A DNA stretch of 64,000 nucleotides from Candidatus Altimarinota bacterium (lineage in GTDB: Bacteria; Patescibacteriota; Gracilibacteria; JAUYGZ01). This document shows positions 1 through 64,000 of this stretch, piece after piece. A program made the position numbers and the translations under genes. How positions within the stretch are numbered: position 1 is the stretch's first letter; each line of letters opens with the position of its first letter. Location of the stretch: assembly GCA_029233985.1 (NCBI GenBank), contig JARGOK010000002.1, positions 248,001 through 312,000 on the forward strand. Reading direction: 5' to 3'. The notes under the pieces were generated by a model that was not told the DNA's origin, ran no database searches, and saw only the letters and a program-made list of their open reading frames with translations.

Positions 1-3000
1 TATCAAACCCTCCATCCACACTAATATTTCCAGAAGCTCCCGTATTTCCTACAAACGATCCTTCATCCATATCAAAATCTCCATTGATATCTAAAGCAGC
101 AGGACCTTGAGTAAACACACCTCCTAAAAGTCGGAAATCAAGCAAGATATCGAGCTCGAGTGACCCTTGAGAAAATGCCCCAGATCTCTGAAGAACATTT
201 CCATCAACATTCATCTCATTTGCTCCTAGTGTTGTTGTACCGCGCTGATCAAGTCCTCCAGTTCCAATTTCTGTGATCCCTCCTGGAGTAAAACTATTCC
301 CTGTGTCTATGAGCAGTTCGTATCCGTCTTCTACAGTAAACGAAGAACCAGCAACATTAAAAATACTTGAAACATCTGGATCCACAACTTCAGCAGAAGT
401 CAGTAACGAATTGGTAATTGGTCCAGCAGTTTCATGACGAAGCACAAGGTGATCTTGGTACACGTCTACATCAGCTAATGATGTAGCATCTCCTAGCACA
501 ATAGTAGCTGCCCTTTCTCCACCACCATTGTCATCCAAATAGACTGTGAGAAGATCTGCAGATGAAGTACTAAGAGAAACACTATAGTTCCCTCCTCCAG
601 AAGTCGTATCTGAAGCAGCATCAACACCATTTACAGCTACACTTACCGAAAGTCCATCTACTGCAATACCACCATCTAATGGATCATCAGAATACACGGT
701 TCCAGAAATCGTGACTGTATTGATAAACTTCCAACAATCTTCATTATTACCACCATTTACCCCATTTAAAACACTAAGGTTTTCACTCTGCTCAGTGGGA
801 ATAAAACACCCCGCATCAGTTACAGAAACAAATTCAAGGTTGCCAGTATTTACATCTTGATGGTTTACTTCCCAGAGAGTTCCTCCCGGATCACTAGAGA
901 CTAAATTAATAAGGTTTCCTAACGTTCCAGAAGCAGAAAACACTCCCCCTGTTTCAAACTCTTGAAGTTCAGCAGCCTCAAAAGTAAGGGTTTTTCCTGC
1001 CGCTTCATCTATGATCATATTATACCAATCAGTAGATCCATTTATAGCAACTGCAGAAGTACTATCAAATTGAACTGTTCCATTGTTGTTATCAAAACTA
1101 TCATTAGAAAAATCTGCTTGATCTGCAACTGCGTTATTCCAGTTTCCCGCAACGGTCATAAGAGCTCTTGGCATACTTACAGATGCCGCACTAGCCTGAA
1201 AATCAACATCACCATTGTTGTCCCATGTATGAGAAGCATTTGTACTTCCTACAAATGTTCCACCATTTCTTACTCTGAAAGTACCTGCATTTACAACCGT
1301 TCCTGCTTGGGTATAAGTCCCACCATTTACATCTATGGTAGATACCCCCTTCACTTCTAAAGGAACAGAATGCGTGAAACTTCCACTGTTTACAGACAAA
1401 GTATTAGCAATCACGGCATTTGGCACCGCTTGAAAGCGAATGGTTTCTGAAGGATCAGCAGATACTGTTAAATTATAAAAATCATCATCTGTGCCTGAGC
1501 CAATATCTGGAAGAGTAAAGAAACTCGATCCAGCAGCCCCATCTCCTACAACTTCAAAAGTTCCAGAATCTGAATCTTGTCCTTCTGCAAGAGTGACCGT
1601 TTCATTTCCATTGAATTGAATAACACCCTCATTACTCAAAACGGAAGAGGCCTGCAAAACGAAATTTCTTCCATTCAAACGAAGTACACTCGTAGGGGTA
1701 GCAAGCGTCACATCATTTCCAGATGGAAACAAAGCATTACTGGTCAAAGTCACTTCTCCAGCAGTTTTATTGATCGTCAGGTGAGCTCTAAAATTTGGAC
1801 TATCCGCATCCAGTGTCTGAGACGCAGTTCCACTCATCAATAGTGTGAGGTTTGTGTTTCCAAAATCATCAGAAGTATTATTTCGTATAAAATTTCCACG
1901 CAGATCAATCTGTCGAGGCGTTGCATCTGCCAAGACTACACCATTATCACGATCAAAAGTTCCACCTACTATCATATCTCCTGTAAGTGTTTTCACTCCA
2001 GAACTATGAGAAAACTCCACATCATTAAAAGTTTCTCCACCAGGGTTAATATTCACAGAAGCTGTCCCTCCAAAATCCAAAAGACCATCGGCATTAAAAG
2101 TACCTCCTGAAAGAGTCATTGCGCCATCAACATTCATGGTATTACTGGTCGCGTTAAAAGTTCCTGTTGAATGGAGAAAAGCCCCTTGAAAATTATGAAT
2201 ACCTGTCCCTGCAAGAAAAGTTCCTCCAGAAGTACTAAAAGTTCCTCCTGCAAGAAAAGTCTGCGTTGAATTTCCAGGGTCAAAAGTTCCACCATTTAGG
2301 GTCACATCATAAAATGTTGCGCTTGATGTAGATACCCAATCACCATCTACAATAGTAAGAGACCCTGTACCAAACCGAACCGTACTAAATTGGGTCACAG
2401 ATGCTCCCGGTTTATTAATAAGAACTTGACCATCAAAACCTGCACTAGATCTAAAAGTTGTATCTTGATTCCCAGTCAACAAAAACGTGATATTTGAATC
2501 ACCAATGTTTACAGAACCAAGTGATACTGTTGAAGATAAATCAGCATTATCAAGAGTAACAGTGCGACTACTCCCATCAGATATTACGTCCAAACCGTCA
2601 CCTTGAAAATTCATTTGATTAGAAACCGTAAAAGATGAGGTCAAACGTTTTTGGGCATTTGCAGCATTAAAACTGAGGTTGTAAAAATCAATACCTGGAG
2701 CATTCAGATCAGCATTATTTCCTTGTCCATCCAAAGTAAAAGTACCGTTGTTGTGGAGATAAGTCCCTCCTGTAAAAAACACATCTCCACGTACAGCAAA
2801 CATCCCACCTACTTCTTGAGACGTAAAAGTCCCAGACTGCAAAGTGAATGAACAATCACAAGTATTCCCTACATTAAACCGGTCTAATGAAGAATCAAAC
2901 TGAGCAGTACCACTTGGTTTGTTGATAAGCACATTCCCATTAAAAGGATTGAGTCCTTGAGTCATTGTTTGAGTCCCTGTTCCGTTTAATTCGATAGTAA

Positions 3001-6000
3001 GATTTTCATCTGAACCAGCGACATTGCTCAAACCTGCAGATTGGACAAAGTCACCACCAACAGTGATCTTCACGGGGTCATTTACATCATCAGCATTCGT
3101 ATCAGTAGTCATAAAGAGATTCGCTGGTTCAGAACTAAAAAGTGAAAGTGTTCCAGAAACAGCAAAATCAGTTCTTAAGTTTTTTGAATTATCTCGAAAC
3201 CCAGCTGTAGAAGTATTAATAAGTCGAATATTCATATCAGAAATACTTCCTGCATTTTGTGTCAGATCACCAGTACAAGTCGTACAAAATTGTGTGTCAG
3301 AAAGAATAACTTCATCTATGGCTCCTCCATTTTGCGTAAAATTTCTCAAAACAATAAGTTCAGCTGCCGTATTATCCTGAGTCACCGATCCGTCCTGAAG
3401 AGTAAAATTATTAGAAACTGTCAGACTATTGGAGATTTGAAGATCAACTTCTCCATCCACAACAAGCAAGTCTTGAACAGTAAATGGTGTTGAAATCACC
3501 AAATTAGACCCTGCCTTATCCACTTCTATACTCATAGTGAATATCTGAGAAGTTTCTGATGACGGGTGAATAAATGCCGGAGTAGCTCCACGAAATGCAA
3601 AGGTAACATTTGGAGCCGAAGTAAAGCTGTCTTGAACGGTACTTCGATCAAAATCTTCTAAAATACTAATAGTACGTGTGATATCCGAAGAAATCTGCCC
3701 TCGATCAATAAATGTGATATCTCCCACTGTCATATCTCCTACAAAGCTTTTTGTTCGACCAATAGGATGAGAAAACTGAACATCACCTACATTTTGACCA
3801 CCACCATCTATATCTGAGTTCACTCCACCAAAATCAAGCAGACCAGTAGAATTATAGGTTCCTCCTGAAAGGGTGAAATCACCATCTATATTTACAATAT
3901 CCGAAGAAGCATTGAACACTCCTCCATCAAGCTGAAAATCCCCAGAGACTGTCATTTGCTTATCATCAAGAGTGAATACTCCATCCGATTGAGAATAGTT
4001 TCCAGAAACAATCAGATTTTTAGCAAAAGTGATAGTTCCAGTATATCCAGCATTTACAAATACATTGTTTATAGTCCCTGTGGCAGAAAGATCGAGAAAA
4101 GAATCTTTTGTAGAAGTAGCATTAAAAGTAACGGTATCAGAAGCAATAGGGGCAATTCCACTATCCCAGTTATTATCATCAGACCAGTTGTTCGTGGCTC
4201 CATTTCCATCCCAAACAGGATCTGTATCCCAACCAGAGTTATTCCCAAAATCGTTTGAAGGTCTTGCCTTTAGCAAATTATCTCCCAAATACGAACTATC
4301 ACCAATAAAAACAAACTGTGCAATTGCTTCGCCTTGGACATCAAAACTCCACTGCTTTTCATTTGGATCTGTAGATCTCATCCAAATAGGTTTTCCTTTT
4401 GAACCTTTCATAACAAAGTCACCACGAACATCTTGAAAGCTTTCTGACTCAAAAAAGAGCCTTTTATGTGGAGTGACAGATGTCAGATGATAAAACTCAT
4501 TATCACCTCGTATAATAGAAAGACGATCTGCATCAATAAATTCCACCGTACTATTATTTGGGATAAATTGTGAATCAACAGAAGCTATCCATTCACCAGA
4601 AACCTTCAAAGTAACTCCATCAGCCAACTCAAGTGAACCATTAGACCCAAAATTCACATCTCCAACAACCACAGTATCCCTATTGAGAGAAAGCGTAACA
4701 TTTGGTGAAAGTTGTAAATCTCCGATATAAATATCCGCATCCTGTAATGACGAACGAACCGTTTCCGGATTCAAATCCACTTGTTGATTGAGTTGAACCA
4801 TCCATTGACCAACATCATCGAACAAAATATCATTGAAATCAGACGATTCTTCAATAATCACCTCTTCTTCAATGACTTCACCTTCACTCTCTTCAACACC
4901 TTCTATGACTATCTCTTCATTTTCATCACGTTCTTCACTCTCAAGTACAACCTCATCTCTAGCTTCATCTTCTAGATCCTGACCCTCAAGTATATCTTCA
5001 GTATTCACACCAATAGCACCAGTTTCAATCTCTAGCTCCTTTTGTTCTTCACTATCATTGAGATCCACATCTTTTTCTTCAATATTTCTCACAACAGTCT
5101 CGAGCTGATTTTCTTCATATTCAGACTGAAGTTCAAGAAGTGAATCACCACCTAAAAGCAATTTTCCAGTCGCATCTAATCCAAAATCAAATTCCGCTTC
5201 TTTAAATTCATCAGAGATAAAATGATCAATAATAAACGAAAGGCCAGGGAAATTAGCAGATCGAGTAATACCAGTCAAAGAAACCGTATTCCAGCTCTGA
5301 GAAACGAGCATATCCCCTATTTCTTCTAAGGCACCTTGATCTTCATCTATTCTTTCATCAGGACTAAATCGATCATTAATCTCCATCGAATAAACAGAAA
5401 CTTCATCTAGCAGATCAACATGATCACCACCAAAAATTGTTTGATGCAATAATGCATCACTTTCTTGATCTACATGGATCACAGTAGGTTTAAAAAATTC
5501 ATCACTCACACACTGGTATTGCTCATCGAAAACAGGATATGACACCGGACTCATCAAATTTCCAGCAATATAATAGGTATCTTCAACTCCCTGAAAAACT
5601 GACGCAATTCGATTTGCATCGAGAGCCTGTGAACAAGTCGATCGAACCTTATCTATATTCATCACCAGAGAAAGAGTCTGCGAGGAATCATATTCCTCAA
5701 CAGAAAAACCAATCGTATCTCTATCCAAATCAGTATACGAAGAACTGATTACAACAGGTGATCCATTATTTTGCTGATATGCATATGGTCTCTCAAACAC
5801 CAATTGGCATTGATCAAGCTCAATCTCCAACCGTCCTTCATCAGTGATCTGAGGGTATCGAGCTCCACGGTATCGAAACTGAATCTCTGAAAGAGAAGCA
5901 GTCGGTGACACATCAAATTTTTGAAGATAATAATCTGAATCACCCTTCACCCACCAATCAATACCATTATACAGTCCCGCATGACGAATAGCTCGATAGA

Positions 6001-7693
6001 GCGGTTTATCCATTTGCCAGTCTCTAACATCAGACCCCATATATCTCTGAAGAACTTGATCTGTCACCTCTTCTGAAGCAATATCACCATTCTCTGAAGC
6101 ATTCACAAACTGCTGACGAACCGAGCTAAATTGATAGTACTGCTGTTCATTTCCAAAAAGTCGATCAAGCAAACTTTTTTCGTCCTGGCACACCAAATCA
6201 TTCCCTTCTGGAGTATATGGAAGAGGAACACCTTCTTTTCCATACCCATACTGATACCCATATTGGTATCCATACTGAGGAAATGCGTACTCACGAGATC
6301 TTTTGTCAGCACCATCAGGAATAAACCAAGAGCTCAAGAGCTCATCAGAAGTCATAAAGTACGTTGACCTCCATCGATGAGCAGCGAATTCAACTCGCTC
6401 GTCATACAAACCATTATTTGCCTCAAAAAGAAGAGGAAAACGATGTAAAGAAGTTTCCAATTCCAGGTTTTCGAGGACTTCATCATTTGTAATCGTTGGC
6501 ATACCAAGGCTTCTCTCGATAAGCAGTGGGTACTCAAGACTCATCTCATTATTCAGTCGAAGAGTAAAATACCCTTTATAATAATCAAAAAGAATTGCAT
6601 CAACCAAAACCATGCCATTCCCATCGATCACTTGGGTTACTTCGAAGAGAAATCCATCTTCTTTAGTAAATCGTCCAGAAGGAACAATATGAAATGATTC
6701 ATCATCTATTCGAAGCACATCATATGCATCATAGTTTTCGAGCTGACGATGGTACTGAAAATCTCGAGCAGGCTGTTCATTTAAAACAACCCATTCTTTC
6801 AAGTTTTTTTGGTCGTGATCATAATAAAGTGAGACTTGTTCACCACGGCTAAGCTGAACATAATTGACCATTCCTCGAGCTGCAGAAACTAAATAATCTG
6901 CCTGAGGAACAAATCCTAAATGAAGAGAAGATTGCTCACCAAAAACATCTACACCAATAGAAAAGTTCTTTCCTAATTGAATCAAAACTGCTCCCGCTTG
7001 ACCCAAAAACCTCTGAGCATAATCCAAAACATCATCTTCAAAGTTCAAATACTCTGTTTCTAAACTCTTCAATTCTTGAAAAAAATTCATCTCTTCTCTG
7101 AGTTCGATAGCCTCAATATTTTGAGGACTTGCCACATCATCCAGACTTTCTTCAAGAATTTTTTCTGGCTCAGGTAATTCTTGTAGTTTTTCGAGAGCCT
7201 CTAGTTCTTGTTGTTTTTCTAGTTCATCCAATTCTTGTTGACGAATCCCCTGTTTCAGCTTCACCCTATCTCGAAGACTACTTTGTGCAAGGAATGAATC
7301 ACCATTACCGAGTAGCGAAGCCATTGAAGAAGAAATCGCACTCCCTATAAACTCAATCCAACTTTGTGAAATTTCATTACCACTCAATGAAGCATCATAA
7401 TCCTGTAATGCTTGATGATCATAATCACCCATCAAAAAATACTGCTCAGTCTCCTGTAAAACATACTTATCTAGATTTCCTTCAGAAAAATACGCACTCG
7501 CGACATCTGAAAAAGCAGGATGGTCTAACCAAAAATCAAACGTTTTCTCATCATCTTGCAATACAACAGCCTGCAAAGACAAAGGAGCAAGATAACCCTT
7601 CATAGCTGCAAAAAATCCTCCAACCATCACTACAACAAGTGACACACAAGAGATTGCAATGGCCAATTTGAGATGAGGCAAATGTTTATCCAA
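1..7693 (-). CDS. Giant exported repeat protein, N-terminal part (runs off left edge)
   Basis: One uninterrupted minus-strand frame of about 2564 codons that is still open at base 2, so the C-terminus lies outside the window. The N-terminus is basic and then hydrophobic (LAIAISCVSLVVVMVGGFF), a signal anchor. Residues ~60-700 form a Gln/Glu/Tyr-rich globular region with a YGYQYGYQYGYG run; ~800-970 is very acidic (Glu/Asp, linker-like). The rest is a long series of ~20-30-residue beta-strand repeats with recurring GGTFNA, LTLSGG, LDFGG and QILINKP-like phrases, typical of beta-solenoid adhesins or autotransporter-like passengers. Start: no ATG or GTG lies in frame upstream. TTG at 7693 is chosen; ATA at 7714 is the alternative. 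A TGTTATAAT promoter element ends at 7731. No family was recognised by name. Likely a surface stalk or adhesin (inference). Confidence 0.8.
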   Translation of the reverse strand, partial: MDKHLPHLKLAIAISCVSLVVVMVGGFFAAMKGYLAPLSLQAVVLQDDEKTFDFWLDHPAFSDVASAYFSEGNLDKYVLQETEQYFLMGDYDHQALQDYDASLSGNEISQSWIEFIGSAISSSMASLLGNGDSFLAQSSLRDRVKLKQGIRQQELDELEKQQELEALEKLQELPEPEKILEESLDDVASPQNIEAIELREEMNFFQELKSLETEYLNFEDDVLDYAQRFLGQAGAVLIQLGKNFSIGVDVFGEQSSLHLGFVPQADYLVSAARGMVNYVQLSRGEQVSLYYDHDQKNLKEWVVLNEQPARDFQYHRQLENYDAYDVLRIDDESFHIVPSGRFTKEDGFLFEVTQVIDGNGMVLVDAILFDYYKGYFTLRLNNEMSLEYPLLIERSLGMPTITNDEVLENLELETSLHRFPLLFEANNGLYDERVEFAAHRWRSTYFMTSDELLSSWFIPDGADKRSREYAFPQYGYQYGYQYGYGKEGVPLPYTPEGNDLVCQDEKSLLDRLFGNEQQYYQFSSVRQQFVNASENGDIASEEVTDQVLQRYMGSDVRDWQMDKPLYRAIRHAGLYNGIDWWVKGDSDYYLQKFDVSPTASLSEIQFRYRGARYPQITDEGRLEIELDQCQLVFERPYAYQQNNGSPVVISSSYTDLDRDTIGFSVEEYDSSQTLSLVMNIDKVRSTCSQALDANRIASVFQGVEDTYYIAGNLMSPVSYPVFDEQYQCVSDEFFKPTVIHVDQESDALLHQTIFGGDHVDLLDEVSVYSMEINDRFSPDERIDEDQGALEEIGDMLVSQSWNTVSLTGITRSANFPGLSFIIDHFISDEFKEAEFDFGLDATGKLLLGGDSLLELQSEYEENQLETVVRNIEEKDVDLNDSEEQKELEIETGAIGVNTEDILEGQDLEDEARDEVVLESEERDENEEIVIEGVEESEGEVIEEEVIIEESSDFNDILFDDVGQWMVQLNQQVDLNPETVRSSLQDADIYIGDLQLSPNVTLSLNRDTVVVGDVNFGSNGSLELADGVTLKVSGEWIASVDSQFIPNNSTVEFIDADRLSIIRGDNEFYHLTSVTPHKRLFFESESFQDVRGDFVMKGSKGKPIWMRSTDPNEKQWSFDVQGEAIAQFVFIGDSSYLGDNLLKARPSNDFGNNSGWDTDPVWDGNGATNNWSDDNNWDSGIAPIASDTVTFNATSTKDSFLDLSATGTINNVFVNAGYTGTITFAKNLIVSGNYSQSDGVFTLDDKQMTVSGDFQLDGGVFNASSDIVNIDGDFTLSGGTYNSTGLLDFGGVNSDIDGGGQNVGDVQFSHPIGRTKSFVGDMTVGDITFIDRGQISSDITRTISILEDFDRSTVQDSFTSAPNVTFAFRGATPAFIHPSSETSQIFTMSIEVDKAGSNLVISTPFTVQDLLVVDGEVDLQISNSLTVSNNFTLQDGSVTQDNTAAELIVLRNFTQNGGAIDEVILSDTQFCTTCTGDLTQNAGSISDMNIRLINTSTAGFRDNSKNLRTDFAVSGTLSLFSSEPANLFMTTDTNADDVNDPVKITVGGDFVQSAGLSNVAGSDENLTIELNGTGTQTMTQGLNPFNGNVLINKPSGTAQFDSSLDRFNVGNTCDCSFTLQSGTFTSQEVGGMFAVRGDVFFTGGTYLHNNGTFTLDGQGNNADLNAPGIDFYNLSFNAANAQKRLTSSFTVSNQMNFQGDGLDVISDGSSRTVTLDNADLSSTVSLGSVNIGDSNITFLLTGNQDTTFRSSAGFDGQVLINKPGASVTQFSTVRFGTGSLTIVDGDWVSTSSATFYDVTLNGGTFDPGNSTQTFLAGGTFSTSGGTFLAGTGIHNFQGAFLHSTGTFNATSNTMNVDGAMTLSGGTFNADGLLDFGGTASVNINPGGETFNDVEFSHSSGVKTLTGDMIVGGTFDRDNGVVLADATPRQIDLRGNFIRNNTSDDFGNTNLTLLMSGTASQTLDADSPNFRAHLTINKTAGEVTLTSNALFPSGNDVTLATPTSVLRLNGRNFVLQASSVLSNEGVIQFNGNETVTLAEGQDSDSGTFEVVGDGAAGSSFFTLPDIGSGTDDDFYNLTVSADPSETIRFQAVPNAVIANTLSVNSGSFTHSVPLEVKGVSTIDVNGGTYTQAGTVVNAGTFRVRNGGTFVGSTNASHTWDNNGDVDFQASAASVSMPRALMTVAGNWNNAVADQADFSNDSFDNNNGTVQFDSTSAVAINGSTDWYNMIIDEAAGKTLTFEAAELQEFETGGVFSASGTLGNLINLVSSDPGGTLWEVNHQDVNTGNLEFVSVTDAGCFIPTEQSENLSVLNGVNGGNNEDCWKFINTVTISGTVYSDDPLDGGIAVDGLSVSVAVNGVDAASDTTSGGGNYSVSLSTSSADLLTVYLDDNGGGERAATIVLGDATSLADVDVYQDHLVLRHETAGPITNSLLTSAEVVDPDVSSIFNVAGSSFTVEDGYELLIDTGNSFTPGGITEIGTGGLDQRGTTTLGANEMNVDGNVLQRSGAFSQGSLELDILLDFRLLGGVFTQGPAALDINGDFDMDEGSFVGNTGASGNISVDGGFD

Positions 7694-7730
7694 ATGTTTT
7701 TTTTTATTTTTTATTTTTTTACTTCTCCAT

Positions 7731-7736
7731 ATTATA
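7731..7736 (-). promoter_or_regulatory. Extended -10 element before the giant protein gene
   Basis: The minus strand reads TGTTATAAT: a perfect TATAAT with an extended TGn. No good -35 is visible. Transcription would start near 7724. This leaves an A-rich leader of about 30 nt before the TTG at 7693 and puts the GGAGAAG at 7728-7722 largely outside the transcript. Confidence 0.5.
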
Positions 7737-7906
7737 ACACTTTTTAATCCAAGAATCCTTCCACATAAGTATGCAAAGAAACAACAGAAGATTGTGTCAA
7801 CTGATGAAATAAAAGACAGAAATGCATCAGAAAAGGTATATACTCAAAAAATAAGAATACATCATTACAAAGATTGAAAATGAAGGTGAAAAAAAATACA
7901 AAAATA

Positions 7907-7933
7907 TTAGCACTTGACGAAAGAGAGTGCTAA
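7907..7933 (+). promoter_or_regulatory. CIRCE operator (HrcA binding site)
   Basis: TTAGCACTT, a 9-base spacer (GACGAAAGA), then GAGTGCTAA. This matches the CIRCE consensus TTAGCACTC-N9-GAGTGCTAA with a single mismatch (last base of the left arm). It overlaps the -35 box and spacer of the groES promoter, so HrcA bound here would block RNA polymerase. hrcA itself is not in the window. Confidence 0.95.
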
Positions 7934-7942
7934 ATCTATACT
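7914..7942 (+). promoter_or_regulatory. groESL promoter
   Basis: TTGACG at 7914-7919, 17-bp spacer, TATACT at 7937-7942: five of six consensus bases in each box with the optimal spacing. The start is predicted near 7949. It lies inside and just after the CIRCE element. Confidence 0.85.
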
Positions 7943-8006
7943 TTTACAGCTTACAGGTCAGCTGAATGCTACTTGAGCACTGTTTATAACATTTTACTCT
8001 TTTTCT

Positions 8007-8300
8007 ATGTCGAATATCACGCCTATTGGTGGACGAGTCCTCCTCAAAGGAATCGAAGCAGAAGAAACCACTAAATCTGGAATTATTATTCCAGGCGCAA
8101 AAGAAGAAAAACCAAAAGTTTTCGAGGTTGTTGCCATTAGTGCACACGAAGTCCCTCTCGCAAACGGTGGGTTTCGTCCGCATATGCTAAAGGTTGGTCA
8201 ACAAGTCGTGTGCGCTCAATACGCAGGTGACGACATTACCATCGAAGAAGTAGACTACAAACTCATCAATGAAGACTCCGTAGCAGCGATCATAGAATAG
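8007..8300 (+). CDS. groES: Co-chaperonin GroES
   Basis: A 97-residue Cpn10, the normal length for the family. It caps the GroEL ring to enclose folding substrates in the cytoplasm. The N-terminal strand PIGGRVLLK, the mobile loop ETTKSGIIIPGAKEEKP (residues ~20-36, which binds GroEL) and the C-terminal strand are all recognisable. It is the first gene of the CIRCE-controlled groESL unit, so it should be heat- or misfolding-induced through HrcA. There is no Shine-Dalgarno upstream of the ATG (the preceding bases are T-rich). groEL follows after 143 bp. Confidence 0.97.
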   Translation: MSNITPIGGRVLLKGIEAEETTKSGIIIPGAKEEKPKVFEVVAISAHEVPLANGGFRPHMLKVGQQVVCAQYAGDDITIEEVDYKLINEDSVAAIIE

Positions 8301-8303
8301 TCC

Positions 8304-8321
8304 AATTCGAGTATTCGAATT
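8304..8321. other. Small inverted repeat between groES and groEL
   Basis: AATTCGA-GTAT-TCGAATT is a perfect 7-bp stem with a 4-base loop directly after the groES stop. It has no T-run, so it is not an intrinsic terminator. It may be an RNA processing or stability hairpin within the dicistronic message (inference). Confidence 0.35.
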
Positions 8322-8443
8322 CTATTCGCATCTACTAATATATAAATATCATCCCGAGAATCCCACACACGGAAGCTCAAGTCTATCACAGATCACTGAG
8401 CTCAACTGCAACCTAAAAACCTAATAATCTAACAACCTAAATT

Positions 8444-10078
<1,635 letters not shown>

Positions 10079-10115
10079 AACAATGCAGTAGAGTTTAATA
10101 TCAGTAAAACAACAC

Positions 10116-10150
10116 TAAAAAAGCTTTGGGAAATCCCAAAGCTTTTTTTT
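10116..10150 (+). terminator. Intrinsic terminator after groEL
   Basis: AAAGCTTTGGG and its complement CCCAAAGCTTT around a short AAAT turn, followed by a run of eight T. Confidence 0.92.
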
Positions 10151-10201
10151 ATTAAAGAGAAAACAATCCAAATCACTAGAATAATATTGTAGAAAGAATT
10201 C

Positions 10202-10738
10202 CTAAGTCACAGAATCATCTACAGCAGAAAATGAAAGAAGAATATCCAATAACGACTTCACCTTGGCACGAGTAGACATATTATGAGTACTAAACCTCCA
10301 TTTCAACTCTTTTTCATATCCTGACTGATTCTTTTGAATCCCTCGATAACGAGAAACATACTCATAAGCAAAAAGACTATATGTTTCGGAAAGATCTTCA
10401 GAAATCTGAACCACAGGCAAGAAATCTCGTATTCTATTGTAGAGATCAAAAACTGTTTGATATGACAAAATATGTTTTTTACTCACTTGCAGAGCAGATG
10501 ATCCATTACAAAAATCTAACAAAACCGAATAAACAACCTCAGGTTGCAAACGGCACCCATCTAATGCAGTTGAAGTCCAATCACGGAATTTTTTCTGACA
10601 ACCAGAACACTTGTAGCGCTTTCCATTCTCGATGATATAAAGCTTTTGATGACGACAATAAACACAACACACATCAAGCCCGTTATATCGAGCAGAATGA
10701 AAGAGTTGTTGAATTTTATCTGATGAAAGCATCTCCAT
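10202..10738 (-). pseudogene. IS1595-type transposase relic, catalytic core missing
   Basis: 178 residues with an intact start and stop. Residues ~23-55 are a zinc ribbon (CCVYC ... YKCSGCQKKFRDWTST) like the N-terminal domain of IS1595/ISXO2 transposases, followed by a helix-turn-helix-like stretch (~60-112). The last ~55 residues resemble the C-terminal end of the same family (SLFAYEYVSRYRGIQKN, then KELKWRFSTHN; family members have an arginine-rich RFNHR here). The DDE catalytic domain that should lie between is absent: the family is usually near 300 residues. Either an internally deleted relic or a fragment kept as a DNA-binding protein. No clear terminal inverted repeats were seen. Family assignment is from motif memory. 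Confidence 0.6.
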
Positions 10739-10823
10739 AAAGTAAAAGGGGGAAACAATTTGGAGTGCATTATAATCTATAAAAACAATAAGTCAACAAT
10801 TAGACTTAAAAGAAAAAAACATC

Positions 10824-10869
10824 AAAAAAGCTAGGTTCAGCATAAGATTCCCCCTTTTCTGAACCTAGC
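10824..10869 (-). terminator. Intrinsic terminator, minus strand
   Basis: On the minus strand GCTAGGTTCAG pairs with CTGAACCTAGC (11 bp) around an 18-base loop and is followed by TTTTTTG. It lies ~175 bp downstream of the membrane coiled-coil gene at 11044-11637 and would end that transcript or a small RNA. Confidence 0.75.
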
Positions 10870-10918
10870 CCTGCTTCAATAAAGAAGCCTCCTAATAGTA
10901 CTGCAAAATGGTCCAATT
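10824..10918 (-). ncRNA. Possible small structured RNA (tandem hairpins)
   Basis: Just 5' of the terminator on the minus strand are two more potential stems: TAGTA/TACTA at the 5' end, and GCTTC-TTTATT-GAAGC preceded by AGGAGG. Three stacked hairpins ending in a T-run look like an RNA 3' part. No known family (SRP RNA, tmRNA, 6S, RNase P) is recognisable and no convincing promoter was found. It may simply be the long 3' UTR of the upstream gene. Confidence 0.25.
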
Positions 10919-11043
10919 ACTAGATAAAAAACCAACATATAGATGACATACCTCAATACTGAATGATAGTTAATTTATTCAACATTATGTTAAAAAACAA
11001 ATCTAGAAAAGATAAGTTGATGAAAAAAAAATAAATAGTGCAA

Positions 11044-11637
11044 CTACATAAAATCTCCATCTCGTGCACATCGACGTTGTAAACGTGGGTTTACCAGAGC
11101 GTATCCAGTAGAACAGTTTTGATCTTTTACAACCATCTCACCAGAAGCAGACTGAACCCCAGTATTTCCTGAAACAGGAACAGACTTAGCTGGTTGAGGG
11201 GTTGAAGAATTTGCAGGAACAGATTCATGCACTACAACAGTCCTTGTCTCTACAACAGGAACTCTCACTTCTTTTATAATCAATTGCGGTTCTTTTTCTT
11301 GCTCCACTTTCAAACTCTGTTCTAAATCTTCTTGTTGAGATTCCAAGTTGCCAATGTACTGTTCCATTTGCTCCATACGCTCTACAATGACATCTACCGA
11401 AGTATCAACCACTGCGATTTGATCCACAATAGGAAGAGTATCCTGCGGAACAGAAATGACAGAACCTGCATAAATCTGATCCATAGAAAATCCAGACATG
11501 ACCAAGAACATCATTGAGTTTACTAAAACAGACAATAAAAGTAGGTATCCATGCATTATCAGTACACTCTTTGACAATCCTTTTCGATGAAGAAATTGCA
11601 AGGCGGATGAAAAATGTGTGAAGAAATTTTTTAGCAT
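11044..11637 (-). CDS. Membrane-anchored coiled-coil protein, unknown function
   Basis: 197 residues. One transmembrane segment (~27-50, VLIMHGYLLLLSVLVNSMMF) follows a basic N-terminus. Residues ~80-115 are a heptad-rich coiled coil (VERMEQMEQYIGNLESQQED). A Pro/Ser/Thr/Val-rich linker follows, then a short C-terminal part with two Cys (NCSTGY, RRCARD), possibly a disulphide in the extracytoplasmic part. No family recognised. Single gene with its own promoter at 11659-11687; no Shine-Dalgarno before the ATG. Possibly an envelope spacer or scaffold protein (inference). Confidence 0.75.
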   Translation of the reverse strand: MLKNFFTHFSSALQFLHRKGLSKSVLIMHGYLLLLSVLVNSMMFLVMSGFSMDQIYAGSVISVPQDTLPIVDQIAVVDTSVDVIVERMEQMEQYIGNLESQQEDLEQSLKVEQEKEPQLIIKEVRVPVVETRTVVVHESVPANSSTPQPAKSVPVSGNTGVQSASGEMVVKDQNCSTGYALVNPRLQRRCARDGDFM

Positions 11638-11658
11638 AATTTTTTTTTATTTCTATAT

Positions 11659-11687
11659 ATGATAACACATATACAAAGAAAATGCAA
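11659..11687 (-). promoter_or_regulatory. Promoter of the coiled-coil membrane protein gene
   Basis: Minus strand: TTGCAT (11687-11682), 17-bp spacer, extended -10 TGTTATCAT with the hexamer at 11664-11659. It lies 22 bp before the ATG. Confidence 0.65.
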
Positions 11688-11761
11688 TAAGCAGGCGGGC
11701 TTTTTATACCAAGAAGAGAGCAAAATAAACAGTAAAAATCAGAGCATTATTCAAAAAAATT

Positions 11762-12610
11762 TTATTCAGAAACCTTAGCTCTGATTACCTTCATATATGT
11801 TTCATCAAAAAAGTTTGACCAAAGCCATAACGAAGTGAAAACCAAAAAAGGAAGCGTAAAGTAGACTGCCTCTACATCGTAAATGCGAATTTTAATCAGC
11901 ATATTAAATACCCAGTGCATGGCAAATGCATAAAAAATTCCTTCTGAAAGAACCAAATATCGATACACATGCTTGGGCTTGAAAAAAGGTGCTAAAAACA
12001 TATTCCTGGTAAGTCGAAGCTGAAGAATTTTCCGAAAAGAAAAACTCGTATCTTTTTTAAAGTTACCAAAGTATGCAAGCGCATAAAAAATCCCAAAAGT
12101 ACCTGTAAAAACAGTATGTGACAACATCGTTCCAAAAGAACGCAAATTAAACACTGCTAAAAATTCCATTGAATACTGATAAGACTCTACAACATAAGTG
12201 AAATAATAAATATTCTCCGCAAAGGCAAAACCAAGAGCCACAAAAGCACCGAAGACGATACCATCAACAATCTGATCGAAAGACTTGTAAAATTGCTGGA
12301 CCAATAGAATAAGAGCTAAAGCTTTTAATACTTCTTCTAGTACGGCCGCGAATAAAAAGAAAATTCCAAAGAAAAGATACGATGAAGGAATAACTCCTTG
12401 AAGTATCCGAAAAATATTCATGTCCGGGTACGTAGCCCAATATATTTGCAATAACAAAACAGGTATCATTGCAAGTATTCCATAGAATATTCCATAAACA
12501 GCGACTCTAAAAGAGTTTAACCGTGACTGAGGATTTAAAAAAATATACACACTCATCCACATCAAAACAGGCAATGAACTGAGCGTTAATATGTACAATA
12601 GCTTTATCAT
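11762..12610 (-). CDS. PrsW-family intramembrane metalloprotease
   Basis: 282 residues with about eight hydrophobic membrane segments. The family motifs are present in order: EEVLKA (EExxK, ~92-97), FAFAENIYY (~139-147), LSHTVFTG (~164-171) and HWVFN (~231-235). These supply the Glu and His residues thought to bind the metal. PrsW-type proteases cut membrane-bound regulators; in Bacillus subtilis PrsW cleaves the anti-sigma factor RsiW. Here it lies 18 bp downstream of a Cache-domain sensor gene on the same strand, so the two probably form an operon. No anti-sigma or sigma factor is nearby, so the substrate is unknown. The ATG start lacks a Shine-Dalgarno. Confidence 0.88.
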   Translation of the reverse strand: MIKLLYILTLSSLPVLMWMSVYIFLNPQSRLNSFRVAVYGIFYGILAMIPVLLLQIYWATYPDMNIFRILQGVIPSSYLFFGIFFLFAAVLEEVLKALALILLVQQFYKSFDQIVDGIVFGAFVALGFAFAENIYYFTYVVESYQYSMEFLAVFNLRSFGTMLSHTVFTGTFGIFYALAYFGNFKKDTSFSFRKILQLRLTRNMFLAPFFKPKHVYRYLVLSEGIFYAFAMHWVFNMLIKIRIYDVEAVYFTLPFLVFTSLWLWSNFFDETYMKVIRAKVSE

Positions 12611-12628
12611 GAAACAGAAAACAATATA

Positions 12629-13600
12629 TTATCTTTTCTTCATCCCTTGTGTCACCAGCATAAAAATCCCAGTAATCAACGCTATTGCAGTCATACCTCC
12701 AAAAAGAGTAAACAACAGCATAAATCGAAAACGAAGATAATCAGCAAGTGCTTCTGACTTATCAATTTTCACGGTTAAAGCCCATTCTTCATCAAGAACA
12801 TCAGCTGATCTTGTAGCTGCAAAAACTTCTTTCGAACGATAATCAGTAATATCATCTATAAAAATTTCCTCAAGACCCATGAGTGCCTTTCTTATAGGTG
12901 ATTTTCCGTCTTTCTCATGAATATCACCCACTCCCAACAAATCATTTTCTTTATGTCGAAGTCGTGTAAGTGAAATGAATTGATCCTCATTCATTTTCAA
13001 GGCAATTCCTGTTTCACCTGTTTTACCAAGACCATCATAAGTTTCAGATAACAAAAGAAGAGGTTCAGCAGAGAGTTCAACACGAACAAACCCAATAAAT
13101 ATATCATTATGATACAAGGGTGCTACAAACGCAATAAGAGCAGATCTCTCTAAATAAGGAAAAAACCCAAGAAGTGTAAGCTGAGTTTCAGAAAGCTGAT
13201 ATTCAGAAATTTTTTCATCTGAAAAATCAGAAGATTCTTCTGCTGCAAGAATGACATCTAATGCAGGGTTATAAAAAGTCATTCCAATGAGATGCGGGAC
13301 AGCACTGATAGCATCATTAGATATCTTTCGGACAATACTAAGTGAATCACTATTTCCATTCTCTTCATACAGTGCAATCTGTTTTCTCATATTGGTACGC
13401 GATTGAACCAATTCAACTTCAGAGCGATACTGTTTCAATAAATCAACAAGTCGCAATTCTTGAAGAGAAGCAACTGAATCAAGATGACGCAAAGAAGCAT
13501 GAGTCATAATTTTTTGTGAAAATGAAATCACAAACACTGAAATAAGTATTGAGACCAGAGTCAAAATAATTGCCAGAATGATATGTACACGGTATTTCAT
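12629..13600 (-). CDS. Membrane sensor with Cache-like extracytoplasmic domain, no output domain
   Basis: 323 residues from the chosen ATG (a TTG 30 bp upstream is also possible). Membrane helices at ~5-28 (IILAIILTLVSILISVFVISF) and near the C-terminus (FMLLFTLFGGMTAIALITGIF) flank a ~250-residue extracytoplasmic region. That region has a long helix (~30-70), then a double-Cache-like alpha/beta domain (SAVPHLIGMTFYNP, YDGLGKTGETGIAL). The GKTGETG turn is typical of dCache ligand sensors. Only ~6 residues (TQGMKKR) follow the last helix, so there is no kinase, HAMP or methyl-accepting domain. Signalling must pass through partners, perhaps the downstream PrsW protease (inference). Confidence 0.8.
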   Translation of the reverse strand: MKYRVHIILAIILTLVSILISVFVISFSQKIMTHASLRHLDSVASLQELRLVDLLKQYRSEVELVQSRTNMRKQIALYEENGNSDSLSIVRKISNDAISAVPHLIGMTFYNPALDVILAAEESSDFSDEKISEYQLSETQLTLLGFFPYLERSALIAFVAPLYHNDIFIGFVRVELSAEPLLLLSETYDGLGKTGETGIALKMNEDQFISLTRLRHKENDLLGVGDIHEKDGKSPIRKALMGLEEIFIDDITDYRSKEVFAATRSADVLDEEWALTVKIDKSEALADYLRFRFMLLFTLFGGMTAIALITGIFMLVTQGMKKR

Positions 13601-13658
13601 GTAAACATACTGAAAAACAAAAGTATACAAAGGCTAAAAAAATTTTTGCCTTCTTGTT

Positions 13659-13687
13659 ATTATAAACTAATAATTGAGATAAAGCAA
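13659..13687 (-). promoter_or_regulatory. Promoter of the Cache-prsW operon
   Basis: Minus strand TTGCTT (13687-13682), 17-bp spacer, perfect TATAAT (13664-13659). The leader to the ATG at 13600 is about 50 nt. Confidence 0.7.
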
Positions 13688-13805
13688 GAAAAACAAAGCA
13701 ACAAATGCAATAAAGACCAATTAGGTCCAGAAAAAAGAGAAGGAAAAACTTGAGGAGAGAAAATATTTCTATATTGTTAATAACTGTTGATTATAAACAT
13801 GAATT

Positions 13806-14012
13806 ATGAATAAAAAAGCACAGAGATCAGGCCTCACATTTGTTTCTATGATCCTTATACTCACTGTACTAATCATCATGGCTTCCAGTATGCATATCTG
13901 GTTTGTTGTTCCAGAAGAAACTGCCCTCCAGATCAACGGGAAGCAAAAATCCATTTCAACAGATGTTCTTCTAGGAACAATCCTAGAAACTACACTCAAA
14001 GAGGAAAACTAG
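13806..14012 (+). CDS. Small single-pass membrane protein, unknown function
   Basis: 68 residues: basic N-terminus (MNKKAQRS), one hydrophobic helix (~9-35), then a short polar tail (INGKQKSISTDVLL). The N-terminal pattern resembles a short type IV pilin-like or signal-anchor segment, but no prepilin cleavage motif is clear. Flanked by minus-strand genes and followed at 14037 by a bidirectional terminator, which supports it being transcribed. A 76-codon minus-strand frame covers the same DNA but has no hydrophobic or other recognisable pattern. Confidence 0.55.
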   Translation: MNKKAQRSGLTFVSMILILTVLIIMASSMHIWFVVPEETALQINGKQKSISTDVLLGTILETTLKEEN

Positions 14013-14036
14013 AAAACAAATAGTATTATTGTGAAA

Positions 14037-14067
14037 AAAAAACATAGAAAGAATATTTCTATGTTTT
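14037..14067. terminator. Bidirectional terminator between convergent genes
   Basis: AAAAACATAGAAA pairs with TTTCTATGTTTTT around GAATA. There are A- and T-runs on both sides, so it works for the small plus-strand gene and for the minus-strand gene ending at 14074. Confidence 0.8.
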
Positions 14068-14073
14068 TCTTCA

Positions 14074-16791
14074 CTAATTTGGTCTTAATAAACGAATAGT
14101 GTTATAGCTTTGACCTGCAAGTGTAGTAATAGATCCTGAAGAACCAGTACTTGTACAAGATATTTCATAATAATCACTAGCAGCAAATATATACAAAAAA
14201 GTGGAAGAATTTGAACCAAAATCATCAGTATTATTACGTGCATAATCATGTGAATCTCCCACACCAGTCGGGACAGCAGCACCATTTACTCGAAATTCAC
14301 AACTCGCAGTTCTTCGAGCATTCGCAGTAGTGTCCCATGCAATAGAATAACTCACTTCATATAGCCCCGATTGAGTGACAGTCACTCGACTCGGATTTGA
14401 CACAGTTGAGTGAGAATACAAAGGATCAACAATTCGAGCCGTAGTATTCGTTCCATCCCAATCAATTGGGGTTAAAGCGTCAAACGTAGTGGTTCCACTT
14501 TCATACACCTGAGCAACAGATACAGATTGAAGCGCACTAAAAGTTCCTCCATCATTACTCATTTCCCAGCGATTATTTCCATCATCATAACGAAGAGTCC
14601 CATTACTCTCTGATCCCTGCTCTGCCACAATCTCCAAATCACGATCAGGATTACCCGCCTCATCAGCATCCAAAGTTATAGTAGAACCATAGATATCCAC
14701 ACTTTCACTCAAAAAGAAACTACTCAGGGAGTCATCCCACCCAAACGAACGATCAGTACCATCATCAAAGGTAATTTGAAGATCAGAAGCAGATCCGTCC
14801 CCTAGCTCAATCATTTCCCCAGTCCCCTGTAGATCAAAAGCTCCACTATCCACGACTATCTGTCGTCCAACACCTGCCCCACCTTCATCATATGCTTCAT
14901 CTAGAGTGTTTCCTGCACCAGCTGGACCTTGAGCACCAGTTGCTCCCGCAACACCTTCAAGCTTAATAACAACAAATACCGTATCATCGATGGCAGTTGC
15001 TGTTTCTCCAGTAGTCTCCTTACTCAATTGCAGTGAAACAAAGTCACCATCACTGAGGGAAACAACAACCGTAGCATTCAAATTTTGAGCCGAATCATAC
15101 CAGATATCTACTTCAGATTCTGTTCCGGGAACAATTGTTGAATCATTCAATCGAACTTGTCCAAATGCTCTCACAAGTGTTGTTCCAGTAGTAATATCAA
15201 ACTGTGTACGGTAAGAAATCGAATAGATTCCATCTTCTTTAATATCAATCTGATCAGTATTGGTATTATCATGTTCTACAACAGCTGCATCATTCTCAAC
15301 ATCAGTGGCATCAAAAGTAATATCAACAAAAGCATTCGTGAGAACGTAATCAGTAGTTCGTCGAGCCTGAACCGCAGCCAAATCAGAAGTAACTAACCCA
15401 GCGCCTGTAGCAATAGCAGCAAACACACCTCCATCATTTGAAAGCTCCCACTGATTTGTACTGGCATTGTATCTCAATTCTCCATCACTATCCGTTCCTT
15501 GCTCAGCGATGATACGCGCGTTCTCTCCTGTGCTTCCATTATCCGCGTCAAATCGAAGAACAACTTCCCCAGGAATTTCTCCATCGAGGTTCATATTTCC
15601 CCCAACAATGAGTGCATCAGAAAGCTCGAAATAATCATTTGTTTCATCCCATGCAAGGGTTTCACCTACTACATTCCCAAATTCAAGTGTTACATCTTGT
15701 GCTACTCCTTGATTTTCGTCGAGTATAAAGCTATCCGCTGGCGTCCCCAAAATCAATTCGTCGATTGCAGATTGAGTGTTGGTTGCATCCAATCGATTCG
15801 CTGCAGCTGGAACAGAATTACTGTAGGCAGTTCCAAAGTTATTCCAAAGACTCCCCCCATTGTTTGTCAACGCAAGCACTGTAGAGTGATAGGTCGCTAT
15901 CGATCCATTATTTGTCAGTGACGTGGGCCCAATCAAGGAGTTATAAGCCATAACGGCTCCCGAAGCGCCAATAAATCCATCAACATAAGAATCATGAATC
16001 ACAAGTGTCCCATCAATTCCTCCTGAAGCACCATCATCGATAATCACATCAGCATCACTAATATGCGCCGTCAGAGGACTTGCAATATCTACCTCACCTG
16101 TCCCGTTTACCGAAACTCCTTGCAAACCACTACTGGCCAACAAAGTAAGTGTTCCTGTGAAAATTGTAGATTGACGGTCTCGACCGACAAGATAAGTGAA
16201 GGTAGGAATGGTCACACTCTCGGTATTTGTACCTGGTTCCATCAAGATCACCCATCTGTTTCCCGGCCCAGGTGTCTCTCCAGAAATATAAGCAACGGCT
16301 GCAGCTAACGTACTGTAAACCTCCCCAACTTGCACAATACGAGCACTATCTACATACACAATATTCGACTGATCCACAGATCCTTCGCCTTCGGAACCCA
16401 CTGCGGACCAGCTCAGGTTTGAACACACTCTCAGTTCATCATCTGTTGTGTTGTAGTACATTCGTCCTTCACTTGGGGCATCACAAGTCGGGTCAGCTGC
16501 GGCATTTTCGACTCGGAAGTTTTCCAGCTCGTTTCCTTCCAAACTTAGATCATCACTCAGTTCAAATCGCCCATCATCCACATCAAATTGCAGGTATTCG
16601 TTCAAGACTGAACCAAATTCAATTTGGACAACATCTCCTGATCCCGCTGTACCATCTTGGTCCAAGGTAAAGCTTCCTGTGGCTGCTCCTTCTTCATCTG
16701 GTACAAAGTCTGTCAAATCTACTTGTGCGTTCGCAAAAGAAATAGAAAAACACATGAACAAACCGATAATGGAAAAACGAAAGAATTTCAC
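14074..16791 (-). CDS. Secreted tailspike/fibre-like modular protein A
   Basis: 905 residues from a GTG start. Signal peptide 1-22 (FSIIGLFMCFSISFANA|Q). Residues 24-130 are a conserved head shared with protein B (17897-20344), ending in an ELRVCSNLSWS strand. Residues ~145-330 look like a right-handed beta-helix (VYVD..., EPGTNTESVTIP, LVGRDRQSTIF), as in pectate-lyase-type tailspikes. Then come alternating short repeats (DVTLEFGNVVGETLAWD; GELRYNASTNQWELSNDGG), a C1q-like beta-sandwich, a short collagen-like GATGAQGPAGAG, another repeat pair and a second C1q/BclA-like C-terminal domain (ESGTTTFDALTPIDWDG onward). No membrane or LPXTG anchor. Likely a trimeric cell-surface fibre (inference from architecture). 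Confidence 0.8.
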   Translation of the reverse strand: MKFFRFSIIGLFMCFSISFANAQVDLTDFVPDEEGAATGSFTLDQDGTAGSGDVVQIEFGSVLNEYLQFDVDDGRFELSDDLSLEGNELENFRVENAAADPTCDAPSEGRMYYNTTDDELRVCSNLSWSAVGSEGEGSVDQSNIVYVDSARIVQVGEVYSTLAAAVAYISGETPGPGNRWVILMEPGTNTESVTIPTFTYLVGRDRQSTIFTGTLTLLASSGLQGVSVNGTGEVDIASPLTAHISDADVIIDDGASGGIDGTLVIHDSYVDGFIGASGAVMAYNSLIGPTSLTNNGSIATYHSTVLALTNNGGSLWNNFGTAYSNSVPAAANRLDATNTQSAIDELILGTPADSFILDENQGVAQDVTLEFGNVVGETLAWDETNDYFELSDALIVGGNMNLDGEIPGEVVLRFDADNGSTGENARIIAEQGTDSDGELRYNASTNQWELSNDGGVFAAIATGAGLVTSDLAAVQARRTTDYVLTNAFVDITFDATDVENDAAVVEHDNTNTDQIDIKEDGIYSISYRTQFDITTGTTLVRAFGQVRLNDSTIVPGTESEVDIWYDSAQNLNATVVVSLSDGDFVSLQLSKETTGETATAIDDTVFVVIKLEGVAGATGAQGPAGAGNTLDEAYDEGGAGVGRQIVVDSGAFDLQGTGEMIELGDGSASDLQITFDDGTDRSFGWDDSLSSFFLSESVDIYGSTITLDADEAGNPDRDLEIVAEQGSESNGTLRYDDGNNRWEMSNDGGTFSALQSVSVAQVYESGTTTFDALTPIDWDGTNTTARIVDPLYSHSTVSNPSRVTVTQSGLYEVSYSIAWDTTANARRTASCEFRVNGAAVPTGVGDSHDYARNNTDDFGSNSSTFLYIFAASDYYEISCTSTGSSGSITTLAGQSYNTIRLLRPN
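16406..16728 (-). repeat. 323-bp block identical to 19950-20272
   Basis: The head-coding segment of protein A is identical base for base, by eye, to that of protein B (constant offset 3544). Flanking homologous DNA is only about 80% alike, and the signal-peptide codons on the other side are unrelated. This indicates recent gene conversion or segmental exchange. Confidence 0.9.
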
Positions 16792-16982
16792 AAAGTTTTG
16801 ATAGATCTTACCAAGTTCAGGATACTAAAAAGCCCTCTTTTTGTATGTAAAAGAATACTTGTAATCACAGAAAAAAATGAATTATCAACGTTTTTTCAAA
16901 AATGAGAGTGTCGTTAGATTGTACCAATAGTCAAGTCATGATTATTGCTTCTAAACCAAAAAAACGATTCACTAAGAAGACT

Positions 16983-17900
16983 ATGTATAAAAAAATTCTC
17001 ATCTCGAGCGCAGTGTTTCTCATTATTATTATCAGCAATGGTACTAATAAGTTTTTAGTGACTCAAGCAATCCCATTATCCGACCAATGCGGAAATGGAA
17101 CTAGAGAAGGACTTGAGCAGTGCGATGACAGCAATACTATCAATGGAGACGGATGCTCAAGTTCTTGCAGAATAGAAATCAGTTGCAGTGACCCAATTAT
17201 GCACGCTATAGATGACAATGGATCAGACGACAGCATGTACATCACCTTCAACAGCTCAAACAGCAGCATAAAAGAAATAAACGAAGTCAAGAATGCAGAC
17301 ATAGAAGCGATGGATCATCATCCTGGAACAGGTGTTTTGTATGCTTTTACTGGTGAAGAAGACGATGATGAGGATGAAAAACTTCTGGTCATCATAGATC
17401 CCACAAAAGGAATACCAGACCCCATCAAAGGTGTAAAAGTCAGCGAACCACCAAAAGAAGACGACGACTGGGAAGTACAAGGAGCCTCATTTAACCCAAT
17501 TACACAAGTTCTTTGGTTAGCCATGGATGAAATAGGACTAACAACAGTAGATCTCGACACTGGTGCAACATCTCTCCAAAAAAGTCTCAAAAAAGATCCA
17601 GAGGGAATTGCATGGAACTCCAATGGAACACTTCTCTATATGGAATACGATGATGATATCTACACATATAATCCCAGCACAGATGCTTTAAAAAAAGTTT
17701 GCAACAATGTTTCCGGTATAGAATCCATGGAATTTGACCCCAACGAAAACCTTGTAATTGGATTCAACAATGCCAACAAAGCATCAAATGTATCAATATT
17801 TGACCTCAATACTTGCAAAAGAGCTTCAGAATATGTCTATGATATACCAAATCCATACGACGATATCGAAACCTTAAGCTTTGCTTGTCCTGCAAGCTAA
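16983..17900 (+). CDS. Secreted DUF4215 (Myxococcus Cys-rich repeat) protein
   Basis: 305 residues from the ATG chosen because it begins a good signal peptide (MYKKILISSAVFLIIIISNG). ATG at 16938 would add a basic stretch and is also possible. One DUF4215-type Cys-rich unit (CGNGTREGLEQCDD, GDGCSSSCRIE) follows the signal peptide. The remaining ~230 residues are acidic, with propeller-like repeats (LYAFTGEEDDDEDE, LWLAMDEIGL, LLYMEYDDD) and probable calcium-binding Asp clusters. Function unknown; extracellular. The gene sits on the opposite strand inside the fibre-protein cluster. Its TAA interlocks with the TAG of the convergent gene at 17897. Confidence 0.75.
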   Translation: MYKKILISSAVFLIIIISNGTNKFLVTQAIPLSDQCGNGTREGLEQCDDSNTINGDGCSSSCRIEISCSDPIMHAIDDNGSDDSMYITFNSSNSSIKEINEVKNADIEAMDHHPGTGVLYAFTGEEDDDEDEKLLVIIDPTKGIPDPIKGVKVSEPPKEDDDWEVQGASFNPITQVLWLAMDEIGLTTVDLDTGATSLQKSLKKDPEGIAWNSNGTLLYMEYDDDIYTYNPSTDALKKVCNNVSGIESMEFDPNENLVIGFNNANKASNVSIFDLNTCKRASEYVYDIPNPYDDIETLSFACPAS

Positions 17901-20344
17901 TCATAATCAACCCAAAAAGTCCCAACACATTCTGTCCAGGTGCCAGTTTCTGTACCAGCATAAACACCAAGAACATCAGTAGAAAGAAAAGTCTCACTAC
18001 AGCTATTTATCGTCGCTTGTCCAACTGTAGTAGAAAGATTTACGGAACAACTCGTTGCTACATTATTTTTTCTCAAGACAGCACTAAGAGAAGTGCCTAT
18101 AGTACCTGTGCAAGTCGCAGCAATCTGTCGAACATTTCCAGGGCATCCCATTATTGATCCAAAAGGCGTCTGACCATTCCCTAAAGCCCATGATTGATCA
18201 GAAACAACAGTACCTCTCTCTCCCCAAAATACAGCATTGTCTCCACAAGCACCCGAACCACCAGACAATGCCTTAAAGGTAGAACCACCATCATTACTAA
18301 ATTCCCAGCGATTATTTCCATCATCATAACGAAGTATTCCATTTGACTCCGATCCCTGCTCAGCAATTATATCCACATCTTGATCAGGATCCCCTCCTTC
18401 ATCTTGATCAATAGTAAAACTCGTTTCATTTGTGCCGAGCCCTACAGATCCTGGAAGCCCTTGAGCACCTGCAGGCCCAGTAACACCTTCTAGAGAAAAC
18501 AATGCAAGTGCCGTAGCACCACTTTCTGTTTGCATAGCCCCTCCATCAATATTTTCAACCTCAAGTCGAATAATATCACCAAGAGAATATTCACGTGGAA
18601 ATGAAACCGATCCTTGAGTCTGACCAGAAAATTGTTCACGGGAATACGTCGCAAACAAACTCCCTGGTATAAGAGTAAATCCACTCCCCGTATTTTCCGT
18701 CATTCTCCAACCAGCAGTACTCCGTATAGCCCCTCCCTCTCCAGTACCAGTATTCTCTACCCCACCATGTACAGACACCATATACCAGCCATCTTGATTC
18801 ACAGTAAGTTCACCAGTAGTAGCATTAAAAGTAAAAGAACCAGAAGAAATCGTTTCAGGAGCTGTCCAACCAGTAACCGCTGAAAAACCTGATCCAGAAA
18901 TAGACTGATTCCCATTGTGTACAGCATGAAAACGATCAGGAGTATCCATACCATCTCCAGTCAAGATCGCTTCAAAAGCTCCACCATCATTCGAAAGCTC
19001 CCATCTATCATTATCATCATCATAACGAAGCACGCCACTATTTTCAGATCCTTGTGAAGCAATAATTTCAATATCTTGATCTGGATTTCCCGCCTCATCT
19101 GAATCAAGACGAAGAATAGTTCCTTGCAGATTGACATTTCCATCCACCACAAGTGCATCAGAAAGACTAAAATAGTCATTGATTTCATCCCACTGGAGAG
19201 TCTCACCTACCACATTCCCAAACTCTAGCGTCACGTCTTGTGCTCCACCTTGGTTTTCATCGAGTGTAAAGCTATCTGCTGGAGTCCCTAAAATAAGTTC
19301 ATCGATGGCGTCTTGCGTATCTTCTGCATCAAGCTGATTCGCTGCAGCAATATTGTTGTTGTCATACGCCACTCCAAAATTCATCCATGATCCCGTATCA
19401 GTGAGATTAAAAACCGAACTATTATAGGTCCCCAAGGTCCCTGCATTGATGAATGATGTGAGCCCCACCACAGAGTTCGTTGCTGTGATAAGTCCACTCG
19501 CATCATTATCTCCATCCAAAAATGATCCGACAACAGACACTGTTCCATCATTCCCACCTCCTGCTCCATCTCCGAGCTCTACATCAGAGTCGGTTACAAA
19601 TGCACTCGTTGCTCCTGGAACATACAATTCTCCTCCTGCTCCTCCATCATCTATCGTCACATTTTGAACAGCTGAATTAGAGGACATAGTGATCACTCCA
19701 CTAAAAGTCGTCTTTGTTCGGTCTCGCCCAAGTAAAAGTGTTGAGGCAGGTATCGTAACCGTTTCATTATTTGAACCTGGTTCGATGATAATAACCCATG
19801 GGTTACTTGGACCTGGGCTCTGCGTATTTATATACACAATTGCATCTGCCAAATTTCCATACACTTCTCCTGTTTGCACACTACGAGTTCCATCTACATA
19901 CACAATATTCGTTTGATCCACAGATCCTCCGCCTCCAGAACCCACTACAGACCAGCTCAGGTTTGAACACACTCTCAGTTCATCATCTGTTGTGTTGTAG
20001 TACATTCGTCCTTCACTTGGGGCATCACAAGTCGGGTCAGCTGCGGCATTTTCGACTCGGAAGTTTTCCAGCTCGTTTCCTTCCAAACTTAGATCATCAC
20101 TCAGTTCAAATCGCCCATCATCCACATCAAATTGCAGGTATTCGTTCAAGACTGAACCAAATTCAATTTGGACAACATCTCCTGATCCCGCTGTACCATC
20201 TTGGTCCAAGGTAAAGCTTCCTGTGGCTGCTCCTTCTTCATCTGGTACAAAGTCTGTCAAATCTACTTGTGCAAATGCAGGTTGGGCCAATAAAAAGAAC
20301 CCAAGGAACAAAAAAAGAAATCGGTATAAACAATAGTGTTTCAA
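17897..20344 (-). CDS. Secreted tailspike/fibre-like modular protein B
   Basis: 815 residues from a TTG that opens a textbook signal peptide (KHYCLYRFLFLFLGFFLLAQ, cleavage after PAFA). A more upstream TTG at 20383 only adds residues before it. The order of domains parallels protein A: identical ~107-residue head, beta-helix region (EPGSNNETVTIP, LLGRDRTKTTF), repeat pair (GGAQDVTLEFGNV; SGVLRYDDDNDRWELSNDGG), C1q-like sandwich, collagen-like GPAGAQGLPGSVG, and a second repeat. The C-terminal ~100 residues are different: a small Cys-containing domain (GACGDNAVFWGERGT ... EFLSTDVLG-like) unrelated to protein A. So the head is shared and the tip swapped. Probably a cell-surface binding fibre (inference). 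Confidence 0.8.
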   Translation of the reverse strand: MKHYCLYRFLFLFLGFFLLAQPAFAQVDLTDFVPDEEGAATGSFTLDQDGTAGSGDVVQIEFGSVLNEYLQFDVDDGRFELSDDLSLEGNELENFRVENAAADPTCDAPSEGRMYYNTTDDELRVCSNLSWSVVGSGGGGSVDQTNIVYVDGTRSVQTGEVYGNLADAIVYINTQSPGPSNPWVIIIEPGSNNETVTIPASTLLLGRDRTKTTFSGVITMSSNSAVQNVTIDDGGAGGELYVPGATSAFVTDSDVELGDGAGGGNDGTVSVVGSFLDGDNDASGLITATNSVVGLTSFINAGTLGTYNSSVFNLTDTGSWMNFGVAYDNNNIAAANQLDAEDTQDAIDELILGTPADSFTLDENQGGAQDVTLEFGNVVGETLQWDEINDYFSLSDALVVDGNVNLQGTILRLDSDEAGNPDQDIEIIASQGSENSGVLRYDDDNDRWELSNDGGAFEAILTGDGMDTPDRFHAVHNGNQSISGSGFSAVTGWTAPETISSGSFTFNATTGELTVNQDGWYMVSVHGGVENTGTGEGGAIRSTAGWRMTENTGSGFTLIPGSLFATYSREQFSGQTQGSVSFPREYSLGDIIRLEVENIDGGAMQTESGATALALFSLEGVTGPAGAQGLPGSVGLGTNETSFTIDQDEGGDPDQDVDIIAEQGSESNGILRYDDGNNRWEFSNDGGSTFKALSGGSGACGDNAVFWGERGTVVSDQSWALGNGQTPFGSIMGCPGNVRQIAATCTGTIGTSLSAVLRKNNVATSCSVNLSTTVGQATINSCSETFLSTDVLGVYAGTETGTWTECVGTFWVDYD
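19950..20272 (-). repeat. 323-bp block identical to 16406-16728
   Basis: Second copy, encoding the head of protein B. See the partner entry for the comparison. Confidence 0.9.
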
Positions 20345-20353
20345 AGAAAAAAA

Positions 20354-20359
20354 ATTATA
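20354..20359 (-). promoter_or_regulatory. -10 element of fibre gene B
   Basis: Minus strand TATAAT with only nine bases (a T-run) between it and the TTG start at 20344; TTGGAT lies 18 bp upstream. Transcription would begin two or three bases before the start codon, giving an almost leaderless message. Confidence 0.5.
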
Positions 20360-20460
20360 TCTCTTCGAGAAAATTATATCCAAAATATTCCATAAATGAT
20401 CTCAAAAAAGAGTATTCAACTCAGCATACAACAGGAGATCAAGTCGAAATACATGTATCG

Positions 20461-23400
20461 TTATCGTATTCTTTTCCCAAGGTATTGGACTCGAATAGCA
20501 TGAATATCGACATTTCCAGTAAATGTATCATTTACAGCGTCTGCTCCATCTCTATTTATCATAAAATAAACCGTATCATCAGCTGTAATTTCAGCTTCTA
20601 GCAAAACAAACGACTCTTCTTGAAGCTGATTTGTAGTACCGTTAGCACTTTCAGTGACATCAATACCGGCTTGCCAGTCGCCAGCATTCAAGAGCTCAGT
20701 ATTGGGAATACTTCCCATTTCAACCTCCCAATTCACATTTCCAGTGTCGGTATTACTAGGTGACCACAGAACCGTAAAAGTGAGGTCACCTTCAACATAA
20801 TCATTTGGGAGATTAAAAGACCATCGACCTCGACTATCACCGTCAGGGTCAAATCGAAGAACAGGAATTCGACTCCCTATTTTACCTCCCCCTTGAACAG
20901 CTGAAGTCCTCCCTCCTCCTATATCCAACCAAAATTCAGTATCTACTAGGGCATCACTATAAATTTGACCTTCCACACCAAGTTCTCCAGAAACAAACAC
21001 ATCATCCCCATCCAAACCGAAGGCAGCATCATTGAGAGAATTTGTTCCATCATCAATTGTTTCAGAATTAGCTCCAACTGTAAGATTATTTACCAAATCA
21101 AAATCACCTCCGTCGGTAAATGTTGCAAAGGTCACGCCTCCATCCTGAATAAGAAAATCCTCTGTGTTATTCAAGTTAAATATCAAATCGCCAGATCCAT
21201 CCACAGAAATACTCTGCCCACTGTTATATGCATCATCAAGAGTGCTTCCTCCACCTCCAGCATCTATCTGATTCCAATCAGCAGCACCAACAGTACTATC
21301 TACGAGGACATAAGCTGTATTTGCTGTTTCATCAATCCAAAAATCCCCTACATCATATCCATCTCCACTATCATCGGTAACTCCAGGAGCAACAGTATCA
21401 CGATGATGATCTGAACCTATCAATGTAGCTGTACCCACATCTGTAATATCAACTGTCACATTCGTAAACCGGTTACTCAATAAAAGATTTTGTTCAGCCG
21501 CAGCTGCTTGGATATTAAATCCTGTATCCCAAGGGTTCACACCTCCAGAAAGATTATTAAAAGAAAAGGCATTACTATCAACATTTCCACGAACATCAAA
21601 AGCTATTGTGGCACCAGCAGGAGCGCCAGCTACTGTATTATTTTGAAAAGAATTTCGAAGAACATTCACATTCGTTGCGTTCCCAATCTGAAAACCTGTG
21701 GCAAATCCCACTCCTGCATTCCCAAATCCATCAATAATGTTTCCGTTGAAAATAGAATCTGTCGTCTGTTTCAGAGATCCAGAATTAAAGGAATCGATAC
21801 CAATTGCAGTTGCGCCTACTGCTTGCGAACCAGAAAAGACATTCGCTGTCATATTAACATTTGACACTGCACCCATAAAAATCCCATACCCACCACCACC
21901 TGCAGCCATATTTGTGGCACGATTATTAAAAAGCGAGCTGTTATCAACTCCCACAAAGACATAAGCGGTCTCAGCAACAAAGTCTACATTATTTCCATCC
22001 AATAGTGCATTTATTACTCCTTGATCATTTCCAAATACTCCACCTATATCTCCATCTGATGTTACATGTATCCCATCAGTAAAATAATTGGCTCCACCAT
22101 TACCAAATACTCTACAATTAATGATCACAGGTCGAACCAGTTGCTCTGCAGTTCCATCAATAAAATGAATCCCCATATGAGCAGTAGCAGCTGATCCAGA
22201 GGTACCAGAAATTTTCTGAACCGTTACATTGTCTACTCTCAAGTCCGTACCTCCAGCAGTTCGAATACCATGAATATCTGTAGCTCCTGTACCTGTCACT
22301 TCAAGTTTAAAATCCTTTAAAGTAACTCCATCTACTGGTGACGTACCATCAGCAGTTCCCATTTGGATAGCAGCAACTGTCGCACCAGTAGCAATACCAG
22401 AGACACTAATAACCGAAGCATCTCCAAACCCCTGAATAACAATATTATCATCTTGAATAGTAAGAGTGGACGTCAGTGCATGATTACCCGGCAAGAGCGT
22501 AATCTGACCTCCATCACCAGCAAACTCGATACTATCGATAGCTCCCTGAAGATTCATTTGGTCTGAAACAATAATAGTATCTGCTGGAACAGGGGTGATG
22601 ATACCTGTGGTACTCACACTTCCTCCACCAGCCAAGACAATTGGCCAATCATTAAACTCAAGAGGATTATCTCCACTTCGACTGTCGACAAAGATAAGTG
22701 AAGCAGCGTTCAGGTTGGCAGTTCCACCTCCAGGGGGAATAGGCAATAAAACATCACCAAGACTCCCAGCAACTACAGCACTTTTGATGATCTTCAGATT
22801 CGTCGTCGGAGCAACTCCTTCAGTACTATTGACCAAAACATCATTGGCATTGTCGATATCAAAATCGACAAAATTGAAACGGAGAGATGTAGAGGCTGTC
22901 TGCACATCAATAACCTCAGCTGCTGTCAGGTCTCCAGTGGTCTGGAGGGTGAGGAACTCAAAAGAAGAGTCCAGAGAACTGAACTTCCCTCCAGCTGTCA
23001 CATTGATGGTAGATCGACTCGCATCTTTCCCGATGATGATGGTGTTCTCCAAGGTCACGTTAGTGGTGACATCATGCGTCTCAGCAGAGAGCAACATAAT
23101 ACCTCCTGAGCGATCAACGAGGTAATCTGCAGCAAGCTCTATTGTCGTGAAATCTCCCACCCCAACACCTGTGTCGACTGTAACAACCTTCGTGAGATTG
23201 TTGGATGTCACAACTCCATCCAGAGAAGTCCATGTCGATCCTGACCAAACGTAGCTCCCTGGTGTACAAGGAACAGGAACGGTACATCCAGGAGCAACCG
23301 TCTCATTATTGTCTTTAAGAATAACAATACGTCCAGAATCATCTACACCAAAATTATCCTCAAGATCAGTGACATTCTCGATTTCAAAACTCAGGTTTGC

Positions 23401-23661
23401 TCGCTCGTTTATCGGATCCAAATCATCATAGTCTTCATTGGTGATTTGGAGTTCATCAGTAGCAACATCCCATCGAATGACGGCATTCTGGTTCAAAATG
23501 GGATCATTACCAAATTGGATGATAATATCGTCTGCTCCAATACCATCAAAATCAATAAAAAATCCCTCCGAATCAATTTCATCAAAAACATCATCCTGAA
23601 AAGTAATCAATGCCTGCGCAGGTGCAATAGAAACTGCAAACAGAACAAGTGCTCCGAGCAA
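20461..23661 (-). CDS. Secreted beta-helix fibre protein C
   Basis: 1066 residues from TTG. The only upstream codons before an in-frame TAA include ATT at 23694, which would give a better signal peptide (IRISLSSLSKVLLGALVLFA, cleaved after PAQA). The head resembles the others (FQDDVFDEIDSEGFFIDFD, IIIQFGNDP, AVIRWDVATDELQI). A first short beta-helix (~160-330) is followed by a long pectate-lyase-like parallel beta-helix at ~360-760 with many Asn-ladder turns (VNMTANVFSGS, VNVLRNSFQNN). Then shaft repeats, and a C-terminal ~140-residue sandwich (RFDPDGDSRGRWSFNLPND ... VQYLGKRIR) related to the tips of proteins D and E. Tailspike-like; a carbohydrate-binding or depolymerising activity is possible but no catalytic residues could be assigned. 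Confidence 0.8.
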   Translation of the reverse strand: MLGALVLFAVSIAPAQALITFQDDVFDEIDSEGFFIDFDGIGADDIIIQFGNDPILNQNAVIRWDVATDELQITNEDYDDLDPINERANLSFEIENVTDLEDNFGVDDSGRIVILKDNNETVAPGCTVPVPCTPGSYVWSGSTWTSLDGVVTSNNLTKVVTVDTGVGVGDFTTIELAADYLVDRSGGIMLLSAETHDVTTNVTLENTIIIGKDASRSTINVTAGGKFSSLDSSFEFLTLQTTGDLTAAEVIDVQTASTSLRFNFVDFDIDNANDVLVNSTEGVAPTTNLKIIKSAVVAGSLGDVLLPIPPGGGTANLNAASLIFVDSRSGDNPLEFNDWPIVLAGGGSVSTTGIITPVPADTIIVSDQMNLQGAIDSIEFAGDGGQITLLPGNHALTSTLTIQDDNIVIQGFGDASVISVSGIATGATVAAIQMGTADGTSPVDGVTLKDFKLEVTGTGATDIHGIRTAGGTDLRVDNVTVQKISGTSGSAATAHMGIHFIDGTAEQLVRPVIINCRVFGNGGANYFTDGIHVTSDGDIGGVFGNDQGVINALLDGNNVDFVAETAYVFVGVDNSSLFNNRATNMAAGGGGYGIFMGAVSNVNMTANVFSGSQAVGATAIGIDSFNSGSLKQTTDSIFNGNIIDGFGNAGVGFATGFQIGNATNVNVLRNSFQNNTVAGAPAGATIAFDVRGNVDSNAFSFNNLSGGVNPWDTGFNIQAAAAEQNLLLSNRFTNVTVDITDVGTATLIGSDHHRDTVAPGVTDDSGDGYDVGDFWIDETANTAYVLVDSTVGAADWNQIDAGGGGSTLDDAYNSGQSISVDGSGDLIFNLNNTEDFLIQDGGVTFATFTDGGDFDLVNNLTVGANSETIDDGTNSLNDAAFGLDGDDVFVSGELGVEGQIYSDALVDTEFWLDIGGGRTSAVQGGGKIGSRIPVLRFDPDGDSRGRWSFNLPNDYVEGDLTFTVLWSPSNTDTGNVNWEVEMGSIPNTELLNAGDWQAGIDVTESANGTTNQLQEESFVLLEAEITADDTVYFMINRDGADAVNDTFTGNVDIHAIRVQYLGKRIR

Positions 23662-23859
23662 AACCTTCGATAATGATGAAAGAGAGATTCTAATAAGGAA
23701 TTATAAACAAATAACAGACTTGACCCGGACAGTTTTCTCTCAAAAAAGAGAATTTTTATCCAGAACACACACTACCAATGTACCAAATGCCTTTCAGAAC
23801 AAAAAGTGACAGGGGTATAATTCCCACATCTGGAAATCAAAAAAGAGTATTTATACAAC

Positions 23860-23888
23860 AAAAAACTGCCGACTAGCGGCAGTTTTTA
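23860..23888 (-). terminator. Terminator after fibre gene D
   Basis: AAAAACTGCCG pairs with CGGCAGTTTTT around a short loop. It lies 24 bp beyond the stop of the gene at 23912 and has T-runs on both strands. Confidence 0.85.
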
Positions 23889-23911
23889 TAAGTGTACTAA
23901 GTAAGAGGTTT

Positions 23912-25876
23912 TTAGTTGGTATAGCTATGTTCAAGTGTTCCCACATAAGCTTCACCAGAACTTGTATCATCAGCAGCAAGCTTAATCTGAACCTCGACAA
24001 TATCACCAGCAGTAAGTTCATCTCCACCAGAACAACCAGCACCAATTTCTCCGGCAGTAATAGTAATCGTTTCCCAATCACCAGCAGAAGCAGCTACTAC
24101 CTGTCCATCATCATGACACTCTTGATCATCTGTATCGTTCCGGATAATCACAGCAACAGAGTTATCACCAAGGGTTGTCGTTGCTGTCTTGAGTCTAAAA
24201 GTAAAGTTCCCTGTCGCATCAAAATCTGTAGGAAGCTCATAACGAACTCTGAGATCGATATCATGTGATGCATTTCGTTGAGTAGTCCATTGATAGAATT
24301 GTTCACGATCAGCTCCATCGACTTCAAAGTCAGCATCAAGACGACCACGATTATTCGATCCATCCTGAAAGACCACTACATTTGGATATTCAGGTTCAAG
24401 CGTAATTACATCATTCTCCAGATCAGTAGAGTTAAAGAGTTCAGTAAGAGCACCTTCTACATCGGTAGCTGTAAAGTTTCCTCCCGCATCTTCAATTCCC
24501 ACATTCGAAGCACCTTCTCCATTTGCAGTAGACGTAAAGGAATTGATATTATCGATGATACCATCAGATGAGAATGTCGGATCAAAATCTTGATCTGTAT
24601 CTGTTAACTGAATCACACCTCCCCCAAGAGTAGTTTGAGCATCTTGAAAGATAATATCGTCTCCAGCAGTAACAGTAGCATCATCTGCAGCATTAATATC
24701 AACATTACCTGATGTTGTCGTCGTAAGACTCAAAGCTCCAGAATCGGTCGTAAAGTTCGAAGCACCAACAGCATCAATGGTTGCAGCACCTGTTGTATCT
24801 ACATCGAGAGAACCAGCATTGACATCTACTGCTCCTCCAGTAGAGGTAATATCAATCTCTTGACCAGTTCCATCAATATTCACTCCATCTCCTCCAGAAA
24901 GAGTAATAGCACCTGAAGAAGTCGAAAAGTTCGAAGCACCAGCAGCATCAAAAGAAATTCCTGCTCCTGAAGAATCTACGGTAATAGCTCCTGTTGTATC
25001 CAGATCAAAAGTCGCAGAATTCAAATCAATCAAACCAGTATTTGTCACATCAAATTCAGCAGTACCAGTAGCAATACCAAAGAATCCATCAGATGTAGTA
25101 AGCGTATTATCAGCATCAACTGCATACACATCTTCAAAGTCTTGAGGACCAGAATTTGACCATGTATTCGCAGCCGTACACACTCGAAGTTCATTATCAG
25201 CTGTATTGTAGTAAAGCTCCCCTTCAATACAAACACCAGGGTCAGCAGCTTCTGTTCGCATCACAAACTGATTTGAAGCTGAAAAATCAATAAGACTATT
25301 TGCAGCAGCTGTAAGAGCATCTGCATTTGTCCCATCACCAATAGTCAATGTTTGCGCACCAGCTGCATCACCATAAACATCTGAAGCTATCGCAGAAAGA
25401 AAATCTCCAGCTGCAGGAGAAACCAGTGTCCACGTATTCGTAGCATTTTCAGTACAAATATAGAGGTTTTCAGTAGCTGGAGTAGTATCTACAGCAAGCT
25501 CACCATCTGAAGAACAAGCCGGAGCTCCTCCACCACTAAAGACTCCTCCAAAAGCTTCTTCACGAATTCGAAATTGTGTCGATCCTGACATATCGATATC
25601 AACACCGTTCCCAATAATCAAATCACTCAAACCATCATCCCAAATAATAGTGGCATCAGTACCATCATTACCGAGCTGGAGGGTGACATCTTCATCACCT
25701 GCATCATCAGCATTAAACCGAAATCCTTCTGAGAAATCATCAGAAAACGTATCATCTTGAAAGATAATACGAGCCTGTGCTCCAGCAGCAGAACTCATAA
25801 GGAGAAACCCAATAGCAGTTGCCGAAGCAAATTTTTTCAGAACCGAATGAAAAGATGTGGGAGTGAATTGTTTCAT
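23912..25876 (-). CDS. Secreted fibre protein D
   Basis: 654 residues, ATG. Signal peptide 1-36 (KFASATAIGFLLMSSAAGAQA). Head: IIFQDDTFSDDFSEGFRFN, VTLQLGND, ATIIWDDGLSDLIIG. Two copies of the YYNTxDNELRVCxxxxTWS strand module (~130 and ~225). Residues ~260-440 are low-complexity beta repeats (GAITVDSSG, GGAVDVNAG, LSLTTTTSGNVDIN) as in phage tail-fibre shafts. The C-terminal ~160 residues (EPEYPNVVVFQDGSNNRGRL ... FYQWTTQRNASHDIDLRVRY) are clearly homologous to the end of protein E. Own promoter at 25920-25948 and terminator at 23860, so it is a monocistronic unit. Confidence 0.8.
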   Translation of the reverse strand: MKQFTPTSFHSVLKKFASATAIGFLLMSSAAGAQARIIFQDDTFSDDFSEGFRFNADDAGDEDVTLQLGNDGTDATIIWDDGLSDLIIGNGVDIDMSGSTQFRIREEAFGGVFSGGGAPACSSDGELAVDTTPATENLYICTENATNTWTLVSPAAGDFLSAIASDVYGDAAGAQTLTIGDGTNADALTAAANSLIDFSASNQFVMRTEAADPGVCIEGELYYNTADNELRVCTAANTWSNSGPQDFEDVYAVDADNTLTTSDGFFGIATGTAEFDVTNTGLIDLNSATFDLDTTGAITVDSSGAGISFDAAGASNFSTSSGAITLSGGDGVNIDGTGQEIDITSTGGAVDVNAGSLDVDTTGAATIDAVGASNFTTDSGALSLTTTTSGNVDINAADDATVTAGDDIIFQDAQTTLGGGVIQLTDTDQDFDPTFSSDGIIDNINSFTSTANGEGASNVGIEDAGGNFTATDVEGALTELFNSTDLENDVITLEPEYPNVVVFQDGSNNRGRLDADFEVDGADREQFYQWTTQRNASHDIDLRVRYELPTDFDATGNFTFRLKTATTTLGDNSVAVIIRNDTDDQECHDDGQVVAASAGDWETITITAGEIGAGCSGGDELTAGDIVEVQIKLAADDTSSGEAYVGTLEHSYTN

Positions 25877-25919
25877 GTGATGTGTTAAAAAATGTTATTT
25901 TTATTTATTACTTCAGATT

Positions 25920-25948
25920 ATTATACCAAACTTTTAAACTTTTTACAA
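25920..25948 (-). promoter_or_regulatory. Promoter of fibre gene D
   Basis: Minus strand TTGTAA (25948-25943), 17-bp spacer, perfect TATAAT (25925-25920) with an extended TGG. The A-rich leader is about 40 nt, without a Shine-Dalgarno. Confidence 0.8.
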
Positions 25949-25976
25949 GAAAATTAAAATGGCTTACTCAAGCGAT

Positions 25977-28900
25977 TTATTGACCAACATAATGAATATC
26001 AAGGTCAGCGACTTGTGCAAAAGCACCTGTCAAAGAAGTCAGTTTTATAATAATAGTGATCTCTTCTCCAGCAGTAAATGTTCCTCCAGGCAAAGTAATG
26101 TCTGTCGTTGTAAAAGTCGGACTCGCAAGTGCTGCATTTCCAGTAATACCCGCAACTGTGGTTCCAGTCGTATCATCCACAGACAAATCTACCCTATTAT
26201 TTGCAATGACCCCATCCGAAGTTCTATATCTCAGTACCATTGGTACAGCCTGAAAAGCAGTAAAATCATCTGGAAGTCTTACTCTTACTATCAGATCAAG
26301 ATCCTGAAGCGTTGCTCTTTGAGTTGTCCACTGATAATAATTAAAATTATCTGGCGCAGCCGCGCCATCTGTATCAATAAAGAACCCCTCGAGTTTTCCA
26401 CGATTGTCAGTTCCATCTTGATTCACAACCGCATTCGGGTACTCAGCCTGTAGCTGAAGAGTCTTATTCTTTGGACCAATCGTTACACCATTTACCGTAC
26501 CTGTAATCGACAAATCACCTCCAATATTCACATCATCTGTAAAATTAAACCATCCATCAGCTGCAGCAACCCCATTCGGATCCCATTCAAGGATTTGATT
26601 ATTAATGATAGCACCAAAGCTCAGCTGAATATTTCCAGGGGCATCATCATCAGCATCTATAATAAAGTTATCAACATCTGTCCCTCCTGGAATAAATTGT
26701 GTTGGAAAAACATCACCCACTCCAAGAATAGCAATATCACCACTGTTTTCTCCCAATTCACGATTATCAATGAAGTCGGAATTTCGTGAGTATGGCATTG
26801 TACCAAGAGCCTGCCGATCTATTGCATTATCTACTCCATCAATATCAAGAGTTTCATACGAAGTATCTGGAGAACCAGTTGGCTTCACCTCAACCTGCAA
26901 AAACAAATGAGAAGTGGTAATAAAATCAGGAATGGTTCCACCAATAGATCCAATATCTACCTGGAAAAACCCTGTCGAATCTGGCACAACTGTATGAACC
27001 TCCGTAAATCCTGAATTTCCAGGAGCAGCAACAGGAATAGCACCTGCACCATCACGATCCACCACATCAGTAAAATCAGCGTCTAACCAAAAACTAAAAC
27101 GAATGTCTTGAGATACTATCACAGCTACCCCACCAGCATCCTTCAAGACCCCTTCATAAGGAATAAGGTTTGGTGTCGTGGTCAGAGCAAAAGCATCTAT
27201 GATATAAAAGGCGAGCAAAGCCGCCATAACCAATGACGCAATAAACCACTTCATTGCTTTTCGAACAAAACCACCAAAAACTAAGCTAGACGAGGCCGAA
27301 ACACCAAGTCTTGTAAAAGCAAAAGACATAAACCCTGCACTCAAGACAATCAATGAAACAGTCGTAATAAAAGCCCAGAAAAGAGCATTAAAAGGATCTC
27401 TTTGGTCTTCCAGAGCAGCCCCTTTCAATCCACCAAGAACCGTAAAGGTGATTTTTTGTTCACGAGACACATGACCATTCTCATAATGTGCAACAAAATG
27501 AAGCACTTCAGTTTCACCTGCAGGAAGAGCTCGAGGATATACCAATTCAAATTCTCGAGATTCATCAGTGTAAACAATAAAGACTTCATCTAGCAGAGTT
27601 GAATACATCGCAACAGTCGCATTCAAAGGAGTCCGTCCTGTAATAACAGGTGTCTCACTAAGAGATCCCAAATCAATCATATCTAACTCTTCACCCTCGA
27701 TATCTTGACGATCTAGTGTCAAGAGTTCTGGAGACTCGATCCGTTCTTGTTTTCTCACTTCGAGAAGGAGACGACGGAATTTTGATCGGTCTTGCTTATC
27801 AATCACATCAACAACATAATACCCATCCTCAAAATCTTCATCAGACTGAAAAGCAAAGTACCCGTCACTAATTTCTTTCACTGTTACATCATATTGCTTG
27901 TCACGATCAAACACATAGATATCATAATCCCCACTTCCTCCCTCAAAACGTTCATAGAAAAGCGTTGTAATATCATTCGTCAAATATTCTGATCCAATAA
28001 GTGCATCGCCAGGAAATGCTGGTGGTACATAAGGAACAACAGGCGTACGTCCTGGTACTTGAATTGTAGGTGGAGGTAAAATTGTAGCCAATGGAATATC
28101 AGCCAATTGAATTTCAAGACGACAGATATTCGAGCAACTATCGCCATTCGTGAGATTGCCATCATCACATTCTTCACCAGATTCTTTTTGACCATTACCA
28201 CAAACCGACTGAAGAATTTCATCATCAAGATCAGATTCTTCATTTTGAGGATCTTCAGAGTTTTCAGGCTCTTCTGGGTTTTCTACTGCTTCTGGATCTT
28301 CTGGATTTTCTGGTTCCACAGGAAGACCATTCGAATCTTCAATACTACAAAGAGTACTACAGCTATCACCACTCAGACTATTTCCATCATCACACTGTTC
28401 TCCAGCCTCCAATATTCCATTACCACATACAGGTGCTGAAGGGCGAAGAGGTAAAACAGCTGACGTTCCTGTTCCACCAGTACCAGTAGCGGTACCAGAT
28501 CCACTGCCACCACTTGTACTTCCTGAACCTCCTGTACCAGAAGTTCCTCCCGTACCTCCACTTCCTCCAGTTGTTCCAGAAACAATGGATTCAATCACAC
28601 ACTGTGAGCTACATCCATCACCATCATTACTATTTGCATCATCACACTGTTCCCCTATTCCAGACTGCACAATACCATCACCACAATATTCCAATCGACA
28701 GTAAAAAGAACAGCCGTCACCATCATCACGGTTTCCATCGTCACATTGTTCAGTCAGTTCCAAAATACTATTTCCACATCGAAATCGAGGACGGCCTCCT
28801 CCACCTGGTGGAGGGGTTGCAACAGCAGCTTGCAATGCACAATCGAGTTTAGGCATGAGTTGATAAGAAGTCGAAGATCCCGAACTTGTCGCATAAGGCA

Positions 28901-29072
28901 AGCGAGAACACAGGCTATAATTAGTAGAAACCGAATCATTCACATCTTGTAATTGCCCATCAAGCTGATAAGACGTGCTCGAAGAAGCAAATGAAGAAAT
29001 GATAAAAACGCCACTCAAGAAAAAAAGTGCTACAGATCCAAGTGCCGTTGATAAAATGCCCTTAAGACTCAT
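25977..29072 (-). CDS. Composite DUF4215/Ig/fibre protein E with internal signal-like segment
   Basis: 1031 residues, ATG. Signal peptide 1-30. Four DUF4215 Cys-rich units (CGNxxxExxEQCDDGN..GDxCSxxC) at ~100-165, ~215-245 and ~290-320 are separated by Gly/Ser/Thr and Glu/Pro-rich linkers. Ig-like domains follow at ~350-560, then a membrane helix (~572-592). Residues 607-630 (MKWFIASLVMAALLAFYIID, then AFA) look like a complete second signal peptide with its own ATG at 27254, followed by a secreted fibre unit (TPNLIPYEGVLKDAGG ... QWTTQRATLQDLDLIV) whose last ~160 residues match protein D. This is most simply a fusion of two formerly separate exported proteins; a two-helix membrane hairpin is the alternative. 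Promoter at 29120-29148. Confidence 0.78.
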   Translation of the reverse strand: MSLKGILSTALGSVALFFLSGVFIISSFASSSTSYQLDGQLQDVNDSVSTNYSLCSRLPYATSSGSSTSYQLMPKLDCALQAAVATPPPGGGGRPRFRCGNSILELTEQCDDGNRDDGDGCSFYCRLEYCGDGIVQSGIGEQCDDANSNDGDGCSSQCVIESIVSGTTGGSGGTGGTSGTGGSGSTSGGSGSGTATGTGGTGTSAVLPLRPSAPVCGNGILEAGEQCDDGNSLSGDSCSTLCSIEDSNGLPVEPENPEDPEAVENPEEPENSEDPQNEESDLDDEILQSVCGNGQKESGEECDDGNLTNGDSCSNICRLEIQLADIPLATILPPPTIQVPGRTPVVPYVPPAFPGDALIGSEYLTNDITTLFYERFEGGSGDYDIYVFDRDKQYDVTVKEISDGYFAFQSDEDFEDGYYVVDVIDKQDRSKFRRLLLEVRKQERIESPELLTLDRQDIEGEELDMIDLGSLSETPVITGRTPLNATVAMYSTLLDEVFIVYTDESREFELVYPRALPAGETEVLHFVAHYENGHVSREQKITFTVLGGLKGAALEDQRDPFNALFWAFITTVSLIVLSAGFMSFAFTRLGVSASSSLVFGGFVRKAMKWFIASLVMAALLAFYIIDAFALTTTPNLIPYEGVLKDAGGVAVIVSQDIRFSFWLDADFTDVVDRDGAGAIPVAAPGNSGFTEVHTVVPDSTGFFQVDIGSIGGTIPDFITTSHLFLQVEVKPTGSPDTSYETLDIDGVDNAIDRQALGTMPYSRNSDFIDNRELGENSGDIAILGVGDVFPTQFIPGGTDVDNFIIDADDDAPGNIQLSFGAIINNQILEWDPNGVAAADGWFNFTDDVNIGGDLSITGTVNGVTIGPKNKTLQLQAEYPNAVVNQDGTDNRGKLEGFFIDTDGAAAPDNFNYYQWTTQRATLQDLDLIVRVRLPDDFTAFQAVPMVLRYRTSDGVIANNRVDLSVDDTTGTTVAGITGNAALASPTFTTTDITLPGGTFTAGEEITIIIKLTSLTGAFAQVADLDIHYVGQ

Positions 29073-29119
29073 TTTGTTTTTTGTGTATTTTTTATTGTTT
29101 TTTTTATTTCGATCATTCC

Positions 29120-29148
29120 ATTATACCAGAAAAAGAGAGAAATTTGAA
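29120..29148 (-). promoter_or_regulatory. Promoter of gene E
   Basis: Minus strand TTCAAA (29148-29143), 17-bp spacer, TATAAT (29125-29120) with extended TGG. The A-rich leader is ~45 nt. Confidence 0.7.
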
Positions 29149-29292
29149 GAAAAACAAAAATGAATCAGAGAACGATAACACAGAAAAATCCTTGCAAAAA
29201 ATCCAGAAGAAGCTCTCGTACAACAAAAAACCCCCCATTACTTCTACAAAGAGTTAAAATGACAATGAATTTTAAAAAAATATCTCAATACT

Positions 29293-30261
29293 ATGAAGAA
29301 AATTGCCATTATTGCATTTGTGTTCGGAATTATTTTTTCACCATCAGCACTTGCGAAAGAATTCCCTGATGTCCCAAGAGAACACATTCATTACGTAGCA
29401 ATCGACTATCTCAGTGAAGAAGGGATAATCAAAGGAAACCCAGATGGGACCTTTGCACCAGGTGGTGAAGTAAATCGTGCATCAGCACTCACACTAATAT
29501 TGAAAAGTGCAGGAGTAGGGTTAAAAAAAGATATTTCAGAGACAGGGTTTAGTGACGTCAGCTCAGACCAATGGTTCGCACAATCAGTCGTTACAGCAAA
29601 AGAGCTCGGAATTGTAAATGGGAATCCAGATGGAACATTTACCCCAGGAGCACCAGTTCAACGAGCAGCCTTTCTCAAAATGCTCCTCGAAACGAATCGT
29701 TTCAAAAAAGAAAAATGGGCTGGCGAAAGTACAGCAAAAGATGTTCCAAAAGATGCATGGCACGCTCCATATATGACTTATGGGGTAAAAGCAGGCCTTG
29801 TTATCCCAGACAAAAATGGGAATGTCATGCCAGACAAAGTCTTAGACCGAGGAGAAATGGCAGAAATCATTTATGTTTTAAATATAATCCTAAAAGGATC
29901 CAATACTCAATTCCTCATTACTCAAGCAGAAAAACAGATGGCCCAAATAGAAATCTACATTGGGGATAAAAACATAAACCTCTCAAAAAGAGCATCAGAA
30001 CTTTCTGTTGACCTCACACAACAAGCTATGAAAAACAAACCAGAAGACAACGTTGTTCTCGGAGCCGCTAAGATAGCAAGAGCCTATGACCTGCTCGTAG
30101 ATGCCTTCATTGCAGGTCTTCAAAAGAATCCAGAAAAAGCCAAAGAGTTCGCTGAAATGAGCAAAGCCAAAGCTGGTGAAGCATACGCTGCCAACCCCGA
30201 AACACAGCCTATTGGAAAACACATCAAAATGAGAAACGATGAAATACTCGCACAACTCTAG
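29293..30261 (+). CDS. S-layer homology (SLH) domain protein
   Basis: 322 residues, ATG. Signal peptide 1-21 (IAIIAFVFGIIFSPSALA|K). Three SLH domains at ~23-75, ~85-135 and ~145-200, each with the FPDVP/FSDV start and the GIIKGNPDGTFAPGG-type turn (GIVNGNPDGTFTPGA; the third is degenerate, GLVIPDKNGNVMP). SLH triplets bind secondary cell-wall polymers and anchor S-layer or surface proteins. The C-terminal ~110 residues are alpha-helical and charged (LSKRASELSVDLTQQA; EKAKEFAEMSKAKAGEAYA), perhaps a periplasm-spanning stalk. Monocistronic, with its own terminator. No Shine-Dalgarno. Confidence 0.9.
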   Translation: MKKIAIIAFVFGIIFSPSALAKEFPDVPREHIHYVAIDYLSEEGIIKGNPDGTFAPGGEVNRASALTLILKSAGVGLKKDISETGFSDVSSDQWFAQSVVTAKELGIVNGNPDGTFTPGAPVQRAAFLKMLLETNRFKKEKWAGESTAKDVPKDAWHAPYMTYGVKAGLVIPDKNGNVMPDKVLDRGEMAEIIYVLNIILKGSNTQFLITQAEKQMAQIEIYIGDKNINLSKRASELSVDLTQQAMKNKPEDNVVLGAAKIARAYDLLVDAFIAGLQKNPEKAKEFAEMSKAKAGEAYAANPETQPIGKHIKMRNDEILAQL

Positions 30262-30291
30262 TATTTCCAATGAAAACATCTAAACAACCCT

Positions 30292-30325
30292 TAAAAAAGG
30301 AAGTCCCAAAGGACTTCTTTTTTTC
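30292..30325 (+). terminator. Terminator after the SLH gene
   Basis: GGAAGTCC-CAAA-GGACTTC flanked by an A-run and a long T-run. Confidence 0.9.
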
Positions 30326-30660
30326 ATCAGATCTTGTTAGTAAGAAAAAAATAAAACACTCAAAATATCAGATTCTATAATTCAGAGGAACAAAAAATCT
30401 TGAAAATAAAAAAAGTAAAGCAAAGAATAAACACACAGTATCCAAAAAAAAATCACATAAAGCTGACAAAGAAAACCTGCCAGAAAAGATTCTTCGCATC
30501 TCAAAGTAATAGGTTTTTTAAAGAATTAATAAAAACCAACAGTTTTTGGATATTCTTTGCTGTCAAAAAATATCAGCCCGGAGGGCTGATCGTTCCATTC
30601 AAATTATTAATTCAACCAAGCAATCTCTTCACTATCAAATGTACAAAGAGATCATCATAA
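30326..30660. other. Intergenic region between SLH gene and pnp
   Basis: AT-rich and without a convincing gene. An 86-codon plus-strand frame at 30400-30660 starts with TTG, is Lys-rich by base composition, and reads straight through the hairpin at 30572, so it is not called. Confidence 0.6.
30565..30590 (-). terminator. Second minus-strand terminator downstream of pnp
   Basis: ATCAGCCC-TCC-GGGCTGAT followed by ATTTTTTG on the minus strand. It lies ~70 bp beyond the pnp terminator and so is either a back-up or the end of a short separate RNA (30590-30660). Confidence 0.75.
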
Positions 30661-30690
30661 AAAAAAGCCTGTGTACTTCTACACAGGCTT
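30661..30690 (-). terminator. Terminator of pnp
   Basis: Minus strand AGCCTGTGTA-GAAG-TACACAGGCT followed by TTTTTT: a 10-bp perfect stem 24 bp beyond the stop codon. Confidence 0.93.
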
Positions 30691-30713
30691 CCTGATTTAT
30701 CAGTGAGATAAAT

Positions 30714-32831
30714 CTAGAGCTTCTCGATCAACTGAAGACCAATACGCCCCATCTCATCGATCTTTGTCACTTTCACCTTTACAGAGTCTCCTTCTTTTAC
30801 AACATCTGTTACATTATTCACTCGCTCGCTTGAGAGCTGAGAGATATGAATCATTCCATCTTTACCTCCAGGAATAGCCACAAATGCTCCAAAGTCAGCT
30901 GTTCGATTCACAACACCGTTGAGTTCATCTCCCATCTTTGGCATATAAGTTTTTTCTTTGATCATTGCTTTTGCCTTATCACCAGACTCTTGGTTTGGAG
31001 CTGTGATAAAGATCAATCCACTGTCATCAATATCGATTTCAGCACCAGTTTCTTTAACAATTCCTTGAATCGTTTCTCCTCCCTTTCCAATCACATTACG
31101 AATCATTTCTGGATCAATCTGAACCGTTTCGATCATTGGAGCAGATTCAGCAAGTTTTCCACGTGGCTCAGAGATTGCTTCATCCATAACTTTCCCAATA
31201 GTGTCACGGCCAATCTTTGCCTTAGTAAATGCTTCGTGCATTCGTTCGATAGAAATACCTCCTACCTTGATATCCATCTGCAATGCAGTAATACCAGTAG
31301 GTGTAGAAGCATATTTCAAATCCATATCTCCAGCAAAATCCTCAAGACCTTGGATATCTGTCAAAATCTGATATTTTCCAGATTCATCATCTGCTACCAT
31401 ACCCATCGCAATAGCAGAAACAGGAGCTGTGATAGGAACTCCACCAGCCATCAAAGCAAGTGTCGAACCACAAACAGATCCCATTGAGCTAGACCCATTA
31501 CATGTCAAGATTTCTGATACAACACGCATCGTATAAGGGAAAGCTTCATTCTTAGGAAGAACTGGAAGAAGAGCACGCTCCGCAAGGAAACCATGTCCAA
31601 TTTCACGACGTCCAACACCACGATTCCCTCGAGCTTCTCCTACGGAGTAACCTGGAAAATTGTAATGATGGAAATAACTTTTTTTATAATCATGATCCAT
31701 AAGATCGATAATTTGTGAAGCACCAGGACCAGCAAGTGTCAGCACCGAGAGAACCTGAGTTTCTCCACGTTGAAAGATAGCTGAACCATGAGGACGTGGT
31801 AGAGGATCAAGCTGAACACTGATAGGACGAACATCATCCAAACCACGACCATCTACACGTTTTCCAGATTCAAGAATATTCTTTCTCATATACTCCTTAA
31901 AGATCTTATCGACCGCCTGGGTGATATTCTTTTTTGACCAAGAAGCATGATCCTCTTCTTTCGAATCAACCTTATCAGCATTTACCTCTACCATCTCATC
32001 AGTAAGATTTTTGAGAGCTGCATATACTTCAGGCTTTGATGGCTTGTAAATAGCATCAAGCTGAGCATCAGTAATCGTTTCTTTCAAAGAATTTTTAACA
32101 GACTCATCTGGAAGATTAAAGACCACTTCAACAGGAAGAACTTTTCCAGCCTTTGCTTTAAGTTCTTCAATAGCAGCACAAAGCTTTTTGATTTCTTCAT
32201 GAGCGAGCTTTATCGCGTCAATCATTTGTTCATCAGAGATTTCTTTTGACCCAGCCTCTACCATCATCACACCATCAGCTGAACCTGCCACGACCAATTC
32301 CAAGTCACCTTCAGCGACTTGTTCATAGCTCGGATTAACAATAAGCTCACCATTCATCAATCCAATCTTCACAGCTGCAATAGGACTGACGATAGGAAAT
32401 CCTCCAACTGCCAAGGCAGCAGAAGCACATGTAATAGCATGTGGACCTGGATCAGTTTCACCATCAGAAGACAAGACAGAAACAGAAATCACCACATCAT
32501 TTGAAATTCCTTTTGGAAAAAGAGGTCGAATAGGTCGGTCGATCATTCGAGCTCGAAGAATAGATTCTTCTGGTGGTCGTCCTTCACGCTTGATAAAACG
32601 ACTTCCCTTTATCTTCCCTGCTGCGTACAGCTTTTCTTCGTAATCAACGAGCATTGGGAAAAAATCGCCACCTTCACGAGGTCGACCCATTGCAGTAGCT
32701 ACAAGAACTACGAGATCACCAATTTGCACAGTAACAGCACCATGGGCCTGAAGAGCCATATGGCCCGTCTTGAGAGACATTGTCTTCCCAGCGATCTGAG
32801 TCGACACCTCTTCAATCTTGAGATTTGTCAT
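30714..32831 (-). CDS. pnp: Polyribonucleotide nucleotidyltransferase (PNPase)
   Basis: 705 residues. 3'-5' phosphorolytic exoribonuclease and RNA-tailing enzyme of the mRNA decay machinery. Two RNase PH domains (~10-145 and ~320-545; SMGSVCGSTLALMAGGVP, and the RGETQVLSVLTLAGPG strand), an alpha-helical linker (~240-310), a KH domain (IRNVIGKGGETIQGI, ~560-620) and an S1 domain (DFGAFVAIPGGKDGMIHISQ, ~635-700) are all present. ATG at 32831 is chosen because family similarity begins there; a frame extension to 32921 is unconserved. It follows rpsO in the common bacterial rpsO-pnp order, but an rpsO terminator and a separate TATAAT lie between them, so it has at least partly independent transcription. 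Confidence 0.97.
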   Translation of the reverse strand: MTNLKIEEVSTQIAGKTMSLKTGHMALQAHGAVTVQIGDLVVLVATAMGRPREGGDFFPMLVDYEEKLYAAGKIKGSRFIKREGRPPEESILRARMIDRPIRPLFPKGISNDVVISVSVLSSDGETDPGPHAITCASAALAVGGFPIVSPIAAVKIGLMNGELIVNPSYEQVAEGDLELVVAGSADGVMMVEAGSKEISDEQMIDAIKLAHEEIKKLCAAIEELKAKAGKVLPVEVVFNLPDESVKNSLKETITDAQLDAIYKPSKPEVYAALKNLTDEMVEVNADKVDSKEEDHASWSKKNITQAVDKIFKEYMRKNILESGKRVDGRGLDDVRPISVQLDPLPRPHGSAIFQRGETQVLSVLTLAGPGASQIIDLMDHDYKKSYFHHYNFPGYSVGEARGNRGVGRREIGHGFLAERALLPVLPKNEAFPYTMRVVSEILTCNGSSSMGSVCGSTLALMAGGVPITAPVSAIAMGMVADDESGKYQILTDIQGLEDFAGDMDLKYASTPTGITALQMDIKVGGISIERMHEAFTKAKIGRDTIGKVMDEAISEPRGKLAESAPMIETVQIDPEMIRNVIGKGGETIQGIVKETGAEIDIDDSGLIFITAPNQESGDKAKAMIKEKTYMPKMGDELNGVVNRTADFGAFVAIPGGKDGMIHISQLSSERVNNVTDVVKEGDSVKVKVTKIDEMGRIGLQLIEKL

Positions 32832-33076
32832 AAAATGAACAATAAAAAAACAGAAATTATGAGCTCTGTTTTTCAGTTCAGTCTGAGTTGCAAGTAACAG
32901 ACGAGAGCGCACTCTCAGCAACTACTTGAAACCAGAAAGTCATCAAAACAAAGTCACCTCCATTATAAGGAACACAACCCATTGAGTAAACCACAAAAAA
33001 CGTCTGCACAAATGGCTTCATGTCTCCAAACTGGAGCCCAACACGCTGTAGCTCCAATACAGTGAAAAAAAATTGC
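32832..33076 (-). other. pnp leader region
   Basis: Non-coding space between the rpsO terminator and the pnp ATG. It carries a TATAAT (32967-32962) that would start a ~120-nt pnp 5' UTR. In enterobacteria the pnp leader is a target of autoregulation; no equivalent stem could be confidently drawn here. An 80-codon frame (32878-33120) crosses the terminator and is not supported. Confidence 0.5.
32962..32967 (-). promoter_or_regulatory. Possible -10 element of pnp
   Basis: Minus-strand TATAAT in a CCTTATAATGG context; only a weak TTACTC-like -35 lies 17 bp upstream. Confidence 0.4.
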
Positions 33077-33106
33077 AAAAAAAAAGAACCTCGGAAGAAA
33101 TCCGAG
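33077..33106 (-). terminator. Terminator of rpsO
   Basis: Minus strand CTCGGA-TTTCT-TCCGAG then GTTCTTTTTTTTT, 50 bp after the rpsO stop. The stem is short, so read-through into pnp is plausible. Confidence 0.75.
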
Positions 33107-33155
33107 ACTCTCATTTTCAAATTGTATTGTTGCTCTTCAAGAGCTTAGGGGTGTC

Positions 33156-33632
33156 CTACTTCCGAATCTTCAAATCATCGGTAATAGATTCGTACAAATC
33201 CTTATCCTTCGAAGAAATATATCGAAGCAATCGTCGACGCTTACCGACCATAAGGATCAATCCACGACGGGAATGATTGTCTTTCTTGTGTTCTTTCAAG
33301 TGTTCAGTAAGACTATTGATTCGATCAGTCAAAAGAGCCACTTGAACTTTTGGAGAACCAGTATCTTTATTGTGATCTTGAAATGTTGAAATAACAGCTT
33401 TTTTTCCTTTCTTTACGTATTTCTTAGGAGCAGCTTTCTTCACAACATTCTTTTTCTTTGGTGTAGCAGCCTTCTTTTTCTTCGAAGCAGCTTTTACTGG
33501 AGTTGCTTTCTTAGGAGCAGCTTTTGTAGCAGTTGTCTTCTTAGGCTCTGCTTTTACAGCAGGTGTTTTCTTAGCAGGAGGAGTTTTCTTTGCTGCTTCC
33601 TTCTTCGGAGCAGCTTTCTTAGCAGTTGCCAT
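33156..33632 (-). CDS. rpsO: Ribosomal protein S15 with long Lys/Ala/Pro N-terminal extension
   Basis: 158 residues against the usual ~89. The last ~85 residues are a normal S15 that binds the central domain of 16S rRNA ([56 protein letters not shown]). The first ~73 are almost only Lys, Ala, Pro, Thr and Val in AAPKK/AKKTP-type repeats, like a histone-H1 or AlgP-type tail. This disordered cationic tail probably adds RNA contacts (inference). The frame is continuous from an ATG with no Shine-Dalgarno (TTTGAATATTT before it). First gene of the rpsO-pnp pair. Confidence 0.95.
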
Positions 33633-33727
33633 AAATATTCAAATATAAAAACAAAGCGGAAAGAAAATATCATATTCAGACTCAATTGACAAGAGAACTT
33701 CACAAGGAATAGGCTATAAACACCAAT

Positions 33728-36037
33728 ATTAATGTTCAAAATATCAACTATTACCTCGTCCAACTCAAAACGATACCCCGACCTCTTACTTATGAATCTC
33801 AATATTCAATACCTATCGGGAGCCTCGTAGAAGTCCCCCTCTCCAACAATAGAGCCAACGGAGTGGTCATTGATGAAATTGAAAAACCAAACTTTGAATG
33901 CCTCAAAGTCACGACAACAATCATCTCAGAAGCAGTGACAAAGCAACAACTCGAACTCTGTAAATGGATGAGCGAATACTACTGCACATCTCTTCGAAAT
34001 TGTCTTCAGCTCTTTATCCCAAGTGTGATCTGGAAGAGCAAAATAAAACTCAAATACGAGCAAAATGTTTCACTCAACAACTCTGAACTCCAGACTCCGA
34101 ACTCCAAACTTCCTACAAAAAAACAACAAGAAATAATCGAGTATCTCAAAGAAAACGAAAAAACTCAACTCCCCATTCTCAAAAAACAATTCTCAGCATC
34201 CAGCCTAGCAACGCTCAAAAAAAACGGAATCATCTCTATAAAAGAAGGCGACTTAATCAATCCCGATGCTTCACATATCAGCAAACCCCACCACAACAAA
34301 CCCCTAACCAAAGAACAACAAAGTGTCCTAAAAACAATTCAATCAGCACAAAAAAACACCGCACCTTCTCCAAACTCACAATTCCAAACTCCTCAGTTCC
34401 TGTTACACGGGATCACTGGTTCCGGAAAAACAGAAATCTACCTCCAGCTCATAAAAAAAGCCGTTGAAAAAGATCAGCAGTGCATCCTTCTGGTGCCAGA
34501 AATAGCTCTTACCACGCAAACCATTCAATATTTCAGTGAACATTTTCCAGGTCAGATCAGCATTCTCCACTCCAACCTCTCTGAAGGTCAACGTGTCCAA
34601 GCTTGGCATCGTATTCACCAAGAAAAAACCAAACTCATCCTTGGGTCACGTTCAGCCCTCTTCACTCCTTGGAAAAAATTGGGATTAATCATCATCGACG
34701 AAGAACATGAATGGACCTATAAACAAGAATCAGCTCCTCGCTACCACGCTCGTACTGTCGCAGAATACATCTCACAGATGAAAAGAAAAAACACAGCGCT
34801 TGGAGCTCCTACTCTCCTCCTTGGATCTGCCACACCATCTCTAGAAAGCTACTTCAAAACTCAAAAAACAAAAACTGAAGAGAACCTCCAGACTTCAAAC
34901 TCCGAACTCCGTACTTCACATTCCAAGCTCCTCTCGCTCACCCACCGCGCCAACAACACGGCCCTCCCACCAGTCCATATCATCGACATGCGAGACGAAT
35001 TCAAGAAAAAGAATTTCAATATCCTTTCAGAAGACCTCCACAAAGCAATTCAAGATCGTATAGAAAAAAAAGAACAAACCGTCCTTTTCCTCAACAAACG
35101 GGGATCATCCAGCTCTATCACCTGTCGTGACTGTGGATTTACACCAAAATGTACTAATTGTGATATTTGCTTAACATATCATAAATTTTTAAGAGATTTT
35201 CAAGACGGAGGGCTCGTCTGTCATTACTGTGGGAATTTCCAAAAAAACTTCATCACTTGTCCCGATTGCAAATCATCTGCCATACGTCATATCGGGACAG
35301 GAACACAAAAAGCAGAAGCACAACTCCAAGAACTTTTTCCAAAAGCCCGCATCCTCCGAGCAGACAAAGACACCATGGGAAGTAAATTTGCCTTCGAGAC
35401 TATCTACAACAAGATGAAAAACAACGAAGCCGATATCCTTCTTGGAACACAAATGATCGCCAAAGGACTAGATCTCCCAAATGTCACCCTCACAGGAATC
35501 CTCATCGCGGACATCGGACTCCATATCCCAGACTTCAGAGCAAGTGAACGTGTCTTTCAGCTCCTCACTCAAGTAGCCGGTCGATCAGGGCGACACAAAC
35601 CTGGAGAAGTCATTATCCAAACCTACCAGCCTTTCCACAAAGCCCTCCAATTTGCCAAAAACCATGACTACTTAGGATTTTACGCTCACGAAATACAACA
35701 ACGAGAACTCTTCAATTATCCTCCATATTCTAAAACCATAAAACTCATCTTCGCTGACGAAAACCCAAAAATAGCCGCTGAAGAATCCCTCCGCATATTC
35801 AACAAACTCAACGAACAAACCCACCGTCCTCTTACCTTAGACTTTTCCCAGCCTCTCAAGGTCCCAACAGTCCCTGAAGTCCCCAACATCCCCACCATCT
35901 CCCTCTCTCCCCACTACATCCCTCGTCTTCACAATAAATACATCTGGAATATCTCAATCCAAAGTAATTCTCCAAAAGATGTCATTTCATCTCTGAAACT
36001 CGGCAAAGGCTGGAAAATAGATGTAGATCCTCGCTAA
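33728..36037 (+). CDS. priA: Primosomal replication protein N' (PriA helicase)
   Basis: DEAH-type 3'-5' helicase that reloads the replisome at stalled forks. Motifs: Walker A HGITGSGKTEIYL, DEEHEWTYKQE, the zinc-binding Cys set (CRDCG, CTNCDIC, CHYCG, CPDCKS), LLGTQMIAKGLDLPNV and QVAGRSGR. The first ATG/GTG/TTG in frame is GTG at 33863, but the conserved N-terminal DNA-binding fold (YYLVQLKTIPRPLTYE, YSIPIGSLVEVPLSNNRANG) is encoded upstream of it. The upstream TAG at 33710 leaves only ATA 33716 and ATT 33728 near the proper end. With ATT the product is 769 residues. A TATAAA lies at 33715-33720. Three heptanucleotide-repeat insertions interrupt loops. The stop interlocks with the convergent gene. 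Confidence 0.9.
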   Translation: MNVQNINYYLVQLKTIPRPLTYESQYSIPIGSLVEVPLSNNRANGVVIDEIEKPNFECLKVTTTIISEAVTKQQLELCKWMSEYYCTSLRNCLQLFIPSVIWKSKIKLKYEQNVSLNNSELQTPNSKLPTKKQQEIIEYLKENEKTQLPILKKQFSASSLATLKKNGIISIKEGDLINPDASHISKPHHNKPLTKEQQSVLKTIQSAQKNTAPSPNSQFQTPQFLLHGITGSGKTEIYLQLIKKAVEKDQQCILLVPEIALTTQTIQYFSEHFPGQISILHSNLSEGQRVQAWHRIHQEKTKLILGSRSALFTPWKKLGLIIIDEEHEWTYKQESAPRYHARTVAEYISQMKRKNTALGAPTLLLGSATPSLESYFKTQKTKTEENLQTSNSELRTSHSKLLSLTHRANNTALPPVHIIDMRDEFKKKNFNILSEDLHKAIQDRIEKKEQTVLFLNKRGSSSSITCRDCGFTPKCTNCDICLTYHKFLRDFQDGGLVCHYCGNFQKNFITCPDCKSSAIRHIGTGTQKAEAQLQELFPKARILRADKDTMGSKFAFETIYNKMKNNEADILLGTQMIAKGLDLPNVTLTGILIADIGLHIPDFRASERVFQLLTQVAGRSGRHKPGEVIIQTYQPFHKALQFAKNHDYLGFYAHEIQQRELFNYPPYSKTIKLIFADENPKIAAEESLRIFNKLNEQTHRPLTLDFSQPLKVPTVPEVPNIPTISLSPHYIPRLHNKYIWNISIQSNSPKDVISSLKLGKGWKIDVDPR
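34079..34113 (+). repeat. Heptanucleotide repeat inside priA, copy 1
   Basis: Units GAACTCC, AGACTCC, GAACTCC, AAACTTC in a row. Translated in frame as NSELQTPNSKL, before the winged-helix segment. Confidence 0.8.
34367..34400 (+). repeat. Heptanucleotide repeat inside priA, copy 2
   Basis: Degenerate units of the AAACTCC/AATTCC type, translated as SPNSQFQTPQF immediately before the Walker A strand. Confidence 0.6.
34883..34933 (+). repeat. Heptanucleotide repeat inside priA, copy 3
   Basis: Units of the type GACTTCA, AACTCCG, AACTCCG, TACTTCA, CATTCCA. Translated as LQTSNSELRTSHSKL, in a loop between the helicase lobes. Confidence 0.75.
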
Positions 36038-36297
36038 AGAACATTCTTTCCACCAGCTACAGAGTGCCCCTTATATTTAAGTACTGCAGTTACCTGAGTA
36101 CGAAACTGAACCAATTGGAAAGCAGAGATTATATCAGGTGACATTTCTCCAAAACTATCCAGATGTTCAATAATTTCTTTCAAACGAATAACACTCAAAA
36201 AATGAAGCATTTTTTTTATATCACGCCCCTCCAATTCAGGTATACTGGCACAAATAACTTGCTTTGAAAATGATCGTGATTCGGAACCATGTGTCAT
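36034..36297 (-). CDS. Small hypothetical protein
   Basis: 87 residues, ATG. Mostly helical and charged in the middle (IKKMLHFLSVIRLKEIIEHL), no membrane segment, no recognised domain. Its TAG overlaps the TAA of priA (shared CTAA at 36034-36037), and it is divergent from galE across 46 bp. Coding status rests on the clean start, the compact fit and the pattern of interlocked stops; function unknown. Confidence 0.55.
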   Translation of the reverse strand: MTHGSESRSFSKQVICASIPELEGRDIKKMLHFLSVIRLKEIIEHLDSFGEMSPDIISAFQLVQFRTQVTAVLKYKGHSVAGGKNVL

Positions 36298-36343
36298 AAT
36301 GGAATATTGAAGAATAATCTGGCCGAATTGTACTGCATTTTGC

Positions 36344-36349
36344 TAAAAT
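36344..36349 (+). promoter_or_regulatory. Extended -10 element of galE
   Basis: TGCTAAAAT. Transcription would start near 36356, downstream of the ATG at 36348. This supports the ATG at 36390 as the true galE start. Confidence 0.5.
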
Positions 36350-36389
36350 GTCAAAAGAAGATAAACTCTCAAATGTCATCAACATTCTT

Positions 36390-37358
36390 ATGAATATCCT
36401 CGTCACTGGCGGAGCCGGCTATATCGGATCAGTTACCGCCCACAAACTGATAAACGCAGGTCATACCGTGAGTATTATCGACAATCTTAGCAAAGGACTC
36501 AAAACACTCCTTCACCCCGAATCAAACTTCCAAGAAGGAGATCTCATCGATGCCGCATTCTTATCTAAAGTATTCAAAACAAATTCATTCGATGCTGTCT
36601 TTCACTTTGCAGCCTATAAAGACGCTGGCGAATCCATGACCAATACCAAAAAATATACCGAAAATATTACCGGAACTATCAATCTTCTCGAACAAATAGC
36701 TCTTCATAAGATCCCAAAGCTCATCTTTTCCTCCTCAGCTGCTGTCTACGGAGCACCACAGTACCTTCCTATCGACGAAAAGCATCCCACACAACCCACC
36801 AATTATTACGGATATACAAAACTCGCCTGCGAAGAACTCATCGATTGGTACTCTCAAGCTCATAATTTTACTTATGTCTCACTCAGGTATTTTAATGTCA
36901 TAGGAGATGGTGGCCTCAAATATATCGATCCTCGTGCAAAAAACATCCTTCCTATTTTACTCAACCATGCCTCAGGAAAAACCAAGCAAGTCATGGTTTT
37001 TGGAGCAGACTACCCTACTCCAGACGGCACTTGCATCAGAGATTATATCGATATCAATGACCTCGTCGAGGCTCATATTAAAAGCCTTAATCTAAAAACA
37101 AACGAAATCATCAATCTAGGCTCTGCAAAAGGCACCAGCGTCTTTGACCTGATAAAACACTGCAAGCGCATCACAAATAAGACGTTCACGATCGAGATGG
37201 GCCCTCGAAGAACAGGAGACCCTGAAAATCTTGTTGCAAGCTTTGCCAAAGCCCAACTCAAAATCGGATGGCATCCAACCACAGAACTCTCCACAATGAT
37301 CAAAAGAAGCTGGGAGGCCTATACAAACTCCGCTTCTACTTCAACGACTATTTCTTGA
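36390..37358 (+). CDS. galE: UDP-glucose 4-epimerase
   Basis: 322 residues from the ATG that places the Rossmann motif NILVTGGAGYIGS at the N-terminus; an ATG 42 bp upstream is less likely because the promoter overlaps it. NAD-dependent extended SDR enzyme interconverting UDP-glucose and UDP-galactose. The catalytic FSSSAAVYG serine/threonine region and the YxxxK motif YYGYTKLACE are present, as is the RYFNVIG substrate loop. It probably supplies UDP-galactose for the surface glycans built by the neighbouring convergent glycosyltransferase. One of only two genes here ending in TGA. Confidence 0.93.
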   Translation: MNILVTGGAGYIGSVTAHKLINAGHTVSIIDNLSKGLKTLLHPESNFQEGDLIDAAFLSKVFKTNSFDAVFHFAAYKDAGESMTNTKKYTENITGTINLLEQIALHKIPKLIFSSSAAVYGAPQYLPIDEKHPTQPTNYYGYTKLACEELIDWYSQAHNFTYVSLRYFNVIGDGGLKYIDPRAKNILPILLNHASGKTKQVMVFGADYPTPDGTCIRDYIDINDLVEAHIKSLNLKTNEIINLGSAKGTSVFDLIKHCKRITNKTFTIEMGPRRTGDPENLVASFAKAQLKIGWHPTTELSTMIKRSWEAYTNSASTSTTIS

Positions 37359-37402
37359 GTCTTCTTCAAATTTACAGAACATGATGAAGAATATTGATAT
37401 TA

Positions 37403-39559
37403 TTATTTGAGAAGATCTTCAAAAAACTGTTTATAGACTTCTTTTTGATGAAGATAGTCATGTTCTCGCTCTACAAAATCACGCCCTCTTTCTCCGATAC
37501 TTTCCCAATCTGCCTGATGATGATACAGAAGATCACGTATTTTTCGAGCATCTTTCTTCGGCTGTTCTTGATCATACAAAACCCCAAAATTCCCCTGATC
37601 AATTTGTTCTCGAAACCCTGTAATATTTGTAGCAATGATAGGGACCTTCATAGCTGCTGCTTCAAGACCAACCATCGGATATCCCTCATAAACAGATGGA
37701 AAAACCACCACATCAAAAAGTGAGTAGTACATCTCAGGTTTCTTCGTATACCCCAGATAAGTTAGATTAGATAGTCTCTTCACACGTGACTTCACTTCCT
37801 TTTCAAGAGAACCACTTCCCACCATCACAAATTGAAAACGTCGATCATCATGAAACAGTTCTGCCAACTCGAGAAAAGTATGAGGGTTCTTTTGAAATTC
37901 AAACCGCCCCAAGAAACCAACCACAATTTTGTTCTGTGGGAGCTTAAACTGCTTTCTTAGAGCCTTTTTATCATACTTTGTCGGATCAAATCGCTTCAAA
38001 TCAAGAGCATTCATCATGACTTCCACTTTTTCTGCTTTCTCTTCATATTTATCAATCAAAACCTCTTTCCAAAAATCACTAATCACAATTCTTTTGTCTA
38101 AATACTGCTGGTAGTCAGTAGCAGCACCAAACCATGCTGGATCGTCATACCCTTCACAATGAAGCAAATCAATGATCTGCATCTGAGGAAACTTTTGTTT
38201 GATCAATGGTGTCAAACAATAAATAAACGGATTATGCATATTATAAATCACTTTCGGCTGCTCTTGAACAATCAGGTTCCAACAAATACGAAGACTCGCC
38301 ATAGGATTGGTAGATAGCTTGTCCAACGCATATTGCTCATCCATATACTCTTCAAACTCAGGCTTGAGATACTCATTTTCTGAATAAGAGTTGCATACCA
38401 GATTGATTAGCTTTACTCCATCTATATCGCGAGCAGCCTTCACCCAGTCCAAAAACACATTTTCTGCACCTCCCATTCTCCACCAGTAGTGAGCAAAAAG
38501 AACAGATTTTTTTTCTTGTCTGACAACTGGTTCCAAATCAAAATCAAAATTTCTTTTTTCAAGCAAACCACAATCAGCCTCAACAGATGTTGGAAGATAC
38601 TCTTGAGCCAAAATATTTTTTATAAATCGATGTTTTGAAAAAATTGCCTGAAAAAACAATGTAAAAGGATAATACTTCACTGGCCTCCCTTTAAATTGCG
38701 TAATCAAATGTCCAGAAAACCTATTCAACCAAGTAGATGGAGACCACCAAGCATGACGATTTTGTTTTCCTCTCTGAATATCTCTCTTTTGGTTCCGCTG
38801 AGCACGGTTGAGTTTCCAGTATCCCCATATATGCGTCCGGTAGATCAAGTAACAACTCACAAATAACAAAATACGGCTCCGAGTAATCATACTCTTCACA
38901 CGTCTTCGGTAATAAAACGTTGTATCTCTTACAGGGACTCCATACCACCCCTTTTTCATCAGCTGAATATAAAACTCCCAATCTTCGAACCATTTCACAT
39001 TTTCCGTCACCATTTCTGTACGCTGTCCACGAGTAGTCAACCAAGCAGACTTCCGAAACATTGAAGAACAAGCACAATAATTCCCCCAAAAAAGCTTTTT
39101 CGCATTAAAGTCAGGGGCAGTAGCAAAATAATACAAACTCTCAAAGGTCTGGAGATTTGGATACGCCCAACCAGCTCCAGGATGAGCCTCCATAGTAAGA
39201 GCACATTTTTTCAAATACGAAGGCGCAATCAAATCATCACTATCCAGGTTTACAATATACTTCCCACGTGATTCTCGAATACCCGTATTCCTCACCTCTG
39301 CAAGCCACTTATTGGTTTCATGATGGATTACACGTAAATGAATCCCACCGAGGTCAGATAAGCCTTCGAGTCGACGTAATTCAACTTGAGTAACAGGATC
39401 CGGAGAACAATCATTAATAATAAGAACCTCAAAAAGGTCTTTATCCAGAGTCTGTTTTTTGACACTATCCAAAGTTTCCCGAAGTAATTTAGGAGGAGTA
39501 TTGTAAACTGGTATTACCACCGAAACTAAAAACTGATCTTCTATCTGATTCATAAACAT
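37403..39559 (-). CDS. Two-domain glycosyltransferase (GT2 + GT4)
   Basis: 718 residues from the ATG at 39559 (ATG at 39553 also fits; an upstream TTT-rich extension is unlikely). The N-terminal ~300 residues are a GT-A family 2 domain: SVVIPVYNTPPKLLRETLDS, INDCSPDP, RNTGIRESRGKYIVNLDSDD (DxD) and WFEDWEFYIQLMKKG. Residues ~340-718 are a GT-B family 4 domain: HYWWRMGGAENVFLDW, FLGRFEFQKNPHTFLELAEL and the EGYPMVGLEAAAMKVPIIAT donor-binding motif with Glu-x7-Glu. Two transferases in one chain could add two successive sugars to an envelope polysaccharide or glycoprotein. Substrates cannot be read from sequence. No membrane helices, so cytoplasmic or peripheral. Confidence 0.88.
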   Translation of the reverse strand: MFMNQIEDQFLVSVVIPVYNTPPKLLRETLDSVKKQTLDKDLFEVLIINDCSPDPVTQVELRRLEGLSDLGGIHLRVIHHETNKWLAEVRNTGIRESRGKYIVNLDSDDLIAPSYLKKCALTMEAHPGAGWAYPNLQTFESLYYFATAPDFNAKKLFWGNYCACSSMFRKSAWLTTRGQRTEMVTENVKWFEDWEFYIQLMKKGWYGVPVRDTTFYYRRRVKSMITRSRILLFVSCYLIYRTHIWGYWKLNRAQRNQKRDIQRGKQNRHAWWSPSTWLNRFSGHLITQFKGRPVKYYPFTLFFQAIFSKHRFIKNILAQEYLPTSVEADCGLLEKRNFDFDLEPVVRQEKKSVLFAHYWWRMGGAENVFLDWVKAARDIDGVKLINLVCNSYSENEYLKPEFEEYMDEQYALDKLSTNPMASLRICWNLIVQEQPKVIYNMHNPFIYCLTPLIKQKFPQMQIIDLLHCEGYDDPAWFGAATDYQQYLDKRIVISDFWKEVLIDKYEEKAEKVEVMMNALDLKRFDPTKYDKKALRKQFKLPQNKIVVGFLGRFEFQKNPHTFLELAELFHDDRRFQFVMVGSGSLEKEVKSRVKRLSNLTYLGYTKKPEMYYSLFDVVVFPSVYEGYPMVGLEAAAMKVPIIATNITGFREQIDQGNFGVLYDQEQPKKDARKIRDLLYHHQADWESIGERGRDFVEREHDYLHQKEVYKQFFEDLLK

Positions 39560-39678
39560 GGTCAAAAAACACCACAAGAATATCCTATAAAAAAAGAATA
39601 ATAAACAAAAAAAGAGATCAGTCAAACTTGATAAAAGCCTTATTTAAAGGCAAAATAACTGCTGAATAACAAGAAAAT

Positions 39679-40881
39679 ATGAAATTCTTCATAAAAACCC
39701 TCGGTTGTAAAATGAACTTTCTTGATTCCGCTAGGATCAGTGCCGGACTTCAAAATGCAGGTCACCACCTCAGTGACTCCGAAAAAGATGCTGAGATGAT
39801 TTTTGTGAATTCCTGCACGGTAACTCATCAAGCAGACCGAAAGTCTCGTTACGAAGCTCTTAGAGCTACTAAAAAGGGAAAACAAGTTGCAATATTTGGT
39901 TGCGGACCAAAAGTCGACACCAAAGAATGGAATAAGCAGTTCCCTGATGACCTGGTCTTCGGTAACGACCAAGAACTCTTTGACCATTTTGGACTGACAG
40001 AACATGACATTATCTTCCCAGAAAGCTCTCGAACTCGTCTACCTGTCGCTATCCAAGGAGGTTGTGACAATGTTTGCAGCTTTTGTATCACCACGGTCGC
40101 TCGTGGAGAGCATTTCAATATTCCCCTAGAAGGGATCATCAGACAAATCAATCGAGCAGTAGAACATGGGATCAACGAAATCGTCCTAACAGGAATCAAT
40201 CTCGCCGCATGGGGATCGACAAATTCAAGAACCAAACCCGAAGAAGCAAAATTGGGCGAGCTCCTAACAGAAATTCTCAACCAAACAGATATTCCTAGAG
40301 TAAGAATTTCTTCAATCGGCCCTCAGTTTATTCATGAAGATTTTTACGAGGCATATCAAAATCAACGCATCTGTGATCACCTCCATATGAGTATCCAAAG
40401 TGGGTCACCTGGTGTCTTAGAGCGAATGAATCGTGGTCATGGAGCGCCAGAAATATATGAAATTGTCAAAAGAACCAGAGAAATTCGACCAAACACTGCT
40501 TATTCAGCAGATTTTATCGTTGGATTTCCAGGAGAAACAGAGAAAGAGTTTCAGGAAACTGTAGAAATGATCAAAACTATTAGATTCGCTAAATTACATG
40601 TCTTCCCCTACTCCAAACGAGAAGGAACAGGTGCTGCACGAATGAAAAACCAAGTCCCAGAACAGATCAAAAAGGAACGATCTCAAATCCTCCGAGATCT
40701 CGGTGACAAACTTCGCAAGGAATATTTAGAACACCAAGTGGGAAAAGAACTGGAGTTTCTTGTCGATCTCAAACATCGTGGAATCAGTACAAATTATGTT
40801 TTTGCTAATATGAATAAAAAAGCTCCCACAGGAAGCCTACAAAAAATCGTCCTCAGTGAAGGTATGCTTACCGAGCTCTAA
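39679..40881 (+). CDS. mtaB: tRNA (t6A37) methylthiotransferase MtaB
   Basis: 400 residues. Radical-SAM enzyme that converts t6A37 to ms2t6A37 in ANN-reading tRNAs. N-terminal MTTase domain (FIKTLGCKMNFLDSARI, VNSCTVTHQADRKSR, IFGCGPKV) carries three Cys for the auxiliary cluster. The radical-SAM core has the CxxxCxxC motif CDNVCSFC near residue 124, then TGINLAAWG, MSIQSGSPGVLERMNRGH and DFIVGFPGETEKEFQET. A reduced TRAM-like C-terminus follows. Assigned to MtaB rather than MiaB by TLGCKMN and overall length. The ATG lacks a Shine-Dalgarno. The TAA interlocks with the giant gene's TAG at 40878-40881. Confidence 0.93.
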   Translation: MKFFIKTLGCKMNFLDSARISAGLQNAGHHLSDSEKDAEMIFVNSCTVTHQADRKSRYEALRATKKGKQVAIFGCGPKVDTKEWNKQFPDDLVFGNDQELFDHFGLTEHDIIFPESSRTRLPVAIQGGCDNVCSFCITTVARGEHFNIPLEGIIRQINRAVEHGINEIVLTGINLAAWGSTNSRTKPEEAKLGELLTEILNQTDIPRVRISSIGPQFIHEDFYEAYQNQRICDHLHMSIQSGSPGVLERMNRGHGAPEIYEIVKRTREIRPNTAYSADFIVGFPGETEKEFQETVEMIKTIRFAKLHVFPYSKREGTGAARMKNQVPEQIKKERSQILRDLGDKLRKEYLEHQVGKELEFLVDLKHRGISTNYVFANMNKKAPTGSLQKIVLSEGMLTEL

Positions 40882-43800
40882 ATAGCTGCAGATCCGGTAA
40901 CAATCTGATCAAGATCCAAATCTTTTGACGTCAATTCATCATTGCTTTCCCAAAGTCGAATCACCATCTGAGCGAACCATCTTCGGTCAACTATTTCAGC
41001 TGGGTCAACATACCGAGCATCACCCAAATCATCTACCTCAAGAATCCCTTTATGATACGCATCAACGAAGTACGGCAAATGCCATTCTTCATCTGGAATA
41101 TCTGCAAAAATCGATTCCTGAATATCAAGAGGTTCAATGCCTATTACTCGATACATCATCTTCATGGCCTCCGCCTTATTCACCAGTTGTGCTGGTTTGT
41201 AACTCCCATCAGGATACCCATCGATAAATCCAAGTTGTTTCGCAATCCATACAAAAGGGCTATACCATTCCGTCGTTGGAATATCCAAGAAAGGCCGTTG
41301 AACGACTTTTTCTGGCTCTTCATAGGACATCAGTTTCATCAAAATTTTTAATATCTGAGCTCGATCGATAAACCGCGACGGTGCAAACACATTCGAATTA
41401 TTTACTCCTTCAACAACTCCCAAATCTTTCAAACGCTGAATCTCCCGAAATCCTTCATCTCCTTCTTGAACATCTTCAAATAGCTCAGTATTTTTAAATT
41501 CAAGATCATCCTGTGATTCTTCATTATCATTCCCAAACAAGAAATCAAAGAATCCTTCTGGTTCATCATCTATATTCTCTAGCTCGCTCTGCTTTTCATT
41601 GTCATTTGTTGTTTCATCTATAAATACAGGTGCCACAGATGATCCTCCTCCACCCCCACCAGATCTTGGAACAAATACTGGCTGAGAAGATACAATTTCA
41701 TTCTCGTTTCTCCTTCTTGGGTCAAGGCCTCCTGATAATGCAAAAGAATACGATTGTTGGGGAATAGAAACACTATTTCCAGCTTCATCGGTAAATTCCA
41801 TTTCCAATTGAAAGGTTGAAGCATTAAATCCACTAAGATTCACTCCTTGAAAAGAATACGATCCTAAAGAGACATAACTCGCTCCTGACTCAATACGATT
41901 CACCCCTTGAATCAGGCGATAACTAATATTTCCAGGTTCATCAATATCAAATGCTAACTCAACAGCAGACCGAGCAGAATGAAGTAATCGTTGATTATTA
42001 TTGATCTGAACCAAGCTTGGAGCATTCACACGTGTGTCTTTCTTCACACGATCCAAACCAAGATTCACGACATTCCCCACATCATCCGTAAAGAGAACTT
42101 CAGCCTCTAGTTCTCCATCTGGCAACGAACTCACATCAATATTTCTAATAAGAGTCTCATCATTTATCACCACTGGTATTGATCCAATTTGATTTACAGA
42201 AATACCAAATCTCACAATAAAATCCCCCTCAATTTCATCACTCCCATTCCGAACAGTATAATTCGCAATCCCTTCCTCAGAGCTATTAAAATCCAGGGTC
42301 ACCAATTTCTCACTAGCCTTATTGATTACCACACCATTATTCAAAACCACACCAGTTATTGCTCGAGCCTGTGCGTCTTTCTGAGCAGTAGAAGCAGCAG
42401 TAATGGCAAGGTTTCCAACCTCATCTGTAAAATTCACTGAGACACTTAGCACACCATCTCGAAGCGTTGAGACATCAAGAACTTGCGATCTATTCAGGTC
42501 AGAACCAGACACAAGCACACTCATCACTTGGTCTGTCCCATCACTAATGATCACCTGAGAAGATCCAGACTCCAAAACATTGTAATCAACAGCAACAGTT
42601 GTCTGTTGAGAATTATTAATAGTATTTCCACCGTTCACTACAATATTTGTAGCAGGGTCAACCTGAGTATCCATCTGAATACTTGGACCAACTCCTTGAG
42701 AAATATTTCCTGCGTGATCCTCAAAGGCAAATCGTGAGGTTATTTGTCCATCATCTAATGTCAAAAAAACAGACTGAAAAGTATTATTCAGTATTGGGTC
42801 TAAAGCAGTATTTGGAGAAAGAGGCCCAGCCTGTATATTATATCGAATTTCTGTCGTCCCATCTGAAAAAAAGACAGATGCTACTCCAGCTTCAGGAGCA
42901 TCAAATACTATTGGAACCATCGTCTTCAAAGAACCATTCACCACATTTCCTCCATTAATGACAATATTAGTCAGTCCAAGATTCGTTGCATCACGCCTCC
43001 CTATAGTTCTCTGAGTAACAGCAACATTTCCCAAAGAATCAGTAAAATCAAATGAAATATTCAAAAGATCATCATTGAGAATACTCACATCACCACTAAT
43101 AATTTGAGGAGCAATACTTGTAATTGGATCATTAATAAGAACTTTGTTTTGTGAGTTATTGAGTTCAGAAATAGTAATCACCGTATTTCCTAATTCAGCA
43201 GCAGTGTATGTAATCGAAAAATCTGTCAAACGAGAGGCATTAATTGGTGCATTCCCATTCACGAGAAAATCAGATAATGGCTGAGCTATAGTATCCATTT
43301 CAACACTAGTTGATTGTTCAAGAGCAGTATTCCCAAAAGCATCTGTAAATGTCACACGAAGAAATACATTTCCATCATCAAATTCAGAAAGATCAAAAGT
43401 ATCCAAAACTGATCCAGCCTGACTTACAGAAAGAGTTCTCGTTATCTGATGAGGAGGTTCAGCTTCATCTTCAATGAGAATATTCAATGAGCCAGGTTCA
43501 AAAACAGTATCGATATTCATTTCAACACTGCTCTTTTGAGTCCCGATGATAGGATTTCCTCCATTCAAGAGTAATCCATCTATTTCAGATACTTGGGCAT
43601 CCTTATCGTATACAAAACCAGTAGAATCAAAATCAGTATTTCCATATGCATCACGATGTGAAAATTGGATTAATAATTTTTCATCAGCTAACTGACTCAA
43701 ATCTAAAGGTCCAATTTCAGTAATCATTTGAACTGTATCAATATTTTTTTGACCAGTCACTTCTCCACCACTTTGGTCTTTTACAAGATAATCAACTGTG

Positions 43801-46800
43801 GCTATTTCTTGTACCCCTTCAAACCTGATAAAACTATTTGATTTATTAAGATTATTCACAAATCCAATATTGGATATGGCATCATCACCATCATTCAAAA
43901 AGATTTTTGACGCTCTATGTACAAAAGTGTCTTTTAACTCTGCATCTTGTACTTGTATCGCAAGATTCCCAAAAGAATCCGTAAAATTCACTAAAAGTGT
44001 CAAGTTCCCTTCATTCAAATCAGATTCAAATTGATTATTAATAATTCTAGAGAAATTCGTAAACGAAATTACTTGAGGACCAACCTGTGTAATACTCGCG
44101 TTCCCTAGTACATCATTGCTATTTTCATCAAGAAGGCGGTATGAAATTGCACCTATTTCCTGTATATCAAATGAAAAAGAAATTTCAGGTTGGCTTTGAG
44201 AAGCTCTGGTATAGACACTACCTCCATTAAAAACGAGGTTAGTAGGGGCTATAGCTTCTGTATCCTTATCTACTTCATTCAATGAATCAGGACTCAAATC
44301 TCCTAATTCTCCCTGAAGGAACAAATCAAAGGTGATTTTCCCATCATTATAAGTACTCAAATTCAGCAATTCCACAGTTGCAACTCCAGCAGACACATTC
44401 TTCGTTCCATTCATAAACTGAGTCCCATCCCCTATTGTATAATGAAGAATCCCATCAACATTCACCTCTACTGTAAACGAAGTATTACTCGCAGTATCTG
44501 CATTTATAGCATTCAACAAACCATTCACTTGAAGATTAGATGGAGCAAGTGGAGCTTCTAAAACATCAAATGCGATACTAGTAACATCTGCTACTCCAGG
44601 AGACGATACAACAAACGAATAGGACCCTACAGTACTCAACTGTAGATCTGAAAAAGTCGCCAAACCATTTACCGCGGAGACAGTATCTGTTCCTCCAAAA
44701 ATAACTCCAGCTGAAGGAACAACAGCAATAAGCACATCTGCATCTGTATCGATACGGTTAGCTCCTTGATCCAACAGCTCAACAGAAATATTTGACGTGA
44801 AAACATTTCCCACCAAAACATTTGTTGGATGCTGTACAAAACGAAGAGAGGAAGCTTGATCTGGAAGCAAATCTTGCTCAATAGCTTGTGAAAAAATAGA
44901 GTTTCCAGCCAAATCAGTAAACTGAATAATTGTCCTGAGCACACTATCAGTTTCAAAACGAAAACGTGAAATATCTGTATCAGAACAAGTATGAATTCCA
45001 GCATTAATATTCTCTAATGTACACGTCACGTCAGACTCAAAACCACCCCTATATATATTTTGAAAAGAAACCACTGCTCTACCAGGTTCAGAAACTTCAA
45101 AAAGAGTATCAAACGCTCCTGCATTTGTAGGGGTTATCGCTGTATCTCCATTAATTACAATATTTGTTGGAACATCAATAAGAGTATCCTTTAATACCGT
45201 CAACACTAGCTGCTGGCTATTCGAACCATTCCCATCAAGAAGCTCAAAAGAGGCTTGAATCTGCCCATCATCAAACCCAATAAAATTAAAATTAGAGAAA
45301 GTATTTGTTCCTACGGTCACTCCAGGATTTGAATTCATTACAGGAAGAGGGTTTTGTCCAACAGGACCTGAAAACGTATACAACAAAACTCCATCCACTG
45401 CAGAATCAATTGAAAATGAAGAATTGAGTACATTATCAGCATTGATAGCATTCACAACACCATTCATAACAAAATTTGTAGGAGTAGGCAGAATATCTCG
45501 AACGAAAAAACTCGGGCTAATAGCATCCACCAAATCTGCTGAAGTCACTTTAAGCTGATAGGTTCCAGAAGTCGTAATCTGTAGATCATCGAAATCAGCA
45601 GTTCCCAATGAAGATGTAAGCAAAGTCGTACCGCTAAGAGATACGCCTGAAGGGTTTCCCTCAAAACCTATAGCAAGTGGGAAATCTTGGTTTTGGACGA
45701 GAGCATTTATTTCATCTAAAACTGATACAGAAATATTTGTAAGAGGAGTATTTCGAGAACCAGATGGCACACCGTTAAAAGAAAGTCGCAGCGGAATAGG
45801 GTCTCGATTTTTCAAACTCAATTGGTACTTCGCTACAAAATACTCCACTTCTTGGGACGAATCTGCAGATCGAACAATTTGTCCTGTTTGATCAAAATTA
45901 AAGATTGTCTGAGTATCATGAGACATTCGACCCGCATAGGCAAAATCATCATTTGCAAAAGCATCAATGTCCGTTGCCTCAAAACCCACTTCCATCTTAC
46001 TCCATGCAAACACTCCATTTTTATCGTAGCGAAATAAAACAGGACCCAATCCATTTTCTGTCTTGATGAGAGGATCAGTAAACGAAATCTTGCTATTAGA
46101 TCGTGCAAGCCCAAGGATACTGTCATCGCTAAGAGATGATAGCGCATGAACAAAAACAGCATTTTGACCATCAAAATCACCTATTTGCTGAGACCAGAGT
46201 ATTTGACCATTAGTCTTTTCATACCTCGTAAGTCTTGCCAAAGACGTATCTTCTCTGTTGAACACAACTATTGAATCATCACTCAAAAGAGTCATATCTA
46301 CCTGCGAATTGAAAACAGGAAAATCCTGCGACCATACAATTTGATCCTGAGCATTAAACCGAGCTAAAAACCCATGATAAGTATTTAAATCAGGTGATGT
46401 ATAGCTATCAGAGCCCAAAGATATGGTGCCAGCAAACTTTCCCAAAAGCGAATATCCTCCATCGCTCAGAACAATTAACCGAACACCATCTGATACTGCA
46501 TTAGCACCTCCGACATTAAATCCATTCAAAGGAGAAAAATCTGAAGCATATCTAATAATATATGCATTACCTCCAGGCAAAGTAGTATTTGCCGAACCAA
46601 TAGAAGTCAAACCACCAAATGTACCATTACCTGTATTGCCTTCAAGTCTCCCAGTAATAATAATTGCATTATCACTAAATACGTTCATATCTCCCACATC
46701 AATACCGATAGATGGAATCAATTGTGCAACTTGGTTAAATTGTGAAGTCGCTGGATCAACAGTAAATAATTGGAATGCTGATTTTCCACTTCCTAAAATA

Positions 46801-49800
46801 TATCCACCGGTCGTCAAAAGCTGTCCATTGCTCATTAAAGCCATTCTAGGAAATGAATTTGAGCTTTGGAATGGAAGGGAGAAAAGTGAGTCATCATCTG
46901 CACCATACCCAACAATGAAATTCGTATTTACACCACTAGAACTTAATCGAAGAGGACTAGGCAAATGAGGAATATCAGTAATCCCAGTAAATCGTCCTGA
47001 AACAAAATAGCTTCCATCTGACCTGGTCAAAACTTGGGAAGGAATGAGATTCGCTCCATTTGTATTCGAAGAATCTGAAACATTTACAGTTTGTGCATTC
47101 GTCACATAAACATTAAAAGCATTGGTATTTGTTGTATTCAATCCTGGAGAAGATACTTCAAACTGATATCCATCCCCCACCACATCTACCATCACATTTG
47201 AAAACGTTGCTATTCCATTCACTGCAGTTGTAGTAAATGGACCAGTAGTTGCTCCATGAGGGTTCAAACGAAAAGACAAAGTCACATCATTATTGGCCGT
47301 AGAAACGAGCTGGTTTTGAGCATCTCGTATTTCAACGCTAATAGGAGGATCAATAATTTTTTCAGCTAAAACAACAAGAGGATTTTGCGTTACTTGGAGC
47401 TGAGTAGCAGAGGCTGTTGGTACACCGTTCAATGAATATCGTGCAATAAAACCTTCACCACTAGCAGATGTCGAGAGTGCTTGCTCTGTAGCCTCATTTT
47501 CATCAAAAAGAGAATTACCTCCTACGTCACCCGCAATGACAAAGCCATTATTTATTTTTCTAACTCCATGAATCAAGGTGTCTCCAGGACTTGTAATATG
47601 TTTCACCCAGTCTAATGTATTATCCATTCTAAAATGAGCCATAAAAATCTCTCGGGGTTGACCAAGAATTGTTAATTCAGTATTTGGAACCAAAATAGAC
47701 CCAAAAGATGCTGAAGGAGTATTGTATGAACCAACCACCAATGCATCATCTCCATATAGTGACGTGATATGTAGGTCAAAGAAGCTACCAGATTGAGAAA
47801 TATTATTCACGGATACTAAAGAACCACTTCCATCATATCGTGCAAAATAAGCACCCGTTGCAAAAAAACTGGAACCATCAAATAAACTCGAGCCAGAGGA
47901 AGTCCCAGTTGTCAAAATCATGTCTGAACTCACTACATCTATATCCTTAGCAAAAACTGCACCACCATCACCATCATCAGTTTGCCAAATCACTTCCCCA
48001 TCTTTTGTAAACCGAACGAGTGCAGCATTATGATTTGTTTGAGACGGAAAAGTAATAGATTGAGAAGTAGTATCTACAAAAGAGAGCTGTAAAAATGATG
48101 TAGAAAACACAAAGTCATCATTTGAAAAAGAAGAAATAGCATCATAATCATTTCCAGTAATGATGGAACCTGACAGTGGAATTTTCCACAAAGTTGAAGA
48201 GTTTGCAGCAAATCGCTGTAAAAAGTAATCTCCATCAGCACCATATAAAAGCACACTTCCATCACTTAAGGCTTCTACATCTATACCGATACCACCAGGC
48301 GATGAGTTAATTGGCATAGCCCAATCCAAATCTCCATTTGGAAGATATTTTGCAAGAAAACCATGAATAGTTGAGGCAGTACCAGGCACCGACAAGCTCA
48401 CGGTATTATTAACACTCACATCCTGACCCAATCGCATTGGTGAATTAAAATGCCCGGTTACATAAACCGTTTTATCAGTATGTAAAGCCACATCAAGTCC
48501 AAGATTATTATTTCCACCTTGATCAGAAATCCTTACCCATTCGAGCTGTTGGTTTGAATCATATAAAGCTACAAAAAATACAACATTATTTGTAGGAGTC
48601 GTTGAAGCTCCATTTCCAAAAATCGTTTCATTGCCTCCAAAGAATCCTGTAATAGCCGTTGTCCCATCAGGAAGGCTATCCATCCCTTTAACAGCTACAT
48701 TGCCTCCAGACTGGGTCATGGTTTGGTGAAGTGTTGAAAGGACTGGTAAATGCCTCACAGAAAAAGCTTCACTATCTACACTCGATAAAGAATTGGCATT
48801 CGCCTCAAACACATACCCCTCACCTACTTGATCCAGCTGAAGATTACTAAAGGTCGCCACACCATTCACAGCCTGAACTGTTTGCGGAGTAAATGAGGCA
48901 GAACCCGGGTTTGTTTTGAGAGAAAGGGTCACTTGAGTAGAAGACAAACCAACTCTCGAGCCACGAAAATCTTGAACCTCAACTTGAATATCTGGGGATA
49001 TTTGCTTTCCAAGAAGAGTATCTTGAGGTTGTTGAATAAAAGCCAACTTCGTTGGGTTTCCTCCTTGAAGAGGAATTGGACCAAATTGAGCAAGAAAGGT
49101 ACCATTGCTCTGATTATTTATCGAAGATTTTTGTAGTCCTTGCTGATCAAATCCATACTCAAAATCTGGAGCATAATCACCAAGAACAAAAATTCTATGA
49201 TCTTCAGATACAACCAATCCTGTCATATCATCACCAAAATTTGCCCCCATCTTATGAGCCCAATTAAATACTCCAGCAGAAGAATACTGAGCGATAAATA
49301 AATCTCGAAAAGGGTTTGAAGAAACAAACTCTAAAGTGTTCGTATTTTCACCAAAAAATGCTCGATAAGTATAGTCTCCACCAATCAAGACATTTCCATC
49401 TTCTAATACTTCTACTTCATTTACGATGTTAAAAGAGTTTCCAATACTCGCGTCTCCACTGACCAAACGAACCCAGCTAAACTGACCATCATTCGCTTCA
49501 AATCGAGCCAAAAACCCATCTTCAAGTCCAACAGAACTAATGGTCTGGTCATTCAGTTCATTATTACCAAAATGAGCCATACCTCTAATTGGACCAGTCA
49601 AATACAGTCCACCATCAGGACTTCCAGCAATATCTAAAGCCTTAAAATTAGTAGTCCCAAAATTATTATTTGCTATAGATGTAGCCCAAACAAAATCTCC
49701 AGACATTGTATATTGAGCCAAGAAGAGATCTCTTTGTCCTTCCAATGCTAAAGTGACTGCGCTTGCTCCTGACCCAAAAAGAAAAGAAGAACTATCAAAA

Positions 49801-52800
49801 AATCCAGCTATTACAATGTTTCCTTGAGGGAGTACTTCTACATCTACTTCAAATTCTGCATCAGTTCCACCAGCACTCTTCACCCACTGAAGAGTTCCAT
49901 CGCGATTGTATCGAGCTAAAAAGGCGTCTTCAGAAGAGTTATTTGTATTGAGAGTTGTCTCATTCGCTTCATTTTGCCCAAATATTGCCGACCCAATAAA
50001 TGAACCTGAAACGACAAAACCTCCATCACTGAGAGCTTCGACTGCATCACAAGAATCTGAACCAGAAGAAACGATTCGTTTAAACCAGTCAAAATCACCA
50101 TTTGATTGATACCGTATCAGAAAACAATCAGAAGAATTCACTGCACCAGAACTCACCGTTATGGGTTGAGCTATTTCTGGAGCAAAAGTTACTGTATCTG
50201 AAAACTGTCCAACTGCCACCACACTTCCATCTGGAAAAAGAGAAACACCCAAACCTGTTGCAGCATTTGTTGATCCATCAGTGGTTCTTACCCATAAAAG
50301 ATTATGTTGAGCATCATACTTTGAGATATAGGCATTGATATTTGAAAGGTTTGAAGAAACCGTTTGCATTTCCGGAGTTCCAGCATCAAAAACAGCATTA
50401 ATAAAATCACCTACTTGTGCACTTGTCCCATCTGAAAGCACATCTAGATCTACAGAGAGTCTAGTATCAAGAGATTCAGAACTATCAGCATATGGTGGTA
50501 CGTAATATATCCTAAAAGGATCACTGTCTACACTCGTCAGCCCATTAGAACTTGCTTCTATCACATATCCTGCAGAAGTATTTTCTAATACAAGATCATC
50601 AAATACTGCCACTCCATTTACAGCAGGTGAAGAAAGTGTTCCCATCAGTGTTGAAGACGTCGGGTTTGTGGATAAAGTGAGGGTTATTGTATTAGTTGCA
50701 CTCGTCACTCTATTCCCTTGAGAATCTTGTATTTCTACTGAAACACTCGGAAATATTGTTCTATATTGGGAGCTATTCGTTGGTTCTTGAACAAATGCTA
50801 ACTGCACAGGACCACCACTAAGAGAATCTTGAAGAGTATAGGCAGCAACATAAGCTTCCAATGATCCATTTGTACTGGTAATAGAAGTTTCCTCAGGAGT
50901 ACCAGGTGAAAACACAAGATTTGAAAAAGGCATATGACCACCAATATATACCGTACTTTCATCAGTCGAAAGAGTGACCGAGCTCACATCATCTGATGAA
51001 GTACCCCCAGCATTTTGTACCCACAAAGCATCGAATTGTTTCCCAAATTGACCAACAAAAACATCTGGGGCAGCACTGACAGAACTAAGATCATAAGATC
51101 CGTCTGCATGAGGAAAAGACATTTGAGGGGTGAAAGTTCCCGTCAGAAGAAAAGAATCATCCGAACGAACAACAAGATCTTTCACTGAGCTCTGACGAGA
51201 AACACCTGAAGCAAGTAAAAGTTTTTCTTGAAGAAGTGTTCCACTGGACGAAAAGCGTTGCAGGTTTATCTGAGAAAGACCTGATGAAGAAGTATTTCCT
51301 GCTACCACAACATCTCCATTTGAAAACACTCCTACAGACTGAGGTCCAAAGTTTTCACTTTTTTGAGTATAATCATCCAAAGACTGAGCAAAGCGAAGGG
51401 TTCCATCAGCATTATAATGAGCTAAAAATCCTGTACCAGGTGTAGAAAGAGTTGTCTCAGCAGCTTCGTTTGTTCCAAAGACAGAACTCGGTGGATAATT
51501 CCCCACCACATAAAATGTGCCATCCGGAGCAAGAGTCAATCGAGGAAAAATATCCAATCGAGTAAAACCACCTCCAGGAGGAGCAGTTGTAGGCGTTTCA
51601 ATATGCTTTACCCATACCACAGATCCATCATTCAAAAACCGAGCCAAAGTAATTTGCCCTTGAACCGCTCCTCGATTACTCACCGTTATTCCATCAATTG
51701 TTATACTCAACGCAAGATTTTGAGCAACAGCAATATATCCATCACTTGTTGCTATCACATCGGTAAAAATATCATCAATCGCTCCTCCATCTGGATATGT
51801 TTTGGTATACACCATGTTTCCGGTATCTCTACTCAATTTTGCTATCATGAGACCCGAAGGAATCCCAGAACGACCGCCAAGACCAACCACAACAATACTC
51901 CCATCACTCAAATAAGCCATGGCCCGTCCTTCATCAGGAAACTGAGATACGCCGTTACTATTGATCGTATCCAACCAGCTTATTTCATGATTTGAAGAAT
52001 ATCGAGACACAAATCCATCTCCACCACCAGAACTAATATCTATGGATTGTCGCGCAATTCTAGCTGGATCTGTATCTCCCCAAATCCCATTATTAAAAAA
52101 ATTCCCAGATGCCAAAAAACCACCAGTCAAATCAGTTATAACATCTTCGATACGTAATAAAGAACCCGCTTGATTTGCTTTGAGATGCTCTACAAATTGA
52201 AGCTGTGAAGAGACTTGAGAAATTGAAAACACATCAGTATTTACAGTTGGAAACCCATTCGTACCCACCTGAAGAACATAGCCTTGTCCAACATCTGAAA
52301 GATACCATTCATCAAAAACAGCCAGCCCATCAACAGCATTTACACTTACCTCCCCCTTCAAAGTCACACCTAAAGCTGGAACAGCCAAAGAGAGCGTCAC
52401 AGTATCAGAAAAACTTGTCACTCGTTGCCCTTGAGCATCATTCACAGATACATGGAGAGCTTGCTGCGGAAGAGCATTTATAAATCCATCAATTGGCTGA
52501 TTCACCAAAGCTAACTGACTTGCCGGTAATGCAAATTTCAAACCATACTCGGCTAAAAACAAAGATTTTTCTGTGCTTTGTGAACTCAAGTCAATCGATT
52601 GAGCATTATGAAGATCAAGATCCAAACCATTAGTAAATGTTCCAGCAATAAAGAAAGAATCTTGGTCTGTAATAGACACATCATAAGCCCTATTCAGTCC
52701 TGGACTAGTCATTTGCTTGGCCCATTGAAAATTCAAATCTTGGTCATAAAAAGCAACAAAAGCATCCTCAGTTCCATTTGGAGTCAAGGTTTGTGACTGA

Positions 52801-53975
52801 TTTCCTGATCCAAACAACAACTGAGATCCCAAGTATCCACTCACTAAAAATGAATCATCAGAAAACACATCCACACCATGAGCACCATCAATTCCTCGAG
52901 GACTCGAACCACTATTCGTGATAATTTCATTTTTCGATATCACCCCAGAAGGAGTAATTCGTCCGATATATACATCAGATGAAATATCAACAGCTGTAGA
53001 AGCAACCAATACAATATCTCCATTCGACAAAAGATCCATATCAATAAAATGCGAAACAACAGACAAACCAGATATTGGAATAACAAATTCTTGAGCACCA
53101 GATACTCCATTATACTTTGCTAAAAACACTCCTGAACCAGCAGGAGATCCAGGACCAAAAAAGAGGCCACCACTAAAAGTTGCAGCAACATACACATCTC
53201 CTTGAGTATCAATCAAAACATCCTTGCATCCCGACGTGGTTAAAAACCCTTCAGCATTATTAACCCACTTCGTGAGAACTTGAGAAGATGCATTTAAACC
53301 AAGACGGAAAACCATAAAGGTAGAAGATGAATTGCCTTTATTTGAAACCGTAGAACCAAACGAAAGACTATCTGAATTCTGTGTACCACAGACCACAAAA
53401 TCATTATCAGCAAATGAATCAACATCATTCAATTGATCACCTCCATTGGAAATATTTGATGAGAACTGTTTCACAGAAACACCATTTGGATCATAAATAT
53501 GGACATATGCCCGGGTCGCAAAAGAGTTCTGATTATCAGCTGACAATCTCCCAGTCAAAATAATATTTCCATTGGGAAGCACTTCAACACCCGCTCCAAC
53601 ATCTAAATGTACTGTTCCGCCATCAATAACTTTCCACCATAGAAGAGTTTTTTGAGGGGAAAATCGAGCAACAAAGGCATCAGTATCACTTGAAGGCGGA
53701 ATAGATACACCAGACCCAATGCTAGGAGTACCTTTATAAAATCCTGACATCACCACTCCTCCATCAGGGTATGAATCCATATCTAAAACAGTGACTTCTT
53801 CATTCGCACCACTATTCCCGTTTGGAATCTCAGTTTGAACTGCGTTCACAAAATCTGTTCCAATCGACATGGCTTGTTGAGATTGTCCAGTATGCATCCA
53901 CCATGAAGACAACCCAATCATCCAAATGAAAAAAACTCCCAACGCACCGATACGGATTTCTTTCTTATCCCACAT
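40878..53975 (-). CDS. Giant 4365-residue SLH-anchored repeat protein
   Basis: Signal anchor 1-38 (IRIGALGVFFIWMIGLSSWW). Residues ~60-2820 are five modules of ~550: each a string of SBBP/propeller-like repeats (ALPDGSVVVAGQFS, FLARYNRDGTLQWVKS) followed by an Ig-like domain (LAFVQEPTNS...VSVEIQDSQGNRVTSATNT, GVAVFDDL) at ~485, ~1050, ~1635, ~2190 and ~2725, with a sixth Ig at ~3035. Residues ~2830-4090 hold about eleven ~110-residue repeats opening TNIVINGG or similar and containing LSDGxLxxxVxFTDxxGN. A Gly5/Ser hinge and acidic linker (~4095-4160) lead to three SLH domains (~4165-4345). Exported and tethered to the wall by its C-terminus, it could reach far from the cell. ATG at 53975; a GTG lies two codons upstream. 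Confidence 0.9.
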   Translation of the reverse strand: MWDKKEIRIGALGVFFIWMIGLSSWWMHTGQSQQAMSIGTDFVNAVQTEIPNGNSGANEEVTVLDMDSYPDGGVVMSGFYKGTPSIGSGVSIPPSSDTDAFVARFSPQKTLLWWKVIDGGTVHLDVGAGVEVLPNGNIILTGRLSADNQNSFATRAYVHIYDPNGVSVKQFSSNISNGGDQLNDVDSFADNDFVVCGTQNSDSLSFGSTVSNKGNSSSTFMVFRLGLNASSQVLTKWVNNAEGFLTTSGCKDVLIDTQGDVYVAATFSGGLFFGPGSPAGSGVFLAKYNGVSGAQEFVIPISGLSVVSHFIDMDLLSNGDIVLVASTAVDISSDVYIGRITPSGVISKNEIITNSGSSPRGIDGAHGVDVFSDDSFLVSGYLGSQLLFGSGNQSQTLTPNGTEDAFVAFYDQDLNFQWAKQMTSPGLNRAYDVSITDQDSFFIAGTFTNGLDLDLHNAQSIDLSSQSTEKSLFLAEYGLKFALPASQLALVNQPIDGFINALPQQALHVSVNDAQGQRVTSFSDTVTLSLAVPALGVTLKGEVSVNAVDGLAVFDEWYLSDVGQGYVLQVGTNGFPTVNTDVFSISQVSSQLQFVEHLKANQAGSLLRIEDVITDLTGGFLASGNFFNNGIWGDTDPARIARQSIDISSGGGDGFVSRYSSNHEISWLDTINSNGVSQFPDEGRAMAYLSDGSIVVVGLGGRSGIPSGLMIAKLSRDTGNMVYTKTYPDGGAIDDIFTDVIATSDGYIAVAQNLALSITIDGITVSNRGAVQGQITLARFLNDGSVVWVKHIETPTTAPPGGGFTRLDIFPRLTLAPDGTFYVVGNYPPSSVFGTNEAAETTLSTPGTGFLAHYNADGTLRFAQSLDDYTQKSENFGPQSVGVFSNGDVVVAGNTSSSGLSQINLQRFSSSGTLLQEKLLLASGVSRQSSVKDLVVRSDDSFLLTGTFTPQMSFPHADGSYDLSSVSAAPDVFVGQFGKQFDALWVQNAGGTSSDDVSSVTLSTDESTVYIGGHMPFSNLVFSPGTPEETSITSTNGSLEAYVAAYTLQDSLSGGPVQLAFVQEPTNSSQYRTIFPSVSVEIQDSQGNRVTSATNTITLTLSTNPTSSTLMGTLSSPAVNGVAVFDDLVLENTSAGYVIEASSNGLTSVDSDPFRIYYVPPYADSSESLDTRLSVDLDVLSDGTSAQVGDFINAVFDAGTPEMQTVSSNLSNINAYISKYDAQHNLLWVRTTDGSTNAATGLGVSLFPDGSVVAVGQFSDTVTFAPEIAQPITVSSGAVNSSDCFLIRYQSNGDFDWFKRIVSSGSDSCDAVEALSDGGFVVSGSFIGSAIFGQNEANETTLNTNNSSEDAFLARYNRDGTLQWVKSAGGTDAEFEVDVEVLPQGNIVIAGFFDSSSFLFGSGASAVTLALEGQRDLFLAQYTMSGDFVWATSIANNNFGTTNFKALDIAGSPDGGLYLTGPIRGMAHFGNNELNDQTISSVGLEDGFLARFEANDGQFSWVRLVSGDASIGNSFNIVNEVEVLEDGNVLIGGDYTYRAFFGENTNTLEFVSSNPFRDLFIAQYSSAGVFNWAHKMGANFGDDMTGLVVSEDHRIFVLGDYAPDFEYGFDQQGLQKSSINNQSNGTFLAQFGPIPLQGGNPTKLAFIQQPQDTLLGKQISPDIQVEVQDFRGSRVGLSSTQVTLSLKTNPGSASFTPQTVQAVNGVATFSNLQLDQVGEGYVFEANANSLSSVDSEAFSVRHLPVLSTLHQTMTQSGGNVAVKGMDSLPDGTTAITGFFGGNETIFGNGASTTPTNNVVFFVALYDSNQQLEWVRISDQGGNNNLGLDVALHTDKTVYVTGHFNSPMRLGQDVSVNNTVSLSVPGTASTIHGFLAKYLPNGDLDWAMPINSSPGGIGIDVEALSDGSVLLYGADGDYFLQRFAANSSTLWKIPLSGSIITGNDYDAISSFSNDDFVFSTSFLQLSFVDTTSQSITFPSQTNHNAALVRFTKDGEVIWQTDDGDGGAVFAKDIDVVSSDMILTTGTSSGSSLFDGSSFFATGAYFARYDGSGSLVSVNNISQSGSFFDLHITSLYGDDALVVGSYNTPSASFGSILVPNTELTILGQPREIFMAHFRMDNTLDWVKHITSPGDTLIHGVRKINNGFVIAGDVGGNSLFDENEATEQALSTSASGEGFIARYSLNGVPTASATQLQVTQNPLVVLAEKIIDPPISVEIRDAQNQLVSTANNDVTLSFRLNPHGATTGPFTTTAVNGIATFSNVMVDVVGDGYQFEVSSPGLNTTNTNAFNVYVTNAQTVNVSDSSNTNGANLIPSQVLTRSDGSYFVSGRFTGITDIPHLPSPLRLSSSGVNTNFIVGYGADDDSLFSLPFQSSNSFPRMALMSNGQLLTTGGYILGSGKSAFQLFTVDPATSQFNQVAQLIPSIGIDVGDMNVFSDNAIIITGRLEGNTGNGTFGGLTSIGSANTTLPGGNAYIIRYASDFSPLNGFNVGGANAVSDGVRLIVLSDGGYSLLGKFAGTISLGSDSYTSPDLNTYHGFLARFNAQDQIVWSQDFPVFNSQVDMTLLSDDSIVVFNREDTSLARLTRYEKTNGQILWSQQIGDFDGQNAVFVHALSSLSDDSILGLARSNSKISFTDPLIKTENGLGPVLFRYDKNGVFAWSKMEVGFEATDIDAFANDDFAYAGRMSHDTQTIFNFDQTGQIVRSADSSQEVEYFVAKYQLSLKNRDPIPLRLSFNGVPSGSRNTPLTNISVSVLDEINALVQNQDFPLAIGFEGNPSGVSLSGTTLLTSSLGTADFDDLQITTSGTYQLKVTSADLVDAISPSFFVRDILPTPTNFVMNGVVNAINADNVLNSSFSIDSAVDGVLLYTFSGPVGQNPLPVMNSNPGVTVGTNTFSNFNFIGFDDGQIQASFELLDGNGSNSQQLVLTVLKDTLIDVPTNIVINGDTAITPTNAGAFDTLFEVSEPGRAVVSFQNIYRGGFESDVTCTLENINAGIHTCSDTDISRFRFETDSVLRTIIQFTDLAGNSIFSQAIEQDLLPDQASSLRFVQHPTNVLVGNVFTSNISVELLDQGANRIDTDADVLIAVVPSAGVIFGGTDTVSAVNGLATFSDLQLSTVGSYSFVVSSPGVADVTSIAFDVLEAPLAPSNLQVNGLLNAINADTASNTSFTVEVNVDGILHYTIGDGTQFMNGTKNVSAGVATVELLNLSTYNDGKITFDLFLQGELGDLSPDSLNEVDKDTEAIAPTNLVFNGGSVYTRASQSQPEISFSFDIQEIGAISYRLLDENSNDVLGNASITQVGPQVISFTNFSRIINNQFESDLNEGNLTLLVNFTDSFGNLAIQVQDAELKDTFVHRASKIFLNDGDDAISNIGFVNNLNKSNSFIRFEGVQEIATVDYLVKDQSGGEVTGQKNIDTVQMITEIGPLDLSQLADEKLLIQFSHRDAYGNTDFDSTGFVYDKDAQVSEIDGLLLNGGNPIIGTQKSSVEMNIDTVFEPGSLNILIEDEAEPPHQITRTLSVSQAGSVLDTFDLSEFDDGNVFLRVTFTDAFGNTALEQSTSVEMDTIAQPLSDFLVNGNAPINASRLTDFSITYTAAELGNTVITISELNNSQNKVLINDPITSIAPQIISGDVSILNDDLLNISFDFTDSLGNVAVTQRTIGRRDATNLGLTNIVINGGNVVNGSLKTMVPIVFDAPEAGVASVFFSDGTTEIRYNIQAGPLSPNTALDPILNNTFQSVFLTLDDGQITSRFAFEDHAGNISQGVGPSIQMDTQVDPATNIVVNGGNTINNSQQTTVAVDYNVLESGSSQVIISDGTDQVMSVLVSGSDLNRSQVLDVSTLRDGVLSVSVNFTDEVGNLAITAASTAQKDAQARAITGVVLNNGVVINKASEKLVTLDFNSSEEGIANYTVRNGSDEIEGDFIVRFGISVNQIGSIPVVINDETLIRNIDVSSLPDGELEAEVLFTDDVGNVVNLGLDRVKKDTRVNAPSLVQINNNQRLLHSARSAVELAFDIDEPGNISYRLIQGVNRIESGASYVSLGSYSFQGVNLSGFNASTFQLEMEFTDEAGNSVSIPQQSYSFALSGGLDPRRRNENEIVSSQPVFVPRSGGGGGGSSVAPVFIDETTNDNEKQSELENIDDEPEGFFDFLFGNDNEESQDDLEFKNTELFEDVQEGDEGFREIQRLKDLGVVEGVNNSNVFAPSRFIDRAQILKILMKLMSYEEPEKVVQRPFLDIPTTEWYSPFVWIAKQLGFIDGYPDGSYKPAQLVNKAEAMKMMYRVIGIEPLDIQESIFADIPDEEWHLPYFVDAYHKGILEVDDLGDARYVDPAEIVDRRWFAQMVIRLWESNDELTSKDLDLDQIVTGSAAI

Positions 53976-54004
53976 AATCACATCAAATGGTCTTTATTAA
54001 GCCA

Positions 54005-54034
54005 ATTTTACCTTTTTTCAAGAGGATGCATCAA
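54005..54034 (-). promoter_or_regulatory. Promoter of the giant SLH gene
   Basis: Minus strand TTGATG (54034-54029), 18-bp spacer, TAAAAT (54010-54005), 29 bp before the ATG. Confidence 0.5.
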
Positions 54035-54076
54035 GAAAAATGAAGGTTTGTGTGAAACAACTTTTTATTCATATAT

Positions 54077-55438
54077 TTATAACAAATGTTCTTCAATCCA
54101 ACTACCAAGTTCTTCAATTTTCACTCGCTCTTGCTGCATACTATCCCTATCCCGAACAGTCACTGCATCATCTTCTTTGATCGTTTCATAATCCACCGTA
54201 ATACAAAACGGTGTCCCGATCTCATCTTGCCGTCGGTATCGTTTCCCAATAGATCCACCATCATCATATTCCACATTCCATTTTTGACTCAAAGTATCAT
54301 AGATCTCTTGGGCTTTCTCTGGAAGACCATCTTTTTTCATCAACGGCATTACAGCCACTTTTACAGGTGCAATACACTTTGCAAATTTCATCACAATACG
54401 AGAATCACCTTCTTCCAGTTGTTCTTCATGATACGCATCACAAAGAACAGCCAATATTGAGCGATCAACTCCCCAAGTAGGTTCGAGAACATGTGGAATA
54501 TAAGTTTCATTTGTTTGTGGATCTCGATATTCAAGTTTCTTTCCAGAGTACTCTTGGTGCTGAGTCAGGTCAAAATCTGTTCGATACGCCAGACCATACA
54601 ATTCAGATCGTCCAAAAGGAAAATCATACATAATATCTACAGTACGCTTTGAATAATGTGAAAGTTTGTCTTGTGGATGCTCATACTCGCTCACTTTTTC
54701 TTTGTTCAAACCAATCATTTCACACCATTTATGCTGTTCTTGAAGCCATTCTTCAAAAAGAGGCTCCCAGTTTTCTGGACGAATAAAATACTCAATCTCC
54801 ATTTGCTCAAATTCAATAAGACGAAAAATAAAATTTCCCGGGGTAATTTCATTGCGAAATGCTTTCCCAATTTGCCCAATTCCAAACGGTACTTTTACTC
54901 GAGTAGTATCTACCACATTTTTAAATTCCAAAAAAATAGCCTGAGCTGTCTCAGGACGCAAATAAGCAATATTTTCATCATCTTTTGTCTTACTCAGCTC
55001 AGTTTTAAACATCAGATTAAAATTTCGAGCATCTGTGAAGTCTTTTTCTCCACACTTCGGACACTTTACATCATTTTCTACAATCAACTTCGTCAAATCC
55101 TCTTCAGATAATCCTTCTGCATCAACTTTCAGAGCATTTTCGATCAAATGATCAGCTCTGTGTCGTGCTTTACAGTTTTTACAATCCACCATCGCATCAT
55201 TAAATCCAGCGACATGCCCAGAAGCTTCCCAAGCACGTGGGTGAAGCAGTATCCCTCCATCAATTCCCACCATATCTCGTCTTCCTTGCACAAAAGTCTT
55301 CCACCATAAATCCTTAATGTTCTTTCGTAATTCAGATCCATATGGACCAAAAGTATAAGTATTAGCAAATCCACCATAGATCTCGGATCCTGGATAAATA
55401 AATCCACGTCGTTTACAGAGAGAAACAATATGATCCAT
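54077..55438 (-). CDS. glyQS: Glycyl-tRNA synthetase, dimeric (alpha2) type
   Basis: 453 residues from the ATG at 55438 (MDHIVSLCKRRGFIYPGSEI, the conserved beginning; a hydrophobic upstream extension to 55540 is not family-like). Class II synthetase that charges tRNA-Gly. The family-specific GGILLHPRAWEASGHVAGF, the Cys pairs CKNCKARH and CPKCGEKDF, motif 2 region FRNEITPGNFIFRLIEFEQME and motif 3 EPTWGVDRSILAVL are present, and the anticodon-binding domain begins near ~345 (CIAPVKVAVMPLM). It is the eukaryote/archaea/Gram-positive-like form, not the tetrameric GlyQ+GlyS. No T-box was recognised upstream. Confidence 0.96.
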   Translation of the reverse strand: MDHIVSLCKRRGFIYPGSEIYGGFANTYTFGPYGSELRKNIKDLWWKTFVQGRRDMVGIDGGILLHPRAWEASGHVAGFNDAMVDCKNCKARHRADHLIENALKVDAEGLSEEDLTKLIVENDVKCPKCGEKDFTDARNFNLMFKTELSKTKDDENIAYLRPETAQAIFLEFKNVVDTTRVKVPFGIGQIGKAFRNEITPGNFIFRLIEFEQMEIEYFIRPENWEPLFEEWLQEQHKWCEMIGLNKEKVSEYEHPQDKLSHYSKRTVDIMYDFPFGRSELYGLAYRTDFDLTQHQEYSGKKLEYRDPQTNETYIPHVLEPTWGVDRSILAVLCDAYHEEQLEEGDSRIVMKFAKCIAPVKVAVMPLMKKDGLPEKAQEIYDTLSQKWNVEYDDGGSIGKRYRRQDEIGTPFCITVDYETIKEDDAVTVRDRDSMQQERVKIEELGSWIEEHLL

Positions 55439-55742
55439 AACAAGAAAATATGAGAAAATGAAACAAATGATTGGTTGCCAAAGCACCATAGAACAAAGAC
55501 ACAATGCCATAATATTCAAAATATTCAAAAGGTGGAACACAACTATTGACTAATCCAAAAAAGAAGCTAAAATGCAAACGTTCAAACACCTCTAGTGCTA
55601 AGTAGTGAAAACTTAGTTCAATCATGGTTTGAAAGAAGGCCCAACTTTATACTCCTTTCAAGCCAAGAAACACTCGTATCTTTGATGCGGGTGTTCACCT
55701 TATCTCATATTCTTGACAACACTACTCGATACTCCTTTCGAT
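55439..55742. other. Intergenic region between ribD and glyQS
   Basis: About 300 bp without a gene. Contains a plus-strand TTGACT-16 bp-TAAAAT (55552-55579) with no obvious plus-strand gene after it, an 11-base sequence ATACTCCTTTC present twice (55650 and 55730 regions) and a perfect palindrome GGTGTTCACC near 55690. None explains glyQS regulation. Confidence 0.4.
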
Positions 55743-56921
55743 TCAATCCGTCACAAACAGTCCTCTCCACATCACATCGTCACCCAATTGCTTCCACTCT
55801 TTAAATTGAATCTTCTTTGACGACCCTTGGAATTCAGGAAGGCTCACTTCACCATTTCCAAGAAATTCAGGTGCCAGGTATACATTCACTTCATCAACCA
55901 AATCAGCATTCAAAAAAGAACTCCAAATCCTTGGGCCTCCTTCCACATACAGTGAAGTCATTCCAGCAGCAGCGAGTTCATCCAAAATCTGGCGAAGGTT
56001 CAAATATCCATCCTCATCTGTATCCACTTCGATTACCACAACACCACGATCTTCCATCAGCTTCTTTTGAGCCAAACGTTTCTTAAATTGTCGCCCTCGA
56101 AACACCATCGTCCCTTCCCTCATCACTTCAGACTCCAACGGAACACTCAAAGCTGCATCCAAAACCACCACCCTAGGGTTTTTGGATTTTGTGCTTTGAA
56201 TTTTGGATTTTTCCAACCGAACGGTTAACATCGGATTATCCACCATCACCGTACCAACACCAACCAATATCGCATCAAATTGAGCTCTCTGTTTGTGCAC
56301 GTGCTCGCGTGACTCAGGACCGGTAAGCCAATAGCTCTGACCTTTCTCAGGAGTAATACGCCCATCCAAACTCTGCGCCATTTTAAGAGTCACCCACGGA
56401 CGCCGTTTGGTCACCCAGGTAAAGAAACCTCGATTCTGCCATATCAGTTCCTCCACAAGCTCAAAACTCAAAGAACAAAATTTAAAAGGACTATTTTTAA
56501 TATCAGTATTTGTTGGGTTTTGAATTGTAGATTTTGAGCTTTCCATCACCATCACATCAAGTCCCATTTCTCGTAACAAAGAAACTCCCTTCCCACCCAC
56601 CTCCGGATTTGGATCCAACACACCAACTACTACTTTCTTCACACCTTTTTCCAAAATAATATCCGTACAAGCCCCCGACTTCCCCTGATGACAACAAGGC
56701 TCCAAAGTAACCATCAACACATCATCTGGCAACACTTCACCTTCAAGAGCACCCAAGAGATTCCTCTCAGCATGCCCCTTTCCATACTCCCGATGCCAAT
56801 CCTCTGCGATAATTTTCCCATCCCTCACTAATACACATCCCACAACAGGATTCGGCGAAACACTCCTTCTTCCATTTTCCGCCAACTCCATCGCCCGCCT
56901 CATATATTTCAACATATCCAT
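55743..56921 (-). CDS. ribD: Bifunctional riboflavin deaminase/reductase RibD
   Basis: 392 residues. The N-terminal cytidine-deaminase-fold domain has the zinc motifs GKGHAERNLL and TLEPCCHQGKSGAC (His, two Cys, catalytic Glu). The C-terminal reductase domain has PWVTLKMAQSLDGRI, TGPESREHVHKQRAQFDAI, VGVGTVMVDNPMLT and VEGGPRIWSSFL. It deaminates and then reduces the pyrimidine ring in the second and third steps of riboflavin synthesis. Two in-frame insertions made of heptanucleotide repeats lie at residues ~127-150 and ~234-246, in loops. Last gene of ribEHBAD, 51 bp after ribA. One of two genes ending in TGA. Confidence 0.95.
   Translation of the reverse strand: MDMLKYMRRAMELAENGRRSVSPNPVVGCVLVRDGKIIAEDWHREYGKGHAERNLLGALEGEVLPDDVLMVTLEPCCHQGKSGACTDIILEKGVKKVVVGVLDPNPEVGGKGVSLLREMGLDVMVMESSKSTIQNPTNTDIKNSPFKFCSLSFELVEELIWQNRGFFTWVTKRRPWVTLKMAQSLDGRITPEKGQSYWLTGPESREHVHKQRAQFDAILVGVGTVMVDNPMLTVRLEKSKIQSTKSKNPRVVVLDAALSVPLESEVMREGTMVFRGRQFKKRLAQKKLMEDRGVVVIEVDTDEDGYLNLRQILDELAAAGMTSLYVEGGPRIWSSFLNADLVDEVNVYLAPEFLGNGEVSLPEFQGSSKKIQFKEWKQLGDDVMWRGLFVTD
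56176..56211 (-). repeat. Heptanucleotide repeat inside ribD, copy 2
   Basis: Plus-strand units GGGTTTT(T), GGATTTT, GTGCTTT, GAATTTT, GGATTTT; translated on minus as KSKIQSTKSKNPR. Confidence 0.8.
56515..56542 (-). repeat. Heptanucleotide repeat inside ribD, copy 1
   Basis: Plus-strand units GGGTTTT, GAATTGT, AGATTTT, GAGCTTT; translated on minus as ESSKSTIQNPT between the two RibD domains. Confidence 0.75.
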
Positions 56922-56972
56922 AATTATTCGTTGATTGGTAAATTTGAATAGAGTTCAAATATTGGAATCGGG

Positions 56973-57575
56973 CTATATTCGATATTCCACATCCTCTATC
57001 AAATGATTCATCTTCTTCCTTTTCGTCATCAAATATTTCATCCCTCTTTCAGACTGAGCCTTTACCACATGCTCCACCCTCACCACTTCCAATCCCTGAT
57101 CGACAAGTGACTCCACCTTCCTCGGATTATTTGTCATGAGTTGAAGTGAGTTCACTCCTACATCCTTGAGCATGTCAGCTGCCAGTTCATATTCTCTCAA
57201 ATCAACTCCCTCACCAATTTTTTCATCAGCCTCCACCGTATCCATCCCTTGACGTTGAAGTTCGTAAGCCTTGATTTTATGTGTCAAACCAAGCCCTCGT
57301 GCCTCTTGATCCAAATACACAATCAACCCACCTTGCTCCGAAACTTTCTTCATCGCTTGGTGGAGCTGAGACCGACAATCACAATAAACAGAAGCAAAAA
57401 TATCACCTGTCATACAAGAAGAATGAATACGAACCAAAGGAACCAAATCACCCCACTCTTTTTTTAGCACCACATGCTCTTTCCCACTTTCCAACTCCTT
57501 ATAAACAAGTATCTCAAACTCACCAAACTCCGTCTCAATGACGCTCACTGCCATTCTCTCTATTGATCCACTCAT
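56973..57575 (-). CDS. ribA: GTP cyclohydrolase II
   Basis: 200 residues, the stand-alone form not fused to RibB. Opens GTP to start riboflavin synthesis. The zinc ligands lie in SSCMTGDIFASVYCDCRSQL (three Cys). YLDQEARGLGLTHKIKAYEL holds the catalytic Asp/Arg region, and LMTNNPRKV the substrate site. The ATG has an A/T-only upstream region. Located between ribB (48 bp upstream) and ribD. Confidence 0.95.
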   Translation of the reverse strand: MSGSIERMAVSVIETEFGEFEILVYKELESGKEHVVLKKEWGDLVPLVRIHSSCMTGDIFASVYCDCRSQLHQAMKKVSEQGGLIVYLDQEARGLGLTHKIKAYELQRQGMDTVEADEKIGEGVDLREYELAADMLKDVGVNSLQLMTNNPRKVESLVDQGLEVVRVEHVVKAQSERGMKYLMTKRKKMNHLIEDVEYRI

Positions 57576-57610
57576 AAATATTTGATAATTCTGAAAATTA
57601 AGCTTTCCTT

Positions 57611-57638
57611 TACTCCAAACTCCTTACTCCATACTTCC
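57611..57638. repeat. Heptanucleotide repeat over the ribB stop codon
   Basis: Plus-strand units TACTCCA, AACTCCT, TACTCCA, TACTTCC. The last residues (SME) and the TAA of ribB are read from this array. Confidence 0.75.
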
Positions 57639-58229
57639 AACTAACGCTTCAATCGTAATCATCTTCAAGCCATGCTTCTTCTTGAACGCAAATAAGTCAT
57701 CTCTCCTCATCATTTCCCCATCCTCACGAATAATCTCACACATCACCCCAACAGATTTCAGACCAGCTCGCTTGAGGAGCTCAATAGACCCTTCTGTATG
57801 GCCTTGACGCTCTGCCAACCCTTTCGGGTGAGCAATTACGGGAAATATATGTCCTGGACATACAAAATGACTTTCCAAGTACAGTTCATCAGCTAATGCC
57901 TGGATAGTCTTTGATCGGTCAGGTGCAGATATTCCTGTCTCAATACCATCTCTGAGGTCACAAGACACCGTAAATTTACAATGCATTTTCTCTTCATTTC
58001 GACGCACCATCAGCGGGAAACTCAATTTCATTGCTCGGTGTTCATCCATTGGAACACAAACAAGACCACGAGCATGCGTAATCATAAAATTCACATCCTC
58101 TGGACGACAAAACTCAGCCGCCATAATCAAATCTCCTTCATTTTCTCGATCTTCAGAATCCAAAACAATCAACATCTTGCCTGCTTTCAAATCCTCTAGC
58201 GCACTTTCTATCGAATCAAACATATCCAT
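57624..58229 (-). CDS. ribB: 3,4-dihydroxy-2-butanone 4-phosphate synthase
   Basis: 201 residues. Converts ribulose 5-phosphate to the four-carbon unit of riboflavin. The acidic metal-binding loop DSEDRENEGDLIMAAEF, THARGLVCVPM, the HCKFTVSCD-like region (MHCKFTVSCDLRDGIETGIS) and GHIFPVIAHPKGLAERQGHT with the catalytic His are present. A single-domain RibB of normal length. Third gene of the operon, 8 bp after ribH. Its C-terminus ends within a heptanucleotide repeat array. Confidence 0.95.
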   Translation of the reverse strand: MDMFDSIESALEDLKAGKMLIVLDSEDRENEGDLIMAAEFCRPEDVNFMITHARGLVCVPMDEHRAMKLSFPLMVRRNEEKMHCKFTVSCDLRDGIETGISAPDRSKTIQALADELYLESHFVCPGHIFPVIAHPKGLAERQGHTEGSIELLKRAGLKSVGVMCEIIREDGEMMRRDDLFAFKKKHGLKMITIEALVGSME

Positions 58230-58237
58230 AAATAAGA

Positions 58238-58795
58238 TTATTTAAGTTTTTTCAACCAGTCTAAAGCAGTAAACGCCGCCAGCTTCCCATGGTTAAACTC
58301 CCCTTGAGACCTCTTCATCCCAGCTTCATAAGTATAAGGAGCCAATACTTCAAAAACGAGGGGAATATCAAACCTCAACATCACATCCATACACCCTCTC
58401 GCACACTCATTGGCGACCAATTCAAAATGATACGTATCTCCCTTCACGACACAACCAAGAACAACAATTACATCAAAAATACCTTCCTCAGCAGGGATTG
58501 TCTCCCCTTTCTTTTGTCCTTCCGAAGCTTCAGCTAAGGAGGATAAGGGGTCGGGGTTCAGGGCTGGCTCTTCTCCGACCTGCACCATACTAGCCAACTT
58601 TTGAGCCATCAACGGAATCTCAAAAGCACCAGGAACCCGATGCACCTGCCAACTGACTTCACCATATTGCTCAAACACTTCTTCAAGGCCCTGAAGCATT
58701 CCATTCGTCATTTCTTGATGAAAATCAGCCACAATCACCGCCACTCGTCCTCGAGCTCCTTCATAAGTCCGATCTTCAATTTTTTTTAATACCAT
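58238..58795 (-). CDS. ribH: 6,7-dimethyl-8-ribityllumazine synthase
   Basis: 185 residues against ~155 usual. Joins the RibB and RibD products to lumazine. RVAVIVADFHQEMTNGML, VHRVPGAFEIPLMAQKLA, VVLGCVVKGDTYHFELVANE (with the catalytic His) and GKLAAFTALDW are conserved. Residues ~74-105 (containing NPDPLSSLAEASEGQ) are an extra loop whose DNA holds an imperfect palindrome. The usual GVLTT-type strand reads FEVLAPYTYEAG, an unusual variant. Second gene of the operon. Confidence 0.93.
   Translation of the reverse strand: MVLKKIEDRTYEGARGRVAVIVADFHQEMTNGMLQGLEEVFEQYGEVSWQVHRVPGAFEIPLMAQKLASMVQVGEEPALNPDPLSSLAEASEGQKKGETIPAEEGIFDVIVVLGCVVKGDTYHFELVANECARGCMDVMLRFDIPLVFEVLAPYTYEAGMKRSQGEFNHGKLAAFTALDWLKKLK
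58518..58542. repeat. Palindromic insertion inside ribH
   Basis: TCCTTCCGAAGCTTCAGCTAAGGA-type imperfect inverted repeat, in frame, at the extra loop of RibH. Resembles small intergenic palindromes of the REP kind. Confidence 0.5.
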
Positions 58796-58821
58796 GTGAT
58801 AATTCTAAAAATCTCTTTAAT

Positions 58822-59499
58822 TTACCCGACCATCCTCTCAACATACTTCGCAATCACATCAGTTTCTACATTCACCACAGCCCCTTCTTGTAACCTAGAG
58901 AGATTCGTATTCTCCCATGTATGAGGAATAATTGCCACCCGAAGCTGTAACTTTTCTTCATTTAAATCAACGATCGTAAGCGCTATTCCATTAAGAATAA
59001 CAATCCCTTTATGGATCATATATTTCATCAATTCTTTTGATACTTCTAACGTCAACAACCAAGTGTCTCCTTTTGTCATCCCTACCGAATTCTCAGTAGC
59101 ATCTTGCAAAGAAGAAGAAGAAGAAGAAGAAGAAGAAGAAACGGAGGAATCTCTTTCTTGAGAAGCTCCTAATTCACGTTGAACACTCATCAATATTCCC
59201 AATCCCTCAACATGAGCTTGCACAATGTGCCCATCAAATCGATCATTAACCTTCATAGCTCGCTCCACATTCACATACAAACCAGATGACAAACTCCCAA
59301 AATTCGTCAATTTCTTCGTTTCCTCCAAAAACTCTACACGAAATCCCTGCTCATCAATCTCCACCACTGTCAAACACACACCATCACAAGCCACACTCTG
59401 GCCGAGTTTCAGCTTACAAGCAAAAGGTACTTCGAGCCACATATCCCGATCAGAAATACTTCGTATCAGGGCCACCGCTTCTATGATTCCAGTAAACAT
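58822..59499 (-). CDS. ribE: Riboflavin synthase alpha subunit
   Basis: 225 residues. Dismutates two lumazines into riboflavin. Two homologous beta-barrels: MFTGIIEAVALI, SVACDGVCLTVVE and GHIVQAHVEGLG in the first; TWLLTLEVSKELMKYMIHKG, ILNGIALTIVD and IPHTWENTNL in the second. Between them (~118-137) is a polyserine run of ten residues coded by a (GAA/TTC)10 microsatellite, absent from typical members. First gene of ribEHBAD; no FMN riboswitch was recognised in its leader. Confidence 0.95.
   Translation of the reverse strand: MFTGIIEAVALIRSISDRDMWLEVPFACKLKLGQSVACDGVCLTVVEIDEQGFRVEFLEETKKLTNFGSLSSGLYVNVERAMKVNDRFDGHIVQAHVEGLGILMSVQRELGASQERDSSVSSSSSSSSSSLQDATENSVGMTKGDTWLLTLEVSKELMKYMIHKGIVILNGIALTIVDLNEEKLQLRVAIIPHTWENTNLSRLQEGAVVNVETDVIAKYVERMVG
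59111..59140. repeat. (GAA)10 microsatellite in ribE
   Basis: Ten perfect GAA triplets on the plus strand, read as Ser10 on the minus strand. Length changes keep the frame. Confidence 0.95.
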
Positions 59500-59528
59500 A
59501 TATAAATAAATGATGAAGAGAATATATC

Positions 59529-59633
59529 ATTGCGAGCGAGTGGAGGAGTCTTTTGGGATGAAGTGTCGCAATCCTGTGAATATCAGCACAGTGCTTTGAT
59601 CACGGGATCAAAACGCTACGCTCGAGATGACAT
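59529..59633. repeat. Degenerate palindromic intergenic repeat upstream of ribE
   Basis: Begins CATTGCGAGCGAG and ends ACGCTCGAGATGAC, with an internal perfect hairpin TTTGATC-ACGG-GATCAAA (59595-59612). The ends resemble the widespread CATTGCGAGCGAAG...CTCGCAATGAC class of bacterial palindromic elements. It fills the gap between the HAD gene and the rib operon. Confidence 0.45.
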
Positions 59634-59647
59634 CAAATGATTTAATT

Positions 59648-60301
59648 TTATTTTTTTTCAAAAAAGCGAACCAAATCTGCAATCCTCTCCACCACCAAAT
59701 CCGGCCCTGCTCCTCTCAATCTCTCCTCTGTCGAAGACCCACCCAATACTCCAATCGTCTTCACTCCAGCCAATCGACCAGCAGTAATATCATGTTCACT
59801 ATCTCCAATAAAAACCGCAGATTCAGCGTTCTTTTCGAGTCTTTGGAGTGCTTCTTGAACAGGCTGAGGAGCTGGTTTTTGGAAAGGAATAGTATCAGCA
59901 CCGATGACCACATCAAAGAACGATAAAATACCCTTCTTTTGCAATGTATCTTCTGCCGAATACTGTCGTTTACCCGTTACAACTCCCATCACACACTTTC
60001 TCGTCTGAAGTTTTTGAAGCAAATCAAAAACTCCATCATGCATATTCACTCCATCCTCTGTTCTCTTGTGAAATTCCGATAAATACAGCTCAATCGCTTC
60101 ATTCAAACGGTCAGCAGGAACCCATGGGGCCAATGTTTTCTCAACTCCTGTCCCAATAGTGAGATTCCAAGCTTTTCTATCAGTAATTTCTCCTCCTACT
60201 GCTTTTGCAGCATTAGTCATGCACTCCCAAACCAAACCTAGTGAATAAACAAGTGTTCCATCGAGATCAAAGAGCCATGTATCGTATTGATCGAGTTTCA
60301 T
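59648..60301 (-). CDS. HAD-family hydrolase (phosphoglycolate-phosphatase-like)
   Basis: 217 residues, subfamily I cap. Motif I WLFDLDGTLVYS (nucleophile Asp), motif II VVTGK, motif III Lys in FQKPAPQPV, motif IV FIGDSEHDITAGRLAG. Resembles Gph/PpaX phosphatases, but substrate is uncertain; activity on 2-phosphoglycolate, pyrophosphate or a riboflavin precursor phosphate are all possible. The last would suit its place just upstream of the rib operon, whose dephosphorylation step often uses HAD enzymes (inference). A ~150-bp repeat separates them. Confidence 0.85.
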   Translation of the reverse strand: MKLDQYDTWLFDLDGTLVYSLGLVWECMTNAAKAVGGEITDRKAWNLTIGTGVEKTLAPWVPADRLNEAIELYLSEFHKRTEDGVNMHDGVFDLLQKLQTRKCVMGVVTGKRQYSAEDTLQKKGILSFFDVVIGADTIPFQKPAPQPVQEALQRLEKNAESAVFIGDSEHDITAGRLAGVKTIGVLGGSSTEERLRGAGPDLVVERIADLVRFFEKK

Positions 60302-60395
60302 AAAAGGTGGTTAGCTGGATGATTATATCACAATCTTGTCGCATTTTGGCCAGAATAAAGTACAATTTCACAAAATAATCCTCCACCCAAAACTC

Positions 60396-61376
60396 ATGTT
60401 AATACTCTCAAACATCGTTCAAGCAAATGACAGCAGTAAGGCGAAGGTCTCACAATCAAACAATAATAAAAATGGAGATGACGATTTTCTCATGATTGAA
60501 GATGACAGCCTCATAGGTGTATTCGATGGTGTTTCTAGTAGCAAAAGTATGAGCAAAGGGAAAGAAGCTAAAGAGGAGTTTTTAAGGATATACGAACAAA
60601 ATGGCTCTGTTAGAAAATCAATTGAACAGCTCATTGCCAAAAAAAAATTTGCATCTACCCTCAATATAATGCAACTCCGTAAAAATGGTCAGCTAAACAC
60701 CTACAATATCGGAGACAGTAGAGCCTATCTCATCCGGGAAAACCGATTAATACAATTATCAAGAGATGATTCCTTAGAATGTTCACTTTCAGAACATATA
60801 CCAAACGAACTCCGAGGAATCAAAAAAATAAATAAAATGAGGGATCAAATAATAAGAATTGGAGCAGCAGAAATCTTCAAAAATCACCAGTCTTTGATCA
60901 CTGAAATTTTAAAGAACCTCGTTCCAGGAGAAACAGAGCTTTTTACCGAAGAAAATCTTGAAAAAATCCTTACAAAATTTGGTCTTCAACAACAACTACA
61001 AACCTACAAAAATGATCAGAAAGGAAAATATAATCCAGCGTTATTAGCTCTCATCCTCTTCCAATCTCCTCAAGTCCTGACAGCATCACTACAAAATTCC
61101 TCTAAGAAAAAAAGTAACCCACAGTCGACGGTTCCAGATCCTCGTCCTGGTGACAAAATTCTTGTTTGTACCGATGGGTTTTACGAAAACCTTGCTCCAC
61201 AAATCATTCTAAAATTCATATTACAACTCACAAATCAAAGTGCACTTGATGGACTTGTAGAAACAGCAAAAAAAGGGCCAAAACCGGATGACATCACAGC
61301 TGTACTTGCTACGATAGTCAATAGGAATACGTTAACTTCAAAAGAACACCTTCCACCAATTTTCGTTACAAATTAA
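60396..61376 (+). CDS. PP2C-like serine/threonine phosphatase
   Basis: 326 residues from ATG; a TTG 60 bp upstream is possible. Motifs of the PPM family: LIGVFDGVSSSKS (metal-binding Asp, usually GVFDGMGG), TYNIGDSRAYLIRENRLIQLSRDDS, KILVCTDGFYENL and PDDITAVLATI. A ~110-residue insertion (~155-265) replaces the compact middle. Such enzymes dephosphorylate Ser/Thr-kinase targets or anti-anti-sigma factors; no kinase or sigma regulator is in the window. One base separates it from the following membrane gene, so they are co-transcribed. Confidence 0.85.
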   Translation: MLILSNIVQANDSSKAKVSQSNNNKNGDDDFLMIEDDSLIGVFDGVSSSKSMSKGKEAKEEFLRIYEQNGSVRKSIEQLIAKKKFASTLNIMQLRKNGQLNTYNIGDSRAYLIRENRLIQLSRDDSLECSLSEHIPNELRGIKKINKMRDQIIRIGAAEIFKNHQSLITEILKNLVPGETELFTEENLEKILTKFGLQQQLQTYKNDQKGKYNPALLALILFQSPQVLTASLQNSSKKKSNPQSTVPDPRPGDKILVCTDGFYENLAPQIILKFILQLTNQSALDGLVETAKKGPKPDDITAVLATIVNRNTLTSKEHLPPIFVTN

Positions 61377-61377
61377 A

Positions 61378-61908
61378 ATGACCCAACTCATAGGTATCCT
61401 CGGCGCCATGGTCTTGGTCTGCGGAGCAGCATACCCTATCAAGTCATTCGCTCACCCGATTCATTCGATGAAAAACTGGCTTTTTGCCATTGGTGGTTTT
61501 CTCATGCTCATCTATTCAGTTTTAAATTATTTGAATGGCGGACCAGTTTTCTTCATCTTTCTTCAAGGGTTAATAAATATCTCAAGCATATTCATGCTCA
61601 GCAATACCCCTGAAAAAACATCCACTCCTCTTATCATTAGTGGCTCACTAGGACTTGTCGCTTGGTCTCTATCACTTTTCGAAGGATATAACACCCTCTT
61701 CTTCATCATTGGGCTCTCTGCAATAGCACTCGGGTATATCCTCGCCCCAGGAACCTGTAAAAGAAATCTCTCCCTGACTCTTGGATCACTTCTCATTGCG
61801 CTTTTTAGCTTCTTTGTTAATAATTATATCTTCCTCTGGCTCAATCTCTTTTTTGCAGTCTTTTCTGGATATTATTCCTGGAAACTTAGAAAACAGTTGC
61901 TACACTAA
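61378..61908 (+). CDS. Multi-pass membrane protein, unknown function
   Basis: 176 residues with about six hydrophobic segments (starting LIGILGAMVLVCGAAYPI and ending YIFLWLNLFFAVFSGYY), short loops and a basic C-terminus. No family recognised. Starts one base after the stop of the PP2C-like gene, indicating translational coupling and a shared role. The length and even spacing of helices are reminiscent of small sugar-transporter-like or SemiSWEET/DMT-type proteins, but no motif supports that. Confidence 0.75.
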   Translation: MTQLIGILGAMVLVCGAAYPIKSFAHPIHSMKNWLFAIGGFLMLIYSVLNYLNGGPVFFIFLQGLINISSIFMLSNTPEKTSTPLIISGSLGLVAWSLSLFEGYNTLFFIIGLSAIALGYILAPGTCKRNLSLTLGSLLIALFSFFVNNYIFLWLNLFFAVFSGYYSWKLRKQLLH

Positions 61909-62332
61909 AATCAACTGCGCAATTCGAAAATCCGCGTATTATCCAAAATCCACAATAACCGCAAAGGGGATCCAACATCAGACTCACCGTGGTGACGAAT
62001 GCGGAACCCCATATTGAATCTTGCTGGTTACGGATAATATGTCTCGTTGGTTCGAGAATGGAATCGTTTGCGTGGTTATTTAAGAAATCTCGATGCTACT
62101 ATTAGAATAACAAAGCATTCAACCTATTACTCTGTCATTCAAAGCTAAGAAGAATCTTGAATTTGATTATAATGAAAATGATAAAAGAGCATCAGCATTT
62201 TTGAATCCATATCTCCCTTTATAGTTCTATGTCTATACTGACCAAACAAACCTGTTGAGAAAGATTCTTCGTTCCTCTGAATAACAGGCTTTTGACCATT
62301 TGTAGATTCGCATACTGCGGCCGGATGATAAT
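61909..62332. other. Long intergenic region
   Basis: About 420 bp with no gene of credible length. Two adjacent plus-strand stretches of ~35 codons in different frames (62035-62145 and 62110-62225; phrases VREWNRLRGYLRNLDATIRI and ENDKRASAFLNPYLPL) might be a frameshifted remnant. An imperfect CCTGTT...AACAGG hairpin lies near 62250-62290. Confidence 0.4.
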
Positions 62333-62367
62333 AAAAAAGAAGCCTGAGGACATGTTCCTCAGGCTTC
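62333..62367 (-). terminator. Terminator of the gene at 62391
   Basis: Minus strand GAAGCCTGAGGA-ACATG-TCCTCAGGCTTC (12-bp perfect stem) followed by a T-run. Confidence 0.95.
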
Positions 62368-62390
62368 TTAAATACACATTTGAGTCGGCC

Positions 62391-63269
62391 CTAGTTCTTT
62401 CGCAATGATTTGTACACTGCCAAAACTCCATACATTGGAACAATACCAACGATTGACTGCAACAACATTTGGATACTGTAGATTCCAACCGTAGATGGAT
62501 TCACAAAGAGACTAAACATTTGAGAAACCGAATCTAGAGCAGCTTGAAAATTTTGTTGAGCCACATCAGCACTCAATCCAGATTCAAGACTTTCTAAAGC
62601 AGAAAAATCTACCACGGAAGACAAACCAAGCTTAAAGACGACATCGATAATCATCAAAACAACACCAGAGAGAACTCCCCAAAACAAAAGTGCTCCAAAA
62701 ACAGACCACCATCTCCCAGAGACCAAGGCTCGAGAATGCTTGATGGCTTCAAGAGGTCCATCATGATCAATGATCACCAAGAACATTCCAAATGACAATC
62801 CAAGAGCCAAGTAAATCCCCGGAACAACCAATAGAACAAATCCAATACCAATCAAAAGAGTCGCCAATATTCCAAATCCAATCATACTCAAAAGCGTCAT
62901 CCAGTAGTTTTTAGTCCCTCGAGACCATACCTCTCCAGCAGTTTGAGCAGCTTTATCATCTAATACAACTCGATAAAACCCAAAGGTTATAACCATTCCT
63001 ACCAAAGACGTGACCAAAGCGAAGATTCCAAATACTCCGAGGTATGGAACATAAGACATCCAATCAAAGGCTCCATCAAGCAAGGCTTCAGCATTTCCGA
63101 TCATTTCTAGAATAGGACCATATAAAAGAGCCGCACTCGCAGCAAAGAATACAACCGCAATCACAAAACGAAGAATCACATACCACATATACGTCTGCCA
63201 TCGGTTTTGAAGCAAGTGAGTAAACTCACCCCAACTTTGGGACAAAAGAGAAGAACTTTGCTTAGCCAT
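62391..63269 (-). CDS. Multi-pass membrane protein (GDPD-membrane-domain/YciC-like)
   Basis: 292 residues with six predicted helices (YVILRFVIAVVFFAASAALL; LGVFGIFALVTSLVGMVITF; IGFGILATLLIGIGFVLLVV and others). The signature PGIYLALGLSFGMFLVIIDHDGPLEAIKHS followed by GRWWSVFGALLFWG is that of the uncharacterised membrane family related to the membrane domain of glycerophosphodiester phosphodiesterases. No catalytic domain is present. Single gene between a terminator and dtd, 95 bp away on the same strand. Function unknown. Confidence 0.8.
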   Translation of the reverse strand: MAKQSSSLLSQSWGEFTHLLQNRWQTYMWYVILRFVIAVVFFAASAALLYGPILEMIGNAEALLDGAFDWMSYVPYLGVFGIFALVTSLVGMVITFGFYRVVLDDKAAQTAGEVWSRGTKNYWMTLLSMIGFGILATLLIGIGFVLLVVPGIYLALGLSFGMFLVIIDHDGPLEAIKHSRALVSGRWWSVFGALLFWGVLSGVVLMIIDVVFKLGLSSVVDFSALESLESGLSADVAQQNFQAALDSVSQMFSLFVNPSTVGIYSIQMLLQSIVGIVPMYGVLAVYKSLRKN

Positions 63270-63364
63270 AAAAAAAGATAAAGAAATAACACATATGATC
63301 TCATATTATCAATTTATTGCATTTGACTGAAGGAATCCCCCTTGTACAAGCAGAATCCTATGAT

Positions 63365-63826
63365 CTATTCAGATTTTTGAAGAGAATCAATCACCAAAGT
63401 AAAAGGACCATCATTCACAGATGAGACTTTCATATATGCTTGAAATTCACCTGTCTCCACTTTCAATTCACAAGCCGTCTTCAACTTCTCAACAAATTTC
63501 TCATAAGTTTGCTTCGCCTCATCAATAGCTGCGGCATCAGTAAAAGCAGGTCTCCTCCCTTGATCTACGCGTCCATAAAGCGTGAATTGAGAAACCACCA
63601 AGATTTCCAATTCAAGATCAAGAACCGACTTATCAAGAGATTTTCCTGTCTCAGGATCATCAAAAATCCGCAAATTCAGCATTTTACTGATCACATACTC
63701 CATTTGCTCCTCTCCATCACCATGTGTAATACCTAAATACACCAAAACCCCCTGATCAATCCTTCCAATGATTTCGCTATCAACCGAAACCGATGCCTGA
63801 TCGACCCTTTGTAATACAATTTTCAT
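63365..63826 (-). CDS. dtd: D-aminoacyl-tRNA deacylase
   Basis: 153 residues, normal length. Removes D-amino acids (and glycine from tRNA-Ala) from mischarged tRNAs. The start MKIVLQRVDQASVSVD, the active-site SQFTLYGRVDQGRRPAF (S-Q-x-T-L) and the C-terminal NDGPFTLVIDS (G-P motif) are all present. ATG at 63826 is chosen over an in-frame GTG three codons upstream because the family begins there. Confidence 0.95.
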   Translation of the reverse strand: MKIVLQRVDQASVSVDSEIIGRIDQGVLVYLGITHGDGEEQMEYVISKMLNLRIFDDPETGKSLDKSVLDLELEILVVSQFTLYGRVDQGRRPAFTDAAAIDEAKQTYEKFVEKLKTACELKVETGEFQAYMKVSSVNDGPFTLVIDSLQKSE

Positions 63827-64000
63827 ATTATCCACATTAAAGACACATTGATTTTAACGCACCAATACACATATGAATAGCTCCCCTACTATTTTAATCA
63901 CGTTGAAAAGATTTTTGATAAAAGAGTGTAACAAAATTCCAAGTTCATCGTATTAAACAATGCAGAACAAAAAAATCATCCTCATTTTTCATCTCATGTT

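Follow-up and report, generated by a model that had tools for sequence, protein, structure and literature searches.

Why does a gene for PriA, the replication restart helicase, carry tandem runs of a 7-base unit at three places in its reading frame, and do these runs belong to the protein or to the DNA? The gene lies in the window analyzed here, a 64,000-nucleotide stretch (G000:C5:248001-312000) of a 1.66-Mb genome, G000, which consists of five contigs and was studied through genome-wide pattern searches and selected stretches. A preliminary description of the locus had reported STRR-type heptamer repeats inserted in frame at three priA sites and spreading inside this gene.

Heptamer arrays occupy three loops of PriA

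The host open reading frame (33863..36037, + strand) matches TIGR00595 (E=1.2e-166) and PriA chains in the PDB (E to 7.5e-91). The helicase motifs and the Zn-ribbon Cys pairs are invariant in a 38-sequence alignment, and the AlphaFold2 model of the window PriA has a mean pLDDT of 86. The closest named relatives are from JAUYGZ and JAUYKR 'bacterium' MAGs, whose PriA proteins are identical to those of G001 and G002, the other two genera sampled from this family; MAGs of Patescibacteria, Peregrinibacteria, Peribacteria, and Gracilibacteria are next in line. The winged-helix region, retained in the window PriA, is absent from the G001 and G002 proteins (L061, L062) and from PriA of several other class members. 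The open frame also extends upstream of the GTG at 33863 to ~33713 and encodes a recognisable PriA N-terminus (NVQNINYYLVQLKTIPRPLTYESQY), with no ATG, GTG, or TTG start in this upstream portion (33713-33862). Judging from the sequence, translation may begin at an ATT or ATA codon, or there may be a frame change relative to the ATG at 33732.

All three arrays are on the coding strand, at the places where the preliminary description had put them. The first (34078..34112, +; CAACTCT GAACTCC AGACTCC GAACTCC AAACTTC) has five units, encodes NNSELQTPNSKLP, and lies in the linker joining the 3'-DNA-binding domain to the winged helix, where the model shows a coil ahead of helix 86-97. The second, also of five units (34365..34399, +; CTTCTCC AAACTCA CAATTCC AAACTCC TCAGTTC), encodes PSPNSQFQTPQF directly ahead of the Walker A strand and is modeled as coil with a pLDDT of ~75-77; a purer array, read as LTPNSELRTS, is present at this site in G001 priA. 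The third, of seven units (34883..34931, +; AACCTCC AGACTTC AAACTCC GAACTCC GTACTTC ACATTCC AAGCTCC), encodes NLQTSNSELRTSHSKLL downstream of helicase motif III. This site holds residues 342-351, which have a pLDDT below 50 and form the least confident segment of that half of the model. Overall, the three segments are mostly coil.

Comparison with 35 more distant relatives revealed net insertions at two of these sites: the site 2 loop has 30 residues vs a median of 22, and the site 3 loop has 36 vs a median of 20. The loop preceding motif III is likewise longer, at 26 residues (42 in G002) vs 19. At site 1, the array substitutes for a variable linker whose length is not above that in related PriA proteins. 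The earlier claim of in-frame insertion thus holds for sites 2 and 3, while site 1 is a replaced linker. The segments are not conserved in distant PriA proteins, in keeping with their description as repeats. With regard to phase-variable contingency loci, where a change in unit number switches gene expression, the priA arrays are degenerate and all sampled priA copies are in frame. The idea that units in threes preserve the frame does not fit arrays of 5, 5, and 7 units; the frame is kept by the net length.

The heptamer is a feature of the DNA

We examined whether the arrays exceed chance. In 1000 codon-order shuffles of priA, three arrays of such strength never occurred together; 925 shuffles contained none and seven contained two. 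Synonymous shuffles, however, reached the real score in 69/1000 cases at site 1, 203/1000 at site 2, and 26/1000 at site 3. Within priA, most of the DNA match thus follows from the peptide itself, and by this measure priA alone is a weak proof of constraint at the DNA level. Decisive support comes from outside the gene: because copies also occur between genes and antisense to them, the heptamer is a DNA-level feature. When the genome was searched for the heptamer as the preliminary description had suggested, AACTCCNAACTCCNAACTCC with up to 3 mismatches gave 82 matches in G000, vs 6 for a reversed-pattern control. We therefore regard the heptamer arrays in priA as confirmed. That the C-rich codons of low-complexity, T/S/P/N-rich loops merely resemble heptamers would account for the synonymous shuffles, given how much of the match follows from the peptide, but this reading is refuted by the intergenic and antisense copies, by the 82 vs 6 matches, and by the absence of the heptamer from most other class and phylum genomes, and we consider it extremely improbable.

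Genome-wide, G000 contains ~39 strong arrays, of which 18 are sense in open reading frames, 4 are antisense, and 17 are intergenic or at the ends of reading frames. With naive ORF calls, 22/39 are inside reading frames, so the family is not mainly intergenic, although array density per base is ~four- to eight-fold greater outside genes. Spreading is therefore not specific to priA as first described; the repeat is present there, but it is genome- and family-wide and most copies lie elsewhere. Both the tandem arrangement of degenerate 7-bp units and the many dispersed copies are those of a heptameric simple-sequence repeat. In-frame arrays were found in uvrC at three sites (ILTPNSELPTG, EKSKLPAPNSKL, and NDSELQTTDSEQ), argS (EFKTQNSLLLTPNSS), fmt (FTPKSELQTPNSP), pth (TELTTPDSKLL), and tsaE (QIKTPNSKLKTL), and further sense arrays in genes for a penicillin-binding protein, a sortase, and a glycosyltransferase. 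A fourth array in the window (57610..57644, +) is at the boundary of the DHBP synthase (57624-58229, -) and GTP cyclohydrolase II (56973-57575, -) genes, antisense to both. The window arrays span 35-49 bp without a stable stem, and we found no flanks common to several G000 arrays.

The window contains other features of note. The S15 gene (33156-33632, -) encodes a ~75-residue Lys/Ala/Pro-rich, histone H1-like N-terminal extension, which matches Pfam HC2 with E=2e-4, below the HC2 cut-off. Apart from an S-layer homology domain close to the C-terminal end, a 4367-aa open reading frame (40878-53981, -) has hardly any Pfam matches. Positions 59109-59140 form a pure (AAG)10.7 trinucleotide array.

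Arrays of units without a leading T are open in every frame

Since 7 equals 1 modulo 3, an array passes through all phases and yields the same heptapeptide cycle in every frame, NSELRTP-like in one direction and GVRSSEF-like in the other. Arrays of A-, C-, or G-AACTCC are open in all six frames. Addition of TAACTCC breaks this openness, and stops appear only with T as first base, in one third of units. In G000, T occupies the first position in 28/59 units between genes vs 9/70 in sense coding arrays. About half of all heptamers have the same open-frame property, so it permits the spread of the repeat but does not explain it.

Sites and unit numbers turn over among genera

The other two genera carry the heptamer as well, with 33 matches in G001 and 64 in G002 at up to 1 mismatch. 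The strong arrays sampled (39 in G000, 41 in G001, and 26 in G002) include sense and antisense copies in genes as well as intergenic ones. More broadly, the heptamer is absent in 132/145 class genomes, recurring in part of another family, f10, and sporadically elsewhere, and a perfect three-unit match occurs in only 3/192 phylum-wide genomes, the window genome included. In IMG/VR, 67 stretches of viral contigs also have a perfect three-unit AACTCCN array (L226-L292). Separately, the reversed control pattern (CCTCAAN units) was matched in G282, G045, G120, and G142, a sign that further Patescibacteria genomes may have their own heptamer arrays. Our literature search turned up no account of heptamer or tandem repeats in Peregrinibacteria.

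Where the three genera share an array-bearing protein loop, the arrays differ in unit number and can even have opposite orientation. At priA site 3, all three have arrays, in loops of 36, 38, and 23 residues; site 2 has arrays in G000 and G001. Comparison with close relatives thus placed G001 and G002 arrays at shared priA loops, site 1 again showing no net insertion. Immediately ahead of motif III, G002 priA contains an antisense array (ELGVGSSELGVRSSEFGVGSLEL), with a weaker one in G001. Arrays are present in uvrC of G000 and G002 and not in that of G001, and the argS array is limited to G000 among the three. A radical-SAM protein has an antisense array at the same position in all three genera. 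At one orthologous site, 5 units in G001 correspond to 11 in G002, and such variation in unit number between relatives is again that of a heptameric simple-sequence repeat.

Retention of priA site 3 and of the radical-SAM site in all three genera, along with the location of array loops near active motifs, could indicate that the encoded peptides are functional linkers under selection in their host proteins. The peptide sequence, its length, and the coding strand nevertheless vary by genus (GVRSSEF-type vs NSELRTP-type), segments are missing in relatives, and copies also occur between genes. Given these observations, we view selected linkers as very unlikely.

Arrays are oriented with respect to strand composition

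The AACTCC strand of the arrays is the G-poor strand in 34/39 cases in G000, 36/41 in G001, and 23/26 in G002 (93/106 in total), and in all three genera this preference is independent of gene direction. In G000, 21/21 arrays on the left arm are + and 15/18 on the right arm are -, where the arms were inferred from dnaA at C3:159 kb with the end of C3 assumed to join the start of C5. The G-poor strand already has a 1.7-2.9-fold excess of hexamers of the same base composition, and the orientation bias is ~7:1 for arrays vs 2.4-3.7:1 for single hexamers. Base-composition skew may thus be a sufficient cause of the polarity, and slippage from skewed seeds might explain why it is stronger in arrays. 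The polarity is an observation and does not prove a mechanism.

The strand bias in three genera, whichever the gene direction, and the arm-wise orientation in G000 would also be expected if the arrays were selected DNA signals for recombination, replication, or chromosome orientation, or formed two-tetrad G-quadruplexes on the GGAGTTN strand, in which case the polarity would be functional. G-rich heptamers of Xanthomonas and Nostoc do form G-quadruplexes in vitro (PMC4692102). The unit here has only two adjacent G residues, however, and GGAGTTN could form two tetrads at most. Furthermore, composition alone produces a strand excess of hexamers, there are just ~40 degenerate arrays per genome with uneven placement, only 29/83 units in the G000 coding arrays are perfect, and sites turn over between genera. 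A selected signal therefore appears unlikely.

Palindromes accompany some arrays

REP elements have a GTAG/GGAG foot, which the GGAG of the heptamer G-strand resembles. This resemblance, and an array polarity that follows GC skew and, in G000, the position relative to dnaA, raise the question of whether mobile-element machinery moves or seeds the arrays, for example a Y1 (RAYT-type) transposase that works with REP palindromes on lagging-strand ssDNA. Intergenic G001 arrays do alternate with palindromes, and palindromes interrupt some G002 arrays. On the other hand, 281 kb of array-bearing G000 sequence is free of such palindromes, and in G000 and G002 palindromes are no commoner near arrays than at random. 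The search for Y1_Tnp gave one match in G000 and none in G001 or G002, whereas heptamer-free genomes have it. REP/RAYT elements are thus not supported as a general cause, and we judge an origin through such machinery to be improbable.

The palindromes themselves merit description. REP-like GTAGAGACGCATAGCTATGCGTCTGTAC and GTAGAGACGTTTTGGCAAAACGTCTGTAC are interleaved with intergenic arrays at five G001 loci (L293, L296, L306, L307, and L316), and GTAGAGACG palindromes occur only beside some G001 arrays; the arrays themselves are non-palindromic. Flanks shared by arrays within G001 and within G002 include palindromes. CCCGCCGTGGCGGG occurs inside arrays, also in reading frames, where it is read as PPRRAG (G002 L320 1766-1846 and L330 697-710; G001 L297 489-586), and a related insert, CCTGCCTGCCGGTAGGCAGG, is read as GLPAGRQ in G002 uvrC (L176). 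In the window, CCTGCC..GGCAGG-type palindromes are not above chance.

A proposed origin by slippage and template switching

The explanation we favor, and consider reasonably probable, is a lineage-specific, dispersed, degenerate heptameric simple-sequence repeat that changes by slippage, probably with occasional template switching, and is nearly neutral. Under this proposal, (N)AACTCC arrays on the G-poor strand would arise and change length through replication slippage, with arrays probably inverted via occasional template switching, and the array would be nearly neutral DNA rather than a PriA domain. Within genes, arrays could survive because each unit shifts the frame by one base, so that all frames cycle through one hydrophilic heptapeptide; purifying selection would then retain only surface-loop arrays whose net length is 3n. 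The analysis establishes the family and its distribution, the in-frame placement in loops, the orthologous sites that differ in unit number, and the open frames; the generating process and the near-neutrality of the arrays are inferred.

Slippage is supported by the pure long arrays of G002 (TAACTCC ~10 times), which it predicts. Adjacent identical units are clearly rarer within genes only in G002. Purer intergenic arrays were considered as a general sign of slippage and set aside, as this holds for G002 only, owing to a few long arrays. With regard to template switching, G002 and G100 contain tight inverted array pairs with hairpins (z -4.7 to -6.6), including one within a G002 reading frame; head-to-head arrays with short spacers and long hairpins lie at G002 L327 2020-2125 and at G100 L338 1935-2030 and L342 1913-2012. 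In G002 priA, a four-unit block (AAACTCC GAACTCC TCACTCC CAACTCC) is inverted ~70 bases from its twin. These pairs and this block suggest template switching, though the block may be a chance occurrence because sharing of at least three units between arrays is not above that of shuffled units, a result that also led us to reject copying of multi-unit blocks between arrays.

Slippage alone does not account for one heptamer at so many loci. One could propose a dedicated replication-coupled insertion process, acting on the lagging strand and either templated or directed by single strands, through which numerous loci, among them core genes, gain oriented GGAGTTN units and proteins are supplied with new stop-free loops. 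We regard such a process as a doubtful prospect; if it existed, the supply of stop-free loops to proteins would be continual. In these reduced Patescibacteria genomes, a bacterial simple-sequence repeat acts at scale on the loops of core proteins for replication, repair, and translation, with arrays on either strand and at sites common to several genera. Because the 7-base unit reads alike in all frames, there is a simple route from non-coding repeat DNA to tolerated protein. These genera also offer a comparative test bed for the origin of dispersed heptamers, which was left open for the cyanobacterial and Xanthomonas ones.

Comparison with known repeat families

Heptameric repeats have been described as STRR in filamentous cyanobacteria (Calothrix, Nostoc) and as the G-rich GGGNATC and GGGGA(C/T)T of Xanthomonas and Nostoc (PMC4692102). 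Like these, the present arrays consist of degenerate 7-base tandem units, are dispersed in few to many copies, and vary between relatives, which supports the original likening of the three priA loops to STRR-type repeats. They differ in their unit, GGAGTTN, and in phylum. The known heptamers are reported to be mainly intergenic and under-represented in coding regions (PMC4692102), whereas about half of the strong arrays here are in reading frames, many of them for conserved proteins. A text search of PMC4692102 found no mention of replication-strand polarity. Cyanobacterial STRR proper are not matched and are set apart by description, since the host here belongs to Patescibacteria (nearest records Peregrinibacteria/Gracilibacteria) and the core is AACTCC.

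Direct repeats of the TAACTGA heptamer in Beggiatoaceae, cyanobacteria, and Bacteroidetes (PMC4679880) are similar in their dispersed arrays, their patchy distribution, and their occasional in-frame translation, as the heptapeptide LSVISYQ (PMC4679880). Forward TAACTGA repeats contain stops in all frames, however, and their coding copies are largely confined to the ends of proteins or to hypothetical ones (PMC4679880), whereas the present heptamer can be open in both orientations and its arrays are inside core proteins.

Rickettsia palindromic elements (RPE) are found in frame within conserved proteins, and the single enzyme tested stayed active (PMC2229807). They share with the heptamer the tolerance of a repeat family in frame in many conserved proteins, and they too occur between genes (PMC2229807). 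RPE are single palindromic units of 105-146 bp with terminal inverted repeats (PMC2229807), whereas the present arrays are short, non-palindromic, and tandem; the in-frame position in conserved proteins is thus that of an RPE, but the ~100-150 bp palindromic unit is lacking. REP/RAYT systems are likewise short dispersed repeats, and REP-like palindromes lie amid the G001 heptamers. Unlike REP, the heptamer is without a palindrome, none lie near the G000 arrays, and the search for a Y1 transposase found none in G001 or G002 and one in G000, so that it departs from REP both in the palindromic unit with its foot and in the associated transposase. Overall, the repeat is best read as a new lineage-specific, STRR-like heptameric simple-sequence repeat that is unusually gene-invading and is not a member of the STRR, RPE, or REP families.
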